From NCBI GenBank assembly GCA_004299845.1, contig CP036201.1, positions 806,001 through 870,000 on the forward strand: DNA of 64,000 nt. The letters run 5' to 3'. Both the position numbers and the translations under genes were made by a program. The stretch comes from Verrucomicrobia bacterium S94 (GTDB taxonomy: Bacteria > Verrucomicrobiota > Kiritimatiellia > Kiritimatiellales > Pontiellaceae). How positions within the stretch are numbered: the first letter of the stretch is position 1; each line of letters begins with the position of its first letter. The notes beneath the pieces were generated by a model. It was not told where the DNA came from, ran no database searches, and saw only the letters and a program-made list of their open reading frames with translations. Shown one piece after another: positions 1 to 64,000 of this stretch.

Positions 1-1
1 T

Positions 2-574
2 TCACCTTATACGGTTCGGGCAGATCTGGGTAATTTGGAAGAGGTATCCGGACTGGTCGAGACTGCAGGACCGCTGGATATACTGATCAACAATGCCTCA
101 CTTTTCACGAGAGATTCTCTGGCTGAGGCCCGGCCTGAGCGTGCGCTTCGGGAACTGAATGTAAATCTGCTTGCACCGTTGGAACTGATCCGCTGTTTTG
201 CACAACAGGCCGGAAGCGGTGCGGTGATAAACCTACTTGATCGACGTATTCGTGCCAATGATTCTTCGGCACTGCCGTATTCTCTTTCCAAGAAAGGATT
301 GGAAGAGCTGACCAGACTGGCTGCGCTCGAACTGGCACCGGGGATCCGTGTGAATGGTGTTGCACCGGGACCGATTCTTCCTCCTCCGGGGGATAGCGGA
401 GAACATTTTGCTGAGCGGGCAGGGCGGATTCCTCTGGAGATTTTTCCAACACCTGGAAATATTGCGGAGGCCGCTATTTTTCTTCTGAAAGCAGACTACT
501 GTACCGGTCAGGTTATTTTCGTGGACGGCGGTCAGCATCTGCTGGGTAATGGTGTGTTTAATCAGGGAGTATAG
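2..574 (+). CDS. SDR-family oxidoreductase, pteridine reductase/FolM-like (5' partial)
   Basis: The frame is open from base 2, so the N-terminus with the glycine-rich cofactor loop lies outside the window. Visible parts are the SDR NNAS motif, the YSLSK form of the catalytic YxxxK, and the following ELAPGIRVNGVAPGP segment typical of SDRs. The usual catalytic Ser region reads INLLDRR. An Asp in that place is characteristic of pteridine reductases and FolM-type dihydromonapterin reductases rather than FabG. The next gene is folB, also a pterin enzyme, and this supports a role in reducing dihydropterins with NADPH in the cytoplasm. A generic SDR cannot be excluded without the N-terminus. Confidence 0.75.
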   Translation, partial: SPYTVRADLGNLEEVSGLVETAGPLDILINNASLFTRDSLAEARPERALRELNVNLLAPLELIRCFAQQAGSGAVINLLDRRIRANDSSALPYSLSKKGLEELTRLAALELAPGIRVNGVAPGPILPPPGDSGEHFAERAGRIPLEIFPTPGNIAEAAIFLLKADYCTGQVIFVDGGQHLLGNGVFNQGV

Positions 575-654
575 GCGGCTTTGCCGTATTTTTAAATTGT
601 TGATTTCCAATTGCGGTTGAGGGGGGCTGCGATGGGAGCAATATAGGAGAGGTT

Positions 655-1002
655 ATGGATAAGATTTTTATTCGCGATTTGGCGCTACGGTGCATCATCG
701 GCATTTATCCGGAAGAACGCCGTGAAAAGCAGGATGTTGTGATTAATGTGGAAATGCATGCCGATCTGCGTTCGGCGGGACGGTCGGATAACATTGAGGA
801 AACGGTCGATTACAAAGCCATAAAGAAGGCCATTCTAGCTCTTGTAGAGGGTAGTTCGTTCCAGCTGATAGAATCATTGGCAGAACATGTCGCCGAAATT
901 GCTCTGGCAAACAAAATGGTCAAGCGAGTGATTGTGACCATTGATAAACCGGGAGCCCTGCGCTTTGCCCGGGCGTCTGCCGTCGAAATCAGCCGGCCCT
1001 GA
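655..1002 (+). CDS. folB: Dihydroneopterin aldolase FolB
   Basis: 115 residues, the usual length for FolB, which cleaves 7,8-dihydroneopterin to 6-hydroxymethyl-dihydropterin and glycolaldehyde in folate synthesis. The N-terminal DLALRCIIGIYPEER segment, the central VDYKAI and the FQLIESLAEHVAE stretch holding the pterin-binding Glu are all family hallmarks. The C-terminal VTIDKPGALRFA matches the KPxA region. AGGAGAGG lies just upstream of the ATG. It is the second gene of a likely folate pair with the SDR gene 80 bases upstream. Confidence 0.93.
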   Translation: MDKIFIRDLALRCIIGIYPEERREKQDVVINVEMHADLRSAGRSDNIEETVDYKAIKKAILALVEGSSFQLIESLAEHVAEIALANKMVKRVIVTIDKPGALRFARASAVEISRP

Positions 1003-1012
1003 AGTATCTATT

Positions 1013-1090
1013 TCATACATTTGAATGTATGAGTTATAAATCCGCAATCACACTGAATATTTATGAGTTTCATACATTTAAATGTGTGAA
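1013..1090. promoter_or_regulatory. Two tandem TCATACATT-type dyads between convergent genes
   Basis: The dyad at 1013-1032 has 9-base arms (TCATACATT / AATGTATGA) around two bases. A second copy at 1069-1090 has 11-base arms with one mismatch. The centres are about 57 bases apart, close to five helical turns. The dyads sit between the ends of folB and accA. They are AT-rich, without the GC stem and T-run of an intrinsic terminator, so paired protein-binding sites are possible. No regulator is known from the sequence. Confidence 0.4.
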
Positions 1091-1141
1091 TAATTCATCA
1101 AAGTATTATTCGGGTTCACTGAAAAGCAAGGTGCTGATTTT

Positions 1142-2110
1142 TTAGGCAATGCTACCTTCAAATTCGCCCATGGCACGGAACTTGTTGTAACGGTCTTCCA
1201 GGATTTCTTCATCGGTCATGGCTTTCAGTTCGGCCAGATTTTCGAGCAGAGCGGTTTTAAGATTTGCAGCTGCCGCATCGTGATCCGTATGGGCACCGCC
1301 TTTGGGTTCAGGGATTATGGCATCCGCGAGTTTTAGCTCCATTAAATCTTTTCCGGTAATCTTCAGGGCTTCGGCAGCTTTGTCGGAGTATGCGCGGTCT
1401 TTCCAGAGAATGGCGGCGCATCCTTCCGGTGAAATCACAGAGTAGTAGGCGTGTTCCATAATGAGAATGCGGTTCCCGATGCCGATGCCGAGCGCGCCGC
1501 CGGATCCGCCTTCACCGATGATGACGCAGATGATCGGAACTTTGAGGTTAAAGCATTCCCGCAGGTTTACCGCGATGGCTTCGGCAATGTGGCGTTCCTC
1601 GGATTCCAGACCGGCGTAGGCGCCTTTGGTATCAATCAGGGTAACGATCGGTATGTTGAATTTGTCGGCAAGTTTCATCAGGCGCAGCGCTTTGCGGTAT
1701 CCTTCCGGATGAGCGCAACCGAAATTGGTTTCCACGTTGGATTTTGTATCGCGTCCTTTCTGGGAACCGATAATCATGATTTTCTGCCCGTCAAGTTTGG
1801 CGAAGCCGCCGACGATGGCTCGGTCGTCGCGGTGAATACGGTCACCATGGATTTCTACGAAGTCGGTGCACATGGCGTTGATATAATCCATGGTATAGGG
1901 CCGGTTCGGGTGACGGGCCACCTGGACTTTCTGCCATGCCGTAAGATTGGCGTAGATGTCGGTACGGGTCTGCTCGATCTTTTCCTTCATGTTCTGGATT
2001 TCGTGGGAAACATCGATGTCCTGTTCCTGACTGAACGCCTCAAGCTCGGCGAGTTTGGTTTCCAGAACCTGTATCGGGCTCTCAAAGGGCAGACTGAACG
2101 GTGCACTCAT
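1142..2110 (-). CDS. accA: Acetyl-CoA carboxylase carboxyltransferase subunit alpha
   Basis: 322 residues, normal for AccA, the alpha half of the carboxyltransferase that moves CO2 from carboxybiotin to acetyl-CoA to make malonyl-CoA. The N-terminal coiled region starting LPFESPIQVLETKLAELE, the RHPNRPYTMDYI segment, the GSQKGRDTKSN region, and the IGEGGSGGALGIG oxyanion loop are all present. AGGAGAA precedes the ATG. It lies 16 bases downstream of the L,D-transpeptidase gene on the same strand, so the two are probably co-transcribed. Its product feeds the fatty-acid cluster found at 11.5-16.8 kb. Confidence 0.96.
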   Translation of the reverse strand: MSAPFSLPFESPIQVLETKLAELEAFSQEQDIDVSHEIQNMKEKIEQTRTDIYANLTAWQKVQVARHPNRPYTMDYINAMCTDFVEIHGDRIHRDDRAIVGGFAKLDGQKIMIIGSQKGRDTKSNVETNFGCAHPEGYRKALRLMKLADKFNIPIVTLIDTKGAYAGLESEERHIAEAIAVNLRECFNLKVPIICVIIGEGGSGGALGIGIGNRILIMEHAYYSVISPEGCAAILWKDRAYSDKAAEALKITGKDLMELKLADAIIPEPKGGAHTDHDAAAANLKTALLENLAELKAMTDEEILEDRYNKFRAMGEFEGSIA

Positions 2111-2126
2111 ATTTTCTCCTAAGAAA

Positions 2127-3086
2127 TTAGTCGCTGATTATAACGGTTGTTTTGCGCGGAACAATGTCGAACAGTTCTTCAACATCTTCGTTGAGCATGC
2201 GGACACAGCCGGCGCTGGACTGTTTGCCGATGCTGTCGCGCTCCCAGGTTCCGTGGATCCCGAAGCCGGTAATTTCCGGGTGTTCGTCCGATACGATCTT
2301 CATCCAGCGGGTACCCAGCACATTCTCGGGATCGCCGTATTCAATCTGCTTGCCGTCTGTAAAGCGGGTCCACGGCGGCTCGGTGATTTTGTCCACAATT
2401 TTGAATTCGATGGCCGGTGTTTTTCCGAATTTACCGGTTCCGACGGGATAGCGTTTGAACAGTTTGTCGCCCGCCATGAGATCCAGGGTGTTCCGGCTTT
2501 TCGAAACGCGGATGCTGAAGTTTCCGTTATATACCACCAATGCGGCACCGGCCCGGATTGTATCGGTCTTCATGCCGTTCATATCTTTGATGAGAGCTAC
2601 AGTGATGTTGTATTTCTTGGCGATTTTCTGAAGATAATCACCCGGTTGAATGGAATAGCGCTCTTTCCCGGGCATCGGGATTGATGATTTCAGAAGCCTG
2701 ATATTCACATCGCCAAGCAACTCTATGGCTTTATCGTTAGGAGAACGGGCAACAATGTCATCGAGCTGGCTTTTGGCTTCCAGCAATTGACCGGCTTCGA
2801 GTGCCGCCTCCGCATCGGAAATAGCTGAAAGGATGGCCGGGGATGCTTCAACGGAATGGATCGGTTCCGGAATTCCCGGAACCAGCGGTTCCGGCGTGCT
2901 CATCATGGCTGGAACAGCCGGTTCCGGCGTGCCGGCGGTTTCGGGATCATCGGTTTTCTTGTCTTTCTGCCAGATCATGTATGCCGCCACCAGTGCAACC
3001 TGGATCAGGATGATGACCACAAAAACGGTCTTCCATCGACCGCCGCCGCGGTTGTTATATGTGCCTGCATAAATAGGTTTTGCCAT
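2127..3086 (-). CDS. LysM-containing L,D-transpeptidase (YkuD family)
   Basis: 319 residues. There is an N-terminal membrane anchor at about residues 20-40, then a Pro/Glu-rich linker, a short helical stretch resembling a TPR, a LysM peptidoglycan-binding domain (around 145-190, YSIQPGDYLQKIAKKY), and a C-terminal YkuD domain. The catalytic motif is visible as GIHGTW followed by SSAGCVRM with the nucleophilic Cys. Such enzymes make 3-3 peptide cross-links or attach proteins to peptidoglycan in the periplasm. GAGGGAC lies upstream of the ATG. It is followed closely by accA. Confidence 0.9.
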   Translation of the reverse strand: MAKPIYAGTYNNRGGGRWKTVFVVIILIQVALVAAYMIWQKDKKTDDPETAGTPEPAVPAMMSTPEPLVPGIPEPIHSVEASPAILSAISDAEAALEAGQLLEAKSQLDDIVARSPNDKAIELLGDVNIRLLKSSIPMPGKERYSIQPGDYLQKIAKKYNITVALIKDMNGMKTDTIRAGAALVVYNGNFSIRVSKSRNTLDLMAGDKLFKRYPVGTGKFGKTPAIEFKIVDKITEPPWTRFTDGKQIEYGDPENVLGTRWMKIVSDEHPEITGFGIHGTWERDSIGKQSSAGCVRMLNEDVEELFDIVPRKTTVIISD

Positions 3087-3167
3087 AGTAGAAGTCCCTC
3101 AGATTCGTAAAAGATTCTCATTAATGCATATTCAGCTTTTCCCGTGCAATCATATTACGGATTACAG

Positions 3168-3195
3168 TTGGAAATACGTACATTGAACCTATATT
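3168..3195 (+). promoter_or_regulatory. Candidate sigma70-type promoter for the radical SAM gene
   Basis: TTGGAA at 3168-3173 and TATATT at 3190-3195 are separated by 16 bases. The start codon at 3212 would be only about 10 bases beyond the expected transcription start, and no Shine-Dalgarno is seen, so the transcript may be nearly leaderless. Confidence 0.35.
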
Positions 3196-3211
3196 TTTAA
3201 AACCTGCAACC

Positions 3212-4987
3212 ATGAAAATACTGTTGATTACACCGCCGCTGCTTCAGCCCAATACGCCCTATGCCGCCACGCCGTTGCTTACGGCCTGGCTTAAAGCGCA
3301 GGGGCACGATGCTTTTCAGTCTGACCTTTCGTTGAAACTTTTGTTGAAATTATTTTCCCGCGAAGGGCTGTCTGCAGTTTTTGAAGCGCTGGAGTTTCTG
3401 CCGGAGGCCGCCGAGCCCTATCTGAAAACGGTTGAGCCGGTCATAGCTTATCTGCAGAACCGGAATCCGTGCGCGGCAGAACAGATTCTGAAACGGGGCT
3501 GGCTGCCTGAAGGCGCGCATCTGGCCCGGGCCTATGAAATGGAGGAGCAGCTCGGATGGAATTTCCGTGGACTGGATTCCATGGATCGTGCGCGCTATCT
3601 GGCCGGTCTGTATCTTGACGATATTGCCGATGCTGCCGCTGGGCTGGATCCGAATTTCGGGTTTTCCCGTTACGGAGAAAAACTGGCCGCCAGTGTTCCG
3701 GATTTTGGGAAAATACGGAATGAACTTGAGAGAGGCCGTTCCTTGTTTTTTCAGTGGGTGGAAGAACTGACGGATGAGGAAATGATTCGTCATCGTCCCG
3801 GAATGGTTGTGCTGACCGTTCCGTTTCCGGGGTGTCTGCTTGGAGCACTGATTATCGCGCGTCGTATAAAGCATACCTGTGCAGGGGTGCACATTGTGCT
3901 GGGCGGAGGGTATGTGAATACTGAACTTCGTCGTCTTGCCGATCCGTCGATTTTCGAGTACGTGGACAGTATTACGCTCGACAGTGGTTTTCTACCGCTT
4001 AAACAGCTGGCCGGGGGCGGGGATCCGGTACGGACCTTTAAGCGGGTGGATGGCCGGGTTGTGTTTATGTCTGCGGAAAAGACCGAGGTGCCGCATGGGG
4101 ATCTTCCACCGCCTGATTTTCGGGGGCTGGAGCTTGATGACTATTTCGGGGTGTTCGAGACACTCAATCCGGTGACCCGGCTCTGGTCGGAAGATCGGTG
4201 GAATAAACTGGTGCTGGCGCACGGGTGCTGTTGGAGTCGCTGTGCATTCTGTGATACCTCCATTGATTATATCTGTCGTTATGATCCGGCAGATCCGGGA
4301 GTGATCTGCGACTGGATCGTTCATGTGATGAATGAAACCGGTTTCAGCGGTTTTCACTTTGTGGATGAAGCGTTGCCGCCGGATCTGCTCGACGGCCTGT
4401 GTGATGAAATTCAGCGGCGCAGACTCGAAATTGAGTGGTGGGGGAATATCCGGTATGAAAAACGATTTTCTACAGCGTTGATTCGTAAAATGGCCGATGC
4501 GGGTTGTATTGCGGTTACCGGGGGGCTGGAAACAGCATGTGACCGGACGTTGAAGCTGATGCAGAAAGGCATTGTGATGAAGCATGCTATGCGTGTGCTT
4601 ACCGATCTGGCTGAGGCCGGGGTTCTGACTCATGCCTACCTGATGTATGGTTTCCCGACGCAGACTGAGGCCGAGATTTTCCAGGCATTGGAAGCTGTGC
4701 GCGATCTTTTCGACCGTGGTGTGCTGCATTCGGCGTATTGGCATCGGTTTGCCCTGACGGCCCATAGCCGGATTGCGAAAAATCCGGAGCAATATAATGT
4801 CACCGTTCCGGAAATTCCGCCGGCTTTTTTTGCGCAGAACGAGATTCCGTTCTACACGGCATTTGATCATGACCCTGATGTCGTCGGGAAGGTGCTGAAG
4901 CGTGCGACATATAATTATATGCTCGGTCTGGGGCTGGATTTGCCGGTAGATGCGTGGCGAAGGGAGAGTGAAAAAATAATATTTTAG
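3212..4987 (+). CDS. B12-binding-domain radical SAM protein
   Basis: 591 residues. The N-terminus (KILLITPPLLQPNTPYA) resembles the cobalamin-binding B12 domain of radical SAM enzymes. The radical SAM core contains HGCCWSRCAFCD near residues 337-347, giving the CxxxCxxC motif that holds the 4Fe-4S cluster and S-adenosylmethionine. A later GLETACDRTLKLMQKG segment fits the conserved barrel strand of this superfamily. Substrate is not recognisable. The gene stands alone on the plus strand, divergent from the L,D-transpeptidase, and contexts like this do not assign a pathway. Length and domain order fit the class B methylase/uncharacterised group. Confidence 0.85.
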   Translation: MKILLITPPLLQPNTPYAATPLLTAWLKAQGHDAFQSDLSLKLLLKLFSREGLSAVFEALEFLPEAAEPYLKTVEPVIAYLQNRNPCAAEQILKRGWLPEGAHLARAYEMEEQLGWNFRGLDSMDRARYLAGLYLDDIADAAAGLDPNFGFSRYGEKLAASVPDFGKIRNELERGRSLFFQWVEELTDEEMIRHRPGMVVLTVPFPGCLLGALIIARRIKHTCAGVHIVLGGGYVNTELRRLADPSIFEYVDSITLDSGFLPLKQLAGGGDPVRTFKRVDGRVVFMSAEKTEVPHGDLPPPDFRGLELDDYFGVFETLNPVTRLWSEDRWNKLVLAHGCCWSRCAFCDTSIDYICRYDPADPGVICDWIVHVMNETGFSGFHFVDEALPPDLLDGLCDEIQRRRLEIEWWGNIRYEKRFSTALIRKMADAGCIAVTGGLETACDRTLKLMQKGIVMKHAMRVLTDLAEAGVLTHAYLMYGFPTQTEAEIFQALEAVRDLFDRGVLHSAYWHRFALTAHSRIAKNPEQYNVTVPEIPPAFFAQNEIPFYTAFDHDPDVVGKVLKRATYNYMLGLGLDLPVDAWRRESEKIIF

Positions 4988-5033
4988 AATTCTATTATGA
5001 TATCTTTTTGTTACTTTCTTTCCGGGTGTTAAT

Positions 5034-5410
5034 ATGATATTGAAAAACAAAGGTATATCATGGTTGGTTGCGGTCCTGCTGTTATCGGTTTCAGTGCCGG
5101 CGCAGGATGCGGCAAAAGAGGGTGAAGTGTTGGCCGCTTCGGAAAATGGAAAAAAAGTAACGGCGGTTTATGGAGTTACGGCAGATGATTATCTCATCAG
5201 ACAGAAGGCCGTCCGGGGGAAACTCGTGCAGAATACCGAGGTTACCGCTCCCGGCAGCCGCTGGAGCTTCCCGACGCTTTTTATTTTATAGGCGGTCCCG
5301 TTTTATTTCTTATTCTGTTGCGTGTGGTGGTTGCTTTTATCATCTCTTTTGAAGAGATGCGCAGGGAGGAGGAGAATCAGGCGGCCAGTGAACATTTCAA
5401 TCCTGATTAA
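5034..5410 (+). pseudogene. Small exported/membrane protein, apparently frameshifted
   Basis: The frame starting at 5034 begins with a signal peptide (LVAVLLLSVSVPAQD) and stops at 5291. A different frame, open upstream and ending at 5410, encodes a convincing C-terminus: a hydrophobic segment (FYFIGGPVLFLILLRVVVAF) and then an acidic, soluble tail (EEMRREEENQAASE). One missing base would join the two, for example in the five-G run at 5215-5219 or the five-T run at 5278-5282. Alternatives are programmed slippage or a second gene with a non-ATG start. No family is recognised. It lies 45 bases before recN. Confidence 0.55.
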
Positions 5411-5455
5411 TCCGGCTTGCGCAAACCCGGTGAAGTTTGGATACTCCGCCGGAAT

Positions 5456-7120
5456 ATGCTCAGGACGTTAAAAATTAAAAATCTGGCTCTTGTCGACGAT
5501 GTACAGGTCGGCTTTTCGGAAGGGCTCAATGTCATTACCGGTGAAACCGGGGCGGGAAAATCGCTTATGATCGGTGCATTGCGCCTCCTACTTGGAGAAC
5601 GTGCGGATAAATCGATGATCCGGACCGGCGAAACCTCCTGTTCGGTACATGCGGAATTCGGGCTGGAGGACTGCAGAGCTGTTAATACGATCTTAGAGGA
5701 TATCGGGCTGGAACCTTGTGATGGCGGTCTGTTGATCATCCGCCGGGTCATTACCGGTACATCGAATAAAACAACTGTTAACGACGAATCGGTTACATTG
5801 AATGCGTTAAAACGGCTGGGTGAAGTGCTGGTGGATATGCACGGGCCGTATGATCATCAGTCACTGCTGGATCAGCATGTTCAGTTGCAAATTCTTGATG
5901 CATTCGGGCAGATCGATCATAGCGAATATCTGGAGCACTATCGGAAATACCGTGAAGTACAGAAGCGGCTCGATGCGCTTAATTCCGATAATGAGGAGGA
6001 TCTGCAGCGACAGATTGAGTTTCTTGAATACCGGGTGAATGAAATTGAATCCGCCAATCTGAATCCTGAAGAGGAAGCGGAAGTTGAAGAGGAGCACAGT
6101 AAAATCGCCAATGCCCAGCATGTGATTGAGCTGGCCAACGGGACCGTTCAGGCGCTGACTGAAGGTGAGGGCTGTGCGTTTGACGGCCTGGTATCCGCGC
6201 AGCAGGCGCTGAATCAGCTGGTGAAACTGATGCCTGAGGCGCAGGAGTGGCACGATGAGCTCGAAAGCGCCGTCACTTCAGTTCAGGAGGTGGTGCGTTC
6301 TATTGAGCAGTCTGCCGGAGATATTGATGCCGGTGCTGAGCGTATGGAGTGGCTGGATGACCGCCTGACCACTTATCAGACGCTGAAGCGTAAGTACGGA
6401 AGCACCGTAGAGGAGGTTCTTGAAAATGGGGCGCAGTGGGCCGAGCAGCTTCGAGAGCTTCGGGGGCGCGATAAAAAACGGGAGGAACTGGAAAATCAGC
6501 TGACGCTTATTTTTCAGGATCTGGACCAGGCCGGAGCAAAGCTGAGGGCGGCACGTGAAAATGTGGCCGACCATCTTTCCGAATGTATCACCCGGGAACT
6601 GGTTGATATCGGTTTTGAGCATGGCTTTTTTGATGTGCAGATTTCTCCTTGTGAGCCGACCCCGACCGGCATGGACGTTATTGATTTCGGGTTTGCTCCG
6701 AATGCCGGCGAAGATATGCGGCCATTGCGTATGATTGCCTCTTCCGGCGAAATTTCCCGGGTCATGCTGGCCACCAAAGCGGTGCTTGCGAAACAGGACC
6801 GGATTCCTGTACTGGTTTTTGATGAAATCGATGCGAATATCGGTGGTGAAATCGGTGGAGCGGTAGGTCGTAAATTGGCAGAAGTCGCTCGGCACCATCA
6901 GTTGCTTTGCATAACCCATCTGCCGCAGGTTGCCGCCTGTGGAGACCGCCATCTGGCAGTCTCGAAAAAAGTTGAGGACGGACGAACCTTTACTGAAGTG
7001 GAGCTGCTCGATGATGAAACCCGTCCCGAAGAGCTTGCCCGCATGCTCGGGGGCAAAGATTCCACGAATGTCACGCTCCAGCATGCCAGAGAAATGCTGG
7101 AACAAACCTCTTTTCTCTAA
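5456..7120 (+). CDS. recN: DNA repair protein RecN
   Basis: 554 residues from the ATG at 5456, the normal RecN length. An upstream TTG at 5417 is possible but the family starts at MLRTLKIKNLALVDD. The protein is an SMC-like ATPase acting in double-strand-break repair. The Walker A is GETGAGKS, the coiled-coil middle holds many Glu/Lys, the ABC signature region is ASSGEISRVMLA, Walker B is VLVFDEIDANIGG and the D/H-loop region is CITHLPQVAACGD. recN is often SOS-controlled; lexA is nearby, but no copy of the lexA-promoter dyad is seen upstream of recN. Confidence 0.95.
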   Translation: MLRTLKIKNLALVDDVQVGFSEGLNVITGETGAGKSLMIGALRLLLGERADKSMIRTGETSCSVHAEFGLEDCRAVNTILEDIGLEPCDGGLLIIRRVITGTSNKTTVNDESVTLNALKRLGEVLVDMHGPYDHQSLLDQHVQLQILDAFGQIDHSEYLEHYRKYREVQKRLDALNSDNEEDLQRQIEFLEYRVNEIESANLNPEEEAEVEEEHSKIANAQHVIELANGTVQALTEGEGCAFDGLVSAQQALNQLVKLMPEAQEWHDELESAVTSVQEVVRSIEQSAGDIDAGAERMEWLDDRLTTYQTLKRKYGSTVEEVLENGAQWAEQLRELRGRDKKREELENQLTLIFQDLDQAGAKLRAARENVADHLSECITRELVDIGFEHGFFDVQISPCEPTPTGMDVIDFGFAPNAGEDMRPLRMIASSGEISRVMLATKAVLAKQDRIPVLVFDEIDANIGGEIGGAVGRKLAEVARHHQLLCITHLPQVAACGDRHLAVSKKVEDGRTFTEVELLDDETRPEELARMLGGKDSTNVTLQHAREMLEQTSFL

Positions 7121-7223
7121 GAAAAGCCGCTTAATATCCTGAAATCCCATGCCGATTACTGTAGTCGTTCCGGATAGGCCGAGCTGAGGCGGCATATTGA
7201 GGTCTTTTTCGGCGGTGTTTGTT

Positions 7224-7454
7224 TTACAAGCCGTTGCGCAGGCGAACTAAAAGACTCGGTTTCCTGCGGTGCATATAATCGAGTTGCAGAGGCAGTGACT
7301 GGAAGGGAATGGTTTTAAGACCCTGTTCCGGTTCGCGGCATTTTGGGATCTCTATTTGTCGGAAACTGCGCGAGGTGTGGCGGTCGCCGAAATAAGCTTC
7401 CAGGCAGTTGCTGAGTGTGTTGTAAGGCGGATTATGGTGTTTCAATGCTTTCAT
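7224..7454 (-). CDS. Small hypothetical protein downstream of lexA
   Basis: 76 residues, no family recognised. The protein is basic and has no membrane segment. A strong Shine-Dalgarno (AGAAGGAGA) sits a few bases upstream of the ATG and the gene begins 17 bases after the lexA stop, so it is very likely real and co-transcribed with lexA. In many bacteria genes directly behind lexA are SOS functions such as cell-division inhibitors or mutagenic polymerase accessories. That would be a guess here, since nothing in the sequence matches those families. Confidence 0.6.
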   Translation of the reverse strand: MKALKHHNPPYNTLSNCLEAYFGDRHTSRSFRQIEIPKCREPEQGLKTIPFQSLPLQLDYMHRRKPSLLVRLRNGL

Positions 7455-7471
7455 GGGTTCTCCTTCTTAAA

Positions 7472-8062
7472 TCAGGTGTTGTATTTCCGGACAACAGCTT
7501 TGACGATACCGCCGATGGTGAGGGTGCGTTCGGGGCGCATGCGGGAGAAGTCGGGGTTGGCCGGATCGAGATAGACGCCGTGTTCGTCTTTTCCGAAATA
7601 TTTAAGTGTCCACTCGCCGTCGATCTGGGCGACGACGATATCGTTCTGTTTCGGCACGCCGCCTTTCTCTACCAGCACCAGATCGCCGGGCTGAATGCCG
7701 GCATCAATCATGGATTCGCCACTGACGGTGAGCAGGTAGGTGGCCTCGGGGCGGCGGACAAGATACTGATCGAGATTGATGGTGTCGACGAGCTCTTCTT
7801 CGGCGGGTGAGGGAAATCCGGCCTGCACGGTGCCAAGCAGTTTGGTGGAGCCGATGATTTTGGTGGTCAGCAAAATGCGGTTATCGCTGCCGCGATCGAG
7901 ATATCCGAGTTTTAACAGCTTATTAACAGGTCCGTAGACGGCATTTTTGGATTTGTAGCCGAAAAGCTCCGCCATTTCGGCGTAACTTGGCGCCCGGCCC
8001 TCGGCATCGTAAAAGGCGCGTAATTGTTCGATTTTTTCGGCTAAATTGATTTTTCTGGGCAT
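7472..8062 (-). CDS. lexA: LexA-like SOS repressor
   Basis: 196 residues with an N-terminal winged helix (RAPSYAEMAELFGYKSKNAV) and a C-terminal S24 self-cleaving peptidase domain. The cleavage bond is Ala81-Gly82 (TVQAGFPSP), the nucleophile is Ser117 in SGESMIDAGI, and the general base is Lys154 in EWTLKYFG. RecA-stimulated self-cleavage would derepress SOS genes. The promoter just upstream contains a dyad between -35 and -10, consistent with autorepression. The gene leads a two-gene unit with the small protein that follows. Confidence 0.92.
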   Translation of the reverse strand: MPRKINLAEKIEQLRAFYDAEGRAPSYAEMAELFGYKSKNAVYGPVNKLLKLGYLDRGSDNRILLTTKIIGSTKLLGTVQAGFPSPAEEELVDTINLDQYLVRRPEATYLLTVSGESMIDAGIQPGDLVLVEKGGVPKQNDIVVAQIDGEWTLKYFGKDEHGVYLDPANPDFSRMRPERTLTIGGIVKAVVRKYNT

Positions 8063-8113
8063 GATGTTTACTTCGAGGTTTGTGCAGCTTTTTTTCCGCT
8101 TACCGTGATTGTG

Positions 8114-8142
8114 TATATAACTGAACGATCGTACATAATCAA
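8114..8142 (-). promoter_or_regulatory. lexA promoter with embedded dyad operator
   Basis: On the minus strand TTGATT (8142-8137) and TATATA (8119-8114) are separated by exactly 17 bases. Inside the spacer lies the dyad TGAACGATCGTACA (8122-8135), palindromic except for one central pair in each arm, with the core ACGATCGT. An operator placed between -35 and -10 is a classic position for an autoregulating repressor. It does not match the Gram-positive or enteric LexA boxes. Confidence 0.6.
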
Positions 8143-8184
8143 GGGTGTTAATAACTGAAAATGATAAAATGGCGGGTTTTCTTA

Positions 8185-9015
8185 GGGCGTGTTAACACAA
8201 CGGAAGCATGTCCACAGTCAGGGCGAAGTGGATGAACGCACAGAACATTACGTCGAGTTTCTCGAAGCGGGAGAAGATTCGACGGAATCCTTTTAAGCGG
8301 CGGAACAGGCGCTCCACTTCATTGCGCCGCTTGTACATTTCCTTGTCGTATTCCCAAGGTTCAAGTCGATTGGCCTTGGGCGGCACAACGGGAGTGAGGT
8401 CAAGATCGAACACCAGCTGCCGGGTTTCATCTCCTTCGTAGGCCTTATCCATCAATACATTGCAAATGCCTTCAGGGCGATCCTCGCCCCAGCTGGCCAG
8501 TAGTTTACGACCTTCCGGACCATCACCGGCTTGTCCCGGGGAAAGGGAGAAATCCAGTGCGATCCGGGCGTTGGCGGCGATCAAATGGATCTTGGTAGTC
8601 CAGCCACCACGGGACTTTCCTATGGATTGTTTGCCGTTTTTTTTAATGCGCCGGTTCCGTCGGGATGCACCTTGATCGAGGTGCTGTCGATGGACACCGC
8701 TTCAAGGTTGATCTTCACGAGCTGCTGTTTCTGCAGTTCATCGAACACGTTTGCGAGAACGCCTTTTTTTGCCCAGCGGTTCATGCGGGTGTAAATGGTG
8801 TGCCAGTTTCCAAAGCGAGAGGGGAGTCCGCGCCACTTGCAGCCGTGCTCGGCCACATAGAGAATGGCGTTTAAAACCTCGATATTGGAAAGAGTTACGT
8901 TGCCTCGCTGCACCGGCAACACATGGGCGATTTTGTCGTACTGGGCTTCGGTTATTTTCATATAAAGATAGTACCAGACTTGTTTTATATTGCAAGCATA
9001 AGTGTTAACAGGCCC
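8185..9015 (-). mobile_element. IS5-family (IS427-like) insertion sequence, complete
   Basis: 831 bases bounded by 14-base terminal inverted repeats, GGGCGTGTTAACAC at 8185-8198 and its near-complement at 9002-9015, with one mismatch. The flanking TA on both sides (8183-8184 and 9016-9017) is the expected target duplication. Inside are two overlapping transposase frames with an A8 slippery run between them. The element sits between the lexA promoter and the DEAD-box helicase gene. It looks intact. Confidence 0.9.
8192..8961 (-). CDS. IS5-family DDE transposase expressed by -1 frameshift (orfA/orfB)
   Basis: orfA (8961-8620) starts MKITEAQYDKIAHVLP and carries the DUF4096-type DNA-binding part and the first catalytic Asp (VSIDSTSIKVH). 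orfB ends at 8192 and holds the second Asp (NVLMDKAYEGDE) and the catalytic Glu (RRNEVERLFRRLK). In orfA the frame ends ALKKTANNP shortly after eight A residues (8644-8637 on the minus strand). Slipping back one base there continues as GKQSIGKSRGGWTTKIH, the standard family sequence. This is the usual programmed frameshift of the IS427 group. The orfB stop codon lies inside the terminal repeat. Confidence 0.88.
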
Positions 9016-9224
9016 TAGGAAAAAGACTGCTTTTTTCTGTGAGCAAACAACTTGTTCACAGTTAGCAGAAGATGTGGCTTATTGTTCGGGGTGATGATGC
9101 GCACTGATACCGGGCCGTATGATTTCATTTTTTCAGTGCGGGACAAAATGATGCGATGGTGTGGGAGAGGATTGCGGACGGTTTGTGCTGGAGGATGGTC
9201 GGTCACGTGGCGCGGAAGGGGGTT

Positions 9225-10535
9225 CTACTTTTTCTTCCGGGGATTGCGGCGGGCGTTTTTCCGGGGGGCTTGGTCGGCATGCAGCTGTTTCTGCTGACCG
9301 GGCGTGAGGCGCCAGGTGGTCTGTTCGCGGATTCTGCTGACATGTTTTTTCTTATCCGGCGTGTGTTTGGATTTTACGTTTCCGGAAAAATTTTTCACCT
9401 GTTCGGAATGAAATGGATGATCTTCGACCACCTTGAGTTCTTCGTTCAGGTGAGCCTGGATGTCGCGCAGATATCCTTTTTCGGTCGGGTCGCAGAAGCT
9501 GATGGCGTTGCCTGAAGCGCCGGCGCGGGCGGTGCGGCCGATGCGATGGATGAAGGTTTCGGGTTCGTTGGGCAGGTCAAAGTTGATGATGTGGGAGATG
9601 TTTTCAATATCGATGCCCCGTGCGGCGAGGTCGGTGGCGATCAGTATGGGTGTTTCGCCGGTTTTGAAGGCCTCGAGCAGCTGCTGCCGGTGGTGCTGCG
9701 GTTTGTCGCCGTGGAGGACATCGACAGGAAGATCCTGCTTTCTCATCGATTCGGTCAGGCGGTCGGCCCCGCGTCGGGTGCGGCAGAAGATGAGGATGCG
9801 TTCGTATTTCAGTCGGTGGAGCATCCAGCTGAGCAGGATATTTTTGTTGTTTTTTTCTACATAATAGAGTGATTTCTGAATGTTTTCGGCAACGGCGGAA
9901 ACAGGATCGGCCGAAACATTCATGGGCTTATGCAGGATTCCGGTAGCAAGCGAGAGGGCGTCGGGCGGCATGGTGGCTGAGAAAAAGAGGGCCTGCCGGG
10001 TTTGCGGGAGCATAGGGGCGATTTTGCGGATGTCCGGTGCAAAGCCCATATCAAGCATGCGATCGGCTTCATCGACTACAAACACTTCAACCTGGTCAAG
10101 TTTGAGGGCTTTCCGTTCAATCAGGTCGAGCATGCGCCCGGGAGTGGCAATGAGGATATCGACGCCTTTACGCAGGGTGAGAATCTGTTCTTCGTATTCG
10201 GTTCCGCCATGGATCAGCAATGAGGTAAGTTCGGTATGAGCGGCGAATTTCCGGATATTTTCCAGTAGTTGGATGGCGAGTTCGCGGGTGGGGGATAGAA
10301 TGAGGGCGCGGACGCGGATTTCGCGGGCGGCAGTCCAGCTGTCTTCCAGCCGCTGAATCAGCGGCAGGGCAAAGGCGGCTGTTTTACCGGTTCCGGTACG
10401 GGCGCAGCCGATGATATCTCTGCCGGTTCCTATGGCCGGAATCGCCTGTTGCTGGATGGGGGTCGGTTCTGTGAAGCCGGCGTCCTCGACGGCTTTCAGG
10501 ATTTTATCATTCTGGATGAGGTCGGAAAATTGCAT
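9225..10535 (-). CDS. DEAD-box ATP-dependent RNA helicase (RhlE-like)
   Basis: 436 residues from the ATG at 10535, where the family N-terminus MQFSDLIQNDKILKAV begins. An in-frame ATG at 10643 would add 36 residues with no family match. All helicase motifs are visible: Q motif (EPTPIQQQAIP), ARTGTGKT, PTRELAIQ, TPGRMLD, VDEADRMLDMGF, SATMP, and HRIGRTARAG. A basic, low-complexity C-terminal tail rich in Lys and Arg would bind RNA. Such helicases unwind short duplexes in ribosome assembly and mRNA decay. The IS element lies just downstream. Confidence 0.9.
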   Translation of the reverse strand: MQFSDLIQNDKILKAVEDAGFTEPTPIQQQAIPAIGTGRDIIGCARTGTGKTAAFALPLIQRLEDSWTAAREIRVRALILSPTRELAIQLLENIRKFAAHTELTSLLIHGGTEYEEQILTLRKGVDILIATPGRMLDLIERKALKLDQVEVFVVDEADRMLDMGFAPDIRKIAPMLPQTRQALFFSATMPPDALSLATGILHKPMNVSADPVSAVAENIQKSLYYVEKNNKNILLSWMLHRLKYERILIFCRTRRGADRLTESMRKQDLPVDVLHGDKPQHHRQQLLEAFKTGETPILIATDLAARGIDIENISHIINFDLPNEPETFIHRIGRTARAGASGNAISFCDPTEKGYLRDIQAHLNEELKVVEDHPFHSEQVKNFSGNVKSKHTPDKKKHVSRIREQTTWRLTPGQQKQLHADQAPRKNARRNPRKKK

Positions 10536-10734
10536 AGGGGGAAAGTAACGGGCGGCGATGGGATAGGCAAAATGATTTGGAGGCAGAATGATTGGGATGA
10601 ATGGAAACTTGACGCGAAGCGAGGCTGGAGCATGCGACAGCAATGACCGAAGGGAATGGCAATCCTGAAACTTGAAACTTGAAACCAGGAGGGAAAAGCA
10701 GACAAACTCCGGAATTATAAATCAGGAAGCGATT

Positions 10735-11196
10735 ATGAAAATTTTAGTGGCGCGGATTCCGGAAGAGGGATCGAATTATGAAGGCGATGAACCGGGGGCT
10801 ATTCTGCATGCGGAGGAGGAGCAGTTTCTGCGGAATCCCGGGGATGTGCACTATAAGCTGTATGCCCAGCGGGTGTCGGAAGAACTGGTGATACGCGGTG
10901 AGTTAAATGTGGATGTGGAACTGCAGTGTGCAAGATGTGCGGAATTTTTCTCGACAAGAGTGGGGGTTTCCGATTTTCTACGCGCTTGTCCCGCCCCGGA
11001 AGGCACCGATTCGGTGGATATTACGGAGGATTTACGGGAGGAAATTCTGTTGCATGTGCCGGGGTTTCCGGTGTGCAGCGAGGCGTGCAAAGGTGTTTGT
11101 GCGCAGTGCGGCACTGATTTGAACAAAAGTTCGTGTGCGTGCGAAAAAGATGAAGGTCCGAGTGCCTGGTCGGCACTGGATGAATTGAATTTATAG
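10735..11196 (+). CDS. DUF177 / YceD-family protein
   Basis: 153 residues from the ATG at 10735, which has AGGAAG upstream; an earlier TTG at 10672 is less likely. It has the YceD layout, with a middle segment like LQCARC and a C-terminal Cys-rich part (CSEACKGVCAQCGTDLN, SSCAC) that probably binds zinc. YceD homologues lie upstream of rpmF in most bacteria and are linked to 23S rRNA maturation or large-subunit assembly. The same arrangement is seen here, followed by the fatty-acid genes. Confidence 0.85.
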   Translation: MKILVARIPEEGSNYEGDEPGAILHAEEEQFLRNPGDVHYKLYAQRVSEELVIRGELNVDVELQCARCAEFFSTRVGVSDFLRACPAPEGTDSVDITEDLREEILLHVPGFPVCSEACKGVCAQCGTDLNKSSCACEKDEGPSAWSALDELNL

Positions 11197-11331
11197 AGAG
11201 TTGCGGAAGTGGCTCGGTTAATGGTGATCGGCCGGGGATTGATGGAGTTTTTTCCGGAGAAACATTCGGGCTGATAACTATAATGATTAACTGATAACGT
11301 TGCGCAGAGCGCAGATGTAAGGAGGATTGCG

Positions 11332-11520
11332 ATGGCAGTTCCAAAAAGAAAAACTTCGAAGAGTAAAACAGCAAGCCGCAAGGCGCAGAATATGAAAAAG
11401 CCGATTGCACGTGCATCTTCCTGTTCGCAGTGCGGTGCTCCGGCAATGCCGCATCGCGCGTGTCCGAGCTGCGGGTATTATAACGGACGTCAGGTTCTCA
11501 CGGTCGTTACTGAAGACTAG
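11332..11520 (+). CDS. rpmF: 50S ribosomal protein L32
   Basis: 62 residues. It starts MAVPKRKTSKSKTASRKA, the family N-terminus, and has a zinc ribbon with four Cys (CSQCGAPAMPHRACPSCG). AAGGAGG is placed correctly before the ATG. It is a structural protein of the large ribosomal subunit. The rpmF-plsX link is widespread and the plsX ATG follows five bases after the rpmF stop, so the two are co-transcribed. Confidence 0.96.
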   Translation: MAVPKRKTSKSKTASRKAQNMKKPIARASSCSQCGAPAMPHRACPSCGYYNGRQVLTVVTED

Positions 11521-11525
11521 AGATC

Positions 11526-12536
11526 ATGCGTATCTCCGTAGATGCGATGGGGGGCGATTTTGCACCCCGCGAAATTGTCGCCGGCTCAATCCAGGCTGCT
11601 GAAAAACTTCAGGGCCTGGAAAAAATTTATCTGGTAGGCGATCAATCCGCTATCCAGGCCGAGCTGAACAAGCACAAAGGTCCGATTCCCTCCTGCATTG
11701 AAATTTTCCATTGCACGGAAGTGGTGGGCATGGGTGAGTCTCCTGCGACGGCGATCCGTCGCAAGAAGGATTCCTCGATTGCGCGTGCGGTGGAACTGGT
11801 AAAGGACGGGCGGGCCGATGCTGTTTTTTCGGCCGGAAACACGGGAGCCGCTGTTGCGGCGGCCACGTTGAAGCTCCGTACCCTTAAAGGGGTTTCGCGT
11901 CCGGCGATTGCTACCGTGATGCCGACGCCGGATAAGCCGTTTGTGCTGCTTGATGCCGGAGCCAACCCGGACAGTACGCCGGAAATGATTCAGCAGTATG
12001 CGGTGATGGGCAGCATTTATTCCCGGGAGATTCTCGGGGTTGAAAATCCGTCCGTGGGTCTGCTGAGTATTGGTGAAGAAGATGCCAAGGGCAACGAGAC
12101 CACCAAGAAAACATTCCGCCTGTTGCAGGAAACGGATATGAATTTTACCGGTAATGTCGAAAGCCGGGATCTCTACGACGGCAAGGTCAGTGTGGCTGTC
12201 TGTGACGGGTTTGTGGGGAATGTGGTACTGAAAACCAGTGAGGCTGTTGCTAAAATGATCGGCAACTGGCTTAAGGAGATGTTCAAGCAGAACATTTTCC
12301 GCATTCTGGGCTACATTCTTGCACGCGGCGTCTTTAATGAGATGAAAGCGCATGCGGATCCGGCGAGTTATGGTGGGGCTCCGTTGCTGGGTGCTAACGG
12401 GATTGTGATTATCGGCCACGGTTCCTCAAATGCTTTTGCAACATTCAATGGAATTCGGGTGGCCACTGAAGCGGTGGATCATCATGTAAACCATTTGATT
12501 GAAGATGAGCTAAAGCGTATAAATCCCGAAACCTAG
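11526..12536 (+). CDS. plsX: Phosphate acyltransferase PlsX
   Basis: 336 residues, typical for PlsX, which converts acyl-ACP to acyl-phosphate for phospholipid synthesis. The start RISVDAMGGDFAPREIVAGS and the internal SAGNTGAAVAAA, DAGANPDSTPEM and VCDGFVGNVVLKTSEA segments are diagnostic. It lies in the cluster rpmF-plsX-fabH-fabD-fabG-acpP-fabF with short gaps throughout, so expression of membrane-lipid and fatty-acid synthesis genes is likely coordinated. Confidence 0.97.
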   Translation: MRISVDAMGGDFAPREIVAGSIQAAEKLQGLEKIYLVGDQSAIQAELNKHKGPIPSCIEIFHCTEVVGMGESPATAIRRKKDSSIARAVELVKDGRADAVFSAGNTGAAVAAATLKLRTLKGVSRPAIATVMPTPDKPFVLLDAGANPDSTPEMIQQYAVMGSIYSREILGVENPSVGLLSIGEEDAKGNETTKKTFRLLQETDMNFTGNVESRDLYDGKVSVAVCDGFVGNVVLKTSEAVAKMIGNWLKEMFKQNIFRILGYILARGVFNEMKAHADPASYGGAPLLGANGIVIIGHGSSNAFATFNGIRVATEAVDHHVNHLIEDELKRINPET

Positions 12537-12556
12537 TATTTTCACGGAACGACTAC

Positions 12557-13549
12557 ATGGACGCTAAGCGCAAAGTTTCAATCATCGGGACAGGATCCTA
12601 TGTGCCCGAAAAGGTGCTGACTAATCGGGATCTCGAACAAATCGTCGAAACTTCCGACGAATGGATCTATTCCCGCACCGGCATGCGCGAGCGCCATATT
12701 GCGGCTGACGATCAGGCGGCCTCGGATCTGGGGGCGGCTGCGGCGGAAAGGGCGCTTGCTGATGCCGGGATTTCCGCCGATGAGATTGACCTGATTATTG
12801 TTGCTACGCTTTCGCCTGATATGTTTTTTCCGAGCACCGCCTGTTTTGTTCAGGAGAAAATCGGGGCGAAAAATGCATTCTGCTATGACCTCGGTGCGGC
12901 CTGTTCCGGGTTTCTTTATGCGCTCGACAGCGCCAAAAATCAGATCGCGGCCGGTTCGGTTGAGACTGCGCTGGTGATCGGTTCAGAAAAAATGAGTACG
13001 TTTGTGGACTGGGAGGACCGTTCCACCTGTATTCTTTTCGGCGACGGTGCCGGCGCGGCGGTGTTGCGGGCCGGAGGAGAAGGGCGGGGCGTGATGAATT
13101 CGGTGATGGGATCCGATGGATCGCTGGCGGATCTGCTGTGGACGCCGGGCGGCGGGAGCCGTAATCCGATTTCGCATGAAATGATCGATCGGAAGGACCA
13201 TTATCTGAAGATGCAGGGCCGCGAAGTGTTCAAGCATGCGGTAAAACGCATGAGCGAGACGGTTGTGCAGGTTCTGGAGCGGAACGAAATTTCGATTGAT
13301 GAAGTGAAATGCATCATTCCGCATCAGGCGAATATCCGTATCATCGATGCCATTTCAAAGCGGCTCGGGGTGGCCGACCGCATGTATGCGAATGTTGAAA
13401 AATATGCGAATACCTCCTCTGCCGCATTGGCTATTGCACTGGATGAAGCGGTGAAGGATGGAACAATTTCCAAGGGCGACCTGGTGGTGCTGACGGTATT
13501 CGGCGGCGGATTTACCTGGGGCGCGAATGTACTGGAATGGGGGAAATAA
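12557..13549 (+). CDS. fabH: 3-oxoacyl-ACP synthase III (FabH)
   Basis: 330 residues. FabH condenses acetyl-CoA or another short acyl-CoA with malonyl-ACP to start fatty-acid elongation. The catalytic triad is visible: Cys in DLGAACSGFLYAL, His in IIPHQANIRIID, and Asn in EKYANTSSAALA. The C-terminal GGGFTWGANVLEW is the standard ending. The stop overlaps the fabD start as TAATG, suggesting translational coupling. Confidence 0.97.
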   Translation: MDAKRKVSIIGTGSYVPEKVLTNRDLEQIVETSDEWIYSRTGMRERHIAADDQAASDLGAAAAERALADAGISADEIDLIIVATLSPDMFFPSTACFVQEKIGAKNAFCYDLGAACSGFLYALDSAKNQIAAGSVETALVIGSEKMSTFVDWEDRSTCILFGDGAGAAVLRAGGEGRGVMNSVMGSDGSLADLLWTPGGGSRNPISHEMIDRKDHYLKMQGREVFKHAVKRMSETVVQVLERNEISIDEVKCIIPHQANIRIIDAISKRLGVADRMYANVEKYANTSSAALAIALDEAVKDGTISKGDLVVLTVFGGGFTWGANVLEWGK

Positions 13550-14448
13550 TGAAGAGAGCTATCGTCTTTCCCGGACAGGGATCGCAGACTGTTGGAATGG
13601 GGCAGGATCTGGCGGAGGCTATTCCGGAATGTAAAGCGCTATTTGATCAGGCCGATGAAATTCTCGGATACGATCTGGCAGGAATCTGTTTTAAAGGACC
13701 GCAGGAGGAATTGAATAAATCCAACCATGCGCAGCTCGGTATTTTTGTAGCCAGCGCGGCGGCGTTCAAGGCGCTGGAGCTTAAATTTCCGGATTTCGAA
13801 TACGATGTGCTTGCGGGTCACAGCCTCGGAGAATGGACGGCGCTCTATGTTTCCGGTGCGGTCAGTTTTGAAGATACAATTAAAGTGTTGAAAGCGCGCG
13901 GTGAATTTATGCAGGCCGCCTGCGAGGAAAACCCCGGCGCCATGCTGGCGGTGATGAATCTTGATGGGGGTAAGCTGCTCGAAATTGCCGGCGAAGCCGG
14001 TTGCCATGTAGCCAATTTTAATTCGCTTTCGCAGACCGTACTTTCCGGTACGGCGGAGTCGATTGATAAAGCGGAGGCCCTCTGCAAGGAAGCCGGCGCG
14101 AAACGTGCGGTGCGTCTTCCGGTGGCGGGTGCATTCCATTCTCCGCTGATGCAGCCTGCCGCGGATAAAATGAATGAATTTCTTTCCGGTATTCAGCTGG
14201 GAATTCCTGCGAAGCCGGTACTTTCCAATGTGACTGCGGATGTTCATGTTCCGGCGGAGCTTCAGCAGAATATGGTTAAGCAGATCACCTCCTCGGTGCA
14301 GTGGGTGGCTTCCGTGCAGAAGTTGGTTGCCGATGGGGTTGAGGAACTTGTTGAAGTCGGTCCGGGTAAGGTTCTTGCCGGTCTTATAAAGCGTATTGAC
14401 AAGGGTGCGGCAGTTCGTAACATCGGTCGGCTCACTGATTTTGAATAA
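13549..14448 (+). CDS. fabD: Malonyl-CoA:ACP transacylase FabD
   Basis: 299 residues from the ATG at 13549, which overlaps the fabH stop by one base. An ATG 12 bases earlier exists but the coupled start is preferred. It loads malonyl groups onto acyl carrier protein. The N-terminus FPGQGSQTVGMG, the nucleophile elbow GHSLGEWTALY with the active Ser, the Arg in LKARGEFMQ, and the His in GAFHSPLM are present. ACP, one of its substrates, is encoded two genes downstream. Confidence 0.97.
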   Translation: MKRAIVFPGQGSQTVGMGQDLAEAIPECKALFDQADEILGYDLAGICFKGPQEELNKSNHAQLGIFVASAAAFKALELKFPDFEYDVLAGHSLGEWTALYVSGAVSFEDTIKVLKARGEFMQAACEENPGAMLAVMNLDGGKLLEIAGEAGCHVANFNSLSQTVLSGTAESIDKAEALCKEAGAKRAVRLPVAGAFHSPLMQPAADKMNEFLSGIQLGIPAKPVLSNVTADVHVPAELQQNMVKQITSSVQWVASVQKLVADGVEELVEVGPGKVLAGLIKRIDKGAAVRNIGRLTDFE

Positions 14449-14464
14449 CAGATAGGGGATGCTC

Positions 14465-15208
14465 ATGTTTGATTTGAACGGAAAAGTTGCAGTGGTTACC
14501 GGTTCCGCCCGCGGGCTGGGACAGGCGATTGCACTGAAAATGGCGGAGGCCGGTGCCGATGTTGCTGTGTGCGATCTGAATGCGGAATGGTGCGAAGAGA
14601 CCGTTGAAAAAGTAAAAGCCATGGGGCGTGAAGCCACGGGTTATGGTGTGAATGTGGCGGATGCGGACAGTGTGACGGCCGGCATTAAATCCATTGAAAA
14701 AGATTTCGGTAAAATCGATATTCTTGTGAACAACGCCGGAATCACCAAAGACGGTCTGCTGATGCGTATGAGCGAAGAAGACTGGGATGCGGTTCTTGAT
14801 GTTAACCTCAAGGGCGTGTTCCTCTGCACCAAAGCGGCCATGCGCGGCATGATGAAACAGCGTTCCGGAACGATTGTGAATATTGCGTCGGTAATCGGTC
14901 TGATGGGCAATGCCGGTCAGGCAAACTATGCGGCGTCAAAAGGCGGTGTGATTTCCTTCAGTAAAACGGTGGCCAAAGAACTGGCATCCCGCGGCGTGCG
15001 CTGCAATGCGATTGCTCCCGGTTTCATCCGTTCTGCAATGACCGATAAACTGGATGAAGAGATTCAGAATAAAATGAAAGAGCTGATTCCGCTGGGCCGT
15101 TTCGGTGATCCGGAAGATGTGGCTAATGTGGCCCTGTTTTTGGCAAGCGATGCCTCCGCATATGTTACGGGACAAGTCCTCTCGACATGCGGCGGCATGG
15201 TGATGTAA
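14465..15208 (+). CDS. fabG: 3-oxoacyl-ACP reductase FabG
   Basis: 247 residues from the ATG at 14465, placed about six bases after AGGGG; the ATG at 14459 is too close to it. The enzyme reduces 3-oxoacyl-ACP with NADPH. The cofactor loop is [12 protein letters not shown], then NNAGITKD, the catalytic Ser in [12 protein letters not shown], and YAASK. The end reads STCGGMVM where FabG proteins usually have VDGGMVM, a small local difference away from the active site. Confidence 0.95.
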
Positions 15209-15247
15209 CGTTTAAAAGTGTAAACCTAGGAAAAGGAGACAATTAAA

Positions 15248-15484
15248 ATGGCACTTGAAGATAAAGTAAAAGATATCATTGTTGAGCAGCTCGGCGTGAA
15301 TGCCGATCAGGTTACCGAAGGTGCTTCGTTCATTGAAGATCTCGGCGCAGACTCTCTGGATACGGTTGAGCTGGTTATGGCTTTCGAAGAAGAATTCGGT
15401 GCTGAAATTCCGGACGAAGATGCTGAAAAGCTCACTTCCGTCGGCGGCGTAATCAGCTATCTGAAAGAAAAAGGTTTCGAATAA
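15248..15484 (+). CDS. acpP: Acyl carrier protein
   Basis: 78 residues and strongly acidic. The phosphopantetheine attachment Ser is in [21 protein letters not shown] carries growing acyl chains and interacts with every enzyme encoded around it, and also with lipid A acyltransferases such as the one near 34 kb. AGGAGA lies a few bases before the ATG. A perfect 12-base-pair hairpin follows before fabF and could set a higher ACP:FabF ratio. Confidence 0.98.
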
Positions 15485-15504
15485 ACCGACACATTGATTA
15501 TTTC

Positions 15505-15541
15505 AATGGCCGGAACCGCTCTGCGGGGTGTTCCGGCCATT
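15505..15541 (+). terminator. Hairpin between acpP and fabF, possible attenuator
   Basis: AATGGCCGGAAC (15505-15516) and GTTCCGGCCATT (15530-15541) form a perfect 12-base-pair stem with a 13-base loop. Only a weak T-rich tract follows, so partial termination or 3'-end protection of the acpP transcript is more likely than full termination, given that fabF starts 28 bases later. Confidence 0.6.
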
Positions 15542-15568
15542 TATCATAACACATTTGAGGTACGGGAT

Positions 15569-16813
15569 ATGAGTGGGCGTAAAGTGGTTGTAACTGGACT
15601 CGGAGTGGTTTCTCCGGTCGGAAGTGAACTGGGCACGTTCTGGGATAACATCAAAAACGGCAGATCGGGCATAGGCCGGGTGCAGCAGATGGATGATATT
15701 GATCAGTATCCCGTACAGATTGCCGGTGAAGTCAAGGATCTGGATATCGAACGGTTTGTGGACCGGAAAGATGCGCGCAAAATGGATCCGTTCTCGATTT
15801 ACGGTGTTGCTGCCGCCACGCTGGCGATTGAAGATTCCGGGATTGATCCGGATCAGATTGATCAGGAACGTGCGGGGGTTCTGGCCAGTTCCGGTATCGG
15901 GGGAATGCAGGTGATGCAGAACGAGTGTCTGAAAGCCTATGAAAAAGGGCCTCGCCGGGTTTCTCCGCAGCTCATTCCGCAGATGATTACTAATATTCTT
16001 TCGGGCTATGTTTCCATTAAATATGGATTTAAAGGTCCTAACTTCTGCATTACCAGTGCCTGCGCTTCCGGTACGCATTCGATCGGCGAAGCCATGCGGA
16101 TGATTCAGTACGGCGATGCCGATATTATGATTGCCGGCGGTTCCGAGGCATCGGTTGCCATGCTCGGCGTTGCCGGTTTTGCGGCATTGCGCGCAACCAG
16201 CCGCCGTAATGATGACCCGGAAGCGGCTTCCCGCCCGTTCGACCTTGAACGCGACGGTTTTGTGATGTCTGAAGGGGCCGGTATGATTGTGCTCGAATCT
16301 GAAGAGCATGCCCGGGCGCGCGGCGCAAAAATCTACTGCTATGCTTCCGGATACGGGCGCACCGGCGATGCCTACCACGTGACCGCTCCGGATGCCTCGG
16401 CAGTGCAGTCGGCCCGCGGGATGGCGCTGGCGATTGCAGATGCCGGCCTGAGTCCCGATGATATTGATTATGTGAATGCACACGGCACCAGTACACCGCT
16501 CAATGATAAGGGAGAAACGCTGGCTGTTAAAAAGGCGCTGGGGGAAAAGAAGGCCTATGCAACGGCGGTCAGTTCCACCAAATCCATGACCGGCCATATG
16601 CTCGGAGCGGCGGGCGGCGTTGAAGCGGCCATTATGGCTCTGGCGGTTCGCGATAATATTGCGCCGCCGACGATTAACTACAATACGCCTGATCCGGACT
16701 GTGATCTGGACTATGTGCCGAACAAAATGCGCGAAATGCAGATCAATGCCGCGCTGAGCAACTCGCTCGGTTTCGGCGGCCACAACGCCACGCTCTGCTT
16801 TACCAAGGCATAG
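15569..16813 (+). CDS. fabF: 3-oxoacyl-ACP synthase II (FabF)
   Basis: 414 residues from the ATG at 15569, preceded by TTGAGGTA. A longer reading from 15494 would translate the hairpin and is rejected. The enzyme elongates acyl-ACPs with malonyl-ACP. Catalytic Cys is in SACASGTHSIGEAM and the two His are in NAHGTSTPLND and STKSMTGHMLGAAGG. The conserved Lys is in the same STK segment. Last gene of the fatty-acid run, followed by an intrinsic terminator. Confidence 0.97.
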   Translation: MSGRKVVVTGLGVVSPVGSELGTFWDNIKNGRSGIGRVQQMDDIDQYPVQIAGEVKDLDIERFVDRKDARKMDPFSIYGVAAATLAIEDSGIDPDQIDQERAGVLASSGIGGMQVMQNECLKAYEKGPRRVSPQLIPQMITNILSGYVSIKYGFKGPNFCITSACASGTHSIGEAMRMIQYGDADIMIAGGSEASVAMLGVAGFAALRATSRRNDDPEAASRPFDLERDGFVMSEGAGMIVLESEEHARARGAKIYCYASGYGRTGDAYHVTAPDASAVQSARGMALAIADAGLSPDDIDYVNAHGTSTPLNDKGETLAVKKALGEKKAYATAVSSTKSMTGHMLGAAGGVEAAIMALAVRDNIAPPTINYNTPDPDCDLDYVPNKMREMQINAALSNSLGFGGHNATLCFTKA

Positions 16814-16838
16814 GTTTTCTGATAGCAGGAAATGCGAA

Positions 16839-16875
16839 AGACGGGAAAGGGTCGGATGGCCTTCCCGTCTTTTTT
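16839..16875 (+). terminator. Rho-independent terminator after fabF
   Basis: AAGACGGGAA (16839-16848) pairs with TTCCCGTCTT (16862-16871), extended by an AGG/CCT closure with one bulge, and is followed by a T run. Confidence 0.85.
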
Positions 16876-16981
16876 CTGTGGAGGCAGAGAGTTCGCCTGC
16901 ATTACGACATCTGTTTCGGACGCAGGCCTTTTCTTTTTTCCGGCTTCCAATGTGCGGAATAAAACGGCACCGTTTGCGGCT

Positions 16982-17482
16982 ATGAGAAATTTTATGGATA
17001 AAATAAAAAGCCGTTCGGAAATGGTTGCGGAGCGGGCCCGTCTGAAGGCCGAGGGGAAGGTTGTTTCATTCACGAACGGCTGTTTCGACATTCTGCATTC
17101 CGGCCATGTGACGTATCTGAATTTTGCGAGGGAGCAGGGCGATGTGCTGGTGCTGGGTATGAATTCGGATGCTTCTGTGAAACGGAATAAGGGGGATGAT
17201 CGCCCGATTGTCTGCGAGGAGGACCGGGCCAGGGTTATTGCTGCGCTGGAGTGTGTAGACTATGTGGTGCTGTTCGATGAAGATGAGCCGCGGGATCTGA
17301 TTGCCGAGCTGCTGCCGGATGTGCTGGTGAAGGGCGAGGACTGGGCGCACTATGTTTCCGGCCGCGAAGAGGTCGAGGCCGCCGGCGGCAGAGTGGTGCT
17401 TGCGAAAATGGTGGAGGGGCGGTCCACCACGAATGTGATCGGGCGTGTTTTAGAGGTCTACGGGAAGTCGGAGGAAAAGTAA
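16982..17482 (+). CDS. D-glycero-beta-D-manno-heptose 1-phosphate adenylyltransferase (HldE C-terminal type)
   Basis: 166 residues from the ATG at 16982, with another possible ATG at 16994. It is a stand-alone nucleotidyltransferase (RfaE2) with the signature FTNGCFDILHSGHVTYL, that is the HxGH ATP-binding motif, and the later EGRSTTNVI segment. It makes ADP-heptose for the lipopolysaccharide inner core. No kinase half (RfaE1) is fused or seen nearby. Its stop overlaps the ATG of the epimerase gene as TAATG, so the two act in the same pathway and are coupled. Confidence 0.9.
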   Translation: MRNFMDKIKSRSEMVAERARLKAEGKVVSFTNGCFDILHSGHVTYLNFAREQGDVLVLGMNSDASVKRNKGDDRPIVCEEDRARVIAALECVDYVVLFDEDEPRDLIAELLPDVLVKGEDWAHYVSGREEVEAAGGRVVLAKMVEGRSTTNVIGRVLEVYGKSEEK

Positions 17483-18447
17483 TGGGTATTAAATACATTG
17501 TAACCGGCGGGGCCGGATTTATCGGCAGCAATATTGTTAAAGAGCTGAATGCACGGGGCGAGGACGATATTCTGATTGTCGATTCGCTGGGCACGGGCGA
17601 GAAATGGAAAAATCTGGTGGGGTTGCGCTATGAGGATTATCTCGATAAGGGCGATCTGTTTTCCGTGATCGGCGATGGCCTGCTGAATGATGTTGAGGTG
17701 ATTTATCATCTGGGAGCCTGCAGTGCGACCACGGAAAAGGATGCTGATTATCTGGCGGAGAATAATTACGGTTATACTCGAGCACTCTGTGAAACCTGTC
17801 TGGAAAACGGGGTACGTTTTGTTTATGCCTCAAGTGCGGCGACGTATGGAGACGGAAATCTGGGGTATTCGGATGCTGATGAGGATACGCCGAAGTACAG
17901 GCCGCTGAATATGTACGGCTATTCGAAGCACATGTTTGATCTGTGGGCGCTGAAAGAGGGGATTGCGGATCAGATTGCCGGGATGAAGTATTTTAATGTG
18001 TATGGTCCCGGTGAGGCGCATAAGGATGATATGCGTTCGGTGGTGCATAAATCCTATTTCCAGATCCTGGAAACGGGCGAGGTGAAACTGTTTAAGTCGC
18101 ACCGTCCGGATTACGAAGATGGTGAACAGGTCCGTGATTTCGTCTATGTGAAGGACGCAGTTAAGGAGACGCTGTGGTTCGGCGAAAATCGTGAAGTCGG
18201 CGGAATTTTCAACTGCGGGACGGGTACTCCGCGTACATGGGTTGATCTGGTTTCTGCTGTATTCAGGGCGATGGGCCGGGAGCCGAACATTTCATTTATT
18301 GATATGCCGGAACATTTACAGGGAAAATATCAGTATCATACGCAGGCGGATTTAACCAAGCTGCGTGCTGCAGGGTATGCCGAGGAATTTACTGCGCTGG
18401 AGGATGGTGTGGCTGATTATGTGCAGAACTATCTGATGAAGGAGTAA
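17482..18447 (+). CDS. hldD: ADP-L-glycero-D-manno-heptose 6-epimerase
   Basis: 321 residues, an extended SDR. The NAD(P)-binding loop is TGGAGFIGSNIV, followed by the HLGACSATTEKDADYL region specific to HldD/RfaD, and the YGYSK catalytic Tyr/Lys. KYFNVYGPGEAHKDDMRSVV is also characteristic. It epimerises ADP-D,D-heptose to ADP-L,D-heptose, the LPS core precursor, so the organism has an outer membrane with heptose-containing LPS. It is coupled to the preceding nucleotidyltransferase gene. Confidence 0.94.
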   Translation: MGIKYIVTGGAGFIGSNIVKELNARGEDDILIVDSLGTGEKWKNLVGLRYEDYLDKGDLFSVIGDGLLNDVEVIYHLGACSATTEKDADYLAENNYGYTRALCETCLENGVRFVYASSAATYGDGNLGYSDADEDTPKYRPLNMYGYSKHMFDLWALKEGIADQIAGMKYFNVYGPGEAHKDDMRSVVHKSYFQILETGEVKLFKSHRPDYEDGEQVRDFVYVKDAVKETLWFGENREVGGIFNCGTGTPRTWVDLVSAVFRAMGREPNISFIDMPEHLQGKYQYHTQADLTKLRAAGYAEEFTALEDGVADYVQNYLMKE

Positions 18448-18448
18448 A

Positions 18449-19696
18449 ATGGCGGTAAGCATTGCCGAGATGATTCTGCTGGGGCTGCTGGCGGATTGGA
18501 TATTCCGAAAGCTTAAAATGCCCGGATTGCTCGGCATGCTGCTTCTGGGTGCGGCCTGCGGACCCTTTGTTTTTGATATACTGGAGCCTGGTTTTTTGGC
18601 GGCGTCTTCTGATCTGCGGATGATTGCGTTAATCATCATTCTGTTGCGGGCGGGGTTTGAGCTGAGTCGCGAAACGTTGAACCGTGTCGGGCTTCAGGCG
18701 TTGCTGATGTCATTTGTTCCGGGAATCTGCGAGGGAGTAACGATTGCCTGGGTCGGCCCGTATCTGCTTCCGCTTACTCATCTTGAATCGGCTATGCTCG
18801 GTTTTATTGTGGCTGCGGTATCGCCGGCGGTTGTGGTTCCGATGATGATCGGTTTCATTGAGCGTAAAATGGGGGCGAAAAAGGGGATTCCTACGCTGAT
18901 TCTGGCGGCGGCATCGCTGGACGATGTGGTGGCCATTGTTATTTTTTCCGTATTTCTCGGTCTGTATACGGGGACTTCTGAACATCTTTGGGTCAAATTT
19001 GCGGGTATTCCGGTTTCGGTTGCGGCAGGAATTACTGTGGGATTGCTGGTCGGATTTCTGCTGCTTAAGCTGTTTGAGCGGTTTAATCCCCGGGCAACAA
19101 AACGGACGATGATTCTGATCGGGGTTTCTATTCTTCTGGTGCGTGTTCAGTATATTCTTGATGAGCTGGGCATTGCTTTTGCGGCTTTGTTGGCCGTGAT
19201 GGCCACCGGATTTATGATTCTTGAAAAACGTGAGCAGATGGCGCACGAAATTTCTTCCAAGCTGGGAAAACTTTGGGTATTTGCCTCCATTATGCTGTTC
19301 ACGCTGGTCGGTGCTCAGGTGGATATTTCACTGGCTTGGAATACCGGTCTGGCCGGATTGCTGCTGATTCTATGCGGACTGACTTCCCGCAGTTTCGGGG
19401 TTTGGCTTTCCTTACTCGGCAGTCCGCTGAATGTTCGGGAGCGTCTTTTCGCTGTGGTTTCCTACTGGCCGAAGGCTACGGTTCAGGCGGCGATGGGGGC
19501 GGTTCCTCTCATGGCCATGCGGACTGCCGGGATGGATACCGGTCCCGGAGAGGTGATTCTTGCGGTATCGGTTATGAGCATTGTTTTTACGGCGCCGGTC
19601 GGTGCTGTGGTTATCCGGTTGGTCGGAGAAAAGGTGTTGAAACCGGAAAAAGACGGGGTTGAAGCGGCCCGTGGGGCGGCAGAACAGAGTCGCTGA
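18449..19696 (+). CDS. Cation:proton antiporter (CPA family)
   Basis: 415 residues and about twelve hydrophobic segments across the length. The arrangement with GLLGMLLLGAACGP early, a SLDDVVAIVIFSVFLG segment with paired Asp, and TLVGAQVDI later fits the Na+/H+ exchanger domain of CPA antiporters. The Asp-Asp pair in the middle is the usual cation-binding site. It is located in the inner membrane and exchanges Na+ or K+ for protons. The gene begins one base after hldD ends and is likely co-transcribed. Confidence 0.85.
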   Translation: MAVSIAEMILLGLLADWIFRKLKMPGLLGMLLLGAACGPFVFDILEPGFLAASSDLRMIALIIILLRAGFELSRETLNRVGLQALLMSFVPGICEGVTIAWVGPYLLPLTHLESAMLGFIVAAVSPAVVVPMMIGFIERKMGAKKGIPTLILAAASLDDVVAIVIFSVFLGLYTGTSEHLWVKFAGIPVSVAAGITVGLLVGFLLLKLFERFNPRATKRTMILIGVSILLVRVQYILDELGIAFAALLAVMATGFMILEKREQMAHEISSKLGKLWVFASIMLFTLVGAQVDISLAWNTGLAGLLLILCGLTSRSFGVWLSLLGSPLNVRERLFAVVSYWPKATVQAAMGAVPLMAMRTAGMDTGPGEVILAVSVMSIVFTAPVGAVVIRLVGEKVLKPEKDGVEAARGAAEQSR

Positions 19697-20119
19697 TGGA
19701 AAAAACAGAGTTTTAGTGTTCGGTATGGGGTGGTATCGCGGGCGGGCTGAGTTTGCAGATTCGATTCTGTTCCTGTTTAACCGTATAAAATCGGTCTTTT
19801 TTGGTGCTGTATTCCGATCGTGTTGCACGTCAATGGGATGTGTGTTTGGCTTCGTTTTTTCTGGAGATTCTCAGGGATTGGGCCCGTTTATTGCTGTAGT
19901 CTCCGGTTTGCGTTGAAAAGGAGTTGAGGGACGAAAAGGTCCGGCCGCAATGCTTTTTTTGCGGTTATTGACTTGAATTGTTTCTTTGGGGGAATACGCT
20001 GTTACGAATCGCATTTATTGTATTTTCGGGCGGTCAGGTTGTCTGTTCCGAATGATAAATCAGAGGCTGAAAGAGCCTCTGTTAAGATTTTGTTACATAA
20101 AGTAACGAGGGGTAAGTTT
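19697..20119 (+). promoter_or_regulatory. 423-base gene-free leader region before the TPR/ExbBD operon
   Basis: No convincing gene is visible. CCGCAA/TTGCGG can form a small hairpin around 19946-19964. TTGACT occurs at 19968-19973 but without a good -10 at the expected distance. A perfect 8-base stem (CAGAGGCT 20061-20068, AGCCTCTG 20074-20081) lies in the probable 5' leader. The start codon at 20120 has GAGGGG upstream. The promoter of the downstream five-gene run is probably here. Confidence 0.35.
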
Positions 20120-22942
20120 ATGAAGTTTTTCTGCCGTTCTTACGGGCACGCCTTGAAAACAGTGCTGTTGGCCGTTGCGTTGTCAGCGGGAACCGTCTTT
20201 GCGCAGGATTATACCTCCATGGGGATAACCGACCTTGTCGGAACTGCAGACCGCATGCTGCAGCGCGGGGATTACCGCGCTGCAATTCCTGCGTTGAAAG
20301 AGGTGATTAATCGTACTGCACCTTTGACAGATCCTCAGGGGAAAGAGACCTGTCAGACCTGCCGCTTTCAGCTTGCCCGTGCGTATTATCAGGTCGGTGA
20401 TACTCCGGCCGGTGTGAAAGTGCTGGATGAATATCTGGCAAATGAGCCCCGTAAACGGGAAAGAATGGCTCTGCGTATGATGGCGCAGGGTTTTTTTGAT
20501 ACCGAGGAATGGGATAAAATTGAGGAGATTTCGTCCCGACTGCTGACTTTTCCGGATCTGGAGAAAGAAGATCTCTATAATGCCAACCTGTTGCTTGGGC
20601 AGGCCCGGTTCCGGTTGGAAAAATGGGCGGAATCGGTCGAGCCGCTGGCTTATGTCGCCGATCATGCACAGGACCCCCGTATTGAACAGCTCTGTCAGAT
20701 TATGGTGGTTCGAGCCTTGGTGGAAGCGGAAAACTGGCGTCAGCTTTTCGGTTGGGTTCAGCGGGTATATCGTACTGAAGCAAAATACGATATTACACTT
20801 AACCTGACACTGATGAAAGCGGGTAAAGCCCGTTTTGAAGATGAAGATTTTCTGAATGCACTCCTGCTTTATCGCATGGTTCTTCCGCGTGAACAGCTGG
20901 TGGATTATGCGGATAAGCGTATTGAGGCTCTGAGCAGCAAGCTTGATGCGGATATCAAGCGGGGTATTCCGGAGGGCGATATTGCAGAGCGGCGCAAGGA
21001 AATAGAGAATATCCGCGAATCCAAGAAGGTGCTTGAAGATCTTCCTCCCTATGAAGACGAAGTCACGTTCCGTATCGGTCAGATTTATGCAGAAGTAAAG
21101 CGCTATTGGGAAGGATATGTTCTCTTTGACGAACTTTATCAGTCGGGGCAGAGCAGTGAAATCGCCGAAGCATCTATGCTTCAATCCGTACTGATTCTTT
21201 ATGATATCGGTCAGACAGAGAGGGCTAAGCAGCGTATTTTGTCCTACTTGCAGGAAAAGCCGAACGGACAGTATGTTCGGGCGTTGCTCTCCATGCTGTT
21301 GCGTGACAACCTTATTAAACAGAACTTTTCCGACGTAATAGAAATGCAGGAAAATATCGAGGCGTTACCGGAAAGCGATGACCCGGAGGAACGTGAGCTT
21401 CAGTCCGATATCTATTACATGCTGGCCTTCGGATATTTCCAGAATCAGAATTATAAAGCGGCAGGTGAACAGTTCGGCATTATTATTGATAATTATCCGC
21501 AGAGCTCTCACTTCGGGGATGCCGTATATTACCGCGGTATGACCTATATGATGCAGGCCAACTACGCGATGGCGCTGAAAGATTTTCAGCGGTACCAGAA
21601 GGAAAATGAATACGGCGAACATTTGTCCGCTTCACTTTTCCGCGAAGGAGTCTGTCGTTTCGGTCTCGAAGAGATTGCGGAGGCTGAAGCGGTCTTTACG
21701 AAATTCATAGAGAAGTTTCCGGAAGATGTGCTGATTTCCGAGGCGTACAGTATGCGCGGTGATATTGAAGCCGCCAAAGAAGCGACGAATGAGGATCCCT
21801 ACACGCTGGACCGCGCTCTTGCTGATTACCGTAACGGGATTGACAAAGCAACCACTGCCGCGCAGGCGTCTTATGCAGCATTTCAGGCGGCCAAAGTTTA
21901 TAAGCTCGAGTATAAATGGCAGGAAATCATCGACCTGATGAACTATTATCAGGACCGGTGGGAGGAGCAGGCGGATGTGGCGGAATCAACCTTCTGGAAA
22001 GGGCAGGCTCAGATTGAACTCGATCAGGTTGGTGAAGCCGTCGAAGCCTATCTGGATGCGATTGAGCGTTTCGGTAACGAAGCTGAGCAGATCGGAGTGG
22101 ATAAAATTATTCATGAGCTGGTCAAGATTTCCAACGTCCATCTTTCGGATGAGGATCGCGACAGCCTGGCACTCAAGGTGAAACTGAAACTGACCAATAT
22201 TGATCCGCGCTATGAAGTGCTTCGTCTGCGGTTGCAGGTTACACAGGCTCTGCTCGAAGGCGATGAAGTTGCTGCAGCGTTCGGTGCAGAGCTGCTGGAA
22301 GATGGTGTGCCGCTCAAACTGACGACGCCAGTTTCTCTTGCCCTGATGTGCGACGCGGCGGCTGATACCGGAAACGTGGAACAGATGAGACGTCTGAGTG
22401 AATATTTCATCGAAAACTTTGAGGAATCGGATCTGCTTTGGCATGCCTATCGGGCGAAAACGTATATGTATCTTGCAGAAGAGAACTATAAGGATGTTCT
22501 GTGGTCGATTGATGAGGCACAGAGCATGTTCGGTGCTGAGCCGCATATGGGGTGGGCGCAGATGATCAAAGCCGATACCGAATTCAAGATGGGTCGACTG
22601 GAGGATGCTGAGGCTTCTTATAATATGATTATGGGGGTTCCGGAATGGCGTGGACCATTGTTTGCGGAAGCCATGTTCGGTATGGGCAACTGTGCTGTGG
22701 CTGCCGGTGATCTGGAAAAAGCTCATAGCTTCTACCAGCGGGTATACCTGCTTTTCAAAAGCTATGCCGATGGGGACTGGGCGGCTAAAGGGTATATTGC
22801 GGCGGCCGATGTTCTTAACAAACTGGGCCGTGAGGAAGAGGCTGTGAAAACGCTCAAAGCGATGCTTGAGGATGTATATACCAACACCAATCCGCTTGCC
22901 GAACAGGTTCGTTTGCAGCTTAAGAAATACGAGGGACAATAA
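20120..22942 (+). CDS. Exported tetratricopeptide-repeat protein
   Basis: 940 residues from the ATG at 20120 (an earlier start adds a stretch with no signal peptide character). A signal peptide ends near VFAQD. The rest is almost entirely helical pair repeats of TPR/Sel1-like type, for example YQVGDTPAGVKVLDEYLA and YFQNQNYKAAGEQFGIIIDNYP, the latter resembling periplasmic YbgF/BamD-style units. It likely acts as a periplasmic scaffold. The next genes encode a second exported protein and an ExbB/ExbD/ExbD motor. A TonB/Tol-like energised envelope system is therefore inferred. Confidence 0.8.
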   Translation: MKFFCRSYGHALKTVLLAVALSAGTVFAQDYTSMGITDLVGTADRMLQRGDYRAAIPALKEVINRTAPLTDPQGKETCQTCRFQLARAYYQVGDTPAGVKVLDEYLANEPRKRERMALRMMAQGFFDTEEWDKIEEISSRLLTFPDLEKEDLYNANLLLGQARFRLEKWAESVEPLAYVADHAQDPRIEQLCQIMVVRALVEAENWRQLFGWVQRVYRTEAKYDITLNLTLMKAGKARFEDEDFLNALLLYRMVLPREQLVDYADKRIEALSSKLDADIKRGIPEGDIAERRKEIENIRESKKVLEDLPPYEDEVTFRIGQIYAEVKRYWEGYVLFDELYQSGQSSEIAEASMLQSVLILYDIGQTERAKQRILSYLQEKPNGQYVRALLSMLLRDNLIKQNFSDVIEMQENIEALPESDDPEERELQSDIYYMLAFGYFQNQNYKAAGEQFGIIIDNYPQSSHFGDAVYYRGMTYMMQANYAMALKDFQRYQKENEYGEHLSASLFREGVCRFGLEEIAEAEAVFTKFIEKFPEDVLISEAYSMRGDIEAAKEATNEDPYTLDRALADYRNGIDKATTAAQASYAAFQAAKVYKLEYKWQEIIDLMNYYQDRWEEQADVAESTFWKGQAQIELDQVGEAVEAYLDAIERFGNEAEQIGVDKIIHELVKISNVHLSDEDRDSLALKVKLKLTNIDPRYEVLRLRLQVTQALLEGDEVAAAFGAELLEDGVPLKLTTPVSLALMCDAAADTGNVEQMRRLSEYFIENFEESDLLWHAYRAKTYMYLAEENYKDVLWSIDEAQSMFGAEPHMGWAQMIKADTEFKMGRLEDAEASYNMIMGVPEWRGPLFAEAMFGMGNCAVAAGDLEKAHSFYQRVYLLFKSYADGDWAAKGYIAAADVLNKLGREEEAVKTLKAMLEDVYTNTNPLAEQVRLQLKKYEGQ

Positions 22943-23835
22943 TGAACAAATCGATATACAGTGTCGCACTCGCCGGTATTTTTCTCCTGGGTGCCGCAAC
23001 TGAAGCGGCAACGTTGCAGGCTGAACTTATTATGCCGGGCGGGCGCTCATGGAAAGGCTCGGTAGTGGGGCGTGACGGCGACTGGATTGAATTTTCAACC
23101 GGTACAGGGGCCCGCCCGATCCGTCTGGGGGCGAATACCATTGAGGAGCTCGTTTTCGATATTAAAATCGATCAGGACAAACTCAATGAGATGAACCGCA
23201 ACCGGGAATATGAGCGGGTGATCAATGAACTGAATGCAGCTTTGAAACCCTATCAGGAGTACAAGGATATCCCATCCAATCTTTCCCGTTACAACGCGCT
23301 GCTGATGGAGCTTTATTACAAAACAAAGGATTATCCTAAAACGATCGATATTGCTGAAACCATTGAGGCTGATAAGCGCGATGCGGAACTGCAGGAAAAG
23401 GCCCGTATTTATAAAGTGCTTTCGCTGATTGATTCGGGCGACGCGGGCACTGCCGAGCAGCTTATTGCTGACTATGGCTGGAATGAAGATCTTTCTGCAA
23501 AAGCACCAGCGGATAAGCTGTATATTTCTTCAAAACTGCTTGCGCTTAAGAAGCAGTATGCCGAAGCCATGGAACTGGTCGCGAAAGTGATCGCATTCAA
23601 CAGCCAGGATCCGGAATGGATGCAGCCGGCTGAACTGCTCTGCGCTCAGATTTATACTGAGCTGGGTCGGGAGAATCCTGTTATGCTCGATTCCGCCGAG
23701 GAAGTTATCCGGCAGATTTCCCTTTTGTATAAAAACACAAATGAAGATGACCTGGCTCAGCAGCTGAAAGCCGAGATCAATAAGATCCGTGCTGAGCAGG
23801 AAGTACAGAAAACAATTGAAGAGTCTGAAGCTTAA
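22942..23835 (+). CDS. Exported helical-repeat protein of the ExbBD operon
   Basis: 297 residues with a signal peptide (IYSVALAGIFLLGAATEA) and a short beta-rich N-terminal part (GGRSWKGSVVGRDGDWIEF) resembling small nucleic-acid- or polysaccharide-type SH3 folds, then helical hairpins like TPRs. The ATG overlaps the stop of the preceding TPR gene as TAATG, indicating coupling. No named family is recognised. Periplasmic, partner of the 940-residue protein and the ExbBD motor by context. Confidence 0.75.
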   Translation: MNKSIYSVALAGIFLLGAATEAATLQAELIMPGGRSWKGSVVGRDGDWIEFSTGTGARPIRLGANTIEELVFDIKIDQDKLNEMNRNREYERVINELNAALKPYQEYKDIPSNLSRYNALLMELYYKTKDYPKTIDIAETIEADKRDAELQEKARIYKVLSLIDSGDAGTAEQLIADYGWNEDLSAKAPADKLYISSKLLALKKQYAEAMELVAKVIAFNSQDPEWMQPAELLCAQIYTELGRENPVMLDSAEEVIRQISLLYKNTNEDDLAQQLKAEINKIRAEQEVQKTIEESEA

Positions 23836-23859
23836 CCGACAGGAGAAGGAGTAATTAAA

Positions 23860-24621
23860 ATGACTAAGAAAATTATCAAAACGGCTTTTTGCCTGAGTTT
23901 GGTGTTGGCCGCGACGGCGTTCGGCCAGGATGACGCGGCTGCCGAAGCGGCTGTCAACGTTCAGAAAACCACACTGTGGCAGATGATCAAACAGGGGGGC
24001 TGGGCCATGTGGCCACTGGGCCTGATGTCTATGGCGATGGTCTATTTCATCGTTCAGAATGCACTCGCGCTTCGTGAAAAAGTGCTGTTGCGTCCGGATC
24101 TGATTCCTGAATTTATTCAGTTGATGAAAGATAAAAAAATTCTTGAAGCGCACAGTCTGTGTAAGGAAAACGAAACGCTGTTTACCTATGTATTCTCTGC
24201 CGGTCTCGAACGGTGCTCCGTAAATCGTGAAATCAATTTTGATAAAGTGAAAACTGCTATTGAAGAAGCTTCTTCTGAAGAAATCACTTCCTACATGAAA
24301 CCGATCGACTATCTTTCAATTATCGGTGCAACCGCTCCAATGCTCGGACTGCTTGGTACGGTGTCCGGTATGATCAAGGCTTTCCAGACCATCGGTTCGC
24401 AGGGCATGGGTAAACCGGAAGTACTCGCCGGAAACATCGGTGAGGCTCTTGTTACCACGGCGACCGGTCTGTTGATCGCAATTCCGTCCATGCTGGCGTA
24501 CTATTATTTCCGCAACAGCTTTATTAAATCCACAGCAACCCTCGGCCGTAACATTGGTGGTCTGCTCGATACTCTGGAAACCGGAGAACTTCCGCTCGGA
24601 TTCAAAGGCGGCGAAGAGTAA
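23860..24621 (+). CDS. MotA/TolQ/ExbB proton-channel family protein
   Basis: 253 residues. An N-terminal signal-like segment (TAFCLSLVLAATAFGQ) precedes three membrane helices. The family core is visible in YLSIIGATAPMLGLLGTVSGMIKAF and the GNIGEALVTTATGLLIAIPSMLAYYYF segment, which carries the conserved Thr residues lining the proton path. With the ExbD proteins it would form an inner-membrane motor driven by proton motive force. An N-terminal periplasmic extension is typical of the longer ExbB proteins. Confidence 0.92.
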   Translation: MTKKIIKTAFCLSLVLAATAFGQDDAAAEAAVNVQKTTLWQMIKQGGWAMWPLGLMSMAMVYFIVQNALALREKVLLRPDLIPEFIQLMKDKKILEAHSLCKENETLFTYVFSAGLERCSVNREINFDKVKTAIEEASSEEITSYMKPIDYLSIIGATAPMLGLLGTVSGMIKAFQTIGSQGMGKPEVLAGNIGEALVTTATGLLIAIPSMLAYYYFRNSFIKSTATLGRNIGGLLDTLETGELPLGFKGGEE

Positions 24622-24673
24622 ATCAGGGTGCTATCACCCCAGTGTGGTGTAACCCTCCAAAGCGAGGTGTGTA

Positions 24674-25078
24674 ATGAATATTAAAGGACCATCCAGAGAT
24701 GACGTGTCAATCGACATGGGGCCGATGATCGACCTTGTGTTCCTGCTGCTCATCTTCTTCATGGTGGCTTCTGTCGTAACGGAACTTGAAAAGGTTGAAG
24801 TGGAGATTCCTGAATCTTCACATGCCAAAGTTCCTGAAGACACGAAAGGCCGCATGATGCTGTCCGTTGACGCAAATAATCAGGTATATGTCGGCACCGT
24901 TGCGGTGACGATGGAAGAACTGAAAGATCATATTGCAACAGAACTGGATCTTAATCCGGATCTGCGCGTTCTGATTCGCGCTGACCGTCGCGTCGAATAT
25001 AAGACGTGTAAGGAAATTATGATCGCCTGCGGTGAAGTCGGTGCAACTGACCTCATTTATGCAACCTTCGAGGAATAG
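24674..25078 (+). CDS. ExbD/TolR family protein (first copy)
   Basis: 134 residues, one membrane helix near residues 15-37 preceded by DMGPMIDLVFLLLIFFMV. The Asp in MIDLVFLLLIFF is the conserved proton-binding residue of ExbD/TolR. The C-terminal periplasmic domain has the usual beta-alpha fold with RVLIRADRRVEY. Together with the ExbB and a second ExbD it forms the proton motor. Confidence 0.92.
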   Translation: MNIKGPSRDDVSIDMGPMIDLVFLLLIFFMVASVVTELEKVEVEIPESSHAKVPEDTKGRMMLSVDANNQVYVGTVAVTMEELKDHIATELDLNPDLRVLIRADRRVEYKTCKEIMIACGEVGATDLIYATFEE

Positions 25079-25080
25079 TC

Positions 25081-25515
25081 ATGAAACTTATTGAAGAAAT
25101 GATGAATAAGAAGGCCGAGCTGGAAATAGCTCCGCTGATTGACGTGGTATTCCTGCTGCTCATCTACTTTATGGTTACGGCCTCCTTGGTTAAAAAGGAA
25201 GCCGACCTCTCCTTCATGCTTCCTGCGAAGGTGGATGTGGCAGAACCTCTGGATCTTCCGATCGAGGTGCTTATTGAGGTTTCCGAGCTAGGCGATATTG
25301 TGATCAACGGAATGGTATTTGCAAAAGATCAGAACAATATGGATGATCTCATCGGCCAGTTGATGTCGCTGAAAGAGGCTGCCGATTCATCCGGCAGTGA
25401 GCTGATTGTGAATATCATGCCGGCCGACAAGGCATTGCATGGACGGATTATTCGTGTCATGGATGCCTGTGCGGCTGCCAACGTGAAAAACATGTCATTC
25501 AGTATGTCGATGTAG
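25081..25515 (+). CDS. ExbD/TolR family protein (second copy)
   Basis: 144 residues, beginning two bases after the first ExbD gene. The membrane helix with the conserved Asp reads APLIDVVFLLLIYFMV. The periplasmic part differs from the first copy, so the pair is not a recent duplication. Two different ExbD paralogues per ExbB are common in PVC and Bacteroidota envelope systems and imply a heteromeric motor. Two hairpins follow the stop. Confidence 0.92.
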   Translation: MKLIEEMMNKKAELEIAPLIDVVFLLLIYFMVTASLVKKEADLSFMLPAKVDVAEPLDLPIEVLIEVSELGDIVINGMVFAKDQNNMDDLIGQLMSLKEAADSSGSELIVNIMPADKALHGRIIRVMDACAAANVKNMSFSMSM

Positions 25516-25560
25516 TATGAAAAGAAAAAGGCGATGTGAGAACATTGCCTCGACTGCTGA

Positions 25561-25590
25561 TAAAGCTCCGGCGTAATCGCCGGAGCTTTA
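25561..25590. terminator. Strong hairpin terminator after the ExbBD operon
   Basis: TAAAGCTCCGGCG and CGCCGGAGCTTTA form a perfect 13-base-pair stem with a TAAT loop. It lies between converging genes and may serve both strands. Confidence 0.8.
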
Positions 25591-25601
25591 TTCGTAATAG
25601 C

Positions 25602-25629
25602 GAAACCCCGGTCTGAAACACGGGGTTTC
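25602..25629. terminator. Second hairpin between converging genes
   Basis: GAAACCCCG (25602-25610) and CGGGGTTTC (25621-25629) pair over nine bases with a 10-base loop. It is adjacent to the 3' end of the M16 protease gene on the minus strand. Confidence 0.6.
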
Positions 25630-25664
25630 TGCATTTCTGAACAAAGGGAAATGACGTCAACCGG

Positions 25665-28554
25665 TCAGAGTACTTTGGTTCTGGTTTGCAGTCCGGCTCG
25701 TTCGGCGGATTCCGGGGAGCAGAGAACGGATACTGCTGAATCTTCAAATGCCCGGATCAGTACATCTCCAAAGGCATTGAAATGTTCCTGTGTAGTGGAT
25801 AGTACTTCGTCGCGAAGCTGCTGCCGTTCTTCGTCGGTATAGTTGAGCAGATAGCGCATCGTGCTGGAATAGCCTTTGGCATCGGGAAGCTGATAGGCAT
25901 CCAGAGCACCGATGGCACCGATCAGTGCGCGGGTGAGTTCGTCCTCGCTGAGCTCCAGATTTTTAAGATATTCACCGGTCTGTTTATAAATTCTGAGTGA
26001 GTTTTCCAGATTGGGATCGCGGTAGGAGGCAAAGGTGAATACGCCGGAACGCTGATCGAAGGCGCACATGCCGCCGTAGGCACCGCCCTGAACGCGGATT
26101 TTTTCCCAGAGCCAGGCGGTCTGCAGGTAGCGGGTAATGACCATGGCCGAACCGTGCATCTTATAGCCGGCATCAAAAAGATTGGCTGCACATCCCACAT
26201 AGTTGACCCTGGTCGGAGCCGTGAGGGCTTCCGATTCGGGGAATGAAGTCGGTTTCCAGGTTTTGGAGGAAAAGCTTCCGGTTGCCGGAAGGTTTTCAAT
26301 AAACTGTTCCAGTGCCAGGACGGTACCGGGCATGGCGTCGGAATCGACCGTTACATTAATGACCATATGATCGCGGCAGACGAGGGTCTGCCTGATTTTT
26401 TCCAGTCGCTGGAGGATGGCATCCCAATCCGTGTCGAGTTTGTCTGCAAGTTCACGGATAAAAAAGAGGGCCTCCACGCCGCCCATCATTTCGTTGGCCC
26501 AGTGGGCTTCGTGATAGTGCGCTTTCAGGCGGGTCATCACGGCAGAGTGTCCTCGGGAACGACGCCGGTTTCGAGCTCGGATTTATGTTCGAGTACAATC
26601 TGTTTGAAACGTTCTTTGTCGTCAAATTTTGCGGTAAGCAGTATGTCGTGCATGATATCAAGCAGTTCTTTGGTCTGGCCTATCATGCATTTTCCGCGCA
26701 GAAAAAAGCGGGTGATTCCTGTTTTACTGTCTTTCTGTGCAGAGAGAAACGGGCTGCCGTAGATTCCGCCGGTTCCTTTGGCGATCCGCTGCGAGAGCGT
26801 TACATAGCCCTCCGACTGCGTGCCCATTTCCAGCAGAATACTGCCCAGCAGTGATGCGTAGGGGAGATCTTCCTGGTCCAGGCCGTGCAGGTTGAGACCG
26901 AGATCCAAATAGAGAATCCCGTTAGTGAACAGGTTGTGTTTTATGACGGTGGTGCCTAGAATTTTCTGCGTTGTGAACGGAACTGTTTTTATTTTTTTAT
27001 CCAGATCCCCACGTTTAAGCAGGGGTATGGTGGCGAGTGCTTCGTCGGAATCCGGGGTGGACTGCAGTTTAAGAAGCCGTGCTGTATTGGCCACAATATC
27101 GTCCAGTTGCTGATCGGTCAGGCGTGCCTTGATGGCGGCAAGCCGGTCTTTTTCTTCTTTGTCGGTGCGGACGGAAAATTCGGGATCGGGAAACAGCACC
27201 ACGGTTGAGCGGTGCGTGTTATCGATGAAATATCTGCGGATCATATTTTCAAAAAATCCCGGTTCCTGTGCGCGCTTTTTGAGATTCTGCAACGGCTGTT
27301 CAAAGGCGATGAGTTCCAGCGGATCTGCATCATAAATCCAGGCATTGAGCGATTTCAGCCAGAGAGAAAGGCCGCGCGGAAATCCACCCGAATTATTTTC
27401 GCGCAGTTCAAATTCAAAGGTATTCAGTGCTGCCGCGATGTCGTCGGGATCGATGCCCTGTTTCACAAGATCCTGCAGGATCTGGAAAACGAGTGCTTCG
27501 CCTTTTTTCAGATTTTCCTCATCAATCCCTTTCAGGCCGATGGAATACATCATCTGGATCATATGCGTTTCAATACCGCCGCCGGTGATGTCTTCGCCGA
27601 GGCCGGATTCAATGAGACCTTTGCGCAGCGGTGATGCCGGGGTTCCCAGCAGAATATGATCGAGCAGGTTGAAAGCAAAAACGGTTTCGGCATCGGTCGG
27701 TGAAGGCAGCGACCAGTTTACGGTGAACATCGGTTGCGGATCTTCATCGTCAGCGGAAACCGCATAGGGTTTTTCGAGCCGGACCGGTTCCGGCAGAGCA
27801 GGCTGGAGTTCTATGTCGGAATCCGGTTCGCTTTTGGTGTATTGCCCCAGATAGCTTTCCAGGAGCTTAAACCGTTCCTCGACCGGGTCGTCGCCGTAGA
27901 AAAAGATACGGGCATTCGACGGATGGTAGAAGGTGTCGTGGAAATTTTTAAACTGCTCATAGGTGAGCTCGGGAATCTTTTCCGGATTTCCGCCGGAATC
28001 GAGGCCGTAGGTGGTGTCGGGATAAAGTGACTGCTGTGAGGCTTCCATGAGCAGGGAATCGGGGAGGAGTAAACGCCCTTCATTTCGTTATAAACGACAC
28101 CTTTGAATGTCAGGTCATCCTCCTTGTTTTCCAGGCTGTAGTGCCAGCCTTCCTGCATAAAGAAATCTTCGGTGATCCGCGGGTTGAATACCGCATCGAG
28201 ATAGACATCCACCAGATTGTGGAAATCCTTAAGGTTCTGACTGGCAACCGGGTAGCAGGTTTTATCCGGATAGGTGAATGCGTTGAGGAAGGTCTGCAGC
28301 GAACCTTTGAGTAACTGCACAAAGGGATCCTTTACCGGATATTTTTCGGATCCGCACAGCACGGTATGCTCCAGAATGTGGGCCACGCCGGTGGAATCCG
28401 ACGGAGGAGTGCGGAAAGCGATACCGAAACACTTGTTTTCGTCATCATTTTCCATCGAAAGAATCTCCGCCCCGGTGGGAATGTGGCGGTAGATTTTTGC
28501 GGTGGTGTTCAGCTCTTTGACTTCTTCAGTGCGTACCAGTTTAAAATTATTCAA
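25665..28554 (-). pseudogene. M16C metalloprotease (presequence protease-like) with two frameshifts
   Basis: Three consecutive minus-strand frames together give a full-length PreP/Cym1-type protein of about 960 residues. The first frame begins at TTG 28554 (GGAGG placed just upstream) and holds the inverted zinc motif HILEH in GVAHILEHTVLCG. The first break is at the four-base run at 28061-28064: one more C on the coding strand gives VYSSPDSLLMEASQQ. The second break is at the run at 26555-26557: one more C gives VVPRGHSAVMTRLKA. Each break needs just one missing base in a C run. The rest is well conserved, so assembly error is as likely as true decay. The family degrades peptides, with both halves enclosing the active site. 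Confidence 0.8.
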
Positions 28555-28904
28555 AATTAGCCTCCAATGAAATGCAAAGATAATTATCGGAAGTGAGCTC
28601 AAAGATCCATCTAATTGACGCTTTTTCGCGGTGTCAACTAACGCTGGATGTTAAGAGATTTGTTTTTATCGGTCAGAGAAACAAATGGATAGAAATCAAA
28701 TTGGGAGAGCGAAGGAAGGGGGAATTCTTAAAATACGTAAAAATAATACATTTAATAAATATCTAACTGGATCGACGAGTGATTTTGGGGTATCAAATTT
28801 GTTCATTTCATACGCGCAAGTTTCAGTATTGTATGGATTCCCGCTGATTTTGCGAGATTGGGGTAGGGAATTTGGGGAGTGTATCGAATAGATATTGGGG
28901 GAAA
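28555..28904 (+). other. 350-base AT-rich gene-free region before the caspase-like gene
   Basis: No supported gene. A 68-residue reading frame at 28685-28891 has no homology signal and no convincing ribosome-binding site. TTGAC and GTCAA around 28615-28640 form a short inverted repeat. The region is richer in A/T than the flanking housekeeping genes, like the gene that follows. Divergent promoters for the M16 protease and the caspase-like protein must lie here. Confidence 0.4.
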
Positions 28905-31900
28905 ATGCGAAAAATCATTTGTTATTTTTTTGTGTGTTTATTGGTTCCTGTCTTTGCTGAACGATATGCAGTGATTGTTGGAGTTTCTGATTATTTAAAT
29001 AATGATCTCATAAATGATCTTAACTATTGCGATGATGATGCTCGCGAATTTCGTGATGCTTTGCTTCAGGATGCGGGATGGTCTTCTTCAAATATTTCCT
29101 TGTTGATAGATTCGCAAGCCAGTAAGGCGAATATTCAGAGTGCGATTCAGCATATGGCCTCGGTTGCTGAGCCTGATGATTTGTGTCTGATCATCTTTTC
29201 CGGGCACGGAGGGCAGGCATCAGATCTGTCACCGATTGATGAAGTTGATGGAAGTGATGAATATCTTGTTCCCTATGATTTTGATGGAACTGCGGCGACA
29301 GTGATTTTGGATGATGAATTCCCATTGTGGATTGAGACGATCAATGCGGGGCAAATCGCAATAATTCTTGATACCTGTCACAGTGGAGGACAGGTAAAAC
29401 AGGTTGGTCAAAACAGAGTTAAGTCCATATATCAAGGAGCTTGGAACGCAAAAATAGGCGATGGTTTTTCCGCTGATTTTGAAGAGCGTTCCCGGGATAT
29501 GGACGATCTTAGTGGCATTGTTGTTGTGACCGCTGCAGATGACGATGAATTATCTTGGGATGCTGGTCCATTGCAAAATGGGCTGTTTTCGTACTATGCC
29601 GTAAGGGCAATGACCGAGGATGCGGGTAATGCGGATGCAAATGGAAATGGGCAGCTTTCATGTGAGGAATTATTTACATATGCTTCTCCTCTTGTGGTGA
29701 GTTATAGCAGTAGTAATCTTTCTGCTATACAGCATCCTCAAATATATGATGGAAATGGGACCCCGGAGCTTGAAATTATATCCGTATCGGGGGCATCCAC
29801 TGATGATGTATATGAACCCAATGATTCTCTTACCGAGGCTTATATCGGGTTGGGAGAAAGAGTCTGGCTTTCAACTCTTTCCGGTTCCGGCATTCAGGCG
29901 GATGAGGATTGGTATGAAATTACTGTGTCTCCATCCGGTTATGAACGGGTTCAGGTGGAGTGTGTATTTACGCATGCAGATGGAGATATTGATCTTGCAT
30001 TGTATGATTCAGGAGGAACCCAGCTTGCCCGCTCGGAAACTATTACAGACAATGAGTCGATCGATTACACGGTTGCTGCGCCGGGAACCTATTATATTCG
30101 AGTTTACTATGGTAATACCGGAAATACTTATGATCTGTGGTGGGATAATGTTCTGGTGCCGACAGGACTGCCGGACTTAGCTCCCGCACAGTTTACCGGG
30201 TGGGATGATTATATTGTTGTTTCGACAGAGACCGGAACCAGCAGCAGCGTCTCTACCTTTACAACTGATGACATTCTGTATGTTGATTTCGGCTCCGGTA
30301 ATTTTGGAGATGGAGATGCCGGAGAGCATCATTATGGGTTGTATGTGGATGGGGTTCTCGAGCATTACTCTGTAGTTTCGTCTTGCTCTCCTGGATATGG
30401 AGGGCGGATTCAGGATGCGGAGATTGGTCCTCTTCCCGCCGGAGAACATACGCTGGAAGTAAAGTGCGACTATTTGGATGAAGTGGCAGAGCAGGATGAG
30501 ACAAACAATGACTATTCCCGAATCATCTCGGTTGTTGAGTCTGGGGCTGAAGAGGATACGCTTCATGTTTCTTTTGATGCATCGGGAGGGACCAATACAT
30601 CGATCTCATTTACGAATGATGGATCGCTATGGGCATTTGATACTTCTCAGCTAGAAGGTTGGGCCACAGCGGCTTTGACGGGGAGGAACACGATCGGGTT
30701 AGGTGGCGGAACTGATCATGTTGGATGGTATGGGGAGTCTTCGTTGCGTATTTCTGTTTCTGAGAATTTCGGGGATGCCCGTTCGTGTTCTATGGAGGTT
30801 AATTCTCCCAAGGAGACTTATATCATCGTCATCAGCCAGGAAGCTTCTCCTGCTACAGGAAATTATAGCGGAGGGTCCGGAACTGAAGCTGATCCGTATC
30901 AGATTGCTGATAAACAAGACTTGCTGGACTTGGGTATGAATACCGGCGATTACGATAAGTATTTTGTCATGACAGCCGATATTGATCTTTCCGGTGAAAG
31001 TTTTGCATCTGCAATTATTGCTCCTGATGAGGATTCGACCACGAACTTGTTTGTAGGAACAAAGTTCAGTGGAAGTTTTGATGGAGCAGGTTATACTGTT
31101 TCGAATCTGATGATTGATGCATCAACTGTTGGCGGACACTACCTGGGTCTGTTCGGTTATGTAAGCGGAAGTTCTTCATCGATTGAAAATTTAAGGCTCG
31201 AAGGGGTTCGCATAACCGGTGGTGGAGTGACTTCAGATTACTTGGGTGGACTTTGTGGAAGGATTGATTCGGGGGAAGTCAGAGAATGCAGCGTTTCGGG
31301 CTCGATCGGCGGGGGATATAATTATGTTGGAGGGCTGGTTGGATTAAGCTATTCGGCAGCTATTAGTTCATGTTGTTCTGAATCTGAGGTCTTGAATTTT
31401 GATGACTGTTGGTATGTTGGCGGGTTTATTGGAGTCAGCGCTGAAAGTAGCATACATACCTGCTATGCCTTGGGTGAAGTTCGCGGGGCTTCGCATGTAG
31501 GAGGGTTGATTGGTCTGATAGATGGAGGTCTGATTGATACATGTTATTCTGCTTGTAAGGTAATCGGCACATCCGAAACCGGCGGATTAATAGGACATGA
31601 TTATCAAGGGGATACCTCCGTAGAATGCTGTTTTTGGGATACGCAGATTTCTGGTGTTTTAGTCAGCTCCGGCGGGGTTGGGATAACAACATCTGAAATG
31701 CAGACTCAAAGTATGTTTGCTGCCGCGGGCTGGGATTTTTCTGAAGTCTGGTACATGGATGGTTATCCCGGGTTGCAGTGCTTTAGTGGAGTTGCTCCAC
31801 TTCAGGTTGCCGCACTTGTTATTAATGGTCCGGAAATCGTTACTGAGGAAAGTTCCACTAATTATAATTGTTTGGCGTATTTCGAAGATGAGTCCTTTGC

Positions 31901-33206
31901 TGATGTTACTTTATTGGCGAATTGGTCGACAGATACGCCGGATATGACCTCCATCAGTAACGGGATCTTGTCGGTCACTGAAGTGGGTTCGGATGAAAGT
32001 TGTACCATTACGGCTTCCTATGGTGAAAAAACCGCCACCAAAGTCATAACGGTGAAAGATGTGCCGCTGAATGTGGTGGCATTGGTTGTCAGCGGTCCGG
32101 ATTCTGTTGTGGAAAAAACGACAACAAACTATATCTGTACGGCTTATTTTGCAGATGAAAGCTCTGCGGATGTAACTGCGGAGGCTTCGTGGTTAATTGA
32201 TAACACCAATATTGCGACCATCTGCGGCGGGGTATTGAGTGCGCAGAATGTATCAGGTGATCAGACCTGTACTGTTACCGCTGTTTACCAGGGAGAATCG
32301 CAGAGCCGATCGGTAACCATAATGGATACTCCGGCCCAGGGGCTGCCATACAATGATAGTTTTGAGACAGGGATGGGGCTGTGGGTTTCATCCGGTTCTG
32401 ATTTTGACTGGAGTTTGGGTAGCGGTTCAACGCCGTCGCCGATCACCGGCCCATCTGGTGCATCGGATGGCAGTCAGTATTTGTTCATAGAAGCAACAGG
32501 CAATACGCAGAAAACCGCTGGAGTCGAAGGTTCATTCAGTTTCAGTGGTATGACCAATGTGATGCTGACCTTTGACTATCATATGTATGGCCAGGATATG
32601 GGAATACTGCATGTGGATGTTTACGATGGAGTGTGGCGCAACGCGGTATGGAGCCGTTCCGGCCAGCAGCATGCCGGTGAAATGGAGCCATGGTGTCAGG
32701 CGATGGTGGATCTTACAGCCTTTGATGGAAAAGATGAGGTGATAATCCGTTTCCGCGGTGTTGTCGGTACCAGTTATTTAAGCGACATGGCTATTGATAA
32801 TGTGTCGATAACCGGAAGCATGATTGCAACTTATCAAAGCTGGGTCGATGGATATTCAGTTCCTGTTAATCAGCAGGGGTATTTTGATGCACCTGCGGGG
32901 GATGGAATCGAAAATATCTGGAAATACGCCGTTGGTCTTTCTCCTTTATCGGCCAGCTCCAAGGAGGATCTTTATACGTGCAGTATCGTTAGTAACCGGT
33001 TCTGTGTCACCTATCTGAAATCCAAAGATGCGCCGCAGGCGGATATTCTGCCTTCGTGGTATTCTGTTCTTGGCGGTGTTTGGGAAACAAACGGATTGAC
33101 CATTAGCGAGATCGGGGAAAATTCAACGCAGGAAATCTGGCAGGTGAGTGCACCAATCAGTAGCAATGGATTTATTCGCTTAGAGGTTGAGCTGGAGACG
33201 CCCTGA
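28905..33206 (+). CDS. Secreted caspase-like (C14) multidomain protein
   Basis: 1433 residues from the ATG at 28905 (AGGGGA-like site: TTGGGGGAAA upstream). Signal peptide to about residue 19, then a caspase-fold peptidase at about 20-295 with the catalytic His101 in FSGHGGQ and Cys158 in ILDTCHSGGQ. A PPC-type domain follows (about 300-405, EPNDSL, DIDLALYDSGG, PGTYYIRVYY). Next are a CARDB-like adhesion domain (about 415-545), a beta-sandwich resembling BACON, GLUG-like repeats with YVGGLVGLS-type units, two tandem Ig-like domains, and a jelly-roll segment. The GxGIxNxWKYAxG-type C-terminus resembles tails on exported Kiritimatiellota proteins. It is probably exported to the surface. AT-rich base use differs from flanking genes, which hints at transfer. 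Confidence 0.85.
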   Translation: MRKIICYFFVCLLVPVFAERYAVIVGVSDYLNNDLINDLNYCDDDAREFRDALLQDAGWSSSNISLLIDSQASKANIQSAIQHMASVAEPDDLCLIIFSGHGGQASDLSPIDEVDGSDEYLVPYDFDGTAATVILDDEFPLWIETINAGQIAIILDTCHSGGQVKQVGQNRVKSIYQGAWNAKIGDGFSADFEERSRDMDDLSGIVVVTAADDDELSWDAGPLQNGLFSYYAVRAMTEDAGNADANGNGQLSCEELFTYASPLVVSYSSSNLSAIQHPQIYDGNGTPELEIISVSGASTDDVYEPNDSLTEAYIGLGERVWLSTLSGSGIQADEDWYEITVSPSGYERVQVECVFTHADGDIDLALYDSGGTQLARSETITDNESIDYTVAAPGTYYIRVYYGNTGNTYDLWWDNVLVPTGLPDLAPAQFTGWDDYIVVSTETGTSSSVSTFTTDDILYVDFGSGNFGDGDAGEHHYGLYVDGVLEHYSVVSSCSPGYGGRIQDAEIGPLPAGEHTLEVKCDYLDEVAEQDETNNDYSRIISVVESGAEEDTLHVSFDASGGTNTSISFTNDGSLWAFDTSQLEGWATAALTGRNTIGLGGGTDHVGWYGESSLRISVSENFGDARSCSMEVNSPKETYIIVISQEASPATGNYSGGSGTEADPYQIADKQDLLDLGMNTGDYDKYFVMTADIDLSGESFASAIIAPDEDSTTNLFVGTKFSGSFDGAGYTVSNLMIDASTVGGHYLGLFGYVSGSSSSIENLRLEGVRITGGGVTSDYLGGLCGRIDSGEVRECSVSGSIGGGYNYVGGLVGLSYSAAISSCCSESEVLNFDDCWYVGGFIGVSAESSIHTCYALGEVRGASHVGGLIGLIDGGLIDTCYSACKVIGTSETGGLIGHDYQGDTSVECCFWDTQISGVLVSSGGVGITTSEMQTQSMFAAAGWDFSEVWYMDGYPGLQCFSGVAPLQVAALVINGPEIVTEESSTNYNCLAYFEDESFADVTLLANWSTDTPDMTSISNGILSVTEVGSDESCTITASYGEKTATKVITVKDVPLNVVALVVSGPDSVVEKTTTNYICTAYFADESSADVTAEASWLIDNTNIATICGGVLSAQNVSGDQTCTVTAVYQGESQSRSVTIMDTPAQGLPYNDSFETGMGLWVSSGSDFDWSLGSGSTPSPITGPSGASDGSQYLFIEATGNTQKTAGVEGSFSFSGMTNVMLTFDYHMYGQDMGILHVDVYDGVWRNAVWSRSGQQHAGEMEPWCQAMVDLTAFDGKDEVIIRFRGVVGTSYLSDMAIDNVSITGSMIATYQSWVDGYSVPVNQQGYFDAPAGDGIENIWKYAVGLSPLSASSKEDLYTCSIVSNRFCVTYLKSKDAPQADILPSWYSVLGGVWETNGLTISEIGENSTQEIWQVSAPISSNGFIRLEVELETP

Positions 33207-33249
33207 CCTTAACCATTAATATCATTGAGGTTGAAGGGGTTGAAATGAG

Positions 33250-33897
33250 CTAATCGGGTTTGATGTCGGTCCAGAGCTCGCAGTCGGGATGGGAGGAGAG
33301 GGCGATTCCGGCGGCGATCGATTGGGGATCGTGCAGCAGCGTGTTGATGATGCTGCGTTTGGATTCGCCGGTGACGAGCAGAATAATTTTTTCGATCCGC
33401 TGGAAAAAGGCGGGGGTGACGCTGACGCCCTGCATGCCGTCCGGTCGGTCGGTGTGGAGCGTGAGCCGGTCCTGAATCCGGGCCTGTTCGGGCGTGAAGA
33501 AGCCGGCGGTGTGTCCATCGGCCCCCATTCCGAGAAAGCCGAGGTCGACGAGGTTCATCGGTTCGAGATTTTCAGCAAATTTTTCGGCGGCGGCAGCCGG
33601 GGAAAGGGAGGTGTCCACCTGCAGGAAATTGTCGGTACAGTCCAGGGCCTGCAGCATGGGCTGCAGGTTGTGGGCATTGTTTTTATCGGAGTCGAACGGC
33701 TGCATGCGTTCGTCGCTGAGGAAAAGGCGGCGGTTTTTATGCACGGGGCAGGGGTCGGCCGCGAGGCGGTTATAAATGACATAGGGTGTGGAACCGCCAC
33801 TGAGCATGATATTTCCAGGAGTCGGAAAGGTTCCGCGCAAAACGTTCAGGGTCTCGCGGATCAGGTCTTCGGTTGTGTTAAAAGATTGTATTTTCAT
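33250..33897 (-). CDS. pgl: 6-phosphogluconolactonase
   Basis: 215 residues, DevB/Pgl family, hydrolysing 6-phosphoglucono-lactone in the oxidative pentose-phosphate pathway. The N-terminal part reads IMLSGGSTPYVIYNRL, followed by RRLFLSDERM and GMGADGHTAGFFT, all signature segments of the family. The gene starts with ATG at 33897 and is divergent from the acyltransferase gene. zwf and gnd are not seen in the window. pgi, also a glucose-6-phosphate enzyme, is at 61.5 kb. Confidence 0.93.
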   Translation of the reverse strand: MKIQSFNTTEDLIRETLNVLRGTFPTPGNIMLSGGSTPYVIYNRLAADPCPVHKNRRLFLSDERMQPFDSDKNNAHNLQPMLQALDCTDNFLQVDTSLSPAAAAEKFAENLEPMNLVDLGFLGMGADGHTAGFFTPEQARIQDRLTLHTDRPDGMQGVSVTPAFFQRIEKIILLVTGESKRSIINTLLHDPQSIAAGIALSSHPDCELWTDIKPD

Positions 33898-33990
33898 AAC
33901 CGCGGAGCATAGCGGTTCCGGAGTTTGGAAACGATCATTTTACGCAAAGATCATTGCCCCGAATTGCGGATTCCTGCACCTTTTGACCCT

Positions 33991-34896
33991 ATGGTTAAAG
34001 CATTGCTCACATTTCTGCTCTGGTTGGTCGGGATCTTGCCGCTGTTTATGGTCCGCGGGCTCGGCGTGTTTATCGGTTTTATTTTCGGAAGCGTGATCCG
34101 GCATCATCGGGCTGATGCGTTTCAGGCGTTGGAATTGTCGATTCCGGAGCTATCGGCCGCGGAGCGCAGAAAAACGGTCAATACAATGTACCGTTTGCAG
34201 GGGATCCATTTTGTGGAGTTCATCTGGTATTCAATGAAGGGTCTTGATGAGGTGAACCGGGCGGTGGAGATCGAGGGGCGTGAGCACGCGGATGAAGCGT
34301 TTAAGCGGGGAAAAGGGGTGATTGCGCTTACGGCGCATATCGGCTGTTTTGAGCTCATGCCGATGGCTACGGCGGCGCAGGGATATAAACTCAGCACGAT
34401 TGTGAAGAAGATCAAGAATGAGGCGGTGAACGAGGTGATCGAAAAGCTTCGTTCCCATAAAGGCCTGACGTTTCTTGCGAGCAGAAACGCATACCGTGAC
34501 TGCCTGAAGGCGCTGCGCCGGAATGAGGCTGTCGGTATGATCATCGATCAGAATATGACGCGCCAGCAGGGCATTTTTTCCGATTTTTTCGGCCGGCCGG
34601 CCTGCACATCGCCGGGACTGGCCTATATGGCGGCGCAGTCGCAGGCGCCGGTTGTTCCTGTTTTCATTTACCGTAAGCCGGACGGTACATTCAGGCTTAA
34701 AATTCAGCCGATGCTGGAGCCGCCGGCGGATCGTTCGGATGAGGCGGTTTTTGCGGCCACGCAGCAGTATAATGATATTATTGAAGCGGCGGTGCGCGAA
34801 GCACCGGAGCAGTGGATCTGGATGCACCGCCGCTGGAATACGAAACCGCTGGAGGGGCTGGAAATTAAACGGCGGCAGAAAAAGCGGGTTCGTTAA
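33991..34896 (+). CDS. Lipid A biosynthesis acyltransferase (LpxL/HtrB family)
   Basis: 301 residues from the ATG at 33991, where an N-terminal membrane anchor begins (VKALLTFLLWLVGILPLFMV). A TTG at 33925 is a possible longer start. The acyltransferase motif is HIGCFE (HX4E), followed by MIIDQNMTRQQG and FFGRPACTSPGLA, typical of late lipid A acyltransferases that add secondary acyl chains from acyl-ACP to Kdo-lipid A. Inner-membrane enzyme facing the cytoplasm. It supports a true lipid A outer membrane in this organism. Confidence 0.88.
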   Translation: MVKALLTFLLWLVGILPLFMVRGLGVFIGFIFGSVIRHHRADAFQALELSIPELSAAERRKTVNTMYRLQGIHFVEFIWYSMKGLDEVNRAVEIEGREHADEAFKRGKGVIALTAHIGCFELMPMATAAQGYKLSTIVKKIKNEAVNEVIEKLRSHKGLTFLASRNAYRDCLKALRRNEAVGMIIDQNMTRQQGIFSDFFGRPACTSPGLAYMAAQSQAPVVPVFIYRKPDGTFRLKIQPMLEPPADRSDEAVFAATQQYNDIIEAAVREAPEQWIWMHRRWNTKPLEGLEIKRRQKKRVR

Positions 34897-34920
34897 TTTC
34901 GACGTCTTGGAGGTGGGAAG

Positions 34921-36153
34921 ATGGGTGTTGAATGCGGACTGGTTTTTATTTGTATTTTTCTGATCGCTCTGTGTGCCATTACCCACTATTCCCGGAAGTC
35001 ACCGCTACCGGCGGTCTGCTGGGTGGTTCTTTTCGGCGGACTTTACGGGTTTCTGCAGGCGCATCTGATTCTGCAGTTACCTCGTATTGTTTTGAATCCG
35101 GATGTGATTCTTTATCTGATTCTTCCGGTGCTGGTTTTTGATTCAACACGGAAGCTGCGCCTGAAAGCGGCTGAGGCGGTTGCGTGGCCGGCGACGGTAT
35201 TGGCCACGCTGGGGATTCTGGTCAGTATGTTTGTTATGGCTTTTCCGCTACAGGTGTTTACGAAAATTCCACGGATGGATCTGCTGCTCTTCTGCGGTAT
35301 TATGTCGGCCACGGATCCGGTGGCGGTTTCAGCAATTTTCAGGGTGTTCCCGGTTCCTGAAAAACTTAAAATGCTGGTGGAAGAGGAATCGCTCCTTAAT
35401 GACGGGACGGCTGTAATTCTTTTTTCGCTGCTCTACGCAAGGGTGATTGAAGGTCATGATCTGATTTTCTCGAACGGGATACTCCGGTTTATTCTGTCCG
35501 TTGCGGGGGCGTTGCTGCTGGGTGTGGCGGCGGGAGCGGGCTGTATTTTTCTGATGCGCAGCTGGCAGGCACTGAAGGATCATTTTATTGCACCGCTGTT
35601 ACCGTTGATTGCGGTCTATCTGGTGTTCTGTGCGGCGCAGGGCGGTTTTGATATTTCCGGTGTCATTGCTGTGATGGCGGCTACGCTGACGATGGGGCGT
35701 TTGGTGAGGATGATCCCGCGAGAGGAGCTGCCAAACCATATGGATACCCGGTTTTATCAAGGGCTCTGGGATTTTCTCAGCGACCTGGCCAATGCCGTTC
35801 TGTTTTTTATTCTGGGGGCGGAGATCGGCAGTCATACGGCGGCGTTTCAGTGGCATACCGTATGGATTTCGCTGGTGGCATTGCTCCTTTCCCGCAGTGT
35901 GGTGGTTTACGGGTTCGGGATGCTGTTTAATCTTTTTCGCTGTCGTCTCCCTTTTGCGTGGATGCATGTGCTGAATCTCGGGGGGCTGAAGGGCGCGCTT
36001 TCTGTGGCCCTGATTCTGATGCTTCCGGAGGACTATCAGTACCGGAATCTTTTTCTGCATGCGGCACTGGGGATGTGTGTTTTCACGCTGGTGGTCAACA
36101 CGCTGGGTGTTCGCGGATATCTGGAAAAAGTGGATTTCGGTGAAGCCGGTTGA
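34921..36153 (+). CDS. Sodium/proton antiporter, NhaP/CPA1 type
   Basis: 410 residues and about twelve hydrophobic segments. Signature segments are GIMSATDPVAVSAIFRV, with the Thr-Asp-Pro of CPA1 exchangers, and EEESLLNDGTAVILFSLLY, with the acidic pair. NhaP proteins use the Asp in the second segment for Na+/H+ exchange. It could work beside the Rnf complex that starts 230 bases downstream, since Rnf complexes make a Na+ or H+ gradient. Upstream it follows the acyltransferase by 24 bases. Confidence 0.9.
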   Translation: MGVECGLVFICIFLIALCAITHYSRKSPLPAVCWVVLFGGLYGFLQAHLILQLPRIVLNPDVILYLILPVLVFDSTRKLRLKAAEAVAWPATVLATLGILVSMFVMAFPLQVFTKIPRMDLLLFCGIMSATDPVAVSAIFRVFPVPEKLKMLVEEESLLNDGTAVILFSLLYARVIEGHDLIFSNGILRFILSVAGALLLGVAAGAGCIFLMRSWQALKDHFIAPLLPLIAVYLVFCAAQGGFDISGVIAVMAATLTMGRLVRMIPREELPNHMDTRFYQGLWDFLSDLANAVLFFILGAEIGSHTAAFQWHTVWISLVALLLSRSVVVYGFGMLFNLFRCRLPFAWMHVLNLGGLKGALSVALILMLPEDYQYRNLFLHAALGMCVFTLVVNTLGVRGYLEKVDFGEAG

Positions 36154-36383
36154 ATGCATCTGTCCGGGCCGGGGTAAGGTTGCGCCTGTAATTTTCCGGG
36201 TGAAGAATCGAACGCAGGATCAGGGGCTGAAACGCTATATTTCAATCGATATTACAGAGGCTATTACAGGGCTTTATTGATATCCATTCTAAATTGACCT
36301 GTCCGGGGTTAATGAGGTTGCCGAAGCAGGTCTGCTGCGTATCATAGCTTACTTTTCGCGTTCTTAGAACAGGGGTATATAGC
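36154..36383 (+). other. 230-base region before rnfA
   Basis: No gene is seen. It should contain the rnf promoter, but no good -35/-10 pair could be picked out. GGGGTT-rich and AT-rich stretches alternate without clear hairpin. Confidence 0.3.
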
Positions 36384-36977
36384 ATGATGAATGAATTTCT
36401 CGTGATCACCATCGGCGCGATTCTCGTGAACAACTTCGTATTGTCGAAGTTTCTGGGAGTCTGTCCGTTTCTGGGGGTATCAAAGAAACTGGACACGGCA
36501 TTGGGGATGTCGGGTGCGGTTATTTTTGTAATGACATTGGCGTCGCTGGTGAGTTCGATCATTAACCAGTTACTGCTGGTTCCCATGAAGCTGCAGTATC
36601 TGCAGACGCTCGTTTTTATTGTGGTGATTGCTTCGCTGGTGCAGCTGGTGGAAATTATGCTGCAGAAACTCAGTGCAAAACTCTACGAGAGTCTGGGCAT
36701 TTTTCTTCCGCTCATCACGACTAACTGTGCGGTACTCGGTGCGGTGGTGCTGAATGCCAAATCGGCCCCGGAGTCGGTGCAGTCGACCTGGTACGGCGCC
36801 ACGATCTACGGGTTCTGTTCGGCACTCGGTTTTGCGCTGGCGCTGATTCTTTTCTCGAGTCTGCGCGAAAAACTGGATCTCGCCAAGGTGCCCGAAGCCT
36901 TTGAAGGCACTGCAATTTCACTGGTCACCGCCGGCATTCTGGCGATGGCGTTTCTCGGCTTCTCCGGCCTGGTGTAA
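36384..36977 (+). CDS. rnfA: Electron transport complex subunit RnfA
   Basis: 197 residues, six hydrophobic segments. The start FLVITIGAILVNNFVLSKFLGVCPFLGVS and the LGIFLPLITTNCAVLGAVV segment, with its conserved Cys, are standard. RnfA and RnfE are homologous inner-membrane subunits of opposite topology that carry an Fe-S cluster between them. The operon order A-B-C-D-G-E is that of enteric and purple bacteria rather than the C-D-G-E-A-B order of acetogens. Confidence 0.96.
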   Translation: MMNEFLVITIGAILVNNFVLSKFLGVCPFLGVSKKLDTALGMSGAVIFVMTLASLVSSIINQLLLVPMKLQYLQTLVFIVVIASLVQLVEIMLQKLSAKLYESLGIFLPLITTNCAVLGAVVLNAKSAPESVQSTWYGATIYGFCSALGFALALILFSSLREKLDLAKVPEAFEGTAISLVTAGILAMAFLGFSGLV

Positions 36978-36987
36978 GGACGTATCT

Positions 36988-37815
36988 ATGGATATTCTGT
37001 TTCCTATTCTGACGGTCGGTATTCTCGGCATTTTTCTTGGTGTGATTATCGGGATTGTGGCTAAGGTTTTTGCGGTGGATATTGATGAACGTATCGAGCA
37101 GGTTGAAGAAATGCTGCCCGGTGCCAACTGCGGCGGCTGCGGTTTTGCCGGCTGTGCTGATTTTGCTAAAGGCGTTGTGGCCGGAAAAGCGACCCCGGCC
37201 GGTTGTCCGGTCTGCTCGCCGGAAGATGTGGTGGCGATTTCCGAATATCTCGGCATTGCAGCCGAGGAAAAGGAAAAAATGGTGGCGCTGGTGCGTTGTT
37301 CCGGAGACATTCCGAACACGGTGCGGTCTCTTTATAACGGGGTGCGCGACTGCCGGTCGGCGGTGCTGGTTGCCGGCGGAGCCAAGGGCTGTGACTACGG
37401 CTGCCTCGGTTTCGGTTCCTGTGCGGAAGCCTGCCCGTTCGGGGCCATCGAAATTCGCAATGGCCTGGCCGTTGTGCACAAAGAGCTCTGTGTCGGCTGC
37501 GAAAACTGCGTGGCGGCCTGTCCGAAAAACCTCATTACGATGGTGCCGGCTTCGGCCGCCACGCACGTCTATTGTAATTCACCGGAAAAAGGGGCTGTGA
37601 AGCGGAAGGTCTGCAAAACCGCCTGTATTGCCTGTCGTAAGTGTGTGAAAGCTTCCGGTGAGGAAGACTATATGGAAATCGATGGCTTCCTGGTTCGCAG
37701 CAACTATGAAAATCCGCCGCCGGCATCGCTGGTCGAAGCCGCCGGATGTCCGACCAGTGCGTTGCGTGTGGATACCGAGCATATAAAAGGAGCTTATGGA
37801 GGTGCATCGAAATGA
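36988..37815 (+). CDS. rnfB: Electron transport complex subunit RnfB
   Basis: 275 residues from ATG 36988, with AAGGA upstream. An N-terminal membrane helix precedes GANCGGCGFAGCADFA, the 4Fe-4S domain, and two ferredoxin-type motifs (CLGFGSCAEACPFGA, CVGCENCVAACPK), then a further Cys cluster (CIACRKCVKAS). RnfB accepts electrons from ferredoxin and passes them to RnfC/NAD. The stop overlaps the rnfC ATG by four bases (ATGA). Confidence 0.95.
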   Translation: MDILFPILTVGILGIFLGVIIGIVAKVFAVDIDERIEQVEEMLPGANCGGCGFAGCADFAKGVVAGKATPAGCPVCSPEDVVAISEYLGIAAEEKEKMVALVRCSGDIPNTVRSLYNGVRDCRSAVLVAGGAKGCDYGCLGFGSCAEACPFGAIEIRNGLAVVHKELCVGCENCVAACPKNLITMVPASAATHVYCNSPEKGAVKRKVCKTACIACRKCVKASGEEDYMEIDGFLVRSNYENPPPASLVEAAGCPTSALRVDTEHIKGAYGGASK

Positions 37816-39134
37816 GTGAAAAACCGCGTAAGTTTAAGGGCGGGGTTCACCCGAACGATTCCAAAGCGCTTTCCGCCCATAAGGCGATTCAGGAAGCTCC
37901 GCTTTACGGAACCTATAAAGTAATCATGCATCAGAATATCGGTGCGCCGCCGGAGCTGCTGGTGAAAAAGGGCGATGCCGTGAAAAAAGGTTCGCTGCTC
38001 TGCAAAGCCTCCGGTTTTGTTTCTGTTCCTCTGCATGCACCGACGTCCGGAACAGTGAAAATGATTGATAAGGTGCCGGGACCTACGGGCATCAGCGTTC
38101 CGTGTATTGTGATTGAAGCCGACGGCGAAGACGAATGGGGCTGCCCGTTTGAGCCGATTGCCGACTGGCAGAAAACCGATCCGGCCGAGTTGAAACAGCG
38201 GGTCTGGGATGCCGGTATTGTCGGTATGGGCGGAGCGGGCTTCCCGGCGCACGTCAAACTGTCGCCGCCGGAAGATAAACCGGTTGATAAACTGATTCTT
38301 AACGGGGCCGAGTGTGAACCCTATTTGACGGCCGATCACCGGCTCATGCTTGAGCAGGCTGAAGAGGTGGTGCTCGGTGCGGCGATTCTGGCGCGTATCC
38401 TCGGTCTGGAAACAGCGGTTATCGGGGTGGAGGATAACAAGCCTGATGCCATCCAGGCTCTGGAGAAAGTGGCCGGAAAATACAATATCGAAGTGGTGTC
38501 GCTGCCGGTGAATTATCCGCAAGGTGCGGAAAAACAGCTGATTTATGCCATTACCGGCCGTGAGGTTCCGGTGGGTAAACTGCCGAGCGATGTCGGTTGT
38601 GTGGTACAGAATGTGGCATCGGCGGTGGCGGTGGCGGAAGCCGTGGTGAAGGGGATTCCCTCTATTGAACGCATCACCACCGTAACCGGAAAACCGCTGA
38701 ATGATCCCGGAAACTGGAAGTTGCGTATTGGAACACCGATTGATGAAGTGCTCAAACTGACGGGCGGCATTAAGGAACAGCCGGCCAAACTGCTGCTTGG
38801 TGGACCGATGATGGGTATTGCACAGAGTTCGCTTGATGTAACGGTGATGAAAAACACCTCCGGCGTACTGCTGATTGCAAAGGATGAGGTTTCGCTCTAT
38901 ACCTCTGAACCCTGTATCCGCTGCGGCCGCTGCGTCGACTGCTGTCCGATGCAGATCCTGCCGGCGACCATCAGCCAGGCGGTAGAGAACAACCGGTTTG
39001 ACTGGGCGGAAAGGCTCAATGTCATGGCCTGTATTGAATGCGGATCGTGCTCCTATTCCTGCCCGTCGCACCGTCCGCTTAACCAGCAGTTTAAACGTGC
39101 CAAGGTCGAGATTCGCGCCGGCCTGAGGAAATAA
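37812..39134 (+). CDS. rnfC: Electron transport complex subunit RnfC
   Basis: 440 residues from ATG 37812, which overlaps rnfB by ATGA and has GGAGG nearby. Domain order is the N-terminal barrel-sandwich, the NADH/FMN-binding Complex I 51-kDa-like domain with GMGGAGFPAHVKL and NGAECEPYLTADHRLM, an SLBB domain, and two 4Fe-4S motifs (CIRCGRCVDCCP, CIECGSCSYSCP). It is the NAD(H)-reactive subunit. No long C-terminal extension as in enterics, so it is the short form. Confidence 0.95.
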   Translation: MSEKPRKFKGGVHPNDSKALSAHKAIQEAPLYGTYKVIMHQNIGAPPELLVKKGDAVKKGSLLCKASGFVSVPLHAPTSGTVKMIDKVPGPTGISVPCIVIEADGEDEWGCPFEPIADWQKTDPAELKQRVWDAGIVGMGGAGFPAHVKLSPPEDKPVDKLILNGAECEPYLTADHRLMLEQAEEVVLGAAILARILGLETAVIGVEDNKPDAIQALEKVAGKYNIEVVSLPVNYPQGAEKQLIYAITGREVPVGKLPSDVGCVVQNVASAVAVAEAVVKGIPSIERITTVTGKPLNDPGNWKLRIGTPIDEVLKLTGGIKEQPAKLLLGGPMMGIAQSSLDVTVMKNTSGVLLIAKDEVSLYTSEPCIRCGRCVDCCPMQILPATISQAVENNRFDWAERLNVMACIECGSCSYSCPSHRPLNQQFKRAKVEIRAGLRK

Positions 39135-39144
39135 GGGAAAATTT

Positions 39145-40140
39145 ATGTCAGAAGAAACACCAGACATCCGGATGCCCGATCCATCGAAACTGATGGTCAG
39201 TAATTCACCGCATATGCGTGATAAGCCGACGATTGATAAAATCATGCTGACCGTGGTGGTCGCTATGATGCCGGCCTGTATTGCCGCTGTGCTGTTTTTC
39301 GGGCTGGCCGCCATCAAGGTGCTCATCATCAGCACCGTATCCTGCATTCTCGTGGAAGAGGGCTGGAATAAACTGACGAAACGTCCGTCGACCTGGCGCG
39401 ACGGATCGGCTGTTCTCTCCGGTATTCTGCTGGGGATGAATCTCAATGCCGGAGCACCGTGGTGGATTTGTGTGCTTGGCGGTCTGCTGGCGATGCTTCT
39501 CGGCAAGCAGCTGTACGGCGGACTGGGCTATAATCCGTTCAATCCTGTATTGGTCGCCCGTGTCGGTCTGCTGATCGGTTTTCCCGGCATTATGACCACC
39601 TGGGATAAACCGGATCTGGGGCGTATGATGATTGACGGTGTTACTGCGGCGACCCCGCTGGGGCTGGCACCGGGAGAAACGGTTCTGCGGGATTTGATTT
39701 TTGGAAATGTCGGCGGCTGTCTGGGTGAAACCTCGGCTCTGGCATTGCTGATCGGAGGAGGAATTCTGATCTGGAAGAAGCTGATCAAGTGGGAAGTGCC
39801 GCTGGCTTTTATCGGCACTGTTTTTATCCTTACCGGCATCATGCATCTGGTGAATCCGGAACAGTATCATTCGCCCGTTGCGCATGTGCTGAGCGGCGGT
39901 CTGATGCTGGGTGCATTTTTTATGGCCACGGATATGGTGACTTCTCCGATGACGCATAAAGGCGCATGGATTTTTGGATTCGGCTGCGGCCTGATCACCA
40001 GTCTGATCCGTCTCTGGGGAAGCTATCCGGAGGGCGTCAGTTTCGCGATTCTCTTTATGAATGCGCTCGTGCCGCTGATTGACCGCGGAACGATCCGCAA
40101 ACCGTTCGGTTATGTGGCACCGGCGAAAGGGGAGGCGTAA
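39145..40140 (+). CDS. rnfD: Electron transport complex subunit RnfD
   Basis: 331 residues with about nine membrane segments. The segment DGVTAATPLG holds the Thr that is covalently linked to FMN through a phosphoester in RnfD/NqrB. It begins ten bases after rnfC. It carries electrons within the inner membrane between RnfC and RnfG. Confidence 0.95.
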   Translation: MSEETPDIRMPDPSKLMVSNSPHMRDKPTIDKIMLTVVVAMMPACIAAVLFFGLAAIKVLIISTVSCILVEEGWNKLTKRPSTWRDGSAVLSGILLGMNLNAGAPWWICVLGGLLAMLLGKQLYGGLGYNPFNPVLVARVGLLIGFPGIMTTWDKPDLGRMMIDGVTAATPLGLAPGETVLRDLIFGNVGGCLGETSALALLIGGGILIWKKLIKWEVPLAFIGTVFILTGIMHLVNPEQYHSPVAHVLSGGLMLGAFFMATDMVTSPMTHKGAWIFGFGCGLITSLIRLWGSYPEGVSFAILFMNALVPLIDRGTIRKPFGYVAPAKGEA

Positions 40141-40142
40141 TC

Positions 40143-40843
40143 ATGAGTGAGCAGAAAATCAATATTCCAATGCTTGGAACTTTTCTCGGTATTGTGGCGG
40201 CGCTTGCGGCCGGACTGCTCTCCGGCGTGCAGGCGATGACGGCCCCGCAGATTGAGGCGAATAAAAAAGCGGCGATCAGCCAGGCGATGGATCAGGTATT
40301 GCCGACATACGATAATGATCCCGCTTCCGAAACCAACACGTTTATCTGCGGGCGTGGCTGGGAGGTCACTTTTTATACCGCCCGTAAAGGGGGGAGATTG
40401 TTGGGTATGCAGGGAAAGTGGATAACACCGATGACGGTTTTTCCGGAACGGTTTCGCTCATGGTGGGAATTCGTCCGGACGGATCCATTGCTGAAATCGA
40501 TGGAGGGGATGCCGTTAACAGTGCTGTGATTGTGACCGCGCAGACGGAAACCCCCGGACTGGGAACCGCCGTTACAGATCGTAAGGTACAGAAAACCATT
40601 GTGGATCTGATTCGGGGGACTGAAGAAATCAGGGGACTGGTTCCCAACCGCTATCTGGACTGGTATGCCGGGAAAAAGGCCGGTGACGAAGTCTGGGGCA
40701 TTGTAAAGGATGGAGAAGCGGTTAACGGAAAAACGGGGGCCACCATTACCAGTCGTGCGGTCTGCGAAGCGGTATATGCGGTAAGTCGAACCGCGATTGA
40801 TCATCTGGAAGAGCTTTCAACGGAGGCGGGTAAAAATGATTAA
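40143..40843 (+). pseudogene. rnfG: Electron transport complex subunit RnfG, apparently frameshifted
   Basis: The first frame starts at 40143 with a membrane anchor (MLGTFLGIVAALAAGLLSGV) and ends after a nonsense stretch at 40529. A second frame, ending at 40843, resumes the family sequence with the FMN-attachment motif KTGATITSRAV. The frames join if the six-G run at 40389-40394 had seven G: the protein then reads through as RKGGEIVGYAGKVDNT, matching family layout. All other rnf genes are intact and overlapping, so a base missing in the assembly is the simplest explanation. Confidence 0.85.
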
Positions 40844-41504
40844 GGAATTTACAAAAGGGCTCTGGAAAGAGAATCCGGTACTGGTACTGCTTCTGGGGAT
40901 GTGTCCGACGCTGGGGGTAACCTCGAGTGCGACCAACGGGCTGGGCATGGGAGTGGCGACGATGTTTGTGCTGCTGGGCAGCAATGCTGTGGTTTCGCTT
41001 ATCCGGAATATTGTGCCGAAGAAAATCCGTATTCCGGTTTACATTGTCATCATTGCCACGTTTGTGACGATGATCGATCTTTCGATGCAGGCGTATGCGC
41101 CGAAAGAACTCTATGACGCGCTGGGTCTGTTTATTCCGCTGATTGTGGTCAACTGCGTGGTGCTGGGCCGTGCCGAGGCGTTTGCCTCCAAAAACGGCGT
41201 GGCTAAATCTGTTATGGACGGCCTCGGTATGGGGCTCGGTTTTACAATGGCGCTTGTGGCGCTCGGCGGCGTCCGCGAATTTCTTGCCGGAGGATCGCTG
41301 TTTCAGATTAAGCTGATTCCCGGATGGACGACCGACTTCATGCTTTGGACCTCCGCACCGGGAGCTTTCATCATTCTCGGCCTTTTTCTGGCCGGAATGA
41401 ATGCTCTGAACATTAAAAAGGCAAAAAAAGAAGGTCGGGGCTATAAGCCCGCTTCGATGGACTGTTCTACCTGCAATATCTGTGACATGGAGGAGGGGAA
41501 GTAG
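40836..41504 (+). CDS. rnfE: Electron transport complex subunit RnfE
   Basis: 222 residues from ATG 40836 (GGAGG upstream), overlapping the end of rnfG by eight bases. Six membrane segments, with NPVLVLLLGMCPTLGVTSSA near the start and LFIPLIVVNCVVLGRAEAFA, containing the Cys that share the membrane Fe-S cluster with RnfA. The C-terminal tail has MDCSTCNICDMEEGK, three Cys spaced CxxCxxC, which is additional to the core of enteric RnfE. Confidence 0.94.
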   Translation: MIKEFTKGLWKENPVLVLLLGMCPTLGVTSSATNGLGMGVATMFVLLGSNAVVSLIRNIVPKKIRIPVYIVIIATFVTMIDLSMQAYAPKELYDALGLFIPLIVVNCVVLGRAEAFASKNGVAKSVMDGLGMGLGFTMALVALGGVREFLAGGSLFQIKLIPGWTTDFMLWTSAPGAFIILGLFLAGMNALNIKKAKKEGRGYKPASMDCSTCNICDMEEGK

Positions 41505-41633
41505 TTGGTATTCTGCAGGTTGAGGATTGAATAAAACGCCTGACAACAGGGGCGTTGATGGCCGGATTTCAAACTCCAGACCGGACTTCTGAGCTCATGA
41601 TGAAGAGAGATTAAAAAAAGTCATTTTAGGGCG

Positions 41634-41662
41634 TTGACTCGCATGAAAATGATGCGTATAAA
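41634..41662 (+). promoter_or_regulatory. tRNA-Leu promoter
   Basis: TTGACT (41634-41639) and TATAAA (41657-41662) are spaced by exactly 17 bases, and the mature tRNA begins 14 bases after the -10. Confidence 0.75.
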
Positions 41663-41675
41663 TTCGCCCTTCATC

Positions 41676-41762
41676 GCACCCGTGGTGAAATTGGTAGACA
41701 CGCAAGATTCAGGTTCTTGTGCCAGCAATGGCGTGATGGTTCGACTCCATTCGGGTGCACCA
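41676..41762 (+). tRNA. tRNA-Leu (anticodon CAG)
   Basis: 87 bases including encoded CCA. The acceptor stem pairs GCACCCG with CGGGTGC. The anticodon stem CAAGA/TCTTG encloses TTCAGGT, so the anticodon is CAG at 41710-41712 and it reads CUG codons. The long variable arm (GCC...GGC) is of class II type as in leucine tRNAs. The T arm and CCA end coincide with the phage attachment core, so phage integration preserved the tRNA sequence but replaced its native downstream region. Confidence 0.95.
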
Positions 41763-42908
41763 CTCTTTAAGGGTGTTGATAGCTTCTAAAACGTTGCTAT
41801 CAGCACCCTTAATTTTTTCCTGTACTGCATGCATAGTATTATTCTCCGTTTTCAGTTCCTGTTTTGTTCCCTGTTTCAGAGATGGAATTGCATCAATTGC
41901 AGCGGAGACATTTAAAAGCCCCCGGTCTACATAAATATCGTTTGTAAGTTCCGGCGATGAATGCCGCATTGCTTCCTGGGCTAAACGGTGCGGCACATTG
42001 GCCTGATGCATGAGCATGCAAAAGGTTTTCCGCAATGAATGGAAACTCGCTTTTTCGTTCCGCTCGTTATTCGTGACAATTCCGGCGGCTTCAAAATCCC
42101 GCTTTACTGTTCGGTTATCCGGCATCTTTGGAAATACACATTCGGACAACTTCGATTCCCGTTTTTTTGTCCGCAGCATTTCCAGCAAATCAGAATGAAT
42201 TTTAATTGCGGATTCCTTGCCGTTTTTCGTTTTCGCTCCGGATAAAAGGATATGCGGATATTCACTATTCAGATTTACATCGGCCCAGGTGACAGCCGCG
42301 CATTCTGCATAACGAAGACCAGTAAGAAGCGCGAAGTGATAAAGCTCCGAACGTTTACCTTTCAAAAGTGAATTAATTTCCCGATCGTTTAGAGCGCGAT
42401 ACTTGAAAGAAACTTTGCCCCTGATCCGAAACGGCGGAATCATGGCTATAGGGTCGTCTATTGCGTAACCGTGAAGCACAAGCCATTTTGTGAAGCTTTT
42501 GAGGGTACTTAGATAATGGTTCAGCGTTTTCGGAACGTACTTTGTTTTCGACATCCGCCAACGCAAAAAATCTTCAGCGTTAATATCCCGGATCAAATAC
42601 CAGGACAAATCCGAAAAAAGAACATGCAGACGGCTTTCTGTTGCGTTGATATAGCGCATTCCGGCTTCCATGGTTCGAAGATAGTTTTTAGCCAGATCAC
42701 GCAAAGGCATGGATGCAGCGTTAATCAGTTTTTGCGGACTGATAATCCCGGCGGCTTCTCGCTCCATACGCTGGAATAATTCGTCAATGCGTTTTTGAGC
42801 TATGAGCTTATCTTTCGTTCGCATTGATTTGTATGTAATCCGGTCACTGGGATTAATGCGGATTCGCGCATGCCATACGCCAGTTTCTTTTTTAACGAGT
42901 GTTTTCAT
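41709..42908 (-). CDS. Phage tyrosine-recombinase integrase
   Basis: 399 residues in the integrated form. N-terminal arm-binding and SAM-like core-binding domains are followed by the catalytic domain with Arg199 (TGLRYAEC), HxxR 290-293 (FHSLRKTF), His316 (AMRHSSPE) and the nucleophile Tyr326 (NDIYVDRG). The C-terminal 17 residues (from residue 383) are encoded by the complement of the tRNA gene. Eight of these come from the shared core and nine from the host tRNA. In the excised circle the frame would instead continue through attP for 49 more codons to 51888, giving 439 residues and an ATGA overlap with the methyltransferase gene. Confidence 0.93.
   Translation of the reverse strand: MKTLVKKETGVWHARIRINPSDRITYKSMRTKDKLIAQKRIDELFQRMEREAAGIISPQKLINAASMPLRDLAKNYLRTMEAGMRYINATESRLHVLFSDLSWYLIRDINAEDFLRWRMSKTKYVPKTLNHYLSTLKSFTKWLVLHGYAIDDPIAMIPPFRIRGKVSFKYRALNDREINSLLKGKRSELYHFALLTGLRYAECAAVTWADVNLNSEYPHILLSGAKTKNGKESAIKIHSDLLEMLRTKKRESKLSECVFPKMPDNRTVKRDFEAAGIVTNNERNEKASFHSLRKTFCMLMHQANVPHRLAQEAMRHSSPELTNDIYVDRGLLNVSAAIDAIPSLKQGTKQELKTENNTMHAVQEKIKGADSNVLEAINTLKEWCTRMESNHHAIAGTRT
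41737..41762 (+). repeat. Prophage attachment site, integrase end (attL)
   Basis: The 26-base core starting TGGTTCGACTCC and ending GTGCACCA covers the T loop and 3' end of the tRNA. An identical copy is at 52036-52061. The distance between copies is 10,299 bases, the expected size of the excised circle. Confidence 0.9.
41767..41818. terminator. Phage-borne terminator now closing the tRNA-Leu gene
   Basis: TTAAGGGTGTTGATAGC (41767-41783) pairs with GCTATCAGCACCCTTAA (41796-41812) over 17 bases including one G-T pair, followed by six T. It lies inside the integrase reading frame. On the plus strand it follows the tRNA by a few bases and can replace the tRNA's own terminator, which has been displaced to 52068. 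Confidence 0.85.
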
Positions 42909-43131
42909 TTCGGTTTTTCTGCAAAAACTTAGTTATAAGCGAATAACTGATTTCGATATTATGATTAATTTTAAGCCACTCCGAAATTTTGCGAGAACTC
43001 ATATAATCAGAAGCTTCAAGGATGCTTTCGCGCATATTCTCCAAAATCTGACGCTTACTGCATCCTTCAGATTTAGCATGCGAAACAAGATCGTTACCTA
43101 TTTTTTCATAATCTAATTTAGGTGTTTTCAT
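42892..43131 (-). CDS. Small phage protein preceding integrase, possible DNA-binding regulator
   Basis: 79 residues, basic, overlapping the integrase start by 17 bases. The C-terminal half (SRKISEWLKINHNIEISYSL) looks like a helix-turn-helix. An excisionase or repressor role is possible but unproven. ACAGGA is upstream of the ATG. No named family is recognised. Confidence 0.65.
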   Translation of the reverse strand: MKTPKLDYEKIGNDLVSHAKSEGCSKRQILENMRESILEASDYMSSRKISEWLKINHNIEISYSLITKFLQKNRNENTR

Positions 43132-43197
43132 AGTCCTGTCTTTGATATGGCCAATATATTTTTAATAGTTACTTTAACTCTTCACGCCTGCTTCAGA

Positions 43198-43314
43198 GGT
43201 TCGGGAACCGGTAAAGGTAGTATTTAATTTTTTTTTTAAAATCGGACGGGTAAACCCTGCTAACGCCAGATTTTAAAAAAAAATAAAATCTCCACCTTGA
43301 CCGAACCCCGAACC
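43198..43314. promoter_or_regulatory. Large nested inverted repeat in the phage non-coding region
   Basis: The outer arms 43198-43218 and 43294-43314 match in 17 of 21 positions. Inside, A-T10-AAAATC (43227-43243) is complementary to GATTTT-A9-T (43269-43284) apart from the T10/A9 length difference, and the loop holds GGGTAAACCC. On single-stranded DNA this would fold to a long, branched hairpin. It sits between zot and the integrase module, where it might be a strand-origin, packaging signal or terminator. 43132-43359 holds no gene. Confidence 0.55.
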
Positions 43315-43359
43315 GCTGATTAATGGCTTTTATCTTCCTTTTCCAAAGGAATGACTTAT

Positions 43360-44637
43360 TCAACTTCCTTTCGGTGCCGGTGATTCTTCCTCTGATTTCG
43401 TTAAAGAATCTTCAACGTTAAAAAGGTTGCTGTAATCGGGATAGATGAACGTTGTATTACCAAGCTCATCCATAATGTGAACCTGATCACGTTTGACGGA
43501 TAGAACAGTGCCGGCGGTCGTCTGCTGGCCGGTCTGATAGGGGATCCCGTCGACAAATAGCCTCTTAATTTGGCCGTTGGACTCGTGATAACGGAATTTT
43601 CCGTAAAGGACATTTACACGAGGTCTTTCAGGCTCTGCGGAAACTGTTGCTTCTGACGGTACAGATTCACTTGATTCGGACTGTACCGCTTCGATTTTCG
43701 GAGACCTGAAAACACCGATTATTCCGAGAAGAAGACAAGCGTACAATGCGGCTTTCTCAAATTTATTCATTGCTTTTTTTCCTTTTACGATTTTTCCGGA
43801 ATCCCCGAAATCCGTTTTCATGTCATCCGCCATCTTTATGCCGTGATTGTGCATGCTGACTGATTGATAACACTGAAAAATAAGAGTATCTCTATAGACC
43901 CATGTGTTCTTATTGATCGTTTCGGCCTTCATTTTTCCGAAATGGGATTTATGGAATTTTTCACAAATAATGTAATCACGCCAAGGCGGAGGAAGTGGAC
44001 GATTGAAGATAGGAACTGGCCAATTATACATGTCGCGGAACTTCCAAACAAAATGTGTCAAAACACGTATTTTGGGATCGAGTGACCCGAAGTCCTGAGC
44101 GATGAAAATTAAATTAATTCCGAGCTTCCGAATATGACGGAGGAAGCTTCTAAATTCGGCATTAGCATTACGCGAACTGGCCCCGGCTTCGAAATGATCT
44201 AATGCTTCATCAAGAATAACAAGTACGGGCCTTGTCTGGGAACCTTGCGGAAGTCTGGACGGAAGATCAGCGTTTACATGATCATCGGGCAAATAATTGT
44301 ATTGGCCATTCTGAAGGAGCCATTTGTGCTGTAATTCGAGATACTTCCGAAAACCTCTGGAATTGTATTCAAACTCAGGTTGTCCGGTCTTTTCATTACG
44401 GCGCATGACCGGAAGAACAATACCGCCCTTATGCATTTCCATTCGGCAGCCGTCATAACATTCGGGCAACCAGAATGATTTCAATTTATGCGCGTATGCT
44501 TCATTGAACCAGGGATCAAGTTTGAAATCAATATTCGTAAAGACAATGCCGCCCCCGGCGATATGTTCGGCAGCTCGTTTAACAGAAAAGAATGATTTTC
44601 CGCCGCCCATCAAACCACTGAAACACTCAACAAACAT
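43360..44637 (-). CDS. Zot-like/pI filamentous phage assembly ATPase
   Basis: 425 residues. Walker A is FSGLMGGGKSFFSV near the N-terminus and a Walker-B-like VLVILDEALDHFEA is near residue 145. The LRHIRKLGINLIFIAQDFGSLDP segment is typical of Zot domains. A membrane segment at about 300-316 (ALYACLLLGIIGVF) precedes a periplasmic C-terminal part, as in pI proteins that pump single-stranded virion DNA out through the inner membrane. GAGGT precedes the ATG. Confidence 0.92.
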   Translation of the reverse strand: MFVECFSGLMGGGKSFFSVKRAAEHIAGGGIVFTNIDFKLDPWFNEAYAHKLKSFWLPECYDGCRMEMHKGGIVLPVMRRNEKTGQPEFEYNSRGFRKYLELQHKWLLQNGQYNYLPDDHVNADLPSRLPQGSQTRPVLVILDEALDHFEAGASSRNANAEFRSFLRHIRKLGINLIFIAQDFGSLDPKIRVLTHFVWKFRDMYNWPVPIFNRPLPPPWRDYIICEKFHKSHFGKMKAETINKNTWVYRDTLIFQCYQSVSMHNHGIKMADDMKTDFGDSGKIVKGKKAMNKFEKAALYACLLLGIIGVFRSPKIEAVQSESSESVPSEATVSAEPERPRVNVLYGKFRYHESNGQIKRLFVDGIPYQTGQQTTAGTVLSVKRDQVHIMDELGNTTFIYPDYSNLFNVEDSLTKSEEESPAPKGS

Positions 44638-44652
44638 CGATACCTCAAATAA

Positions 44653-45051
44653 TCAAAACAATAATTTCCGGGCGGTAAGTATTGCGCGGACAGTCGCACA
44701 AATTCCGTAAAGGACAATCCAGGCATTGCACCAGAGAAAGAGCTCCTGTATCGGAAGAAACGTGTTGCAGAAGGCTACCACATCAAGAGCACTGGAAATT
44801 GTTCCGTCTGCACTATCGCGTAAAGCCTGCAAATCAATCGTATCAAGCTTCGTCATTATCCGATCAGCAAGCGTTACGATAAAATCCCATGCCGATTTCA
44901 TCGAAGCAATGACCAGGGGAATAAGCGTCCAGACATTATTCAGCATGTATTCCCAGATCTTCTTACGCGCATCATTGGCCCATTTCAGCGCATTGAATAT
45001 CTGCTGGAACCAGCCTTTAACATCGATGATCCATTGCGGAATTAGGCTCAT
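44653..45051 (-). CDS. pVI-like minor coat / inovirus membrane protein
   Basis: 132 residues with two or three membrane segments (WTLIPLVIASMKSAWDFIVTL, ELFLWCNAWIVLYGICATV) and amphipathic helices. It lies directly between the adsorption protein and zot, precisely where gVI sits in inoviruses. The ATG overlaps the stop of the upstream gene as TAATG. pVI caps the tail end of the filament with pIII. No sequence match to a named family was recognised, so the call relies on size and position. Confidence 0.75.
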   Translation of the reverse strand: MSLIPQWIIDVKGWFQQIFNALKWANDARKKIWEYMLNNVWTLIPLVIASMKSAWDFIVTLADRIMTKLDTIDLQALRDSADGTISSALDVVAFCNTFLPIQELFLWCNAWIVLYGICATVRAILTARKLLF

Positions 45052-46487
45052 TATACAAAGGTCTCCTTGATAATGTGCGCACAGACAAATAGACCGAATA
45101 CATGCAAAGCAAACTCTTCGATTTGCCTTACTATGGGAATTCCGTCAAATTGGTCTAAGTCAATCTGCAACTGATTCGGCCAGATTTTAATACCGCCCGG
45201 ACCACCTTCCGGCATTAAGAATGTCATTGTTGTTTGCTGGCCTATGCTATCCGGCAGGTTCAAAGTGAAAAATGATCCGAACCAATCATCTACGAATTCA
45301 AGCAGCGCATTGCTTTTTTCAATTCGGGAATCCACATCGACAAAAGCGTTTGTGTTTTCCCCCTCTGAAAAAACATATTCTGCATATCCTGTTTCGCTTA
45401 AAGAACCTTGAGATTCGTAAACCTGATTACCTACAATACTCTGCAAATTGGAGTTGATTTCAGATAATATCTGTTCGTTTGATTCATTCGTAACCGTGAC
45501 CGTAAAAAGATTAGTTCCGCCTGTGCCGCCGACAGAATCAAGTGAAAGAACTGCCGTTTCTATGTCTGAAAGCAATTCCGTGTGCTCTTCGCTACTGTCC
45601 TGCTGATGCTCTAAAAGATCATCGAGCGTTACCCCAATATCATTAAGATAAGTAACGGCCTGATCAGCCGTTATGCCCTGTTCCTGGAGTTCATCTAATA
45701 TGTCATCTGATATCTGTTCTATGCTCGTGATCGGTTGATGCAGGTCGGATAAGTTCTTATCCAGGCGAACGGATAAACCTTCCCGGATACCCGAAACCTC
45801 ATTTTCGAGTTCGCCCAGATTCGTTACATAAACATTACCCTGAACTGTATCGGTAATATTGCTTGACGGATATTCATTGATCGGCGGTAAAGGTTCATCG
45901 GGATTGGTTATCGTATCCGGATCGCTTTCGTCCGTTCCACTGGTAAAGGGGTCGTCTTCCGGGTAGGAATTGGGGTCTGTTGGGTCTGAACCATAAAGCA
46001 CCTCTACGCCGTCTTCATAGCCGTCACCGTCACCATCTCGATTTTGCGGATAAGGATCTTCATCATCCGGAAGACCGTCCCCGTCATCATCTGTATCTTC
46101 ATCGTCAGGAATGCCGTCGCCGTCTGTATCATCAACTATATCACTTCCATCTGAATTTACTAAACCATCTTCGTACTTAACACCTATTTCAATTGTAGGA
46201 CCAGTTGAATACGTATCATAATCAGAGGGCAAAGATATCTTAATCTGAGGTACCCAACCATTCCAACCGCCAAGCTGTGCGTATACTGTACGCTTACCGT
46301 CTATAAAACTTCCGGTTATTGCAGATGACCCGGTAAATACATCATATCCTAAATAATCACCTGAAGGACTATACTTATGTACCTTCAATTGTTGATTATA
46401 CTCCAACACCGAAGAAAATATAAGATGATATGTGTCTGCATATACAATCAAATTTATAAAAAAAATAAGTGTTATTAATTTCTTCAT
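45051..46487 (-). CDS. pIII-like adsorption protein with calcium-binding TSP3 repeats
   Basis: 478 residues from the ATG at 46487, which starts a signal peptide (KKLITLIFFINLIVYA). A longer start is rejected because it would overlap another small gene. The middle carries thrombospondin-type-3 repeats (DTDGDGIPDDEDTDDDGDG, RDGDGDGYEDGVE), calcium-binding DxDxDG loops. There follow a low-complexity linker, helical coiled stretch, and a C-terminal membrane segment (FALHVFGLFVCAHIIK) as in pIII, which anchors the tip protein until assembly. Position between the coat and pVI-like genes supports the role. Receptor not known. Confidence 0.8.
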   Translation of the reverse strand: MKKLITLIFFINLIVYADTYHLIFSSVLEYNQQLKVHKYSPSGDYLGYDVFTGSSAITGSFIDGKRTVYAQLGGWNGWVPQIKISLPSDYDTYSTGPTIEIGVKYEDGLVNSDGSDIVDDTDGDGIPDDEDTDDDGDGLPDDEDPYPQNRDGDGDGYEDGVEVLYGSDPTDPNSYPEDDPFTSGTDESDPDTITNPDEPLPPINEYPSSNITDTVQGNVYVTNLGELENEVSGIREGLSVRLDKNLSDLHQPITSIEQISDDILDELQEQGITADQAVTYLNDIGVTLDDLLEHQQDSSEEHTELLSDIETAVLSLDSVGGTGGTNLFTVTVTNESNEQILSEINSNLQSIVGNQVYESQGSLSETGYAEYVFSEGENTNAFVDVDSRIEKSNALLEFVDDWFGSFFTLNLPDSIGQQTTMTFLMPEGGPGGIKIWPNQLQIDLDQFDGIPIVRQIEEFALHVFGLFVCAHIIKETFV

Positions 46488-46624
46488 ATCGGAAACCGCA
46501 GCGAAACAAAACGAAAGATGCCCAGGCCAATAAGGATGCACAGGCATCGACAAATCCAGACCCCCACAACCGTGAGGGTCTGGAGCTGGGTAAGAATATC
46601 TTGAAGTAATTCGACCTCAGTCAT
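46484..46624 (-). CDS. 46-residue inovirus membrane protein
   Basis: Small gene with an acidic N-terminus (TEVELLQDILTQL) and one membrane helix (VVGVWICRCLCILIGLGIF) followed by a basic end. Its TGA overlaps the ATG of the adsorption gene (ATGA), and it begins six bases after the coat protein stop. Short single-helix proteins at this place are minor coat components (pVII/pIX type) in filamentous phages. It is too short for ordinary gene finders. Confidence 0.7.
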   Translation of the reverse strand: MTEVELLQDILTQLQTLTVVGVWICRCLCILIGLGIFRFVSLRFPI

Positions 46625-46630
46625 TGGTTA

Positions 46631-46921
46631 TTAGTTGGCGCGAATTGCGCTCTTGATCTTGCGATAAACCCAGCTTGCAGCAACGATCGTAAGACCGGCA
46701 CCGAGAACGCCCAGGAAGGACGTTACGCCGTACGCGATCCATGTTCCGGCGTCGGTGACAACACCATCGATCGACGTAGTATCGACTTCAGCCCGCGCAC
46801 TGCCTGCTACGAACAAACAGGCCATAAAAGCCGTCATTGCAGCATTCAGCTTGTTGCGGAAAAATTTCTTTTTCCCCAGTTCGAGCGACTTAAAAGCCGC
46901 AGCTTTAATCATTTTTTTCAT
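46631..46921 (-). CDS. Major coat protein (pVIII-like) precursor
   Basis: 96 residues. A long signal peptide ends at ARA before EVDTTSIDG; the mature part of about 52 residues has an acidic N-terminus, one membrane helix (SFLGVLGAGLTIVAASWVY) and a basic C-terminus (RKIKSAIRAN) that would contact DNA in the virion. These are the standard features of the inovirus major coat. AAGGAG precedes the ATG. Translation is coupled to the following 46-residue gene. Confidence 0.88.
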   Translation of the reverse strand: MKKMIKAAAFKSLELGKKKFFRNKLNAAMTAFMACLFVAGSARAEVDTTSIDGVVTDAGTWIAYGVTSFLGVLGAGLTIVAASWVYRKIKSAIRAN

Positions 46922-46973
46922 ATGTATTCTCCTTATGGTTTGTTGTTCGGCTGTGCCGAATTACTTCAAATAT

Positions 46974-47099
46974 TTAAGATTGTTTAATTGCTTTGATTAT
47001 GGTCATGCCTACGGCCATTGGAATGAAGAAACCGGCCCCGAAAGATATGCCGAGCGTGATAAAACCGAAAAATTCAGTCATGGTGAATCCATCTGTCAT
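46974..47099 (-). CDS. 41-residue phage membrane protein
   Basis: Overlaps the preceding stop as ATGA (ATG 47099-47097). Single hydrophobic helix (FFGFITLGISFGAGFFIPMAV) followed by a short basic end. It falls in the row of small genes before the coat protein. A virion end protein (pVII/pIX-like) is the likely role by position and size. No family name is recognised. Confidence 0.65.
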   Translation of the reverse strand: MTDGFTMTEFFGFITLGISFGAGFFIPMAVGMTIIKAIKQS

Positions 47100-47287
47100 G
47101 CCTGCCCCGCCAGTTCAAACGCTTCATCGTGTGAGAAATCATGAACATACAAAAGGTGATTATAAAGCGCTGACCTTGCCTCACTGGCTGAACCGTCTTT
47201 GTACGTGTCAAAAAGGAAATTATGACCGCATTCCGGACATACAAGCTCACCACAGTGATTATAAGTAATGAAATCGTAATCACTCAT
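47096..47287 (-). CDS. 63-residue Cys2-type zinc-ribbon phage protein
   Basis: The core reads CPECGHNFLF ... LYNHLLYVHDF, i.e. CxxC followed by HxxxxxH-like residues, so a zinc-finger fold is likely. Its ATG overlaps the previous stop as TAATG. The end (SHDEAFELAG) resembles the end of the 74-residue protein two genes upstream, so both may derive from one ancestor. Function unknown; regulatory or DNA-binding is a guess. Confidence 0.65.
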   Translation of the reverse strand: MSDYDFITYNHCGELVCPECGHNFLFDTYKDGSASEARSALYNHLLYVHDFSHDEAFELAGQA

Positions 47288-47430
47288 TAGCCACGTCTCC
47301 AGGCATCCCGAAGTTTAAGAAAAAGATTGCCACCCACGACGAGCAGCGCGAACAGCCACAACGGCCAGAAGGTGACAATCTGGAAGAACAGCTGTTTAAG
47401 GCCTGATAATGCTGATTCCAAAAATGCCAT
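47287..47430 (-). CDS. 47-residue phage membrane protein
   Basis: The ATG follows directly after the stop of the preceding gene (TAA then ATG, no gap), and the stop is TAATG-linked to the next gene. The sequence has an amphipathic N-terminus and one membrane helix (FWPLWLFALLVVGGNLFL) with a basic tail. The tight linkage makes it credible despite its size; likely a virion minor coat or assembly protein. Confidence 0.65.
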   Translation of the reverse strand: MAFLESALSGLKQLFFQIVTFWPLWLFALLVVGGNLFLKLRDAWRRG

Positions 47431-47655
47431 TTAGAGTTCTTCCCAGTGTTCTAAATCTTTAATTTGATCCATAACGCTAGGACCATCGTCCACCCATACA
47501 CGTGCATTACCAAAGGCTGTAAATGCTTCTTCGTGACTATAGCCGTCTTGGTACCTCAAATCGCGGTACATTGCCCGTGCACTATCCTGTGTTGCTGGCC
47601 AAAGCTCGCACGTCTCTGGATGTTCTAACGCCCAATGGCCCCTTTCCATGATCAA
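47431..47655 (-). CDS. 74-residue phage protein
   Basis: No family recognised. The ATG overlaps the stop of the ssDNA-binding gene by ATGA. The C-terminal segment (YSHEEAFTAFG) resembles FSHDEAFELAG in the 63-residue zinc protein, but the Cys pair is absent. Possibly a diverged paralogue that has lost its metal site. Confidence 0.6.
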   Translation of the reverse strand: MIMERGHWALEHPETCELWPATQDSARAMYRDLRYQDGYSHEEAFTAFGNARVWVDDGPSVMDQIKDLEHWEEL

Positions 47656-48209
47656 CCTTTCAACGGTTTAATTTCACCGAGAGCAAATTTAATTTTTTCA
47701 TGACCGCTCTTCTTGATCTCGTATTCCAGAGAGCCGGACAGCGAGACCATCTTTCCTTTGTGCGGAACAATTTTTGAAAGGTCGTCCGGAGTGATTTTCA
47801 GTGATGCCATACCGCCGAAGTAAGCCATTTTCGCCCAGGCGATAAGCTCGCCGGCTTCTTCATTCTGCATACTTCCGCAGTCTGCAATCTGAGACTCTCC
47901 GATATGCCATTGAATCCCCATAAACGAATCTTCTTTTTTTAATGGCGACTTAATTTCACCGAGAGCGAATTTGATTTTTTCATGTCCGGATTTTTTAATT
48001 TCGTATTCGAGCGTACCGGATACAGAAACCATCTTTCCTTTATGAGGAGCGATTTTTGCCAGATCATCGGGCGTGATCTTGAGCGATGCCATGCCGCCGA
48101 AATAGGCCATTTTCGCCCAGGCGATAGGCTCGCCGGTTTCTTCATTCTGCATACTGCCGCAGTCTGCAATCTGAGCCTCGGCGATAGACCATTGCATTCC
48201 TTTATCCAT
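47652..48209 (-). CDS. Tandem-duplicated ssDNA-binding protein (gV-like)
   Basis: 185 residues made of two near-identical halves of about 88 residues, one covering roughly residues 6-91 and the other about 100-185 (offset about 94 residues, 282 bases at DNA level). Both contain ADCGSMQNEE and MAYFGGMASLKITPDDL. Gene V proteins are about 85-residue homodimers, so this would be a covalent single-chain dimer. The gene lies at the head of the virion operon, as gV does. AAAGGAG precedes the ATG. The fold is inferred from position and size, not from a named motif. Confidence 0.7.
   Translation of the reverse strand: MDKGMQWSIAEAQIADCGSMQNEETGEPIAWAKMAYFGGMASLKITPDDLAKIAPHKGKMVSVSGTLEYEIKKSGHEKIKFALGEIKSPLKKEDSFMGIQWHIGESQIADCGSMQNEEAGELIAWAKMAYFGGMASLKITPDDLSKIVPHKGKMVSLSGSLEYEIKKSGHEKIKFALGEIKPLKG
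47667..48200 (-). repeat. In-gene tandem duplication of about 282 bases
   Basis: The TAATTTCACCGAGAGC segment occurs at 47669 and again at 47951, and the rest of the gene aligns over the full length with the same offset. The two copies differ mainly at third positions, so the duplication is not very recent and both copies are under selection. Confidence 0.8.
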
Positions 48210-48259
48210 TTTTATTTCTCCTTTGTTTTAAGCAACCAAAAAAGGCCAAGGCGTTAAGC

Positions 48260-48439
48260 CTAGGCCGCGATATGTTTAAAGTGTGAAAGCTCAAAAAGAC
48301 GGATATCAATATCGAGTGATATGTCCGCGCATTTGCGCATACATGCCGCCCCTTCATGATGACCCTTTTCATCCAAATATTCGGCATGTGCCAACGAATC
48401 AAAAAAACGTTTACGAGCTTCTATCAGTTCTTTCGGCAT
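48260..48439 (-). CDS. 59-residue small phage protein
   Basis: Starts at ATG 48439 with GGAGA upstream (a longer frame without good start is a shadow). The sequence is helical and charged, with an ACMRKCAD motif. No family recognised. It lies before the ssDNA-binding gene in the same direction, next to the divergent operator region, so it may be the first gene of the lytic transcript. Confidence 0.55.
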   Translation of the reverse strand: MPKELIEARKRFFDSLAHAEYLDEKGHHEGAACMRKCADISLDIDIRLFELSHFKHIAA

Positions 48440-48451
48440 CAGCTTCTCCGG

Positions 48452-48548
48452 GTTGCAAAGTGTTGCAATCTGTAACTGATGGAAATTTGTATACATACAG
48501 ATGCAGAATGCAACTATAAAATGTATTTTTGTTGCAACATGCATCTGT
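48452..48548. promoter_or_regulatory. Operator cluster between divergent phage transcripts
   Basis: Arms ACAGATGCAGAATGCAAC (48497-48514) and GTTGCAACATGCATCTGT (48531-48548) match in 15 of 18 positions around TATAAAATGTATTTTT. Further GTTGCAA copies stand at 48452-48458 and 48462-48468. The TATAAA in the centre of the dyad could be a -10 for the plus-strand gene. The site lies between the plus-strand ribbon-helix-helix-like gene and the minus-strand small gene and would suit a lysogeny switch. Confidence 0.55.
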
Positions 48549-48561
48549 GATGATCTGTTAT

Positions 48562-48825
48562 ATGAAAGACAAAAAGACAGGCAGAATAATGGCCAACGTT
48601 TCAGACTCTGATAAATCAGAATTTGAACGTATCGCAAGTGAACTAAGACTATCCTCTGCAGGACTTGCAGGAATTTTGATAGAATCCTTTTTAGAATCTA
48701 AAAGGAAATACGGAAACCAACTATTCTACCCGCCTAAATTTCACACATTCGAATCTATAAAAATTCAAGAAGAAATAGACCATGAAGATTCCGAAAACTC
48801 CGTTTCACAACAGAAGGCCGGATAA
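48562..48825 (+). CDS. Ribbon-helix-helix-like regulator (candidate phage repressor)
   Basis: 87 residues from ATG 48562 (ATG at 48589 is another choice). After a short basic start, the segment NVSDSDKSEFERIASELRLSS is typical of a ribbon followed by a helix of RHH proteins. The rest is charged. It stands divergent to the virion operon next to a dyad operator. Most parsimonious role is the repressor of the virion operon. Confidence 0.6.
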   Translation: MKDKKTGRIMANVSDSDKSEFERIASELRLSSAGLAGILIESFLESKRKYGNQLFYPPKFHTFESIKIQEEIDHEDSENSVSQQKAG

Positions 48826-48853
48826 TCAAGCCACTTTTTAAACATTGGAAATC

Positions 48854-49630
48854 ATGAAGTATTTTTTTGTACACAGAATTGCAAGACTTTTTCAGTGCGC
48901 GACTGTTTTAGTTTTGTTTTCCGAAATAAACACATTCGGAAAAGTAGGAGAGCATAAAACCGTTTCAATTGCCCACTATGGTGAACCGGTAGGTGAATCA
49001 GATAACACACTGATTTTCAGCACTGAAAAAGGATTTATCACTGAATCATACGATGATAACGGCATATGCATTGAATCCAGATTAACGGAAAAAGAAAGCA
49101 GCAAAACCCATGCACGCCCTAAACGTAAAACATCGAAAAAAGAAGAAATTGCAAAATTCGATTCAGTAGTAACTAAACCTTTGATCGATCAAACATACGG
49201 ATTAGAAACACCAAAAAATATAAAACAAAATCTTCCTAATATACGCCATAAACATACGGCCAATGATCTTTCAAAAATACTGAACGAAACAGCAGTTGCC
49301 ATTGAAAAATCAAAAGTACAGCACGAAAAAGATATGGATGAATTCGAAAAAGGTGCTGAAGCCGCAGCAACCGTATTCACCATAGGATTCCTTATCGGCT
49401 TACTACTATGTGTAACAACCATCGTTTGCATGATCATAGGAACAATATACCTATGCAGATACCTAAACAAAAAAACCGTATCTCCGAAAAAGACTGCAAA
49501 AAATCCAGGAGCCGAAAAAGAAACGACGAGACAGAAAACTATAAACTGCATCTGTTGCAAACGTGAATTATACGGTATTCCCGGACAAGATGTTCAATGC
49601 CCGCAATGCGGAAGATACAACACCATCTAA
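48854..49630 (+). CDS. Unknown exported membrane protein with C-terminal zinc ribbon
   Basis: 258 residues from ATG 48854. N-terminal signal-like stretch (LFQCATVLVLFSEINTFG), low-complexity hydrophilic middle with Lys-rich segments, one strong membrane helix (FTIGFLIGLLLCVTTIVCM) and a C-terminal CICCKRELYGIPGQDVQCPQCG zinc ribbon. AT-rich codons and the opposite strand set it apart from the phage core genes. Its last four bases overlap the end of rep, tail to tail. A cargo or superinfection-immunity role is conceivable; not demonstrated. Confidence 0.6.
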   Translation: MKYFFVHRIARLFQCATVLVLFSEINTFGKVGEHKTVSIAHYGEPVGESDNTLIFSTEKGFITESYDDNGICIESRLTEKESSKTHARPKRKTSKKEEIAKFDSVVTKPLIDQTYGLETPKNIKQNLPNIRHKHTANDLSKILNETAVAIEKSKVQHEKDMDEFEKGAEAAATVFTIGFLIGLLLCVTTIVCMIIGTIYLCRYLNKKTVSPKKTAKNPGAEKETTRQKTINCICCKRELYGIPGQDVQCPQCGRYNTI

Positions 49631-50664
49631 AACGGCGCAGGCTCTCCGTTAACGGCCCAATACCAAGCTATTTCGGATTCCTGCTTAGGCTTTAATTCAA
49701 CGTCCTGCATTAGCTCGAAGAGCCATTGATAATAAACATCGTCCCCTATGGCCGTACGTATCTTTTCCAATGACGGAGTAACGGACCGCTCAACCCAATC
49801 CATTGATTTTTCTATTGAGCCTTCATCTTGCGGAGAATGAAATACTGCCGCTCCCAGGTGATGCAAAATTTGCTCCCAGAATGCAAGCCGGTCAACTTTA
49901 TTGAACTTTCCGGAATTACCACGCTCAGCGAAATCAATCGCCCCGCCGATAAACAAAGCGATTTTCGTTGCCAAATCTTCCAAAGATAACGACATAGCCA
50001 GATCAAAATATACGGAATTTGCTTTTTTCTTCGTGAACTCTACTTCCCAACGGAATGCATTAATTTCGCCTTTTGATTCAATATCTTTCCGGTAAAATCG
50101 AAGAAACTTTCCGCCGCCGTCTTTTCCACGGGTTCCGAAATAAACGCCGGAATCCGTCAATTCGCCGTTTCGTTTCGTCCCGCCAATATATTTATGTTTG
50201 CGGAAGCCTTTATAAAATCCCTGTTCTGCATATTCGTTGACTTCTTCGGGCGTAATAATCTTTTCAAAGTCATCGAATGCCAAATCTATACGGGAACACT
50301 TAAACCAGAACTTCACCGACAAATCACGGAGGAATCTGCGTAGCGTTACGGGAAGGAAACAGTGCAGCGCATGGCCAGGCAATTGAACTACGATTCTGTT
50401 TGAATGAATCATCCGGTTTCTTTTATCGACATCCCAGGCAAGCTTTATTCCGAAAGGATGCCATTCGCAAGAGACCTGAAAACCCATGAATCCGTGATCA
50501 TACGTTTCACACTCAAGGCCGCATAATTCATTCATGTAATACTGAAATTCTTCCAGGCGATCAAAGGGAATTGTACCTTGCAGCCAATCGACAGATATAG
50601 AACTCTGTCTTTCCCCGGCATCCATGCGGCCCAGATGTCTTTGACTGGGTATAATGGAAACCAA
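49627..50664 (-). CDS. Rolling-circle replication initiator (Rep_trans/RstA-like)
   Basis: 345 residues from TTG 50664; ATG 50625 is an alternative. The family feature is LRFYRKDIES followed by FRWEVEFTKK, as in Rep_trans proteins including RstA of CTX-phi, with SRIDLAFDDFE earlier. It would nick the plus-strand origin in the phage circle. Upstream, an ATG at 50702 sits behind a seven-G Shine-Dalgarno but in another frame; one extra A in the A6 run (50698-50693) would join it to rep and give a start MEKNIDDQSKFEKL. The origin-like hairpins are just upstream. Confidence 0.85.
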   Translation of the reverse strand: MVSIIPSQRHLGRMDAGERQSSISVDWLQGTIPFDRLEEFQYYMNELCGLECETYDHGFMGFQVSCEWHPFGIKLAWDVDKRNRMIHSNRIVVQLPGHALHCFLPVTLRRFLRDLSVKFWFKCSRIDLAFDDFEKIITPEEVNEYAEQGFYKGFRKHKYIGGTKRNGELTDSGVYFGTRGKDGGGKFLRFYRKDIESKGEINAFRWEVEFTKKKANSVYFDLAMSLSLEDLATKIALFIGGAIDFAERGNSGKFNKVDRLAFWEQILHHLGAAVFHSPQDEGSIEKSMDWVERSVTPSLEKIRTAIGDDVYYQWLFELMQDVELKPKQESEIAWYWAVNGEPAPF

Positions 50665-50706
50665 TTTTTCGAATTTTGACTGATCGTCAATATTTTTTCC
50701 ATTTAC

Positions 50707-50781
50707 CCCCCCTAATAGAGTAGGGGGGCGGCTTCGCCGCTCTTCTTCTGCGACTCGGGGCTCGCTGCAGAAGAAGAGCGG
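50707..50781. promoter_or_regulatory. Hairpin array upstream of rep, candidate phage replication origin
   Basis: CCCCCCTA/TAGGGGGG (50707-50728), GCGGC-TTC-GCCGC (50728-50740), and CCGCTCTTCTTCTGC/GCAGAAGAAGAGCGG (50737-50751 and 50767-50781, perfect 15-base arms, 15-base loop) are adjacent. A cluster of hairpins directly before the initiator gene is where inoviruses keep their origins. It overlaps the 3' part of a 52-residue reading frame. Confidence 0.55.
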
Positions 50782-50870
50782 ACGGCCGCCTGCTGAATTA
50801 CTCTATATTGATTGGCATGAAGAATACGTCTGCCGTTCGGGTCAAGATTGCGGAAAGTTTGGCGGCTCAT
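50712..50870 (-). CDS. 52-residue phage protein overlapping the hairpin array
   Basis: The ATG overlaps the stop of the zinc-ribbon gene (TAATG). The N-terminal half (SRQTFRNLDPNGRRILHAN) looks like a protein; the C-terminal half is a Ser/Ala/Lys-rich stretch encoded by the hairpin arms. Coupling supports it as a gene, but the hairpins may constrain the sequence more than the protein does. Confidence 0.5.
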   Translation of the reverse strand: MSRQTFRNLDPNGRRILHANQYRVIQQAAVRSSSAASPESQKKSGEAAPLLY

Positions 50871-51244
50871 TATTTAACCCTCCAACAATTTAAAGGCTGA
50901 TTACGGTAATTATATGCCTGTTTTGTTAGACGGTTTATACGATCTTCCCGCCATTGAGGAAGAGTATCATAATCTCTGTACGCATAATAAAGCTGTACTA
51001 ATACCTTCACATGGAGCGTTCCAATATCTAAACAATGATCACAATTACAGAAATCGAAATTCAAACAGTCCGGGCAATAATCAAACATATCTGTAACAGC
51101 ACTTCCGCAGCGCGTACAACGTCCCAAGATTTTAGCACTAGAAGGAATTAAACGACCCCGATTGACATCATGAATGAGAACATTTTCACATGGTTCGGCA
51201 TGATTTTCATATTCATCTAAATCAATACTGAAAAGTTCCATCAT
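50870..51244 (-). CDS. Zinc-ribbon phage protein of 124 residues
   Basis: Two Cys pairs, CTRCGSA and CPDCLNF, then CNCDHC, suggest a treble-clef or zinc-ribbon fold. The start overlaps the methyltransferase end by four bases (ATGA) and the stop overlaps the next start, so it is in the same tightly coupled operon. No function recognised. Confidence 0.6.
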   Translation of the reverse strand: MMELFSIDLDEYENHAEPCENVLIHDVNRGRLIPSSAKILGRCTRCGSAVTDMFDYCPDCLNFDFCNCDHCLDIGTLHVKVLVQLYYAYRDYDTLPQWREDRINRLTKQAYNYRNQPLNCWRVK

Positions 51245-51891
51245 TTTGCCCCCTGAATGTCATTCGAAAGAAAGAAGGCTTTAGCGAATCCCTTGGGAGT
51301 GTTTGAACGTGCAGCGCGTCTATTTTCACCACCACCCCTTAAGCATTCTACATAACTTTCTTGCCTTCCTGATGATGTGAAAAATATATCCGGCTTAACA
51401 ATCATATCACAGCCAACAAAAAGAGGTAGTGGCGGAACGAAATCACCCACAAGGCCGGTTTTCTTGGTATAATGTTCGCCATAATCGCAAGGATTAAAAT
51501 ACCAAGGCCGACCCAATTCAGGACGGAGTTTCCAAAGACGGCCGACCGGATTTTCCAAGGCCCAGATTTTAGGTTTAAGAGCACGAACCAAGGAAATACA
51601 GGCATCGACTATTTCAAGGCTCTTTTGCGTTCGCCCGTCTTTATCTTTTTCAACCCAGAGACGATTACAGGCTATCAAAAAATCCGTGCAAGGCGGAGCC
51701 ATTAGAAGAACGTCGCAATGTGCAGGAACACCATCTCCCAAGCGAGAAAGCAACATTTCAGCCGTCCAGGGGAAAAGGCCGTCAGTTAACCGCCGAGGCA
51801 ATTTAGGATCAAACCTGTAGACATCATATCCAGCCTGTTTATACGGTTCGGACCAGTTGCCGGAAAAATCAGAGACAGAATAAACTATCAT
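51241..51891 (-). CDS. Small phage cytosine-5 DNA methyltransferase-like protein
   Basis: 216 residues. SVSDFSGNWSEPYKQAGYDVYRFD is the AdoMet-binding N-terminal segment; LLMAPPCTDFL is the motif IV with the catalytic Cys after Pro-Pro; ALENPVGRLWKLRP corresponds to the ENV motif. Small Dcm-like proteins of this form occur in phages. It could protect the phage from restriction. Its ATG overlaps the stop of the integrase tail frame (ATGA), so translation may be coupled to integrase in the circle. Confidence 0.75.
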   Translation of the reverse strand: MIVYSVSDFSGNWSEPYKQAGYDVYRFDPKLPRRLTDGLFPWTAEMLLSRLGDGVPAHCDVLLMAPPCTDFLIACNRLWVEKDKDGRTQKSLEIVDACISLVRALKPKIWALENPVGRLWKLRPELGRPWYFNPCDYGEHYTKKTGLVGDFVPPLPLFVGCDMIVKPDIFFTSSGRQESYVECLRGGGENRRAARSNTPKGFAKAFFLSNDIQGAK

Positions 51892-52050
51892 GATTCAGCC
51901 TCCCTTTCCCATGAAAGTGAAAGAGGCTCACGTGATTTGAATATTAATTCTATTCTTTTCACATGACGCCTTGCCAATTGTGCCCGTCTTGATGCCCAAT
52001 CATGTACATTTAATGGTTTACCGGCCATTTCCGGTTGGTTCGACTCCATT
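51888..52050 (-). CDS. 3' part of the integrase frame stranded at attR, or a 53-residue protein
   Basis: In the integrated state, a frame begins at an ATG inside the attachment core (52050) and runs to the TGA at 51888-51890. Its 49 post-core residues (QPEMAGKPLNVHDWASRRAQ and onward, basic and Arg-rich) are the natural continuation of the integrase frame through attP in the circular phage. No Shine-Dalgarno is seen, which argues that it is the integrase tail rather than a separate gene. Confidence 0.6.
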
Positions 52051-52061
52051 CGGGTGCACCA
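52036..52061 (+). repeat. Prophage attachment site, distal end (attR)
   Basis: 26-base copy of the tRNA-Leu 3' end, identical to 41737-41762. Only this partial tRNA copy remains here. The bases after it differ from those after attL. Confidence 0.9.
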
Positions 52062-52067
52062 TTCTTG

Positions 52068-52096
52068 AAGCCCGCTCAGCTGAGCGGGCTTTTTTA
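52068..52096 (+). terminator. Original tRNA-Leu terminator, displaced by phage insertion
   Basis: AAGCCCGCTCA (52068-52078) and TGAGCGGGCTT (52081-52091) form a perfect stem followed by T residues. It lies seven bases after attR, the spacing of a tRNA terminator. Before integration it would have followed the tRNA directly. Confidence 0.85.
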
Positions 52097-52190
52097 TTTC
52101 CTCCTGTGCTTTGGAAAAACATCGAAAACGGTTTCCAGCGGCTGGAAAAACCGCTAGGTTTCTTCGCTAATTTTTCAGGAGGCATGTGTA

Positions 52191-54305
52191 ATGGATTTGG
52201 ATGCGATTAACGAAGAGTGGATTGCCGGGCTGGCTGACGGTGAAATAAACCGGGATGAACTGCATGGTGTGCTGAGTGCACTGGTGGAGGCAGGACGCAG
52301 AAGCGAGGCGGTGAACGGGGCTCAGACGCTCTATACCCGATTAGTTGACGCTGAAAAAGTGGATGACGCGCTGGTGGTGCTGGCGTGGCTCGGTGCCTTG
52401 GGGACGGTCGAGGATCTGACGGGTACCCTCAAAAAACTTTTCGGGAAAAACCGGAATGTATTGAAAATGCTGGAGCCGGCCGGGTTCGGAAACCGTAAAG
52501 TGCCGGTGCTTGAAGCGTTTAAACGCCTGGATTTCCTGCGGTCATTGAAAACCGGGATGCTCTGCTATAATGAAACGTGGGGCTTCGGTATTATTGAGGA
52601 TATTGATTATTTTTACGGGGAGCTCGAAATTGATTTCGAGAAGAAAGGTGAGCATGAAATGGCCTTCAATTATGCCGCCGAAGCGCTGGAGCTGATTAGT
52701 GATGATCACATCCTGGCGATCAAACACAATAATCCCGCTGAACTCGAGCGGATGATTAAAGAGGAACCGGGCGAAGTGGTGAAAACCGCATTGCACAGCT
52801 ATGGCAGCATGTCGGTGACCCGCCTGATGGAGAAAATGATTCCTTCCGTTCTTCCTGAGGCTGCTTGGAAAAAGTTCTGGGAAGGTGCCCGTAAGGCGCT
52901 GAAAGAGGATGCATCGGTTGAGATTCCAAAGAAGCGTTCGGATAATATTGTTTTCCATAAAGGTGGATTGAGTTACGACGATGAGTGGTTCGGGCTTATT
53001 GCCGACGAGCGGGATATTGAAAGTCTGTTTGAACGCTTTAATGAGATTATCGACAAAAAACTCGATTATTCATCGGAATTTGCGAAGGAAACGCTGTCGA
53101 ACCGTTTGGCCTTTATTATTAAAGGAGCTCCTTCAGCGCGACCGGAATGGAAAGCGCAGGGCTTTATCTTTGCGCGGCAGTTCGGTATTGAGCCGACAGG
53201 GCTTGATACGGAGAAACTGATTCGCGATCTTATTAAAGACGATCTGGTTGCCACGCTGGACCGCCTGCCTTCGCGCTCCCTGCAGACTCTGCTGTCGATC
53301 CTTATTGAAAATGACAAAGATGCGGTTGTGGCGACATTAAGTCAGGTGATTCCGGTAGTGAGCCATCCTGTGCTGAATGAGATTATGGCTGCCCTGATTG
53401 CCAACGGGGTTGAAGAGGATGTTCGCCAGATTATGACCAGTGCGGTTTCTCGTCGTACGGCCAGTGCCCCGATGCTGCTTTGGTGTCAGCGGTCGACCGA
53501 CAAAATTACCGAATGGGATCTGATCTCCAAGGGCGATCTGGCCTTCCGGATTCAGGAGGTACTGGAAGTAAACTGTGCCGGGGCCATGCTCCGGGCGCAG
53601 AACCAGCTGCGTGAGCGATTTCAGACCGAGGAATGGCTGCACGATGTCATGGATGATATGTCGGAACAGCAGCGTCGCGACTTTATGCGCCGTATTCATG
53701 AGGGCCATGGCTGGGATGCCCTGGACCGAAAATCAGTTGAAGCCAAAGTGCTTCGGAAGTATCCGGAACTGCAGGATATCATTCTTCCGACCGCTTCTCA
53801 GACGGCTCAGAAGAAAGAAGTGCCGTTTACCTCAATCAGCAGTTATGAAAAACGTCAGAAACAGCTTGAGCGTATTATGACGGTTGAGATTCCGGAAAAC
53901 TCGAAAGAGATAGAAGTGGCTCGCAGTCATGGCGACCTTCGGGAGAACGCGGAGTTCAAATATGCTAAGGAGCGTCAGGGGCTGTTGATGGCACAGGGTG
54001 CACAGCTGGCGGAAGATCTTGAAAAGGTCAAACCGACTGATTTCTCTGATGCTCAGACGGATGTTGTCGGAGCGGGTGTCGGGGTTGAATTGAGTTATAC
54101 GGAGACCGGTGCTGTTGAGACCTATTACATTCTCGGGGTATGGGATCAGGATGAGGCACTGAATATTATCTCAAGTGAAACCCGTCTGGCCAAGGCACTG
54201 GAAGGCCATGCCGAAGGGGATACTGTTGAGGTTCCGGCCGGAAAATGCATCATTAAATCCATCACGGAACTCCCGGAAAATATTCGTTCCTGGATTACAG
54301 GCTGA
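52191..54305 (+). CDS. Very long GreA/GreB-type transcription factor
   Basis: 704 residues against about 158 for classical GreA. The Gre part is at the C-terminus, about 544-704: the coiled-coil tip ARSHGDLRENAEFKYAKERQ keeps the Asp and Glu that position the catalytic metal in the RNA polymerase secondary channel, and the C-terminal FKBP-like domain follows. The N-terminal 540 residues are helical repeats without a named family. Chlamydial GreA has a comparable N-terminal extension, so this looks like a PVC trait. The factor rescues backtracked polymerase by transcript cleavage. Confidence 0.85.
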   Translation: MDLDAINEEWIAGLADGEINRDELHGVLSALVEAGRRSEAVNGAQTLYTRLVDAEKVDDALVVLAWLGALGTVEDLTGTLKKLFGKNRNVLKMLEPAGFGNRKVPVLEAFKRLDFLRSLKTGMLCYNETWGFGIIEDIDYFYGELEIDFEKKGEHEMAFNYAAEALELISDDHILAIKHNNPAELERMIKEEPGEVVKTALHSYGSMSVTRLMEKMIPSVLPEAAWKKFWEGARKALKEDASVEIPKKRSDNIVFHKGGLSYDDEWFGLIADERDIESLFERFNEIIDKKLDYSSEFAKETLSNRLAFIIKGAPSARPEWKAQGFIFARQFGIEPTGLDTEKLIRDLIKDDLVATLDRLPSRSLQTLLSILIENDKDAVVATLSQVIPVVSHPVLNEIMAALIANGVEEDVRQIMTSAVSRRTASAPMLLWCQRSTDKITEWDLISKGDLAFRIQEVLEVNCAGAMLRAQNQLRERFQTEEWLHDVMDDMSEQQRRDFMRRIHEGHGWDALDRKSVEAKVLRKYPELQDIILPTASQTAQKKEVPFTSISSYEKRQKQLERIMTVEIPENSKEIEVARSHGDLRENAEFKYAKERQGLLMAQGAQLAEDLEKVKPTDFSDAQTDVVGAGVGVELSYTETGAVETYYILGVWDQDEALNIISSETRLAKALEGHAEGDTVEVPAGKCIIKSITELPENIRSWITG

Positions 54306-54322
54306 TTTTCCGCAGGCTGAAT

Positions 54323-54361
54323 AAACCCGGTTTTCCAGCAATTGGAAACCGGGTTTTTTTT
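54323..54361 (+). terminator. Rho-independent terminator after the GreA-like gene
   Basis: AAACCCGGTTTTCCA (54323-54337) and TGGAAACCGGGTTT (54343-54356) pair with one bulged T and are followed by T residues. Confidence 0.85.
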
Positions 54362-54421
54362 GGTTTCGGGCTGTTTATGTGAGGGGGGATTTGAATAAGG
54401 TTCCCGCTTTGGAGGATTACC

Positions 54422-56992
54422 ATGGATCAACCTGAAGATCGTAAGCAGAAAGCCGGGGAAAAGGGTGAAGAGACTCAAGGCGTTTCGTCTTCGCTCGAGC
54501 TGAAAAATGTAAAGCGCGTGCTGTCGGTCAAGATGGTGGCTCCGGAGTCGCACTATACCTCAATCACCCCGCTGGGAAAGGGATCGTTCGGTCAGGTGCA
54601 CTGTGCGCATGACACTCTGCTGGGGCGTGAAGTGGCCATTAAATCGCTCAAACCGGAGTTCCGGGACGAAGAGGAGATTGTTGACCGTTTTCTGAAAGAG
54701 GCGCGCGGTAATGCTCAGCTGGAGCATCCGAATATCATGCCGGTCCATGAAATGGGGGTGACGGACGAATTCGGAATTTATTTTACCATGAAAAAAATCG
54801 AGGGCGAAAACCTCAAGGAGATTCTTGACCGTCTGGAGGCCAATACCTCGTACTATTTAAAAAAATATCCGCTGAGTCGCCTTCTTGAAATTTTTCTGGC
54901 TGTTTGCAACGGCGTGGCGTTTGCGCACAGTAAAGGGGTGATTCATCGTGATCTTAAGCCGGCGAATATCATGATCGGGGAATTCGGCGAGGTGCTGATT
55001 CTCGACTGGGGGCTGGTGAAGAGACTGGATACCGGCGAGGGTACAGATGGCGGTGTCCAGCTGCGTATGGAAGAGTTTGATGAGTCCGGAAACAATACGA
55101 TGGACGGTGCGATTTCCGGTACCCCGAATTATATGTCGCCGGAACAGGCTGAAGGTAAAGTGGACGATGTCGATTTTCAGAGTGATGTGTACAGTCTTGG
55201 TGCGATTCTTTATCATATTCTCACGTATCTTCCGCCCTTTGAAAAAACGCAGTTGAATAAGCTGCTCGACAACGTAAAAGCCGGCCGGTTCGTTCGGCCG
55301 CGGGAGCGCCGGCCGGAGCTGAAAATTCCGCGCGAGCTGGATGCGATCTGTATGAAGGCGATGTCGCGTTTTCAGGTGACCCGCTACCGCTCTGTGGAGG
55401 ACCTTGCAGAAGATGTGCGGAACTATCTGGCGCATAAAGAGGTCAGTGCCTACAAGGCCCCGTTTCATGTGCGTTGCTGGAACACCTGTCGGCGGTATCC
55501 GATCCGAACCAGTGTGGCGGTGGCGGCGCTGATTGCTTTCAGTCTGACCAAGACGGTTCAGTTTTCTCAGTTGCGTGGTGAATATGTCGGTAAGCTGGCT
55601 CTGGCCGAAGAAAAAGCGGCTACGGCAGAGGACCTGATGGTGCAGGCGCGGGAAAAGTTTGATGAAATCAAGACATTGTGCAGGACCATCCGGCAGAAAG
55701 AACCGACCCGTAAAGAGCGGGCGCTGAAACAGGAACTGGAGGCGCTGGAGGAGGAGATCAACAGCAACTATATCCAGGCGGTTAATCTGTATAAAAGTAT
55801 TCCTGAACGGTACCGTCACATGCCGAATGTGGTGGACGGCTATAAACAGACCGTCTGGCGGCAGGTCGAATTTGCCCTCTATTGTGAAAACTATGCCTCG
55901 GCCCGGATGTGGCTGGGGGCTACGATGGAGGAACAGATGGATATGGGACGTATGCTTTCCGAAGAGGCGAAAGTGTATACCAATGATGTTCATCGTCGTA
56001 TTGAGGGGTGGGGCAGTCTGACGATTAATCCGGCTTCGAATATCGATCAGGTAACGATCTGGCCGGTGGTGGATGCCGGACCGAAACTTAAGCTGGCCGA
56101 CATGCAGGATCGGGCGGACCGTTTCCCGAAAAAAATTCCATTTCTGGAAAAGGGGTCGTACATCCTTCAGTTTACAACTACGGAGGGCAGGCTGGTTCCT
56201 TATCCCGTGTATATCGGGCATAGTGAAAATGTGGAGCTGACTCCGGTCATTCCCGATGAGGTGCCTGAAGGACTGGTATTTATTCCGGAAGGGCGTTTTA
56301 TCTGCGGTGGTCCGTATTCGCGCTTTTACCGTCGGTACAAAATTTCGCTTCCCTCGTTTTTTATCAAACGAACAGAGGTAACGATTGCGGAATATCTGGA
56401 ATTCTGGAAACAGCTGAAAACGCCGGAGCAGAAAGCGGCCTGTATGAGCCGGATACGTTTTGACGTGGATCAGCGCAGGTTTGTCGATGCATGGAACGCG
56501 GATGGAAAACCGAACGATCCTCGGGTGAAATTGGCGTATCCGGTGGTCGGCCTCACGCATGCCGCAGTGGTTGAATTCTGCAAATGGAAAAGTGAGCAGC
56601 TGGGAAAGACGGTTCGGCTTCCAACGGTTGAGGAATGGGAGAAAGCGGCGCGTGGTGTGGATGGGCGGGTCTATCCATGGGGCAACGGTTTTGAACGCGG
56701 CCTGAATCTGACTCACACCAAATACAATCCGATCGGTTTCGAAACCTACCCACTGTGGGCGGAACCGGGAAAATTTTTAAATGATGCATCGCCTTACGGT
56801 GTGCGCGATATGGGCGGAAATGTGCGGGAAATGACATCCACACTGCTGCCAGGAAGTCTGGATATGTACCAGTTAAAAGGCGGCAGTTTTGCCACTCCCG
56901 ACAATTTCCTTCCCTGCAGTAATTCTTCCGATACTGCAGTGGTGCCGAGCGATGTCGGTTTTCGTTATGTTGTAGAATATGAAAAGCAGTAA
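54422..56992 (+). CDS. Serine/threonine kinase fused to formylglycine-enzyme-type (FGE-sulfatase) domain
   Basis: 856 residues. Kinase domain about 45-345: G-loop LGKGSFGQVH, Lys74 in VAIK, Glu93 in LKEAR, HRDLKPAN (Asp177) and the Mg loop, which reads DWG at 195-197 in place of DFG. A membrane helix near 360-380 follows, then a coiled region, then an FGE/sulfatase-modifying domain (about 613-856) with LVFIPEGRFICGG, TVEEWEKAARG, VYPWGNGFERG, and RDMGGNVREM. So kinase inside, FGE-type sensor outside by topology. GGAGG before the ATG. Such fusions are common in PVC bacteria. A substrate is not known. Confidence 0.88.
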   Translation: MDQPEDRKQKAGEKGEETQGVSSSLELKNVKRVLSVKMVAPESHYTSITPLGKGSFGQVHCAHDTLLGREVAIKSLKPEFRDEEEIVDRFLKEARGNAQLEHPNIMPVHEMGVTDEFGIYFTMKKIEGENLKEILDRLEANTSYYLKKYPLSRLLEIFLAVCNGVAFAHSKGVIHRDLKPANIMIGEFGEVLILDWGLVKRLDTGEGTDGGVQLRMEEFDESGNNTMDGAISGTPNYMSPEQAEGKVDDVDFQSDVYSLGAILYHILTYLPPFEKTQLNKLLDNVKAGRFVRPRERRPELKIPRELDAICMKAMSRFQVTRYRSVEDLAEDVRNYLAHKEVSAYKAPFHVRCWNTCRRYPIRTSVAVAALIAFSLTKTVQFSQLRGEYVGKLALAEEKAATAEDLMVQAREKFDEIKTLCRTIRQKEPTRKERALKQELEALEEEINSNYIQAVNLYKSIPERYRHMPNVVDGYKQTVWRQVEFALYCENYASARMWLGATMEEQMDMGRMLSEEAKVYTNDVHRRIEGWGSLTINPASNIDQVTIWPVVDAGPKLKLADMQDRADRFPKKIPFLEKGSYILQFTTTEGRLVPYPVYIGHSENVELTPVIPDEVPEGLVFIPEGRFICGGPYSRFYRRYKISLPSFFIKRTEVTIAEYLEFWKQLKTPEQKAACMSRIRFDVDQRRFVDAWNADGKPNDPRVKLAYPVVGLTHAAVVEFCKWKSEQLGKTVRLPTVEEWEKAARGVDGRVYPWGNGFERGLNLTHTKYNPIGFETYPLWAEPGKFLNDASPYGVRDMGGNVREMTSTLLPGSLDMYQLKGGSFATPDNFLPCSNSSDTAVVPSDVGFRYVVEYEKQ

Positions 56993-56997
56993 GACGT

Positions 56998-58020
56998 ATG
57001 AAAAGAATACCCGCAAATTCTCCGCAGGCCGCACGTGCACTGCACCTTGTTGAATCGCTGCAGACCCGGTTTGTTCAGGGTCTGGAAAAACTCGGAGGAG
57101 ATCATTTTCAGGAACGGGAATGGTTCCGTGATGAGGGACGGCACGGCGGAGGACGTCGGTTCGGCGTGGAGGATACCGCCTGGCTGGGGCGTGCCTCGGT
57201 GAATGTTTCGCAGGTGCATTATGACGATGAGCCGGAACGGAAACTCGGGGCTGCCACGGCGATCTCCACCATAGTGCATCCGGTAAATCCCTTTCATCCG
57301 TCGGTTCATATTCACATCAGCTGGACTGAGATGAAATCGGGGCGGGGGTATTGGCGGATGATGGCAGATCTGAATCCCTCGATTGAGGATGAGGCTGATA
57401 AACAGCAATTTGCTGAAGCGCTTCAGGCTGCCGCTCCGGAGCAGTATGATGAGGCGAAGGAGCAGGGTGACCGTTATTTCTTTATTCCGGCCCTTAACCG
57501 GCACAGAGGGATAACGCATTTTTATCTCGAACATTGGAACTGCGGTGATTTTGATACGGATCTTGCACTGGCCCGACGGGTGGGTGTTGCGGCCATCGAC
57601 ACCTATCTCCGGATTCTGGAAAAAAAAGCTGCGCAGAATATGCAACCTTCGGAGGCGGATCGTGCCGCTCAGTTGGCGTATCATACGCTTTACTTTTTTC
57701 AGGTGCTGACCCTGGACCGCGGAACAACCACCGGTTTGATGGTGCATGATCAGAATGATGTGGGTATTCTTGGGTCTCTGCCGCCGAAGATTAATAAAAA
57801 CCTGCTGCAGTCGTGGCAGTCACGTATGCCGGAGCCGCAGGACCGGCTGATTGAGCGTATGCTGAACGCGCTTCCTGCTGAAGGTGTTTGTACGGTGGAT
57901 GAAACAACCAAGAAAAAGCTGTGCGATGCGGTGCGCGAACACTATCGCCGCTTCCCGGAAGCACTTGCTCTTCAGGCTTCGGGTAACAGCACCCCTCCCA
58001 CGGTGGATAATCATCGGTAA
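56998..58020 (+). CDS. hemF: Aerobic coproporphyrinogen III oxidase (HemF)-like
   Basis: 340 residues. IVHPVNPFHPSVHIHI corresponds to the conserved HPxNPxxPxxH of HemF; RYFFIPALNRHRGITHFYLE to the HRxEARGxGGxFFD segment; and LTLDRGTTTGLM followed by ILGSLPPKI to the DRGTxFGL and SLPP segments at the C-terminus. It would oxidatively decarboxylate coproporphyrinogen III to protoporphyrinogen IX with O2. Less conserved than typical HemF: the FGGGxDLTP motif is changed to MMADLNPS. It starts five bases after the kinase. Confidence 0.75.
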   Translation: MKRIPANSPQAARALHLVESLQTRFVQGLEKLGGDHFQEREWFRDEGRHGGGRRFGVEDTAWLGRASVNVSQVHYDDEPERKLGAATAISTIVHPVNPFHPSVHIHISWTEMKSGRGYWRMMADLNPSIEDEADKQQFAEALQAAAPEQYDEAKEQGDRYFFIPALNRHRGITHFYLEHWNCGDFDTDLALARRVGVAAIDTYLRILEKKAAQNMQPSEADRAAQLAYHTLYFFQVLTLDRGTTTGLMVHDQNDVGILGSLPPKINKNLLQSWQSRMPEPQDRLIERMLNALPAEGVCTVDETTKKKLCDAVREHYRRFPEALALQASGNSTPPTVDNHR

Positions 58021-58106
58021 CGTGGGCGTTTTTTTTCGCCGTTGGAACTTGGCATTCCGGTTGAGCCTTCTATTTTCAGCGTCATAATTGAATGGAGATG
58101 GTGTTC

Positions 58107-59192
58107 ATGATGAAAGAAATTGCTTTTGGTGATGTGACCTGGGGACAGATCCTGTTCCTGATGGGCTGGATTTTGGGGGCGATGCTGTTCGGGAAAATGC
58201 TGCAGCTGTTTCTGAACAGACTGGGAAAAGCAGGACGCTTTGAATCGCGCCCGTGGGTACAGGTGGCGTTCAGATCATTTTCCCGTCCGATTCCTTTTCT
58301 TTTTCTGACGATTGGTCTGCGCTACGGACTGGGAACGCTGCATTTCAGCGAGAATGTTTCAGGTATTGTTTCTGACAGCTTCAGTGTGCTGTTTACCGTG
58401 GCTGTTGCCTTCTTTGTTTATTCGATGGTGGATGTTATCGACCACGCCATTACGCATGTTACCCAAAAGACTCAAACGACGATGGATGATATGATGGCTC
58501 CGATGGTCCGCAAAAGCCTGCGGGTGGTGGTCGTGGTTCTGGGACTGGTTCAGGTGGCGCAGATTCTGAGCGATAAACCGATCACCTCAATTATTGCCGG
58601 CCTCGGAGTCGGTGGTCTGGCTGTTGCGCTGGCTGCGCAGGAAACGATTAAAAACTTTTTCGGATCGCTGGTGATTTTTGCCGATAAACCTTTCGAACTG
58701 GGGGAGCGCATTAAAGTCGGCGGGCATGACGGTACGATTGAGGAAGTCGGATTCCGTTCGACGCGTCTGCGTACGTTGGACGGCCATCTGGTCACAATGC
58801 CCAACGGCGAGCTGGCCAATCAGATGATTCAGAACATCGGCAAGCGGCCTTATATCAAGCGGGTGATGAATGTGACCATCACCTATGATACCCCGCCGGA
58901 GAAAGTGCAGGAGGCTCTGGATATTCTGCGTGATATTCTGAAAGACCACGAAGGAATGAAAGAGGATTTCCCGCCGCGTGTTTATTTCAACGATTATAAT
59001 CCATCGTCACTGAATATTCTGGCCATCTACTGGTACCATCCGCCGGCCTACTGGGATTTCCTTGCCCACGCCGAAAAGGTGAATATGGAACTGCTGAAGC
59101 GGTATAATGAAGCCGGCATCGAATTTGCATTCCCGACCCAGACCCTTTATGTGAACGGTCTGGAAGGGAATGTCGAGGATCTGAAAGTATAA
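58107..59192 (+). CDS. Small-conductance mechanosensitive channel (MscS family)
   Basis: 361 residues from ATG 58107, which has GGAG upstream; a start at 58092 is possible. Several N-terminal membrane segments lead to a pore helix (SIIAGLGVGGLAVALAAQETIKNFFGSLVIF) with the MscS Gly/Ala pattern, then the beta domain (ERIKVGGHDGTIEEVGFRSTRLRTLDG) and the GELANQMIQNIGKR end. It opens on membrane tension to release osmolytes. Located in the inner membrane. Confidence 0.92.
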   Translation: MMKEIAFGDVTWGQILFLMGWILGAMLFGKMLQLFLNRLGKAGRFESRPWVQVAFRSFSRPIPFLFLTIGLRYGLGTLHFSENVSGIVSDSFSVLFTVAVAFFVYSMVDVIDHAITHVTQKTQTTMDDMMAPMVRKSLRVVVVVLGLVQVAQILSDKPITSIIAGLGVGGLAVALAAQETIKNFFGSLVIFADKPFELGERIKVGGHDGTIEEVGFRSTRLRTLDGHLVTMPNGELANQMIQNIGKRPYIKRVMNVTITYDTPPEKVQEALDILRDILKDHEGMKEDFPPRVYFNDYNPSSLNILAIYWYHPPAYWDFLAHAEKVNMELLKRYNEAGIEFAFPTQTLYVNGLEGNVEDLKV

Positions 59193-59216
59193 AGGAAAAA
59201 CGGATAGGGTTTCCGT

Positions 59217-61352
59217 TTACTTTTCACTCAGGCTCGGCGCATCGGCATCCTGAGCGGCGATTTGCTGCAGATCGATCAGGTCCGAGAGAATCATCAGGGT
59301 CTCATTCAGGATAAGGTCGTGATCGTTGTCTGCATCCTCATCTTCATCGTCGAGAAATGCTCCGGACTGAATTTCGTCGAGTTCCTTTTCCGCTTCCGCT
59401 TCTGCCAGACGTTTTTTAAGAGAGAGCGAAACGGTTTTGGTTTCGTAACGTTCTTTCAGACGTTCGCGCCGGGTGAGATAGACCTGAAATTCCTCATTGG
59501 CGGCCAGACGTTCTTCGGACTGTGAGATAAGGGCCGGAAGATATCGGTCAAAACCATCATAGGTACGGTACATGGCCGGGCGGATGGTATCCCACGGCAG
59601 TGCGTGCTCCAGCGAATCCTCTCCGACATCCATGACATCAAGATAGGAGGGAATATAGATGTCGGGGGTTACACCTTTAAGCTGGGTGGAGCCGCCGTTG
59701 ATGCGGTAGAAGCCGGCGGTGGTCAGTTTGAGTGAGCCTTTTTTGTCGCCCAGCGGCATAAGGGTTTGAACGGTGCCTTTGCCGTGGGTCTGACGGTCCC
59801 CGACGATGATGGCGCGTTTGTAATCCTGCAGGGCGGCCGCAAGAATTTCGGAAGCTGATGCACTGAGGCGGTTTACCAGAACAATCATCGGTCCGTCATA
59901 TTCCACCGTCGGATCGGCATCGGGAAGCACCTGCACGCCTTTTTTTTCTTTCACCTGAACAATAGGGCCGGAGGAAATGAACTGTCCGGTAATGTCAATG
60001 GCTTCAACCAGTGAGCCGCCGCCGTTATTGCGGAGATCGAGAATGAGACCTTCAATCCCTTCTTTCTGCAGGTTACGGATAAGTCGGCGTACATCGGAAG
60101 AGGCCCGTCGGGCATCTGCAAGATTCTTGCTGGTGGCGGTGAAGTCGGCATAGAAATCGGGCAGGGTGATCACACCGATTTTCCGGGTGATTCCGCCGTC
60201 GAGTTCCAGCTCTTTGATTTCACTTTTAGCGGCCTGTTCCTCCAGTTTGACCTCATCGCGCACGAGATCGATTTTTTTGGTGCGTGTGCCGGAACGGTCG
60301 GAGGCCGGAATGACGGTGAGAACAACGGTTGAATCTTTTTCTCCACGAATGAGGCGGACCGCTTTGTAAAGCGGCCAGTGCAGAATGCTGACGGGTTCCT
60401 CGTCGCCCTGGGCCACCGCAATGATTTTATCGCCTGCTTTCAGGCGGCCGTCCCGGTCGGCGGGTCCGCCGGGAATAATGCGGACAATACGTGCGGTTCC
60501 GTCATCCGGGCGGAGCATGGCCCCGATGCCGACGAGCGACAGTTTCATGTTGATGTCGAAATCTTCAACGCTGCTGGGCGACATATAGTCAGAGTGCGGG
60601 TCGTAGACGAGCGAAAAGGAGGAGAGGTAGCGCTGAAGAATCATCTCTTCATCGAAGGATTTCATGGTGAGCTGGAACTGCTTATACCGTTCCAGAATAA
60701 ACTCCTCCGGGGAAAGGTTGGCGTCTTCAGCTTCTTCGTCGTATCCCGTTTCAGCCGCGGTGTTGGTGGTTTCCGTTTCGGTTTCCGCCACCGCATTACT
60801 GGAGACGGTTTCCACGGTATTTGTTTCGTCGCCGTAGACTTCTTTGGAAACAAGGCGTGCAATATATTCATTTTTCAGTCGTTTGCGCCAGAGGTCATTC
60901 CATTCGGTTTCGTTTTTCGGCCACGGGGCATCTTTGCGGTCCCACAGGAACTCTTCCTCCACCTCAAGGTCAAAACCTTTTTCGAGCTGCTGTTCAATAA
61001 ATTTCATGCGGTTGTCGATGCGCTGCATAAGGGCTTCGTAGGCATTTCTGGCAAAATCGATGTCGCCTTTGCGCAGTCGCTTGTGGAGATTGTTCGCCTC
61101 TCTGGAAAAGGCATCGATATCCGACTGGAGAAAATAGCTGCGTGAAGGGTCGAGCGAGTTGATGTAGAGATCGAACGCATTGGTTGAAATATGTTCGTCG
61201 AAGTGCAGCTGATTCAAGTGAAAAACCGGCAGGGAATAGGCAACAGTCCGGCTGATCTTCTTAACGTCGAGATCACTTTTTTCCAGTTCCCCCTTTCCCA
61301 GCATAGGAAGAGTAAGCAGGGCGAGAACAGACAGTGTGGTTTTAAGTCTCAT
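59217..61352 (-). CDS. Tail-specific C-terminal protease Prc (peptidase S41)
   Basis: 711 residues. Signal peptide at the start, a long helical N-terminal domain, then a PDZ domain (IGAMLRPDDGTARIVRIIPGG), and the S41 catalytic domain. LVNRLSASASEILAAAL carries the Ser nucleophile near residue 496, and the Lys is in RQTHGKGTVQ near 522. The C-terminal part is typical of Prc. Cleaves periplasmic proteins with C-terminal degradation signals. A long acidic low-complexity insertion follows residue 170 (SSNAVAETETETTNTAAE). Confidence 0.9.
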   Translation of the reverse strand: MRLKTTLSVLALLTLPMLGKGELEKSDLDVKKISRTVAYSLPVFHLNQLHFDEHISTNAFDLYINSLDPSRSYFLQSDIDAFSREANNLHKRLRKGDIDFARNAYEALMQRIDNRMKFIEQQLEKGFDLEVEEEFLWDRKDAPWPKNETEWNDLWRKRLKNEYIARLVSKEVYGDETNTVETVSSNAVAETETETTNTAAETGYDEEAEDANLSPEEFILERYKQFQLTMKSFDEEMILQRYLSSFSLVYDPHSDYMSPSSVEDFDINMKLSLVGIGAMLRPDDGTARIVRIIPGGPADRDGRLKAGDKIIAVAQGDEEPVSILHWPLYKAVRLIRGEKDSTVVLTVIPASDRSGTRTKKIDLVRDEVKLEEQAAKSEIKELELDGGITRKIGVITLPDFYADFTATSKNLADARRASSDVRRLIRNLQKEGIEGLILDLRNNGGGSLVEAIDITGQFISSGPIVQVKEKKGVQVLPDADPTVEYDGPMIVLVNRLSASASEILAAALQDYKRAIIVGDRQTHGKGTVQTLMPLGDKKGSLKLTTAGFYRINGGSTQLKGVTPDIYIPSYLDVMDVGEDSLEHALPWDTIRPAMYRTYDGFDRYLPALISQSEERLAANEEFQVYLTRRERLKERYETKTVSLSLKKRLAEAEAEKELDEIQSGAFLDDEDEDADNDHDLILNETLMILSDLIDLQQIAAQDADAPSLSEK

Positions 61353-61431
61353 ATAAATCCTTAGTCATCAAAAAATACGAACTCAACAATATCGGCTGGG
61401 TATTTCCAAAACAAGTCGCATTCAGGTTTAG

Positions 61432-63129
<1,698 letters not shown>

Positions 63130-63159
63130 GGTCCGCACACCGGGCATTTCAATTCCAGC

Positions 63160-63187
63160 AAAGCGGGGCCTCGGCTCCGCTTTTTAT
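63160..63187 (+). terminator. Rho-independent terminator after pgi
   Basis: AAAGCGG (63160-63166) pairs with CCGCTTT (63177-63183), with GCC/GGC pairing above, and is followed by T residues. Confidence 0.7.
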
Positions 63188-63273
63188 ATTTCGTGGTTCC
63201 AATAGGCACTCAGGATATAACGGATTCGGCGGTCGTGCTGGCCAGTTTCCGGGAAGTGGCCGCTGCGCTGGAA

Positions 63274-63534
63274 TCATGAAATAATGAAATAAACGATGCC
63301 GGCAAAGGCGGCCAGTGTAAGAAGAAGTTTCAGCTGAAAACTGCGTTTCCGGGTTTTGTGCCGGAACAGGGTCATGCCGAGCAGAATCCCGGGGAAACCG
63401 CCCAGCAGCGTCGGCGCAATCAGCTGAATTTCCGGAATCCGCCGCCGCTGTTTTTCCGCCTTCCGCTTGTCTGCCGCCATTTGAATGAGAGCGATGAGGT
63501 TGGCGCAGATGATGAGATAGACGAAATAATGCAT
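63274..63534 (-). CDS. DUF1294 small membrane protein
   Basis: 86 residues from ATG 63534; the longer upstream frame lacks a plausible start. Two hydrophobic segments, with QMAADKRKAEKQRRRIPE and LLGGFPGILLGMTLFRHKTRK between them, the typical DUF1294 pattern (AxDKxxA...RIPE...GG xG...HKT). Cellular role unknown. It follows a partial gene on the same strand. Confidence 0.85.
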   Translation of the reverse strand: MHYFVYLIICANLIALIQMAADKRKAEKQRRRIPEIQLIAPTLLGGFPGILLGMTLFRHKTRKRSFQLKLLLTLAAFAGIVYFIIS

Positions 63535-63572
63535 GTCGGTTTTCCCGGCGGAGGTGATGCTCCGTCCCGCCG

Positions 63573-64000
63573 TTATCGGTACTGTTTCTCCAGGTTTAAG
63601 AAGAAACGTTCTTTGTAGGGTTTTTCGTGCAGAGCTGCCTGAAAATCTTTTTCGTTCAACAGTTTTTCCAGTTTCCATAATCCCCGTCTGTCCGGTTTCT
63701 CGTTTGTGATTTCGAGTTTGTGGTAGTGTTTGCCCAGCGGATTGGTGAAAGGGCGGCTGTTGTACAGGTGGACGGCGAAGAAATAGGATTCATTCTCAAC
63801 CATATAGATATAGAAATTCGGTGCGTCGACGGGAACTTTTTGGGGATCGAATCGGAATTCGATATCCCGGCCCAGCCCCTGTTTTAAAACGGAGCGAAAG
63901 CGTTCAATATCGGTAACCTTAAACTGTTTCGGAGTTCCCCTGGCATATTTCCGCTGGTGGGGCGCTGCGATAAGGACATAATGCTGCGTTTCCGTTTCTC
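63573..64000 (-). CDS. Hypothetical protein (partial, N-terminus outside window)
   Basis: The frame is open to the end of the window on the minus strand; at least 141 residues seen. No family recognised. The sequence includes a FYIYMVENESYFFAVHLYN segment and a charged C-terminal helix (EKPYKERFFLNLEKQYR), and no membrane helix. It lies 38 bases before the DUF1294 gene and may be co-transcribed. An internal ATG at 63803 is not the true start since the upstream codons are all open and protein-like. Confidence 0.55.
   Translation of the reverse strand, partial: ETETQHYVLIAAPHQRKYARGTPKQFKVTDIERFRSVLKQGLGRDIEFRFDPQKVPVDAPNFYIYMVENESYFFAVHLYNSRPFTNPLGKHYHKLEITNEKPDRRGLWKLEKLLNEKDFQAALHEKPYKERFFLNLEKQYR

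Follow-up and report, generated by a model that had tools for sequence, protein, structure and literature searches.

A putatively exported metacaspase-type protein with an EF-hand-type loop and a long modular tail in Verrucomicrobia bacterium S94

Prokaryotic relatives of caspases are usually discussed as enzymes of death or stress. The locus described here raises the question of what a member of this family might do outside the cytoplasm, and how its gene came to its present site. The window, a 64,000-nt stretch of contig CP036201.1 of Verrucomicrobia bacterium S94, contains a single gene for a large protein in which a caspase fold is combined with a predicted signal peptide and many further domains. 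For this protein, predation, matrix turnover or inter-bacterial attack had been proposed from the sequence. Suspicions that some caspase homologues are exported date from 2012 or earlier and came with the same conjectures on their role (passages of PMC3501461). The features of the locus are as follows.

28905..33206, + strand: whole open reading frame, 1433-aa metacaspase-type protein, predicted to be exported; from the ATG at 28905 to a stop codon ending at 33206
28905..28958, + strand: putative signal peptide of 18 residues, read by eye from the sequence
28962..29747, + strand: Peptidase_C14 p20 and p10, aa 20-281 (Pfam 5.4e-21; AlphaFold2; metacaspase matches in the PDB)
29205..29207, + strand: catalytic His101 (alignment position)
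29376..29378, + strand: catalytic Cys158 (alignment position)
29634..29669, + strand: EF-hand-type calcium loop within p10, Asp244-Glu255 (pattern at one alignment column; profile against the PDB)
29901..30107, + strand: PPC domain, aa 333-401 (Pfam 8.9e-9)
30300..30518, + strand: CARDB domain, aa 466-538 (Pfam 7.3e-6)
31239..31307, + strand: GLUG motif, the best among four stretches, aa 779-801 (Pfam 1.2e-8)
31788..32336, + strand: bacterial Ig-like repeats, aa 962-1144 (likeness to repeats of another ORF of the same genome)
32358..32813, + strand: MAM domain, aa 1152-1303 (Pfam 1.8e-12)
32826..33203, + strand: C-terminal domain, candidate sorting or anchoring module, aa 1308-1433 (profile matches in the own genome; AlphaFold2 model)
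28557..33265, no strand: insertion relative to the empty pgl/PreP-type site of the nearest relative (comparison with genome G035)

Export, as claimed in the original prediction, was supported by the signal peptide, which was recognized by inspection and is a predicted one. Reading of the sequence showed the catalytic domain to start directly after it, and a prodomain is absent. The proposed order of PPC, CARDB, GLUG, Ig-like and jelly-roll domains was recovered by Pfam, which named the jelly roll as a MAM domain, with the exception of the Ig-like part. This region (aa 962-1144) had no Pfam match, and its assignment follows from 33-38% identity to repeats of another ORF of the own genome, which by eye look like bacterial Ig-like repeats. 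About 1150 of the 1433 residues lie outside the catalytic domain, and the modules named there by Pfam are of the binding type. PPC domains are linked to secreted peptidases, and here the PPC domain sits C-terminal of the protease domain (Pfam). The description of this part as an adhesive tail held only partly: PPC, CARDB and MAM fit binding, whereas the terminal module turned out to be a C-terminal domain found throughout the genome.

The catalytic domain and its EF-hand-type loop

His101 and Cys158 were found at exactly the positions claimed for the catalytic pair. We aligned 68 domains including the query, after removal of segments shorter than 120 aa and of duplicates. His101 and Cys158 were each present in 67 of the 68 domains, as expected if the catalytic residues are conserved in homologues, Asp156 in all 68, and Asp45 in 66. 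This conservation is inflated, since the rows were collected by a similarity that includes the active site, and many of them are related and not independent. Asp45 and Asp156 are presumably the acidic S1 residues for a basic P1 residue seen in metacaspase structures, and the query and nearly all aligned domains thus have the acidic S1 pocket of metacaspases and orthocaspases.

The presence of a p20 domain with a His-Cys dyad (Pfam 5.4e-21) places the protein among the C14 metacaspases/orthocaspases, and the position of p10, C-terminal to p20 after a short linker, is that of type I metacaspases. The C14 profile covered 224 of 233 positions (Pfam). An AlphaFold2 model of the domain, built from a 19-sequence alignment (pLDDT 82.9, pTM 0.84), aligned to metacaspases over residues 1-270; its long low-confidence part, model residues 146-184, is the p20-p10 linker (aa 164-202). 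Plant metacaspases topped the structural lists (Foldseek 6e-14; VIA Z 24.1 for AtMCA4, rmsd 2.5, 214 aligned), with Z of 20.7 for GSU0716 of Geobacter (PDB 3bij), about 21 for legumains and MALT1, and about 20 for caspases. The predicted structure, suggested earlier as a check, therefore has a metacaspase fold, and GSU0716 and the plant and yeast metacaspases are its best structural and sequence matches. The only NCBIfam family matching the caspase part was NF047832, "caspase, EACC1-associated type" (E 6e-13), at 48.8 bits and far below the cut-off of 140. Pfam gave no match to a C25 (gingipain-type) domain at E ≤ 1. Paracaspases have an adjacent Ig domain; the Ig-like repeats of the query lie about 680 residues downstream of the caspase domain and have no Pfam Ig match. 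According to passages of PMC3501461 and PMC6426788, prokaryotic metacaspases/orthocaspases (MEROPS C14) share the p20 fold, the His-Cys dyad, the acidic S1 pocket and the possession of extra domains, and N-terminal helices of some of them have been read as signal peptides. The query differs from them by its very long extracellular-type modular tail and by the EF-hand-type loop within p10.

Since His101, Cys158 and the S1 acid Asp156 are conserved, the catalytic domain is, judged from its sequence, best interpreted as a functional Arg/Lys-type protease. We consider it unlikely, though less so than the other alternatives, that the protein works in surface adhesion or as part of a matrix, with a caspase fold that mostly binds and has hardly any or no proteolytic activity. 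The large share of residues outside the catalytic domain and the binding-type modules named there would suit such a protein. Moreover, in L091, a close relative from a Chloroflexi MAG, the caspase fold is present with both catalytic residues replaced; this single loss of both dyad residues in the alignment means that catalysis is not always what is kept. The query, however, retains the dyad together with Asp45 and Asp156.

Residues 244-255 fit the sequence pattern of EF-hand loops. Among the 68 domains, a strict pattern matched in 6, a relaxed one in 15 and either of them in 16 (15 of 67 without the query), all at the same alignment column, while in shuffled sequences one or other pattern matched 0.30 times on average and never more than 3 times; both patterns were written after the loop of the query had been seen. 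When a 19-domain profile was compared with PDB sequences, it matched eleven metacaspase-type sequences and also nine chains of calmodulin or other EF-hand proteins; the latter matches fell inside profile positions 211-253 and had E values from 7.6e-5 to 0.001, none of their stretches passing by itself. The profile match to GSU0716 and the yeast-type metacaspases ends immediately ahead of the loop. The alignment with AtMCA4 and AtMCA9 continues through it, but these two lack its first Asp and are six residues shorter at its start or next to it. AtMCA4 retains the second half of the motif (Asp-Gly-x-Ile-Ser-x-x-Glu), so the loop may have developed from a shared element.

In eukaryotic metacaspases a residue after the catalytic Cys is a calcium ligand. 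Yeast Yca1 has an Asp seven residues after this Cys; the query has Lys165 there, and Asp occurs in only 9 of the 68 domains. The eukaryotic-type ligand appears to be missing in the query. Calcium regulation of metacaspases and a "280-loop" in p10 have already been described (passages of PMC5756287); by the structure and profile matches, the loop of the query appears to come later in the chain, beyond the helix that follows. Section 11 of PMC6426788 lists an EF-hand motif in 7 archaeal orthocaspases among additional domains, and in a search of open-licence PMC texts on EF-hand and caspase it was the only one among the matches listed to count both EF-hand and orthocaspase.

A C-terminal domain shared with other exported proteins

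The last 126 residues (aa 1308-1433) had no match in Pfam at E ≤ 1 or in NCBIfam at E ≤ 10. A single-sequence search detected the domain in 14 of 21 genomes of the genus, the own genome included. At 28 of 30 loci that were read, the match runs to the stop codon with about the remainder of the domain; the other two (L065, L085) had been misread by the script. A profile search of the own genome gave 36 matches including the query, 27 of which reach at least position 119 of 129, and nine of which are partial. Re-reading of 20 stretches around the stronger matches yielded 25 ORF hits. In 21 of these the ORF ends no more than 7 residues from the domain, and in the other four 15, 26, 33 and 143 residues follow. 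A signal peptide was recognized by the heuristic in 20 of the 25. Ten such ORFs were scanned with Pfam (1e-5): seven had no match, and the other three were a sulfatase, a protein of lectin type and one of PKD/Ig type. The mostly terminal position on diverse exported ORFs suggests that the domain is a candidate sorting or anchoring module.

The AlphaFold2 model of the domain (pLDDT 94.2, pTM 0.85) consists of two helices followed by six strands. A fold search of the PDB found nothing at E ≤ 0.001; its top matches were generic Ig-like sandwiches at E 8e-3. We rejected a Por_Secre_tail-type tail of the T9SS, as NCBIfam showed no terminal match: TIGR04183 (Por_Secre_tail) reached 17 bits against a cut-off of 23, over aa 356-405 and away from the C-terminus. 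A search for the T9SS translocon SprA gave no match in the own genome and likewise none in the control genomes.

Gingipains are exported Arg/Lys-type clan CD proteases with a C-terminal module. The query differs from them and from T9SS cargo, being C14 and not C25 and having a C-terminal domain other than Por_Secre_tail. A role as maturation protease for the cell's own surface proteins, as gingipains have for T9SS cargo, is improbable in our view. The predicted specificity for basic residues and the many other ORFs of the genome with the same C-terminal domain are in line with it, but G227 and G159 of the same genus have 7 and 6 matches to the C-terminal domain and no caspase match. Processing throughout the lineage should therefore not depend on this gene.

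Open-licence PMC texts were also searched. On secretion or the C-terminal domain in Kiritimatiellota the sole match concerns ushA, and on sorting and type IX secretion no title or abstract start among the matches listed describes this domain.

Relatives, insertion site and neighbourhood

A caspase match at 1e-5 occurred in 45 of 387 genomes sampled from the phylum; among 10 same-genus genomes listed, only the own genome and G050 (weak and short) matched. A named scan, with patterns favouring this caspase type, found 32 caspase loci. A C14 family search of the own genome missed the known caspase gene itself. Passages of an aquatic survey report Verrucomicrobia without metacaspase genes in one data set and with few in another (PMC4933709).

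In a tree of 66 rows, made by a quick method with two short rows left out, the query grouped with a MAG protein of its own class (G233) and with proteins from Chloroflexi, Desulfobacteraceae, Alkanophaga and ANME-1 at an SH-aLRT of 90, which is below 95; no set of up to half of the rows with a value of at least 95 included the query. All six members of this nearest clade have a signal peptide, five by the heuristic and the query by eye. The nearest kin are thus, with moderate support, likely exported caspases found in the query's own class, in further phyla and among ANME-type archaea. Overall, 38 of the 67 non-query rows look exported or like lipoproteins by the heuristic, and several of the other 29 are clipped ORFs. 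Within the clade, the ANME-1 protein L093 and a protein of a Spartobacteria-labelled MAG (L041, identical to L092) are modular like the query but have different tails. By eye, L093 also has a stretch resembling a clostripain-type C11 peptidase. Searches of open-licence PMC texts found none joining metacaspase and Kiritimatiellota; those on secreted C14 peptidases with a PPC domain and on methanotroph caspases gave no such proteins among the matches listed.

The AT-rich background, said to be unlike that of the flanking genes, was confirmed: GC3 was 0.41 for the ORF and 0.34 for the catalytic domain versus 0.51-0.73 for the 14 pieces of chromosomal genes that were measured. For three genes of the integrated element that lies 10 kb downstream, GC3 was 0.43-0.46. 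In 15 of 43 genomes of the order, pgl and the PreP-type gene adjoin on one contig. Eleven of these sites are empty, the matches to pgl and to middle PreP lying 577-603 bp apart (five were read in sequence), and four are filled with 1.9-5.2 kb of different content each: the caspase gene in the own genome, a subtilase gene in G396 (Pfam 3.6e-9), a 348-aa exported-looking protein without Pfam match in G395, and a 1157-aa exported-looking protein with a smaller ORF, both without Pfam match, in G389. The profile of the C-terminal domain did not match the subtilase and matched the proteins of G395 and G389 only weakly, so a shared type of cargo at this insertion site is at most suggested. In G035, whose PreP is the most similar (89%), the 4.7 kb found at this place in the window correspond to about 85 bp. 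Because GC3 deviates and the site of the nearest relative is empty, the gene is best read as a lineage-specific, horizontal acquisition. Delivery by a transposon or integron was rejected, as 28603-33252 contains no inverted repeats and only short, unconvincing direct repeats.

The PreP-type gene is split into three frames here, with one open frame in G035 and most relatives listed. Decay by promoter loss after the insertion was considered and rejected: the gene at the position of rnfG is likewise split, and three of the 39 ORFs with a match from G035 are spread over two or more frames, one of these three probably being a spurious antisense ORF. Sequencing error is therefore an equally likely cause.

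The caspase gene stands alone between the PreP-type peptidase gene, which is divergent and 302 bp away, and pgl, with which it converges. This arrangement ruled out an operon partner, and no neighbouring gene points to a substrate. Among 20 neighbouring ORFs Pfam named no immunity or effector family; three had no match. Predation or inter-bacterial attack hence received no positive support. We regard an exported enzyme for predation or for killing of neighbours as very unlikely: an exported protease with binding modules could act in this way, and passages of PMC3501461 suggest a fratricidal role for extracellular prokaryotic metacaspases, but a single gene between housekeeping genes, with no such family named nearby, speaks against it. 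Slightly less probable still is that the protein acts at the cell surface to bring about programmed death or a stress response of its own population, in line with the traditional view of prokaryotic metacaspases (passages of PMC3501461), given the signal peptide, the lack of NACHT, TIR or other signalling domains (Pfam) and the patchy presence of the gene. The genes for ExbB/ExbD lie 3 kb upstream. The phage-like element located 10 kb downstream encodes a Zot-named protein, for which pI-type assembly is the likelier function.

Proposed function

Fold, dyad, acidic S1 residues, EF-hand-type loop and lineage-specific acquisition were established by sequence or model. We think it reasonably probable that the protein is an exported, catalytically competent metacaspase-type protease, which with the support of calcium degrades or trims proteins at the surface or in the extracellular space. 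The Sec pathway would remove the signal peptide, and outside the cytoplasm calcium would fill the p10 loop and stabilize the enzyme. As there is no N-terminal prodomain, activation might occur by calcium and perhaps by self-cleavage within the linker (aa 164-202), which is flexible and contains Lys/Arg residues. The enzyme would then cleave exposed Arg/Lys sites, while the PPC/CARDB/Ig/MAM tail and the C-terminal domain would keep it attached to the cell surface or to its substrate. Its most likely task would be the degradation or trimming of extracellular proteins.

The protein would thus be an enzyme of a familiar kind in an uncommon form, probably active, putatively exported, acquired, and equipped with an EF-hand-type loop and the C-terminal domain of its host. 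An exported, acquired branch with such a loop suggests a digestive or processing role outside the cell, and H101, C158, D244 and E255 define a set of residues for testing. A wider proposal is doubtful, namely that exported caspases gated by calcium, with an EF-hand in p10, form a family that has spread horizontally and acts as extracellular proteases of anaerobic bacteria and archaea, and that delivery in Kiritimatiellota occurs by an undescribed surface-sorting route, which would read the C-terminal domain of about two dozen exported proteins in one genome. The C-terminal domain may mark a route of surface delivery in marine polysaccharide degraders.

The subtilase gene at the same insertion site in G396 was counted in favour of extracellular proteolysis. 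Presumed relatives of the organism export many polymer-degrading enzymes; for Pontiella agarivorans, passages of PMC10880615 give predicted signal peptides on 61% of the glycoside hydrolases and 96% of the sulfatases.

Variable interval between pgl and the PreP-type gene

The intergenic region between pgl and the PreP-type peptidase gene (window 28557-33265) was found to be a variable slot, also at the loci L135, L137 and L142. In the 15 genomes of the order with both genes adjacent on one contig, the slot was filled in four, each time with a different exported-looking gene, and empty in 11.

Comparison with the relative genome G035

One frame was kept in 36 of the 39 ORFs matched between the window and G035. 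The following features of the window differed from G035:

25665-28602, minus strand: PreP-type peptidase gene, three frames, a single open frame in G035
40143-40843, plus strand: gene at the rnfG position, two frames, a single open frame in G035
41737-52065: inovirus-like element with tyrosine integrase, Zot/pI-type protein, replication initiation protein and DNA methyltransferase; empty site in G035

The split of the two genes may be due to sequencing error or to decay. The inovirus-like element is integrated at tRNA-Leu, comprises about 10.3 kb and has a low GC content. The matches to the unoccupied site in G035 overlap, which points to end repeats of about 30 bp.

Unusual caspase and C-terminal domain arrangements

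A single exported-looking ORF of 2774 aa (L054, 5824-14145) carries three C14 domains, and in same-phylum genomes (L053, L057, L058) caspase-domain ORFs adjoin in groups of two to four. In a protein from a Chloroflexi MAG (L091, 1951-5499), both His and Cys of the caspase domain are replaced, and a papain-like stretch, as judged by eye, is present besides this domain. At L184 (7874-8701), the match to the C-terminal domain of the metacaspase ORF is followed by apparent sulfatase sequence in the same open frame, which may represent a fusion or a lost stop.
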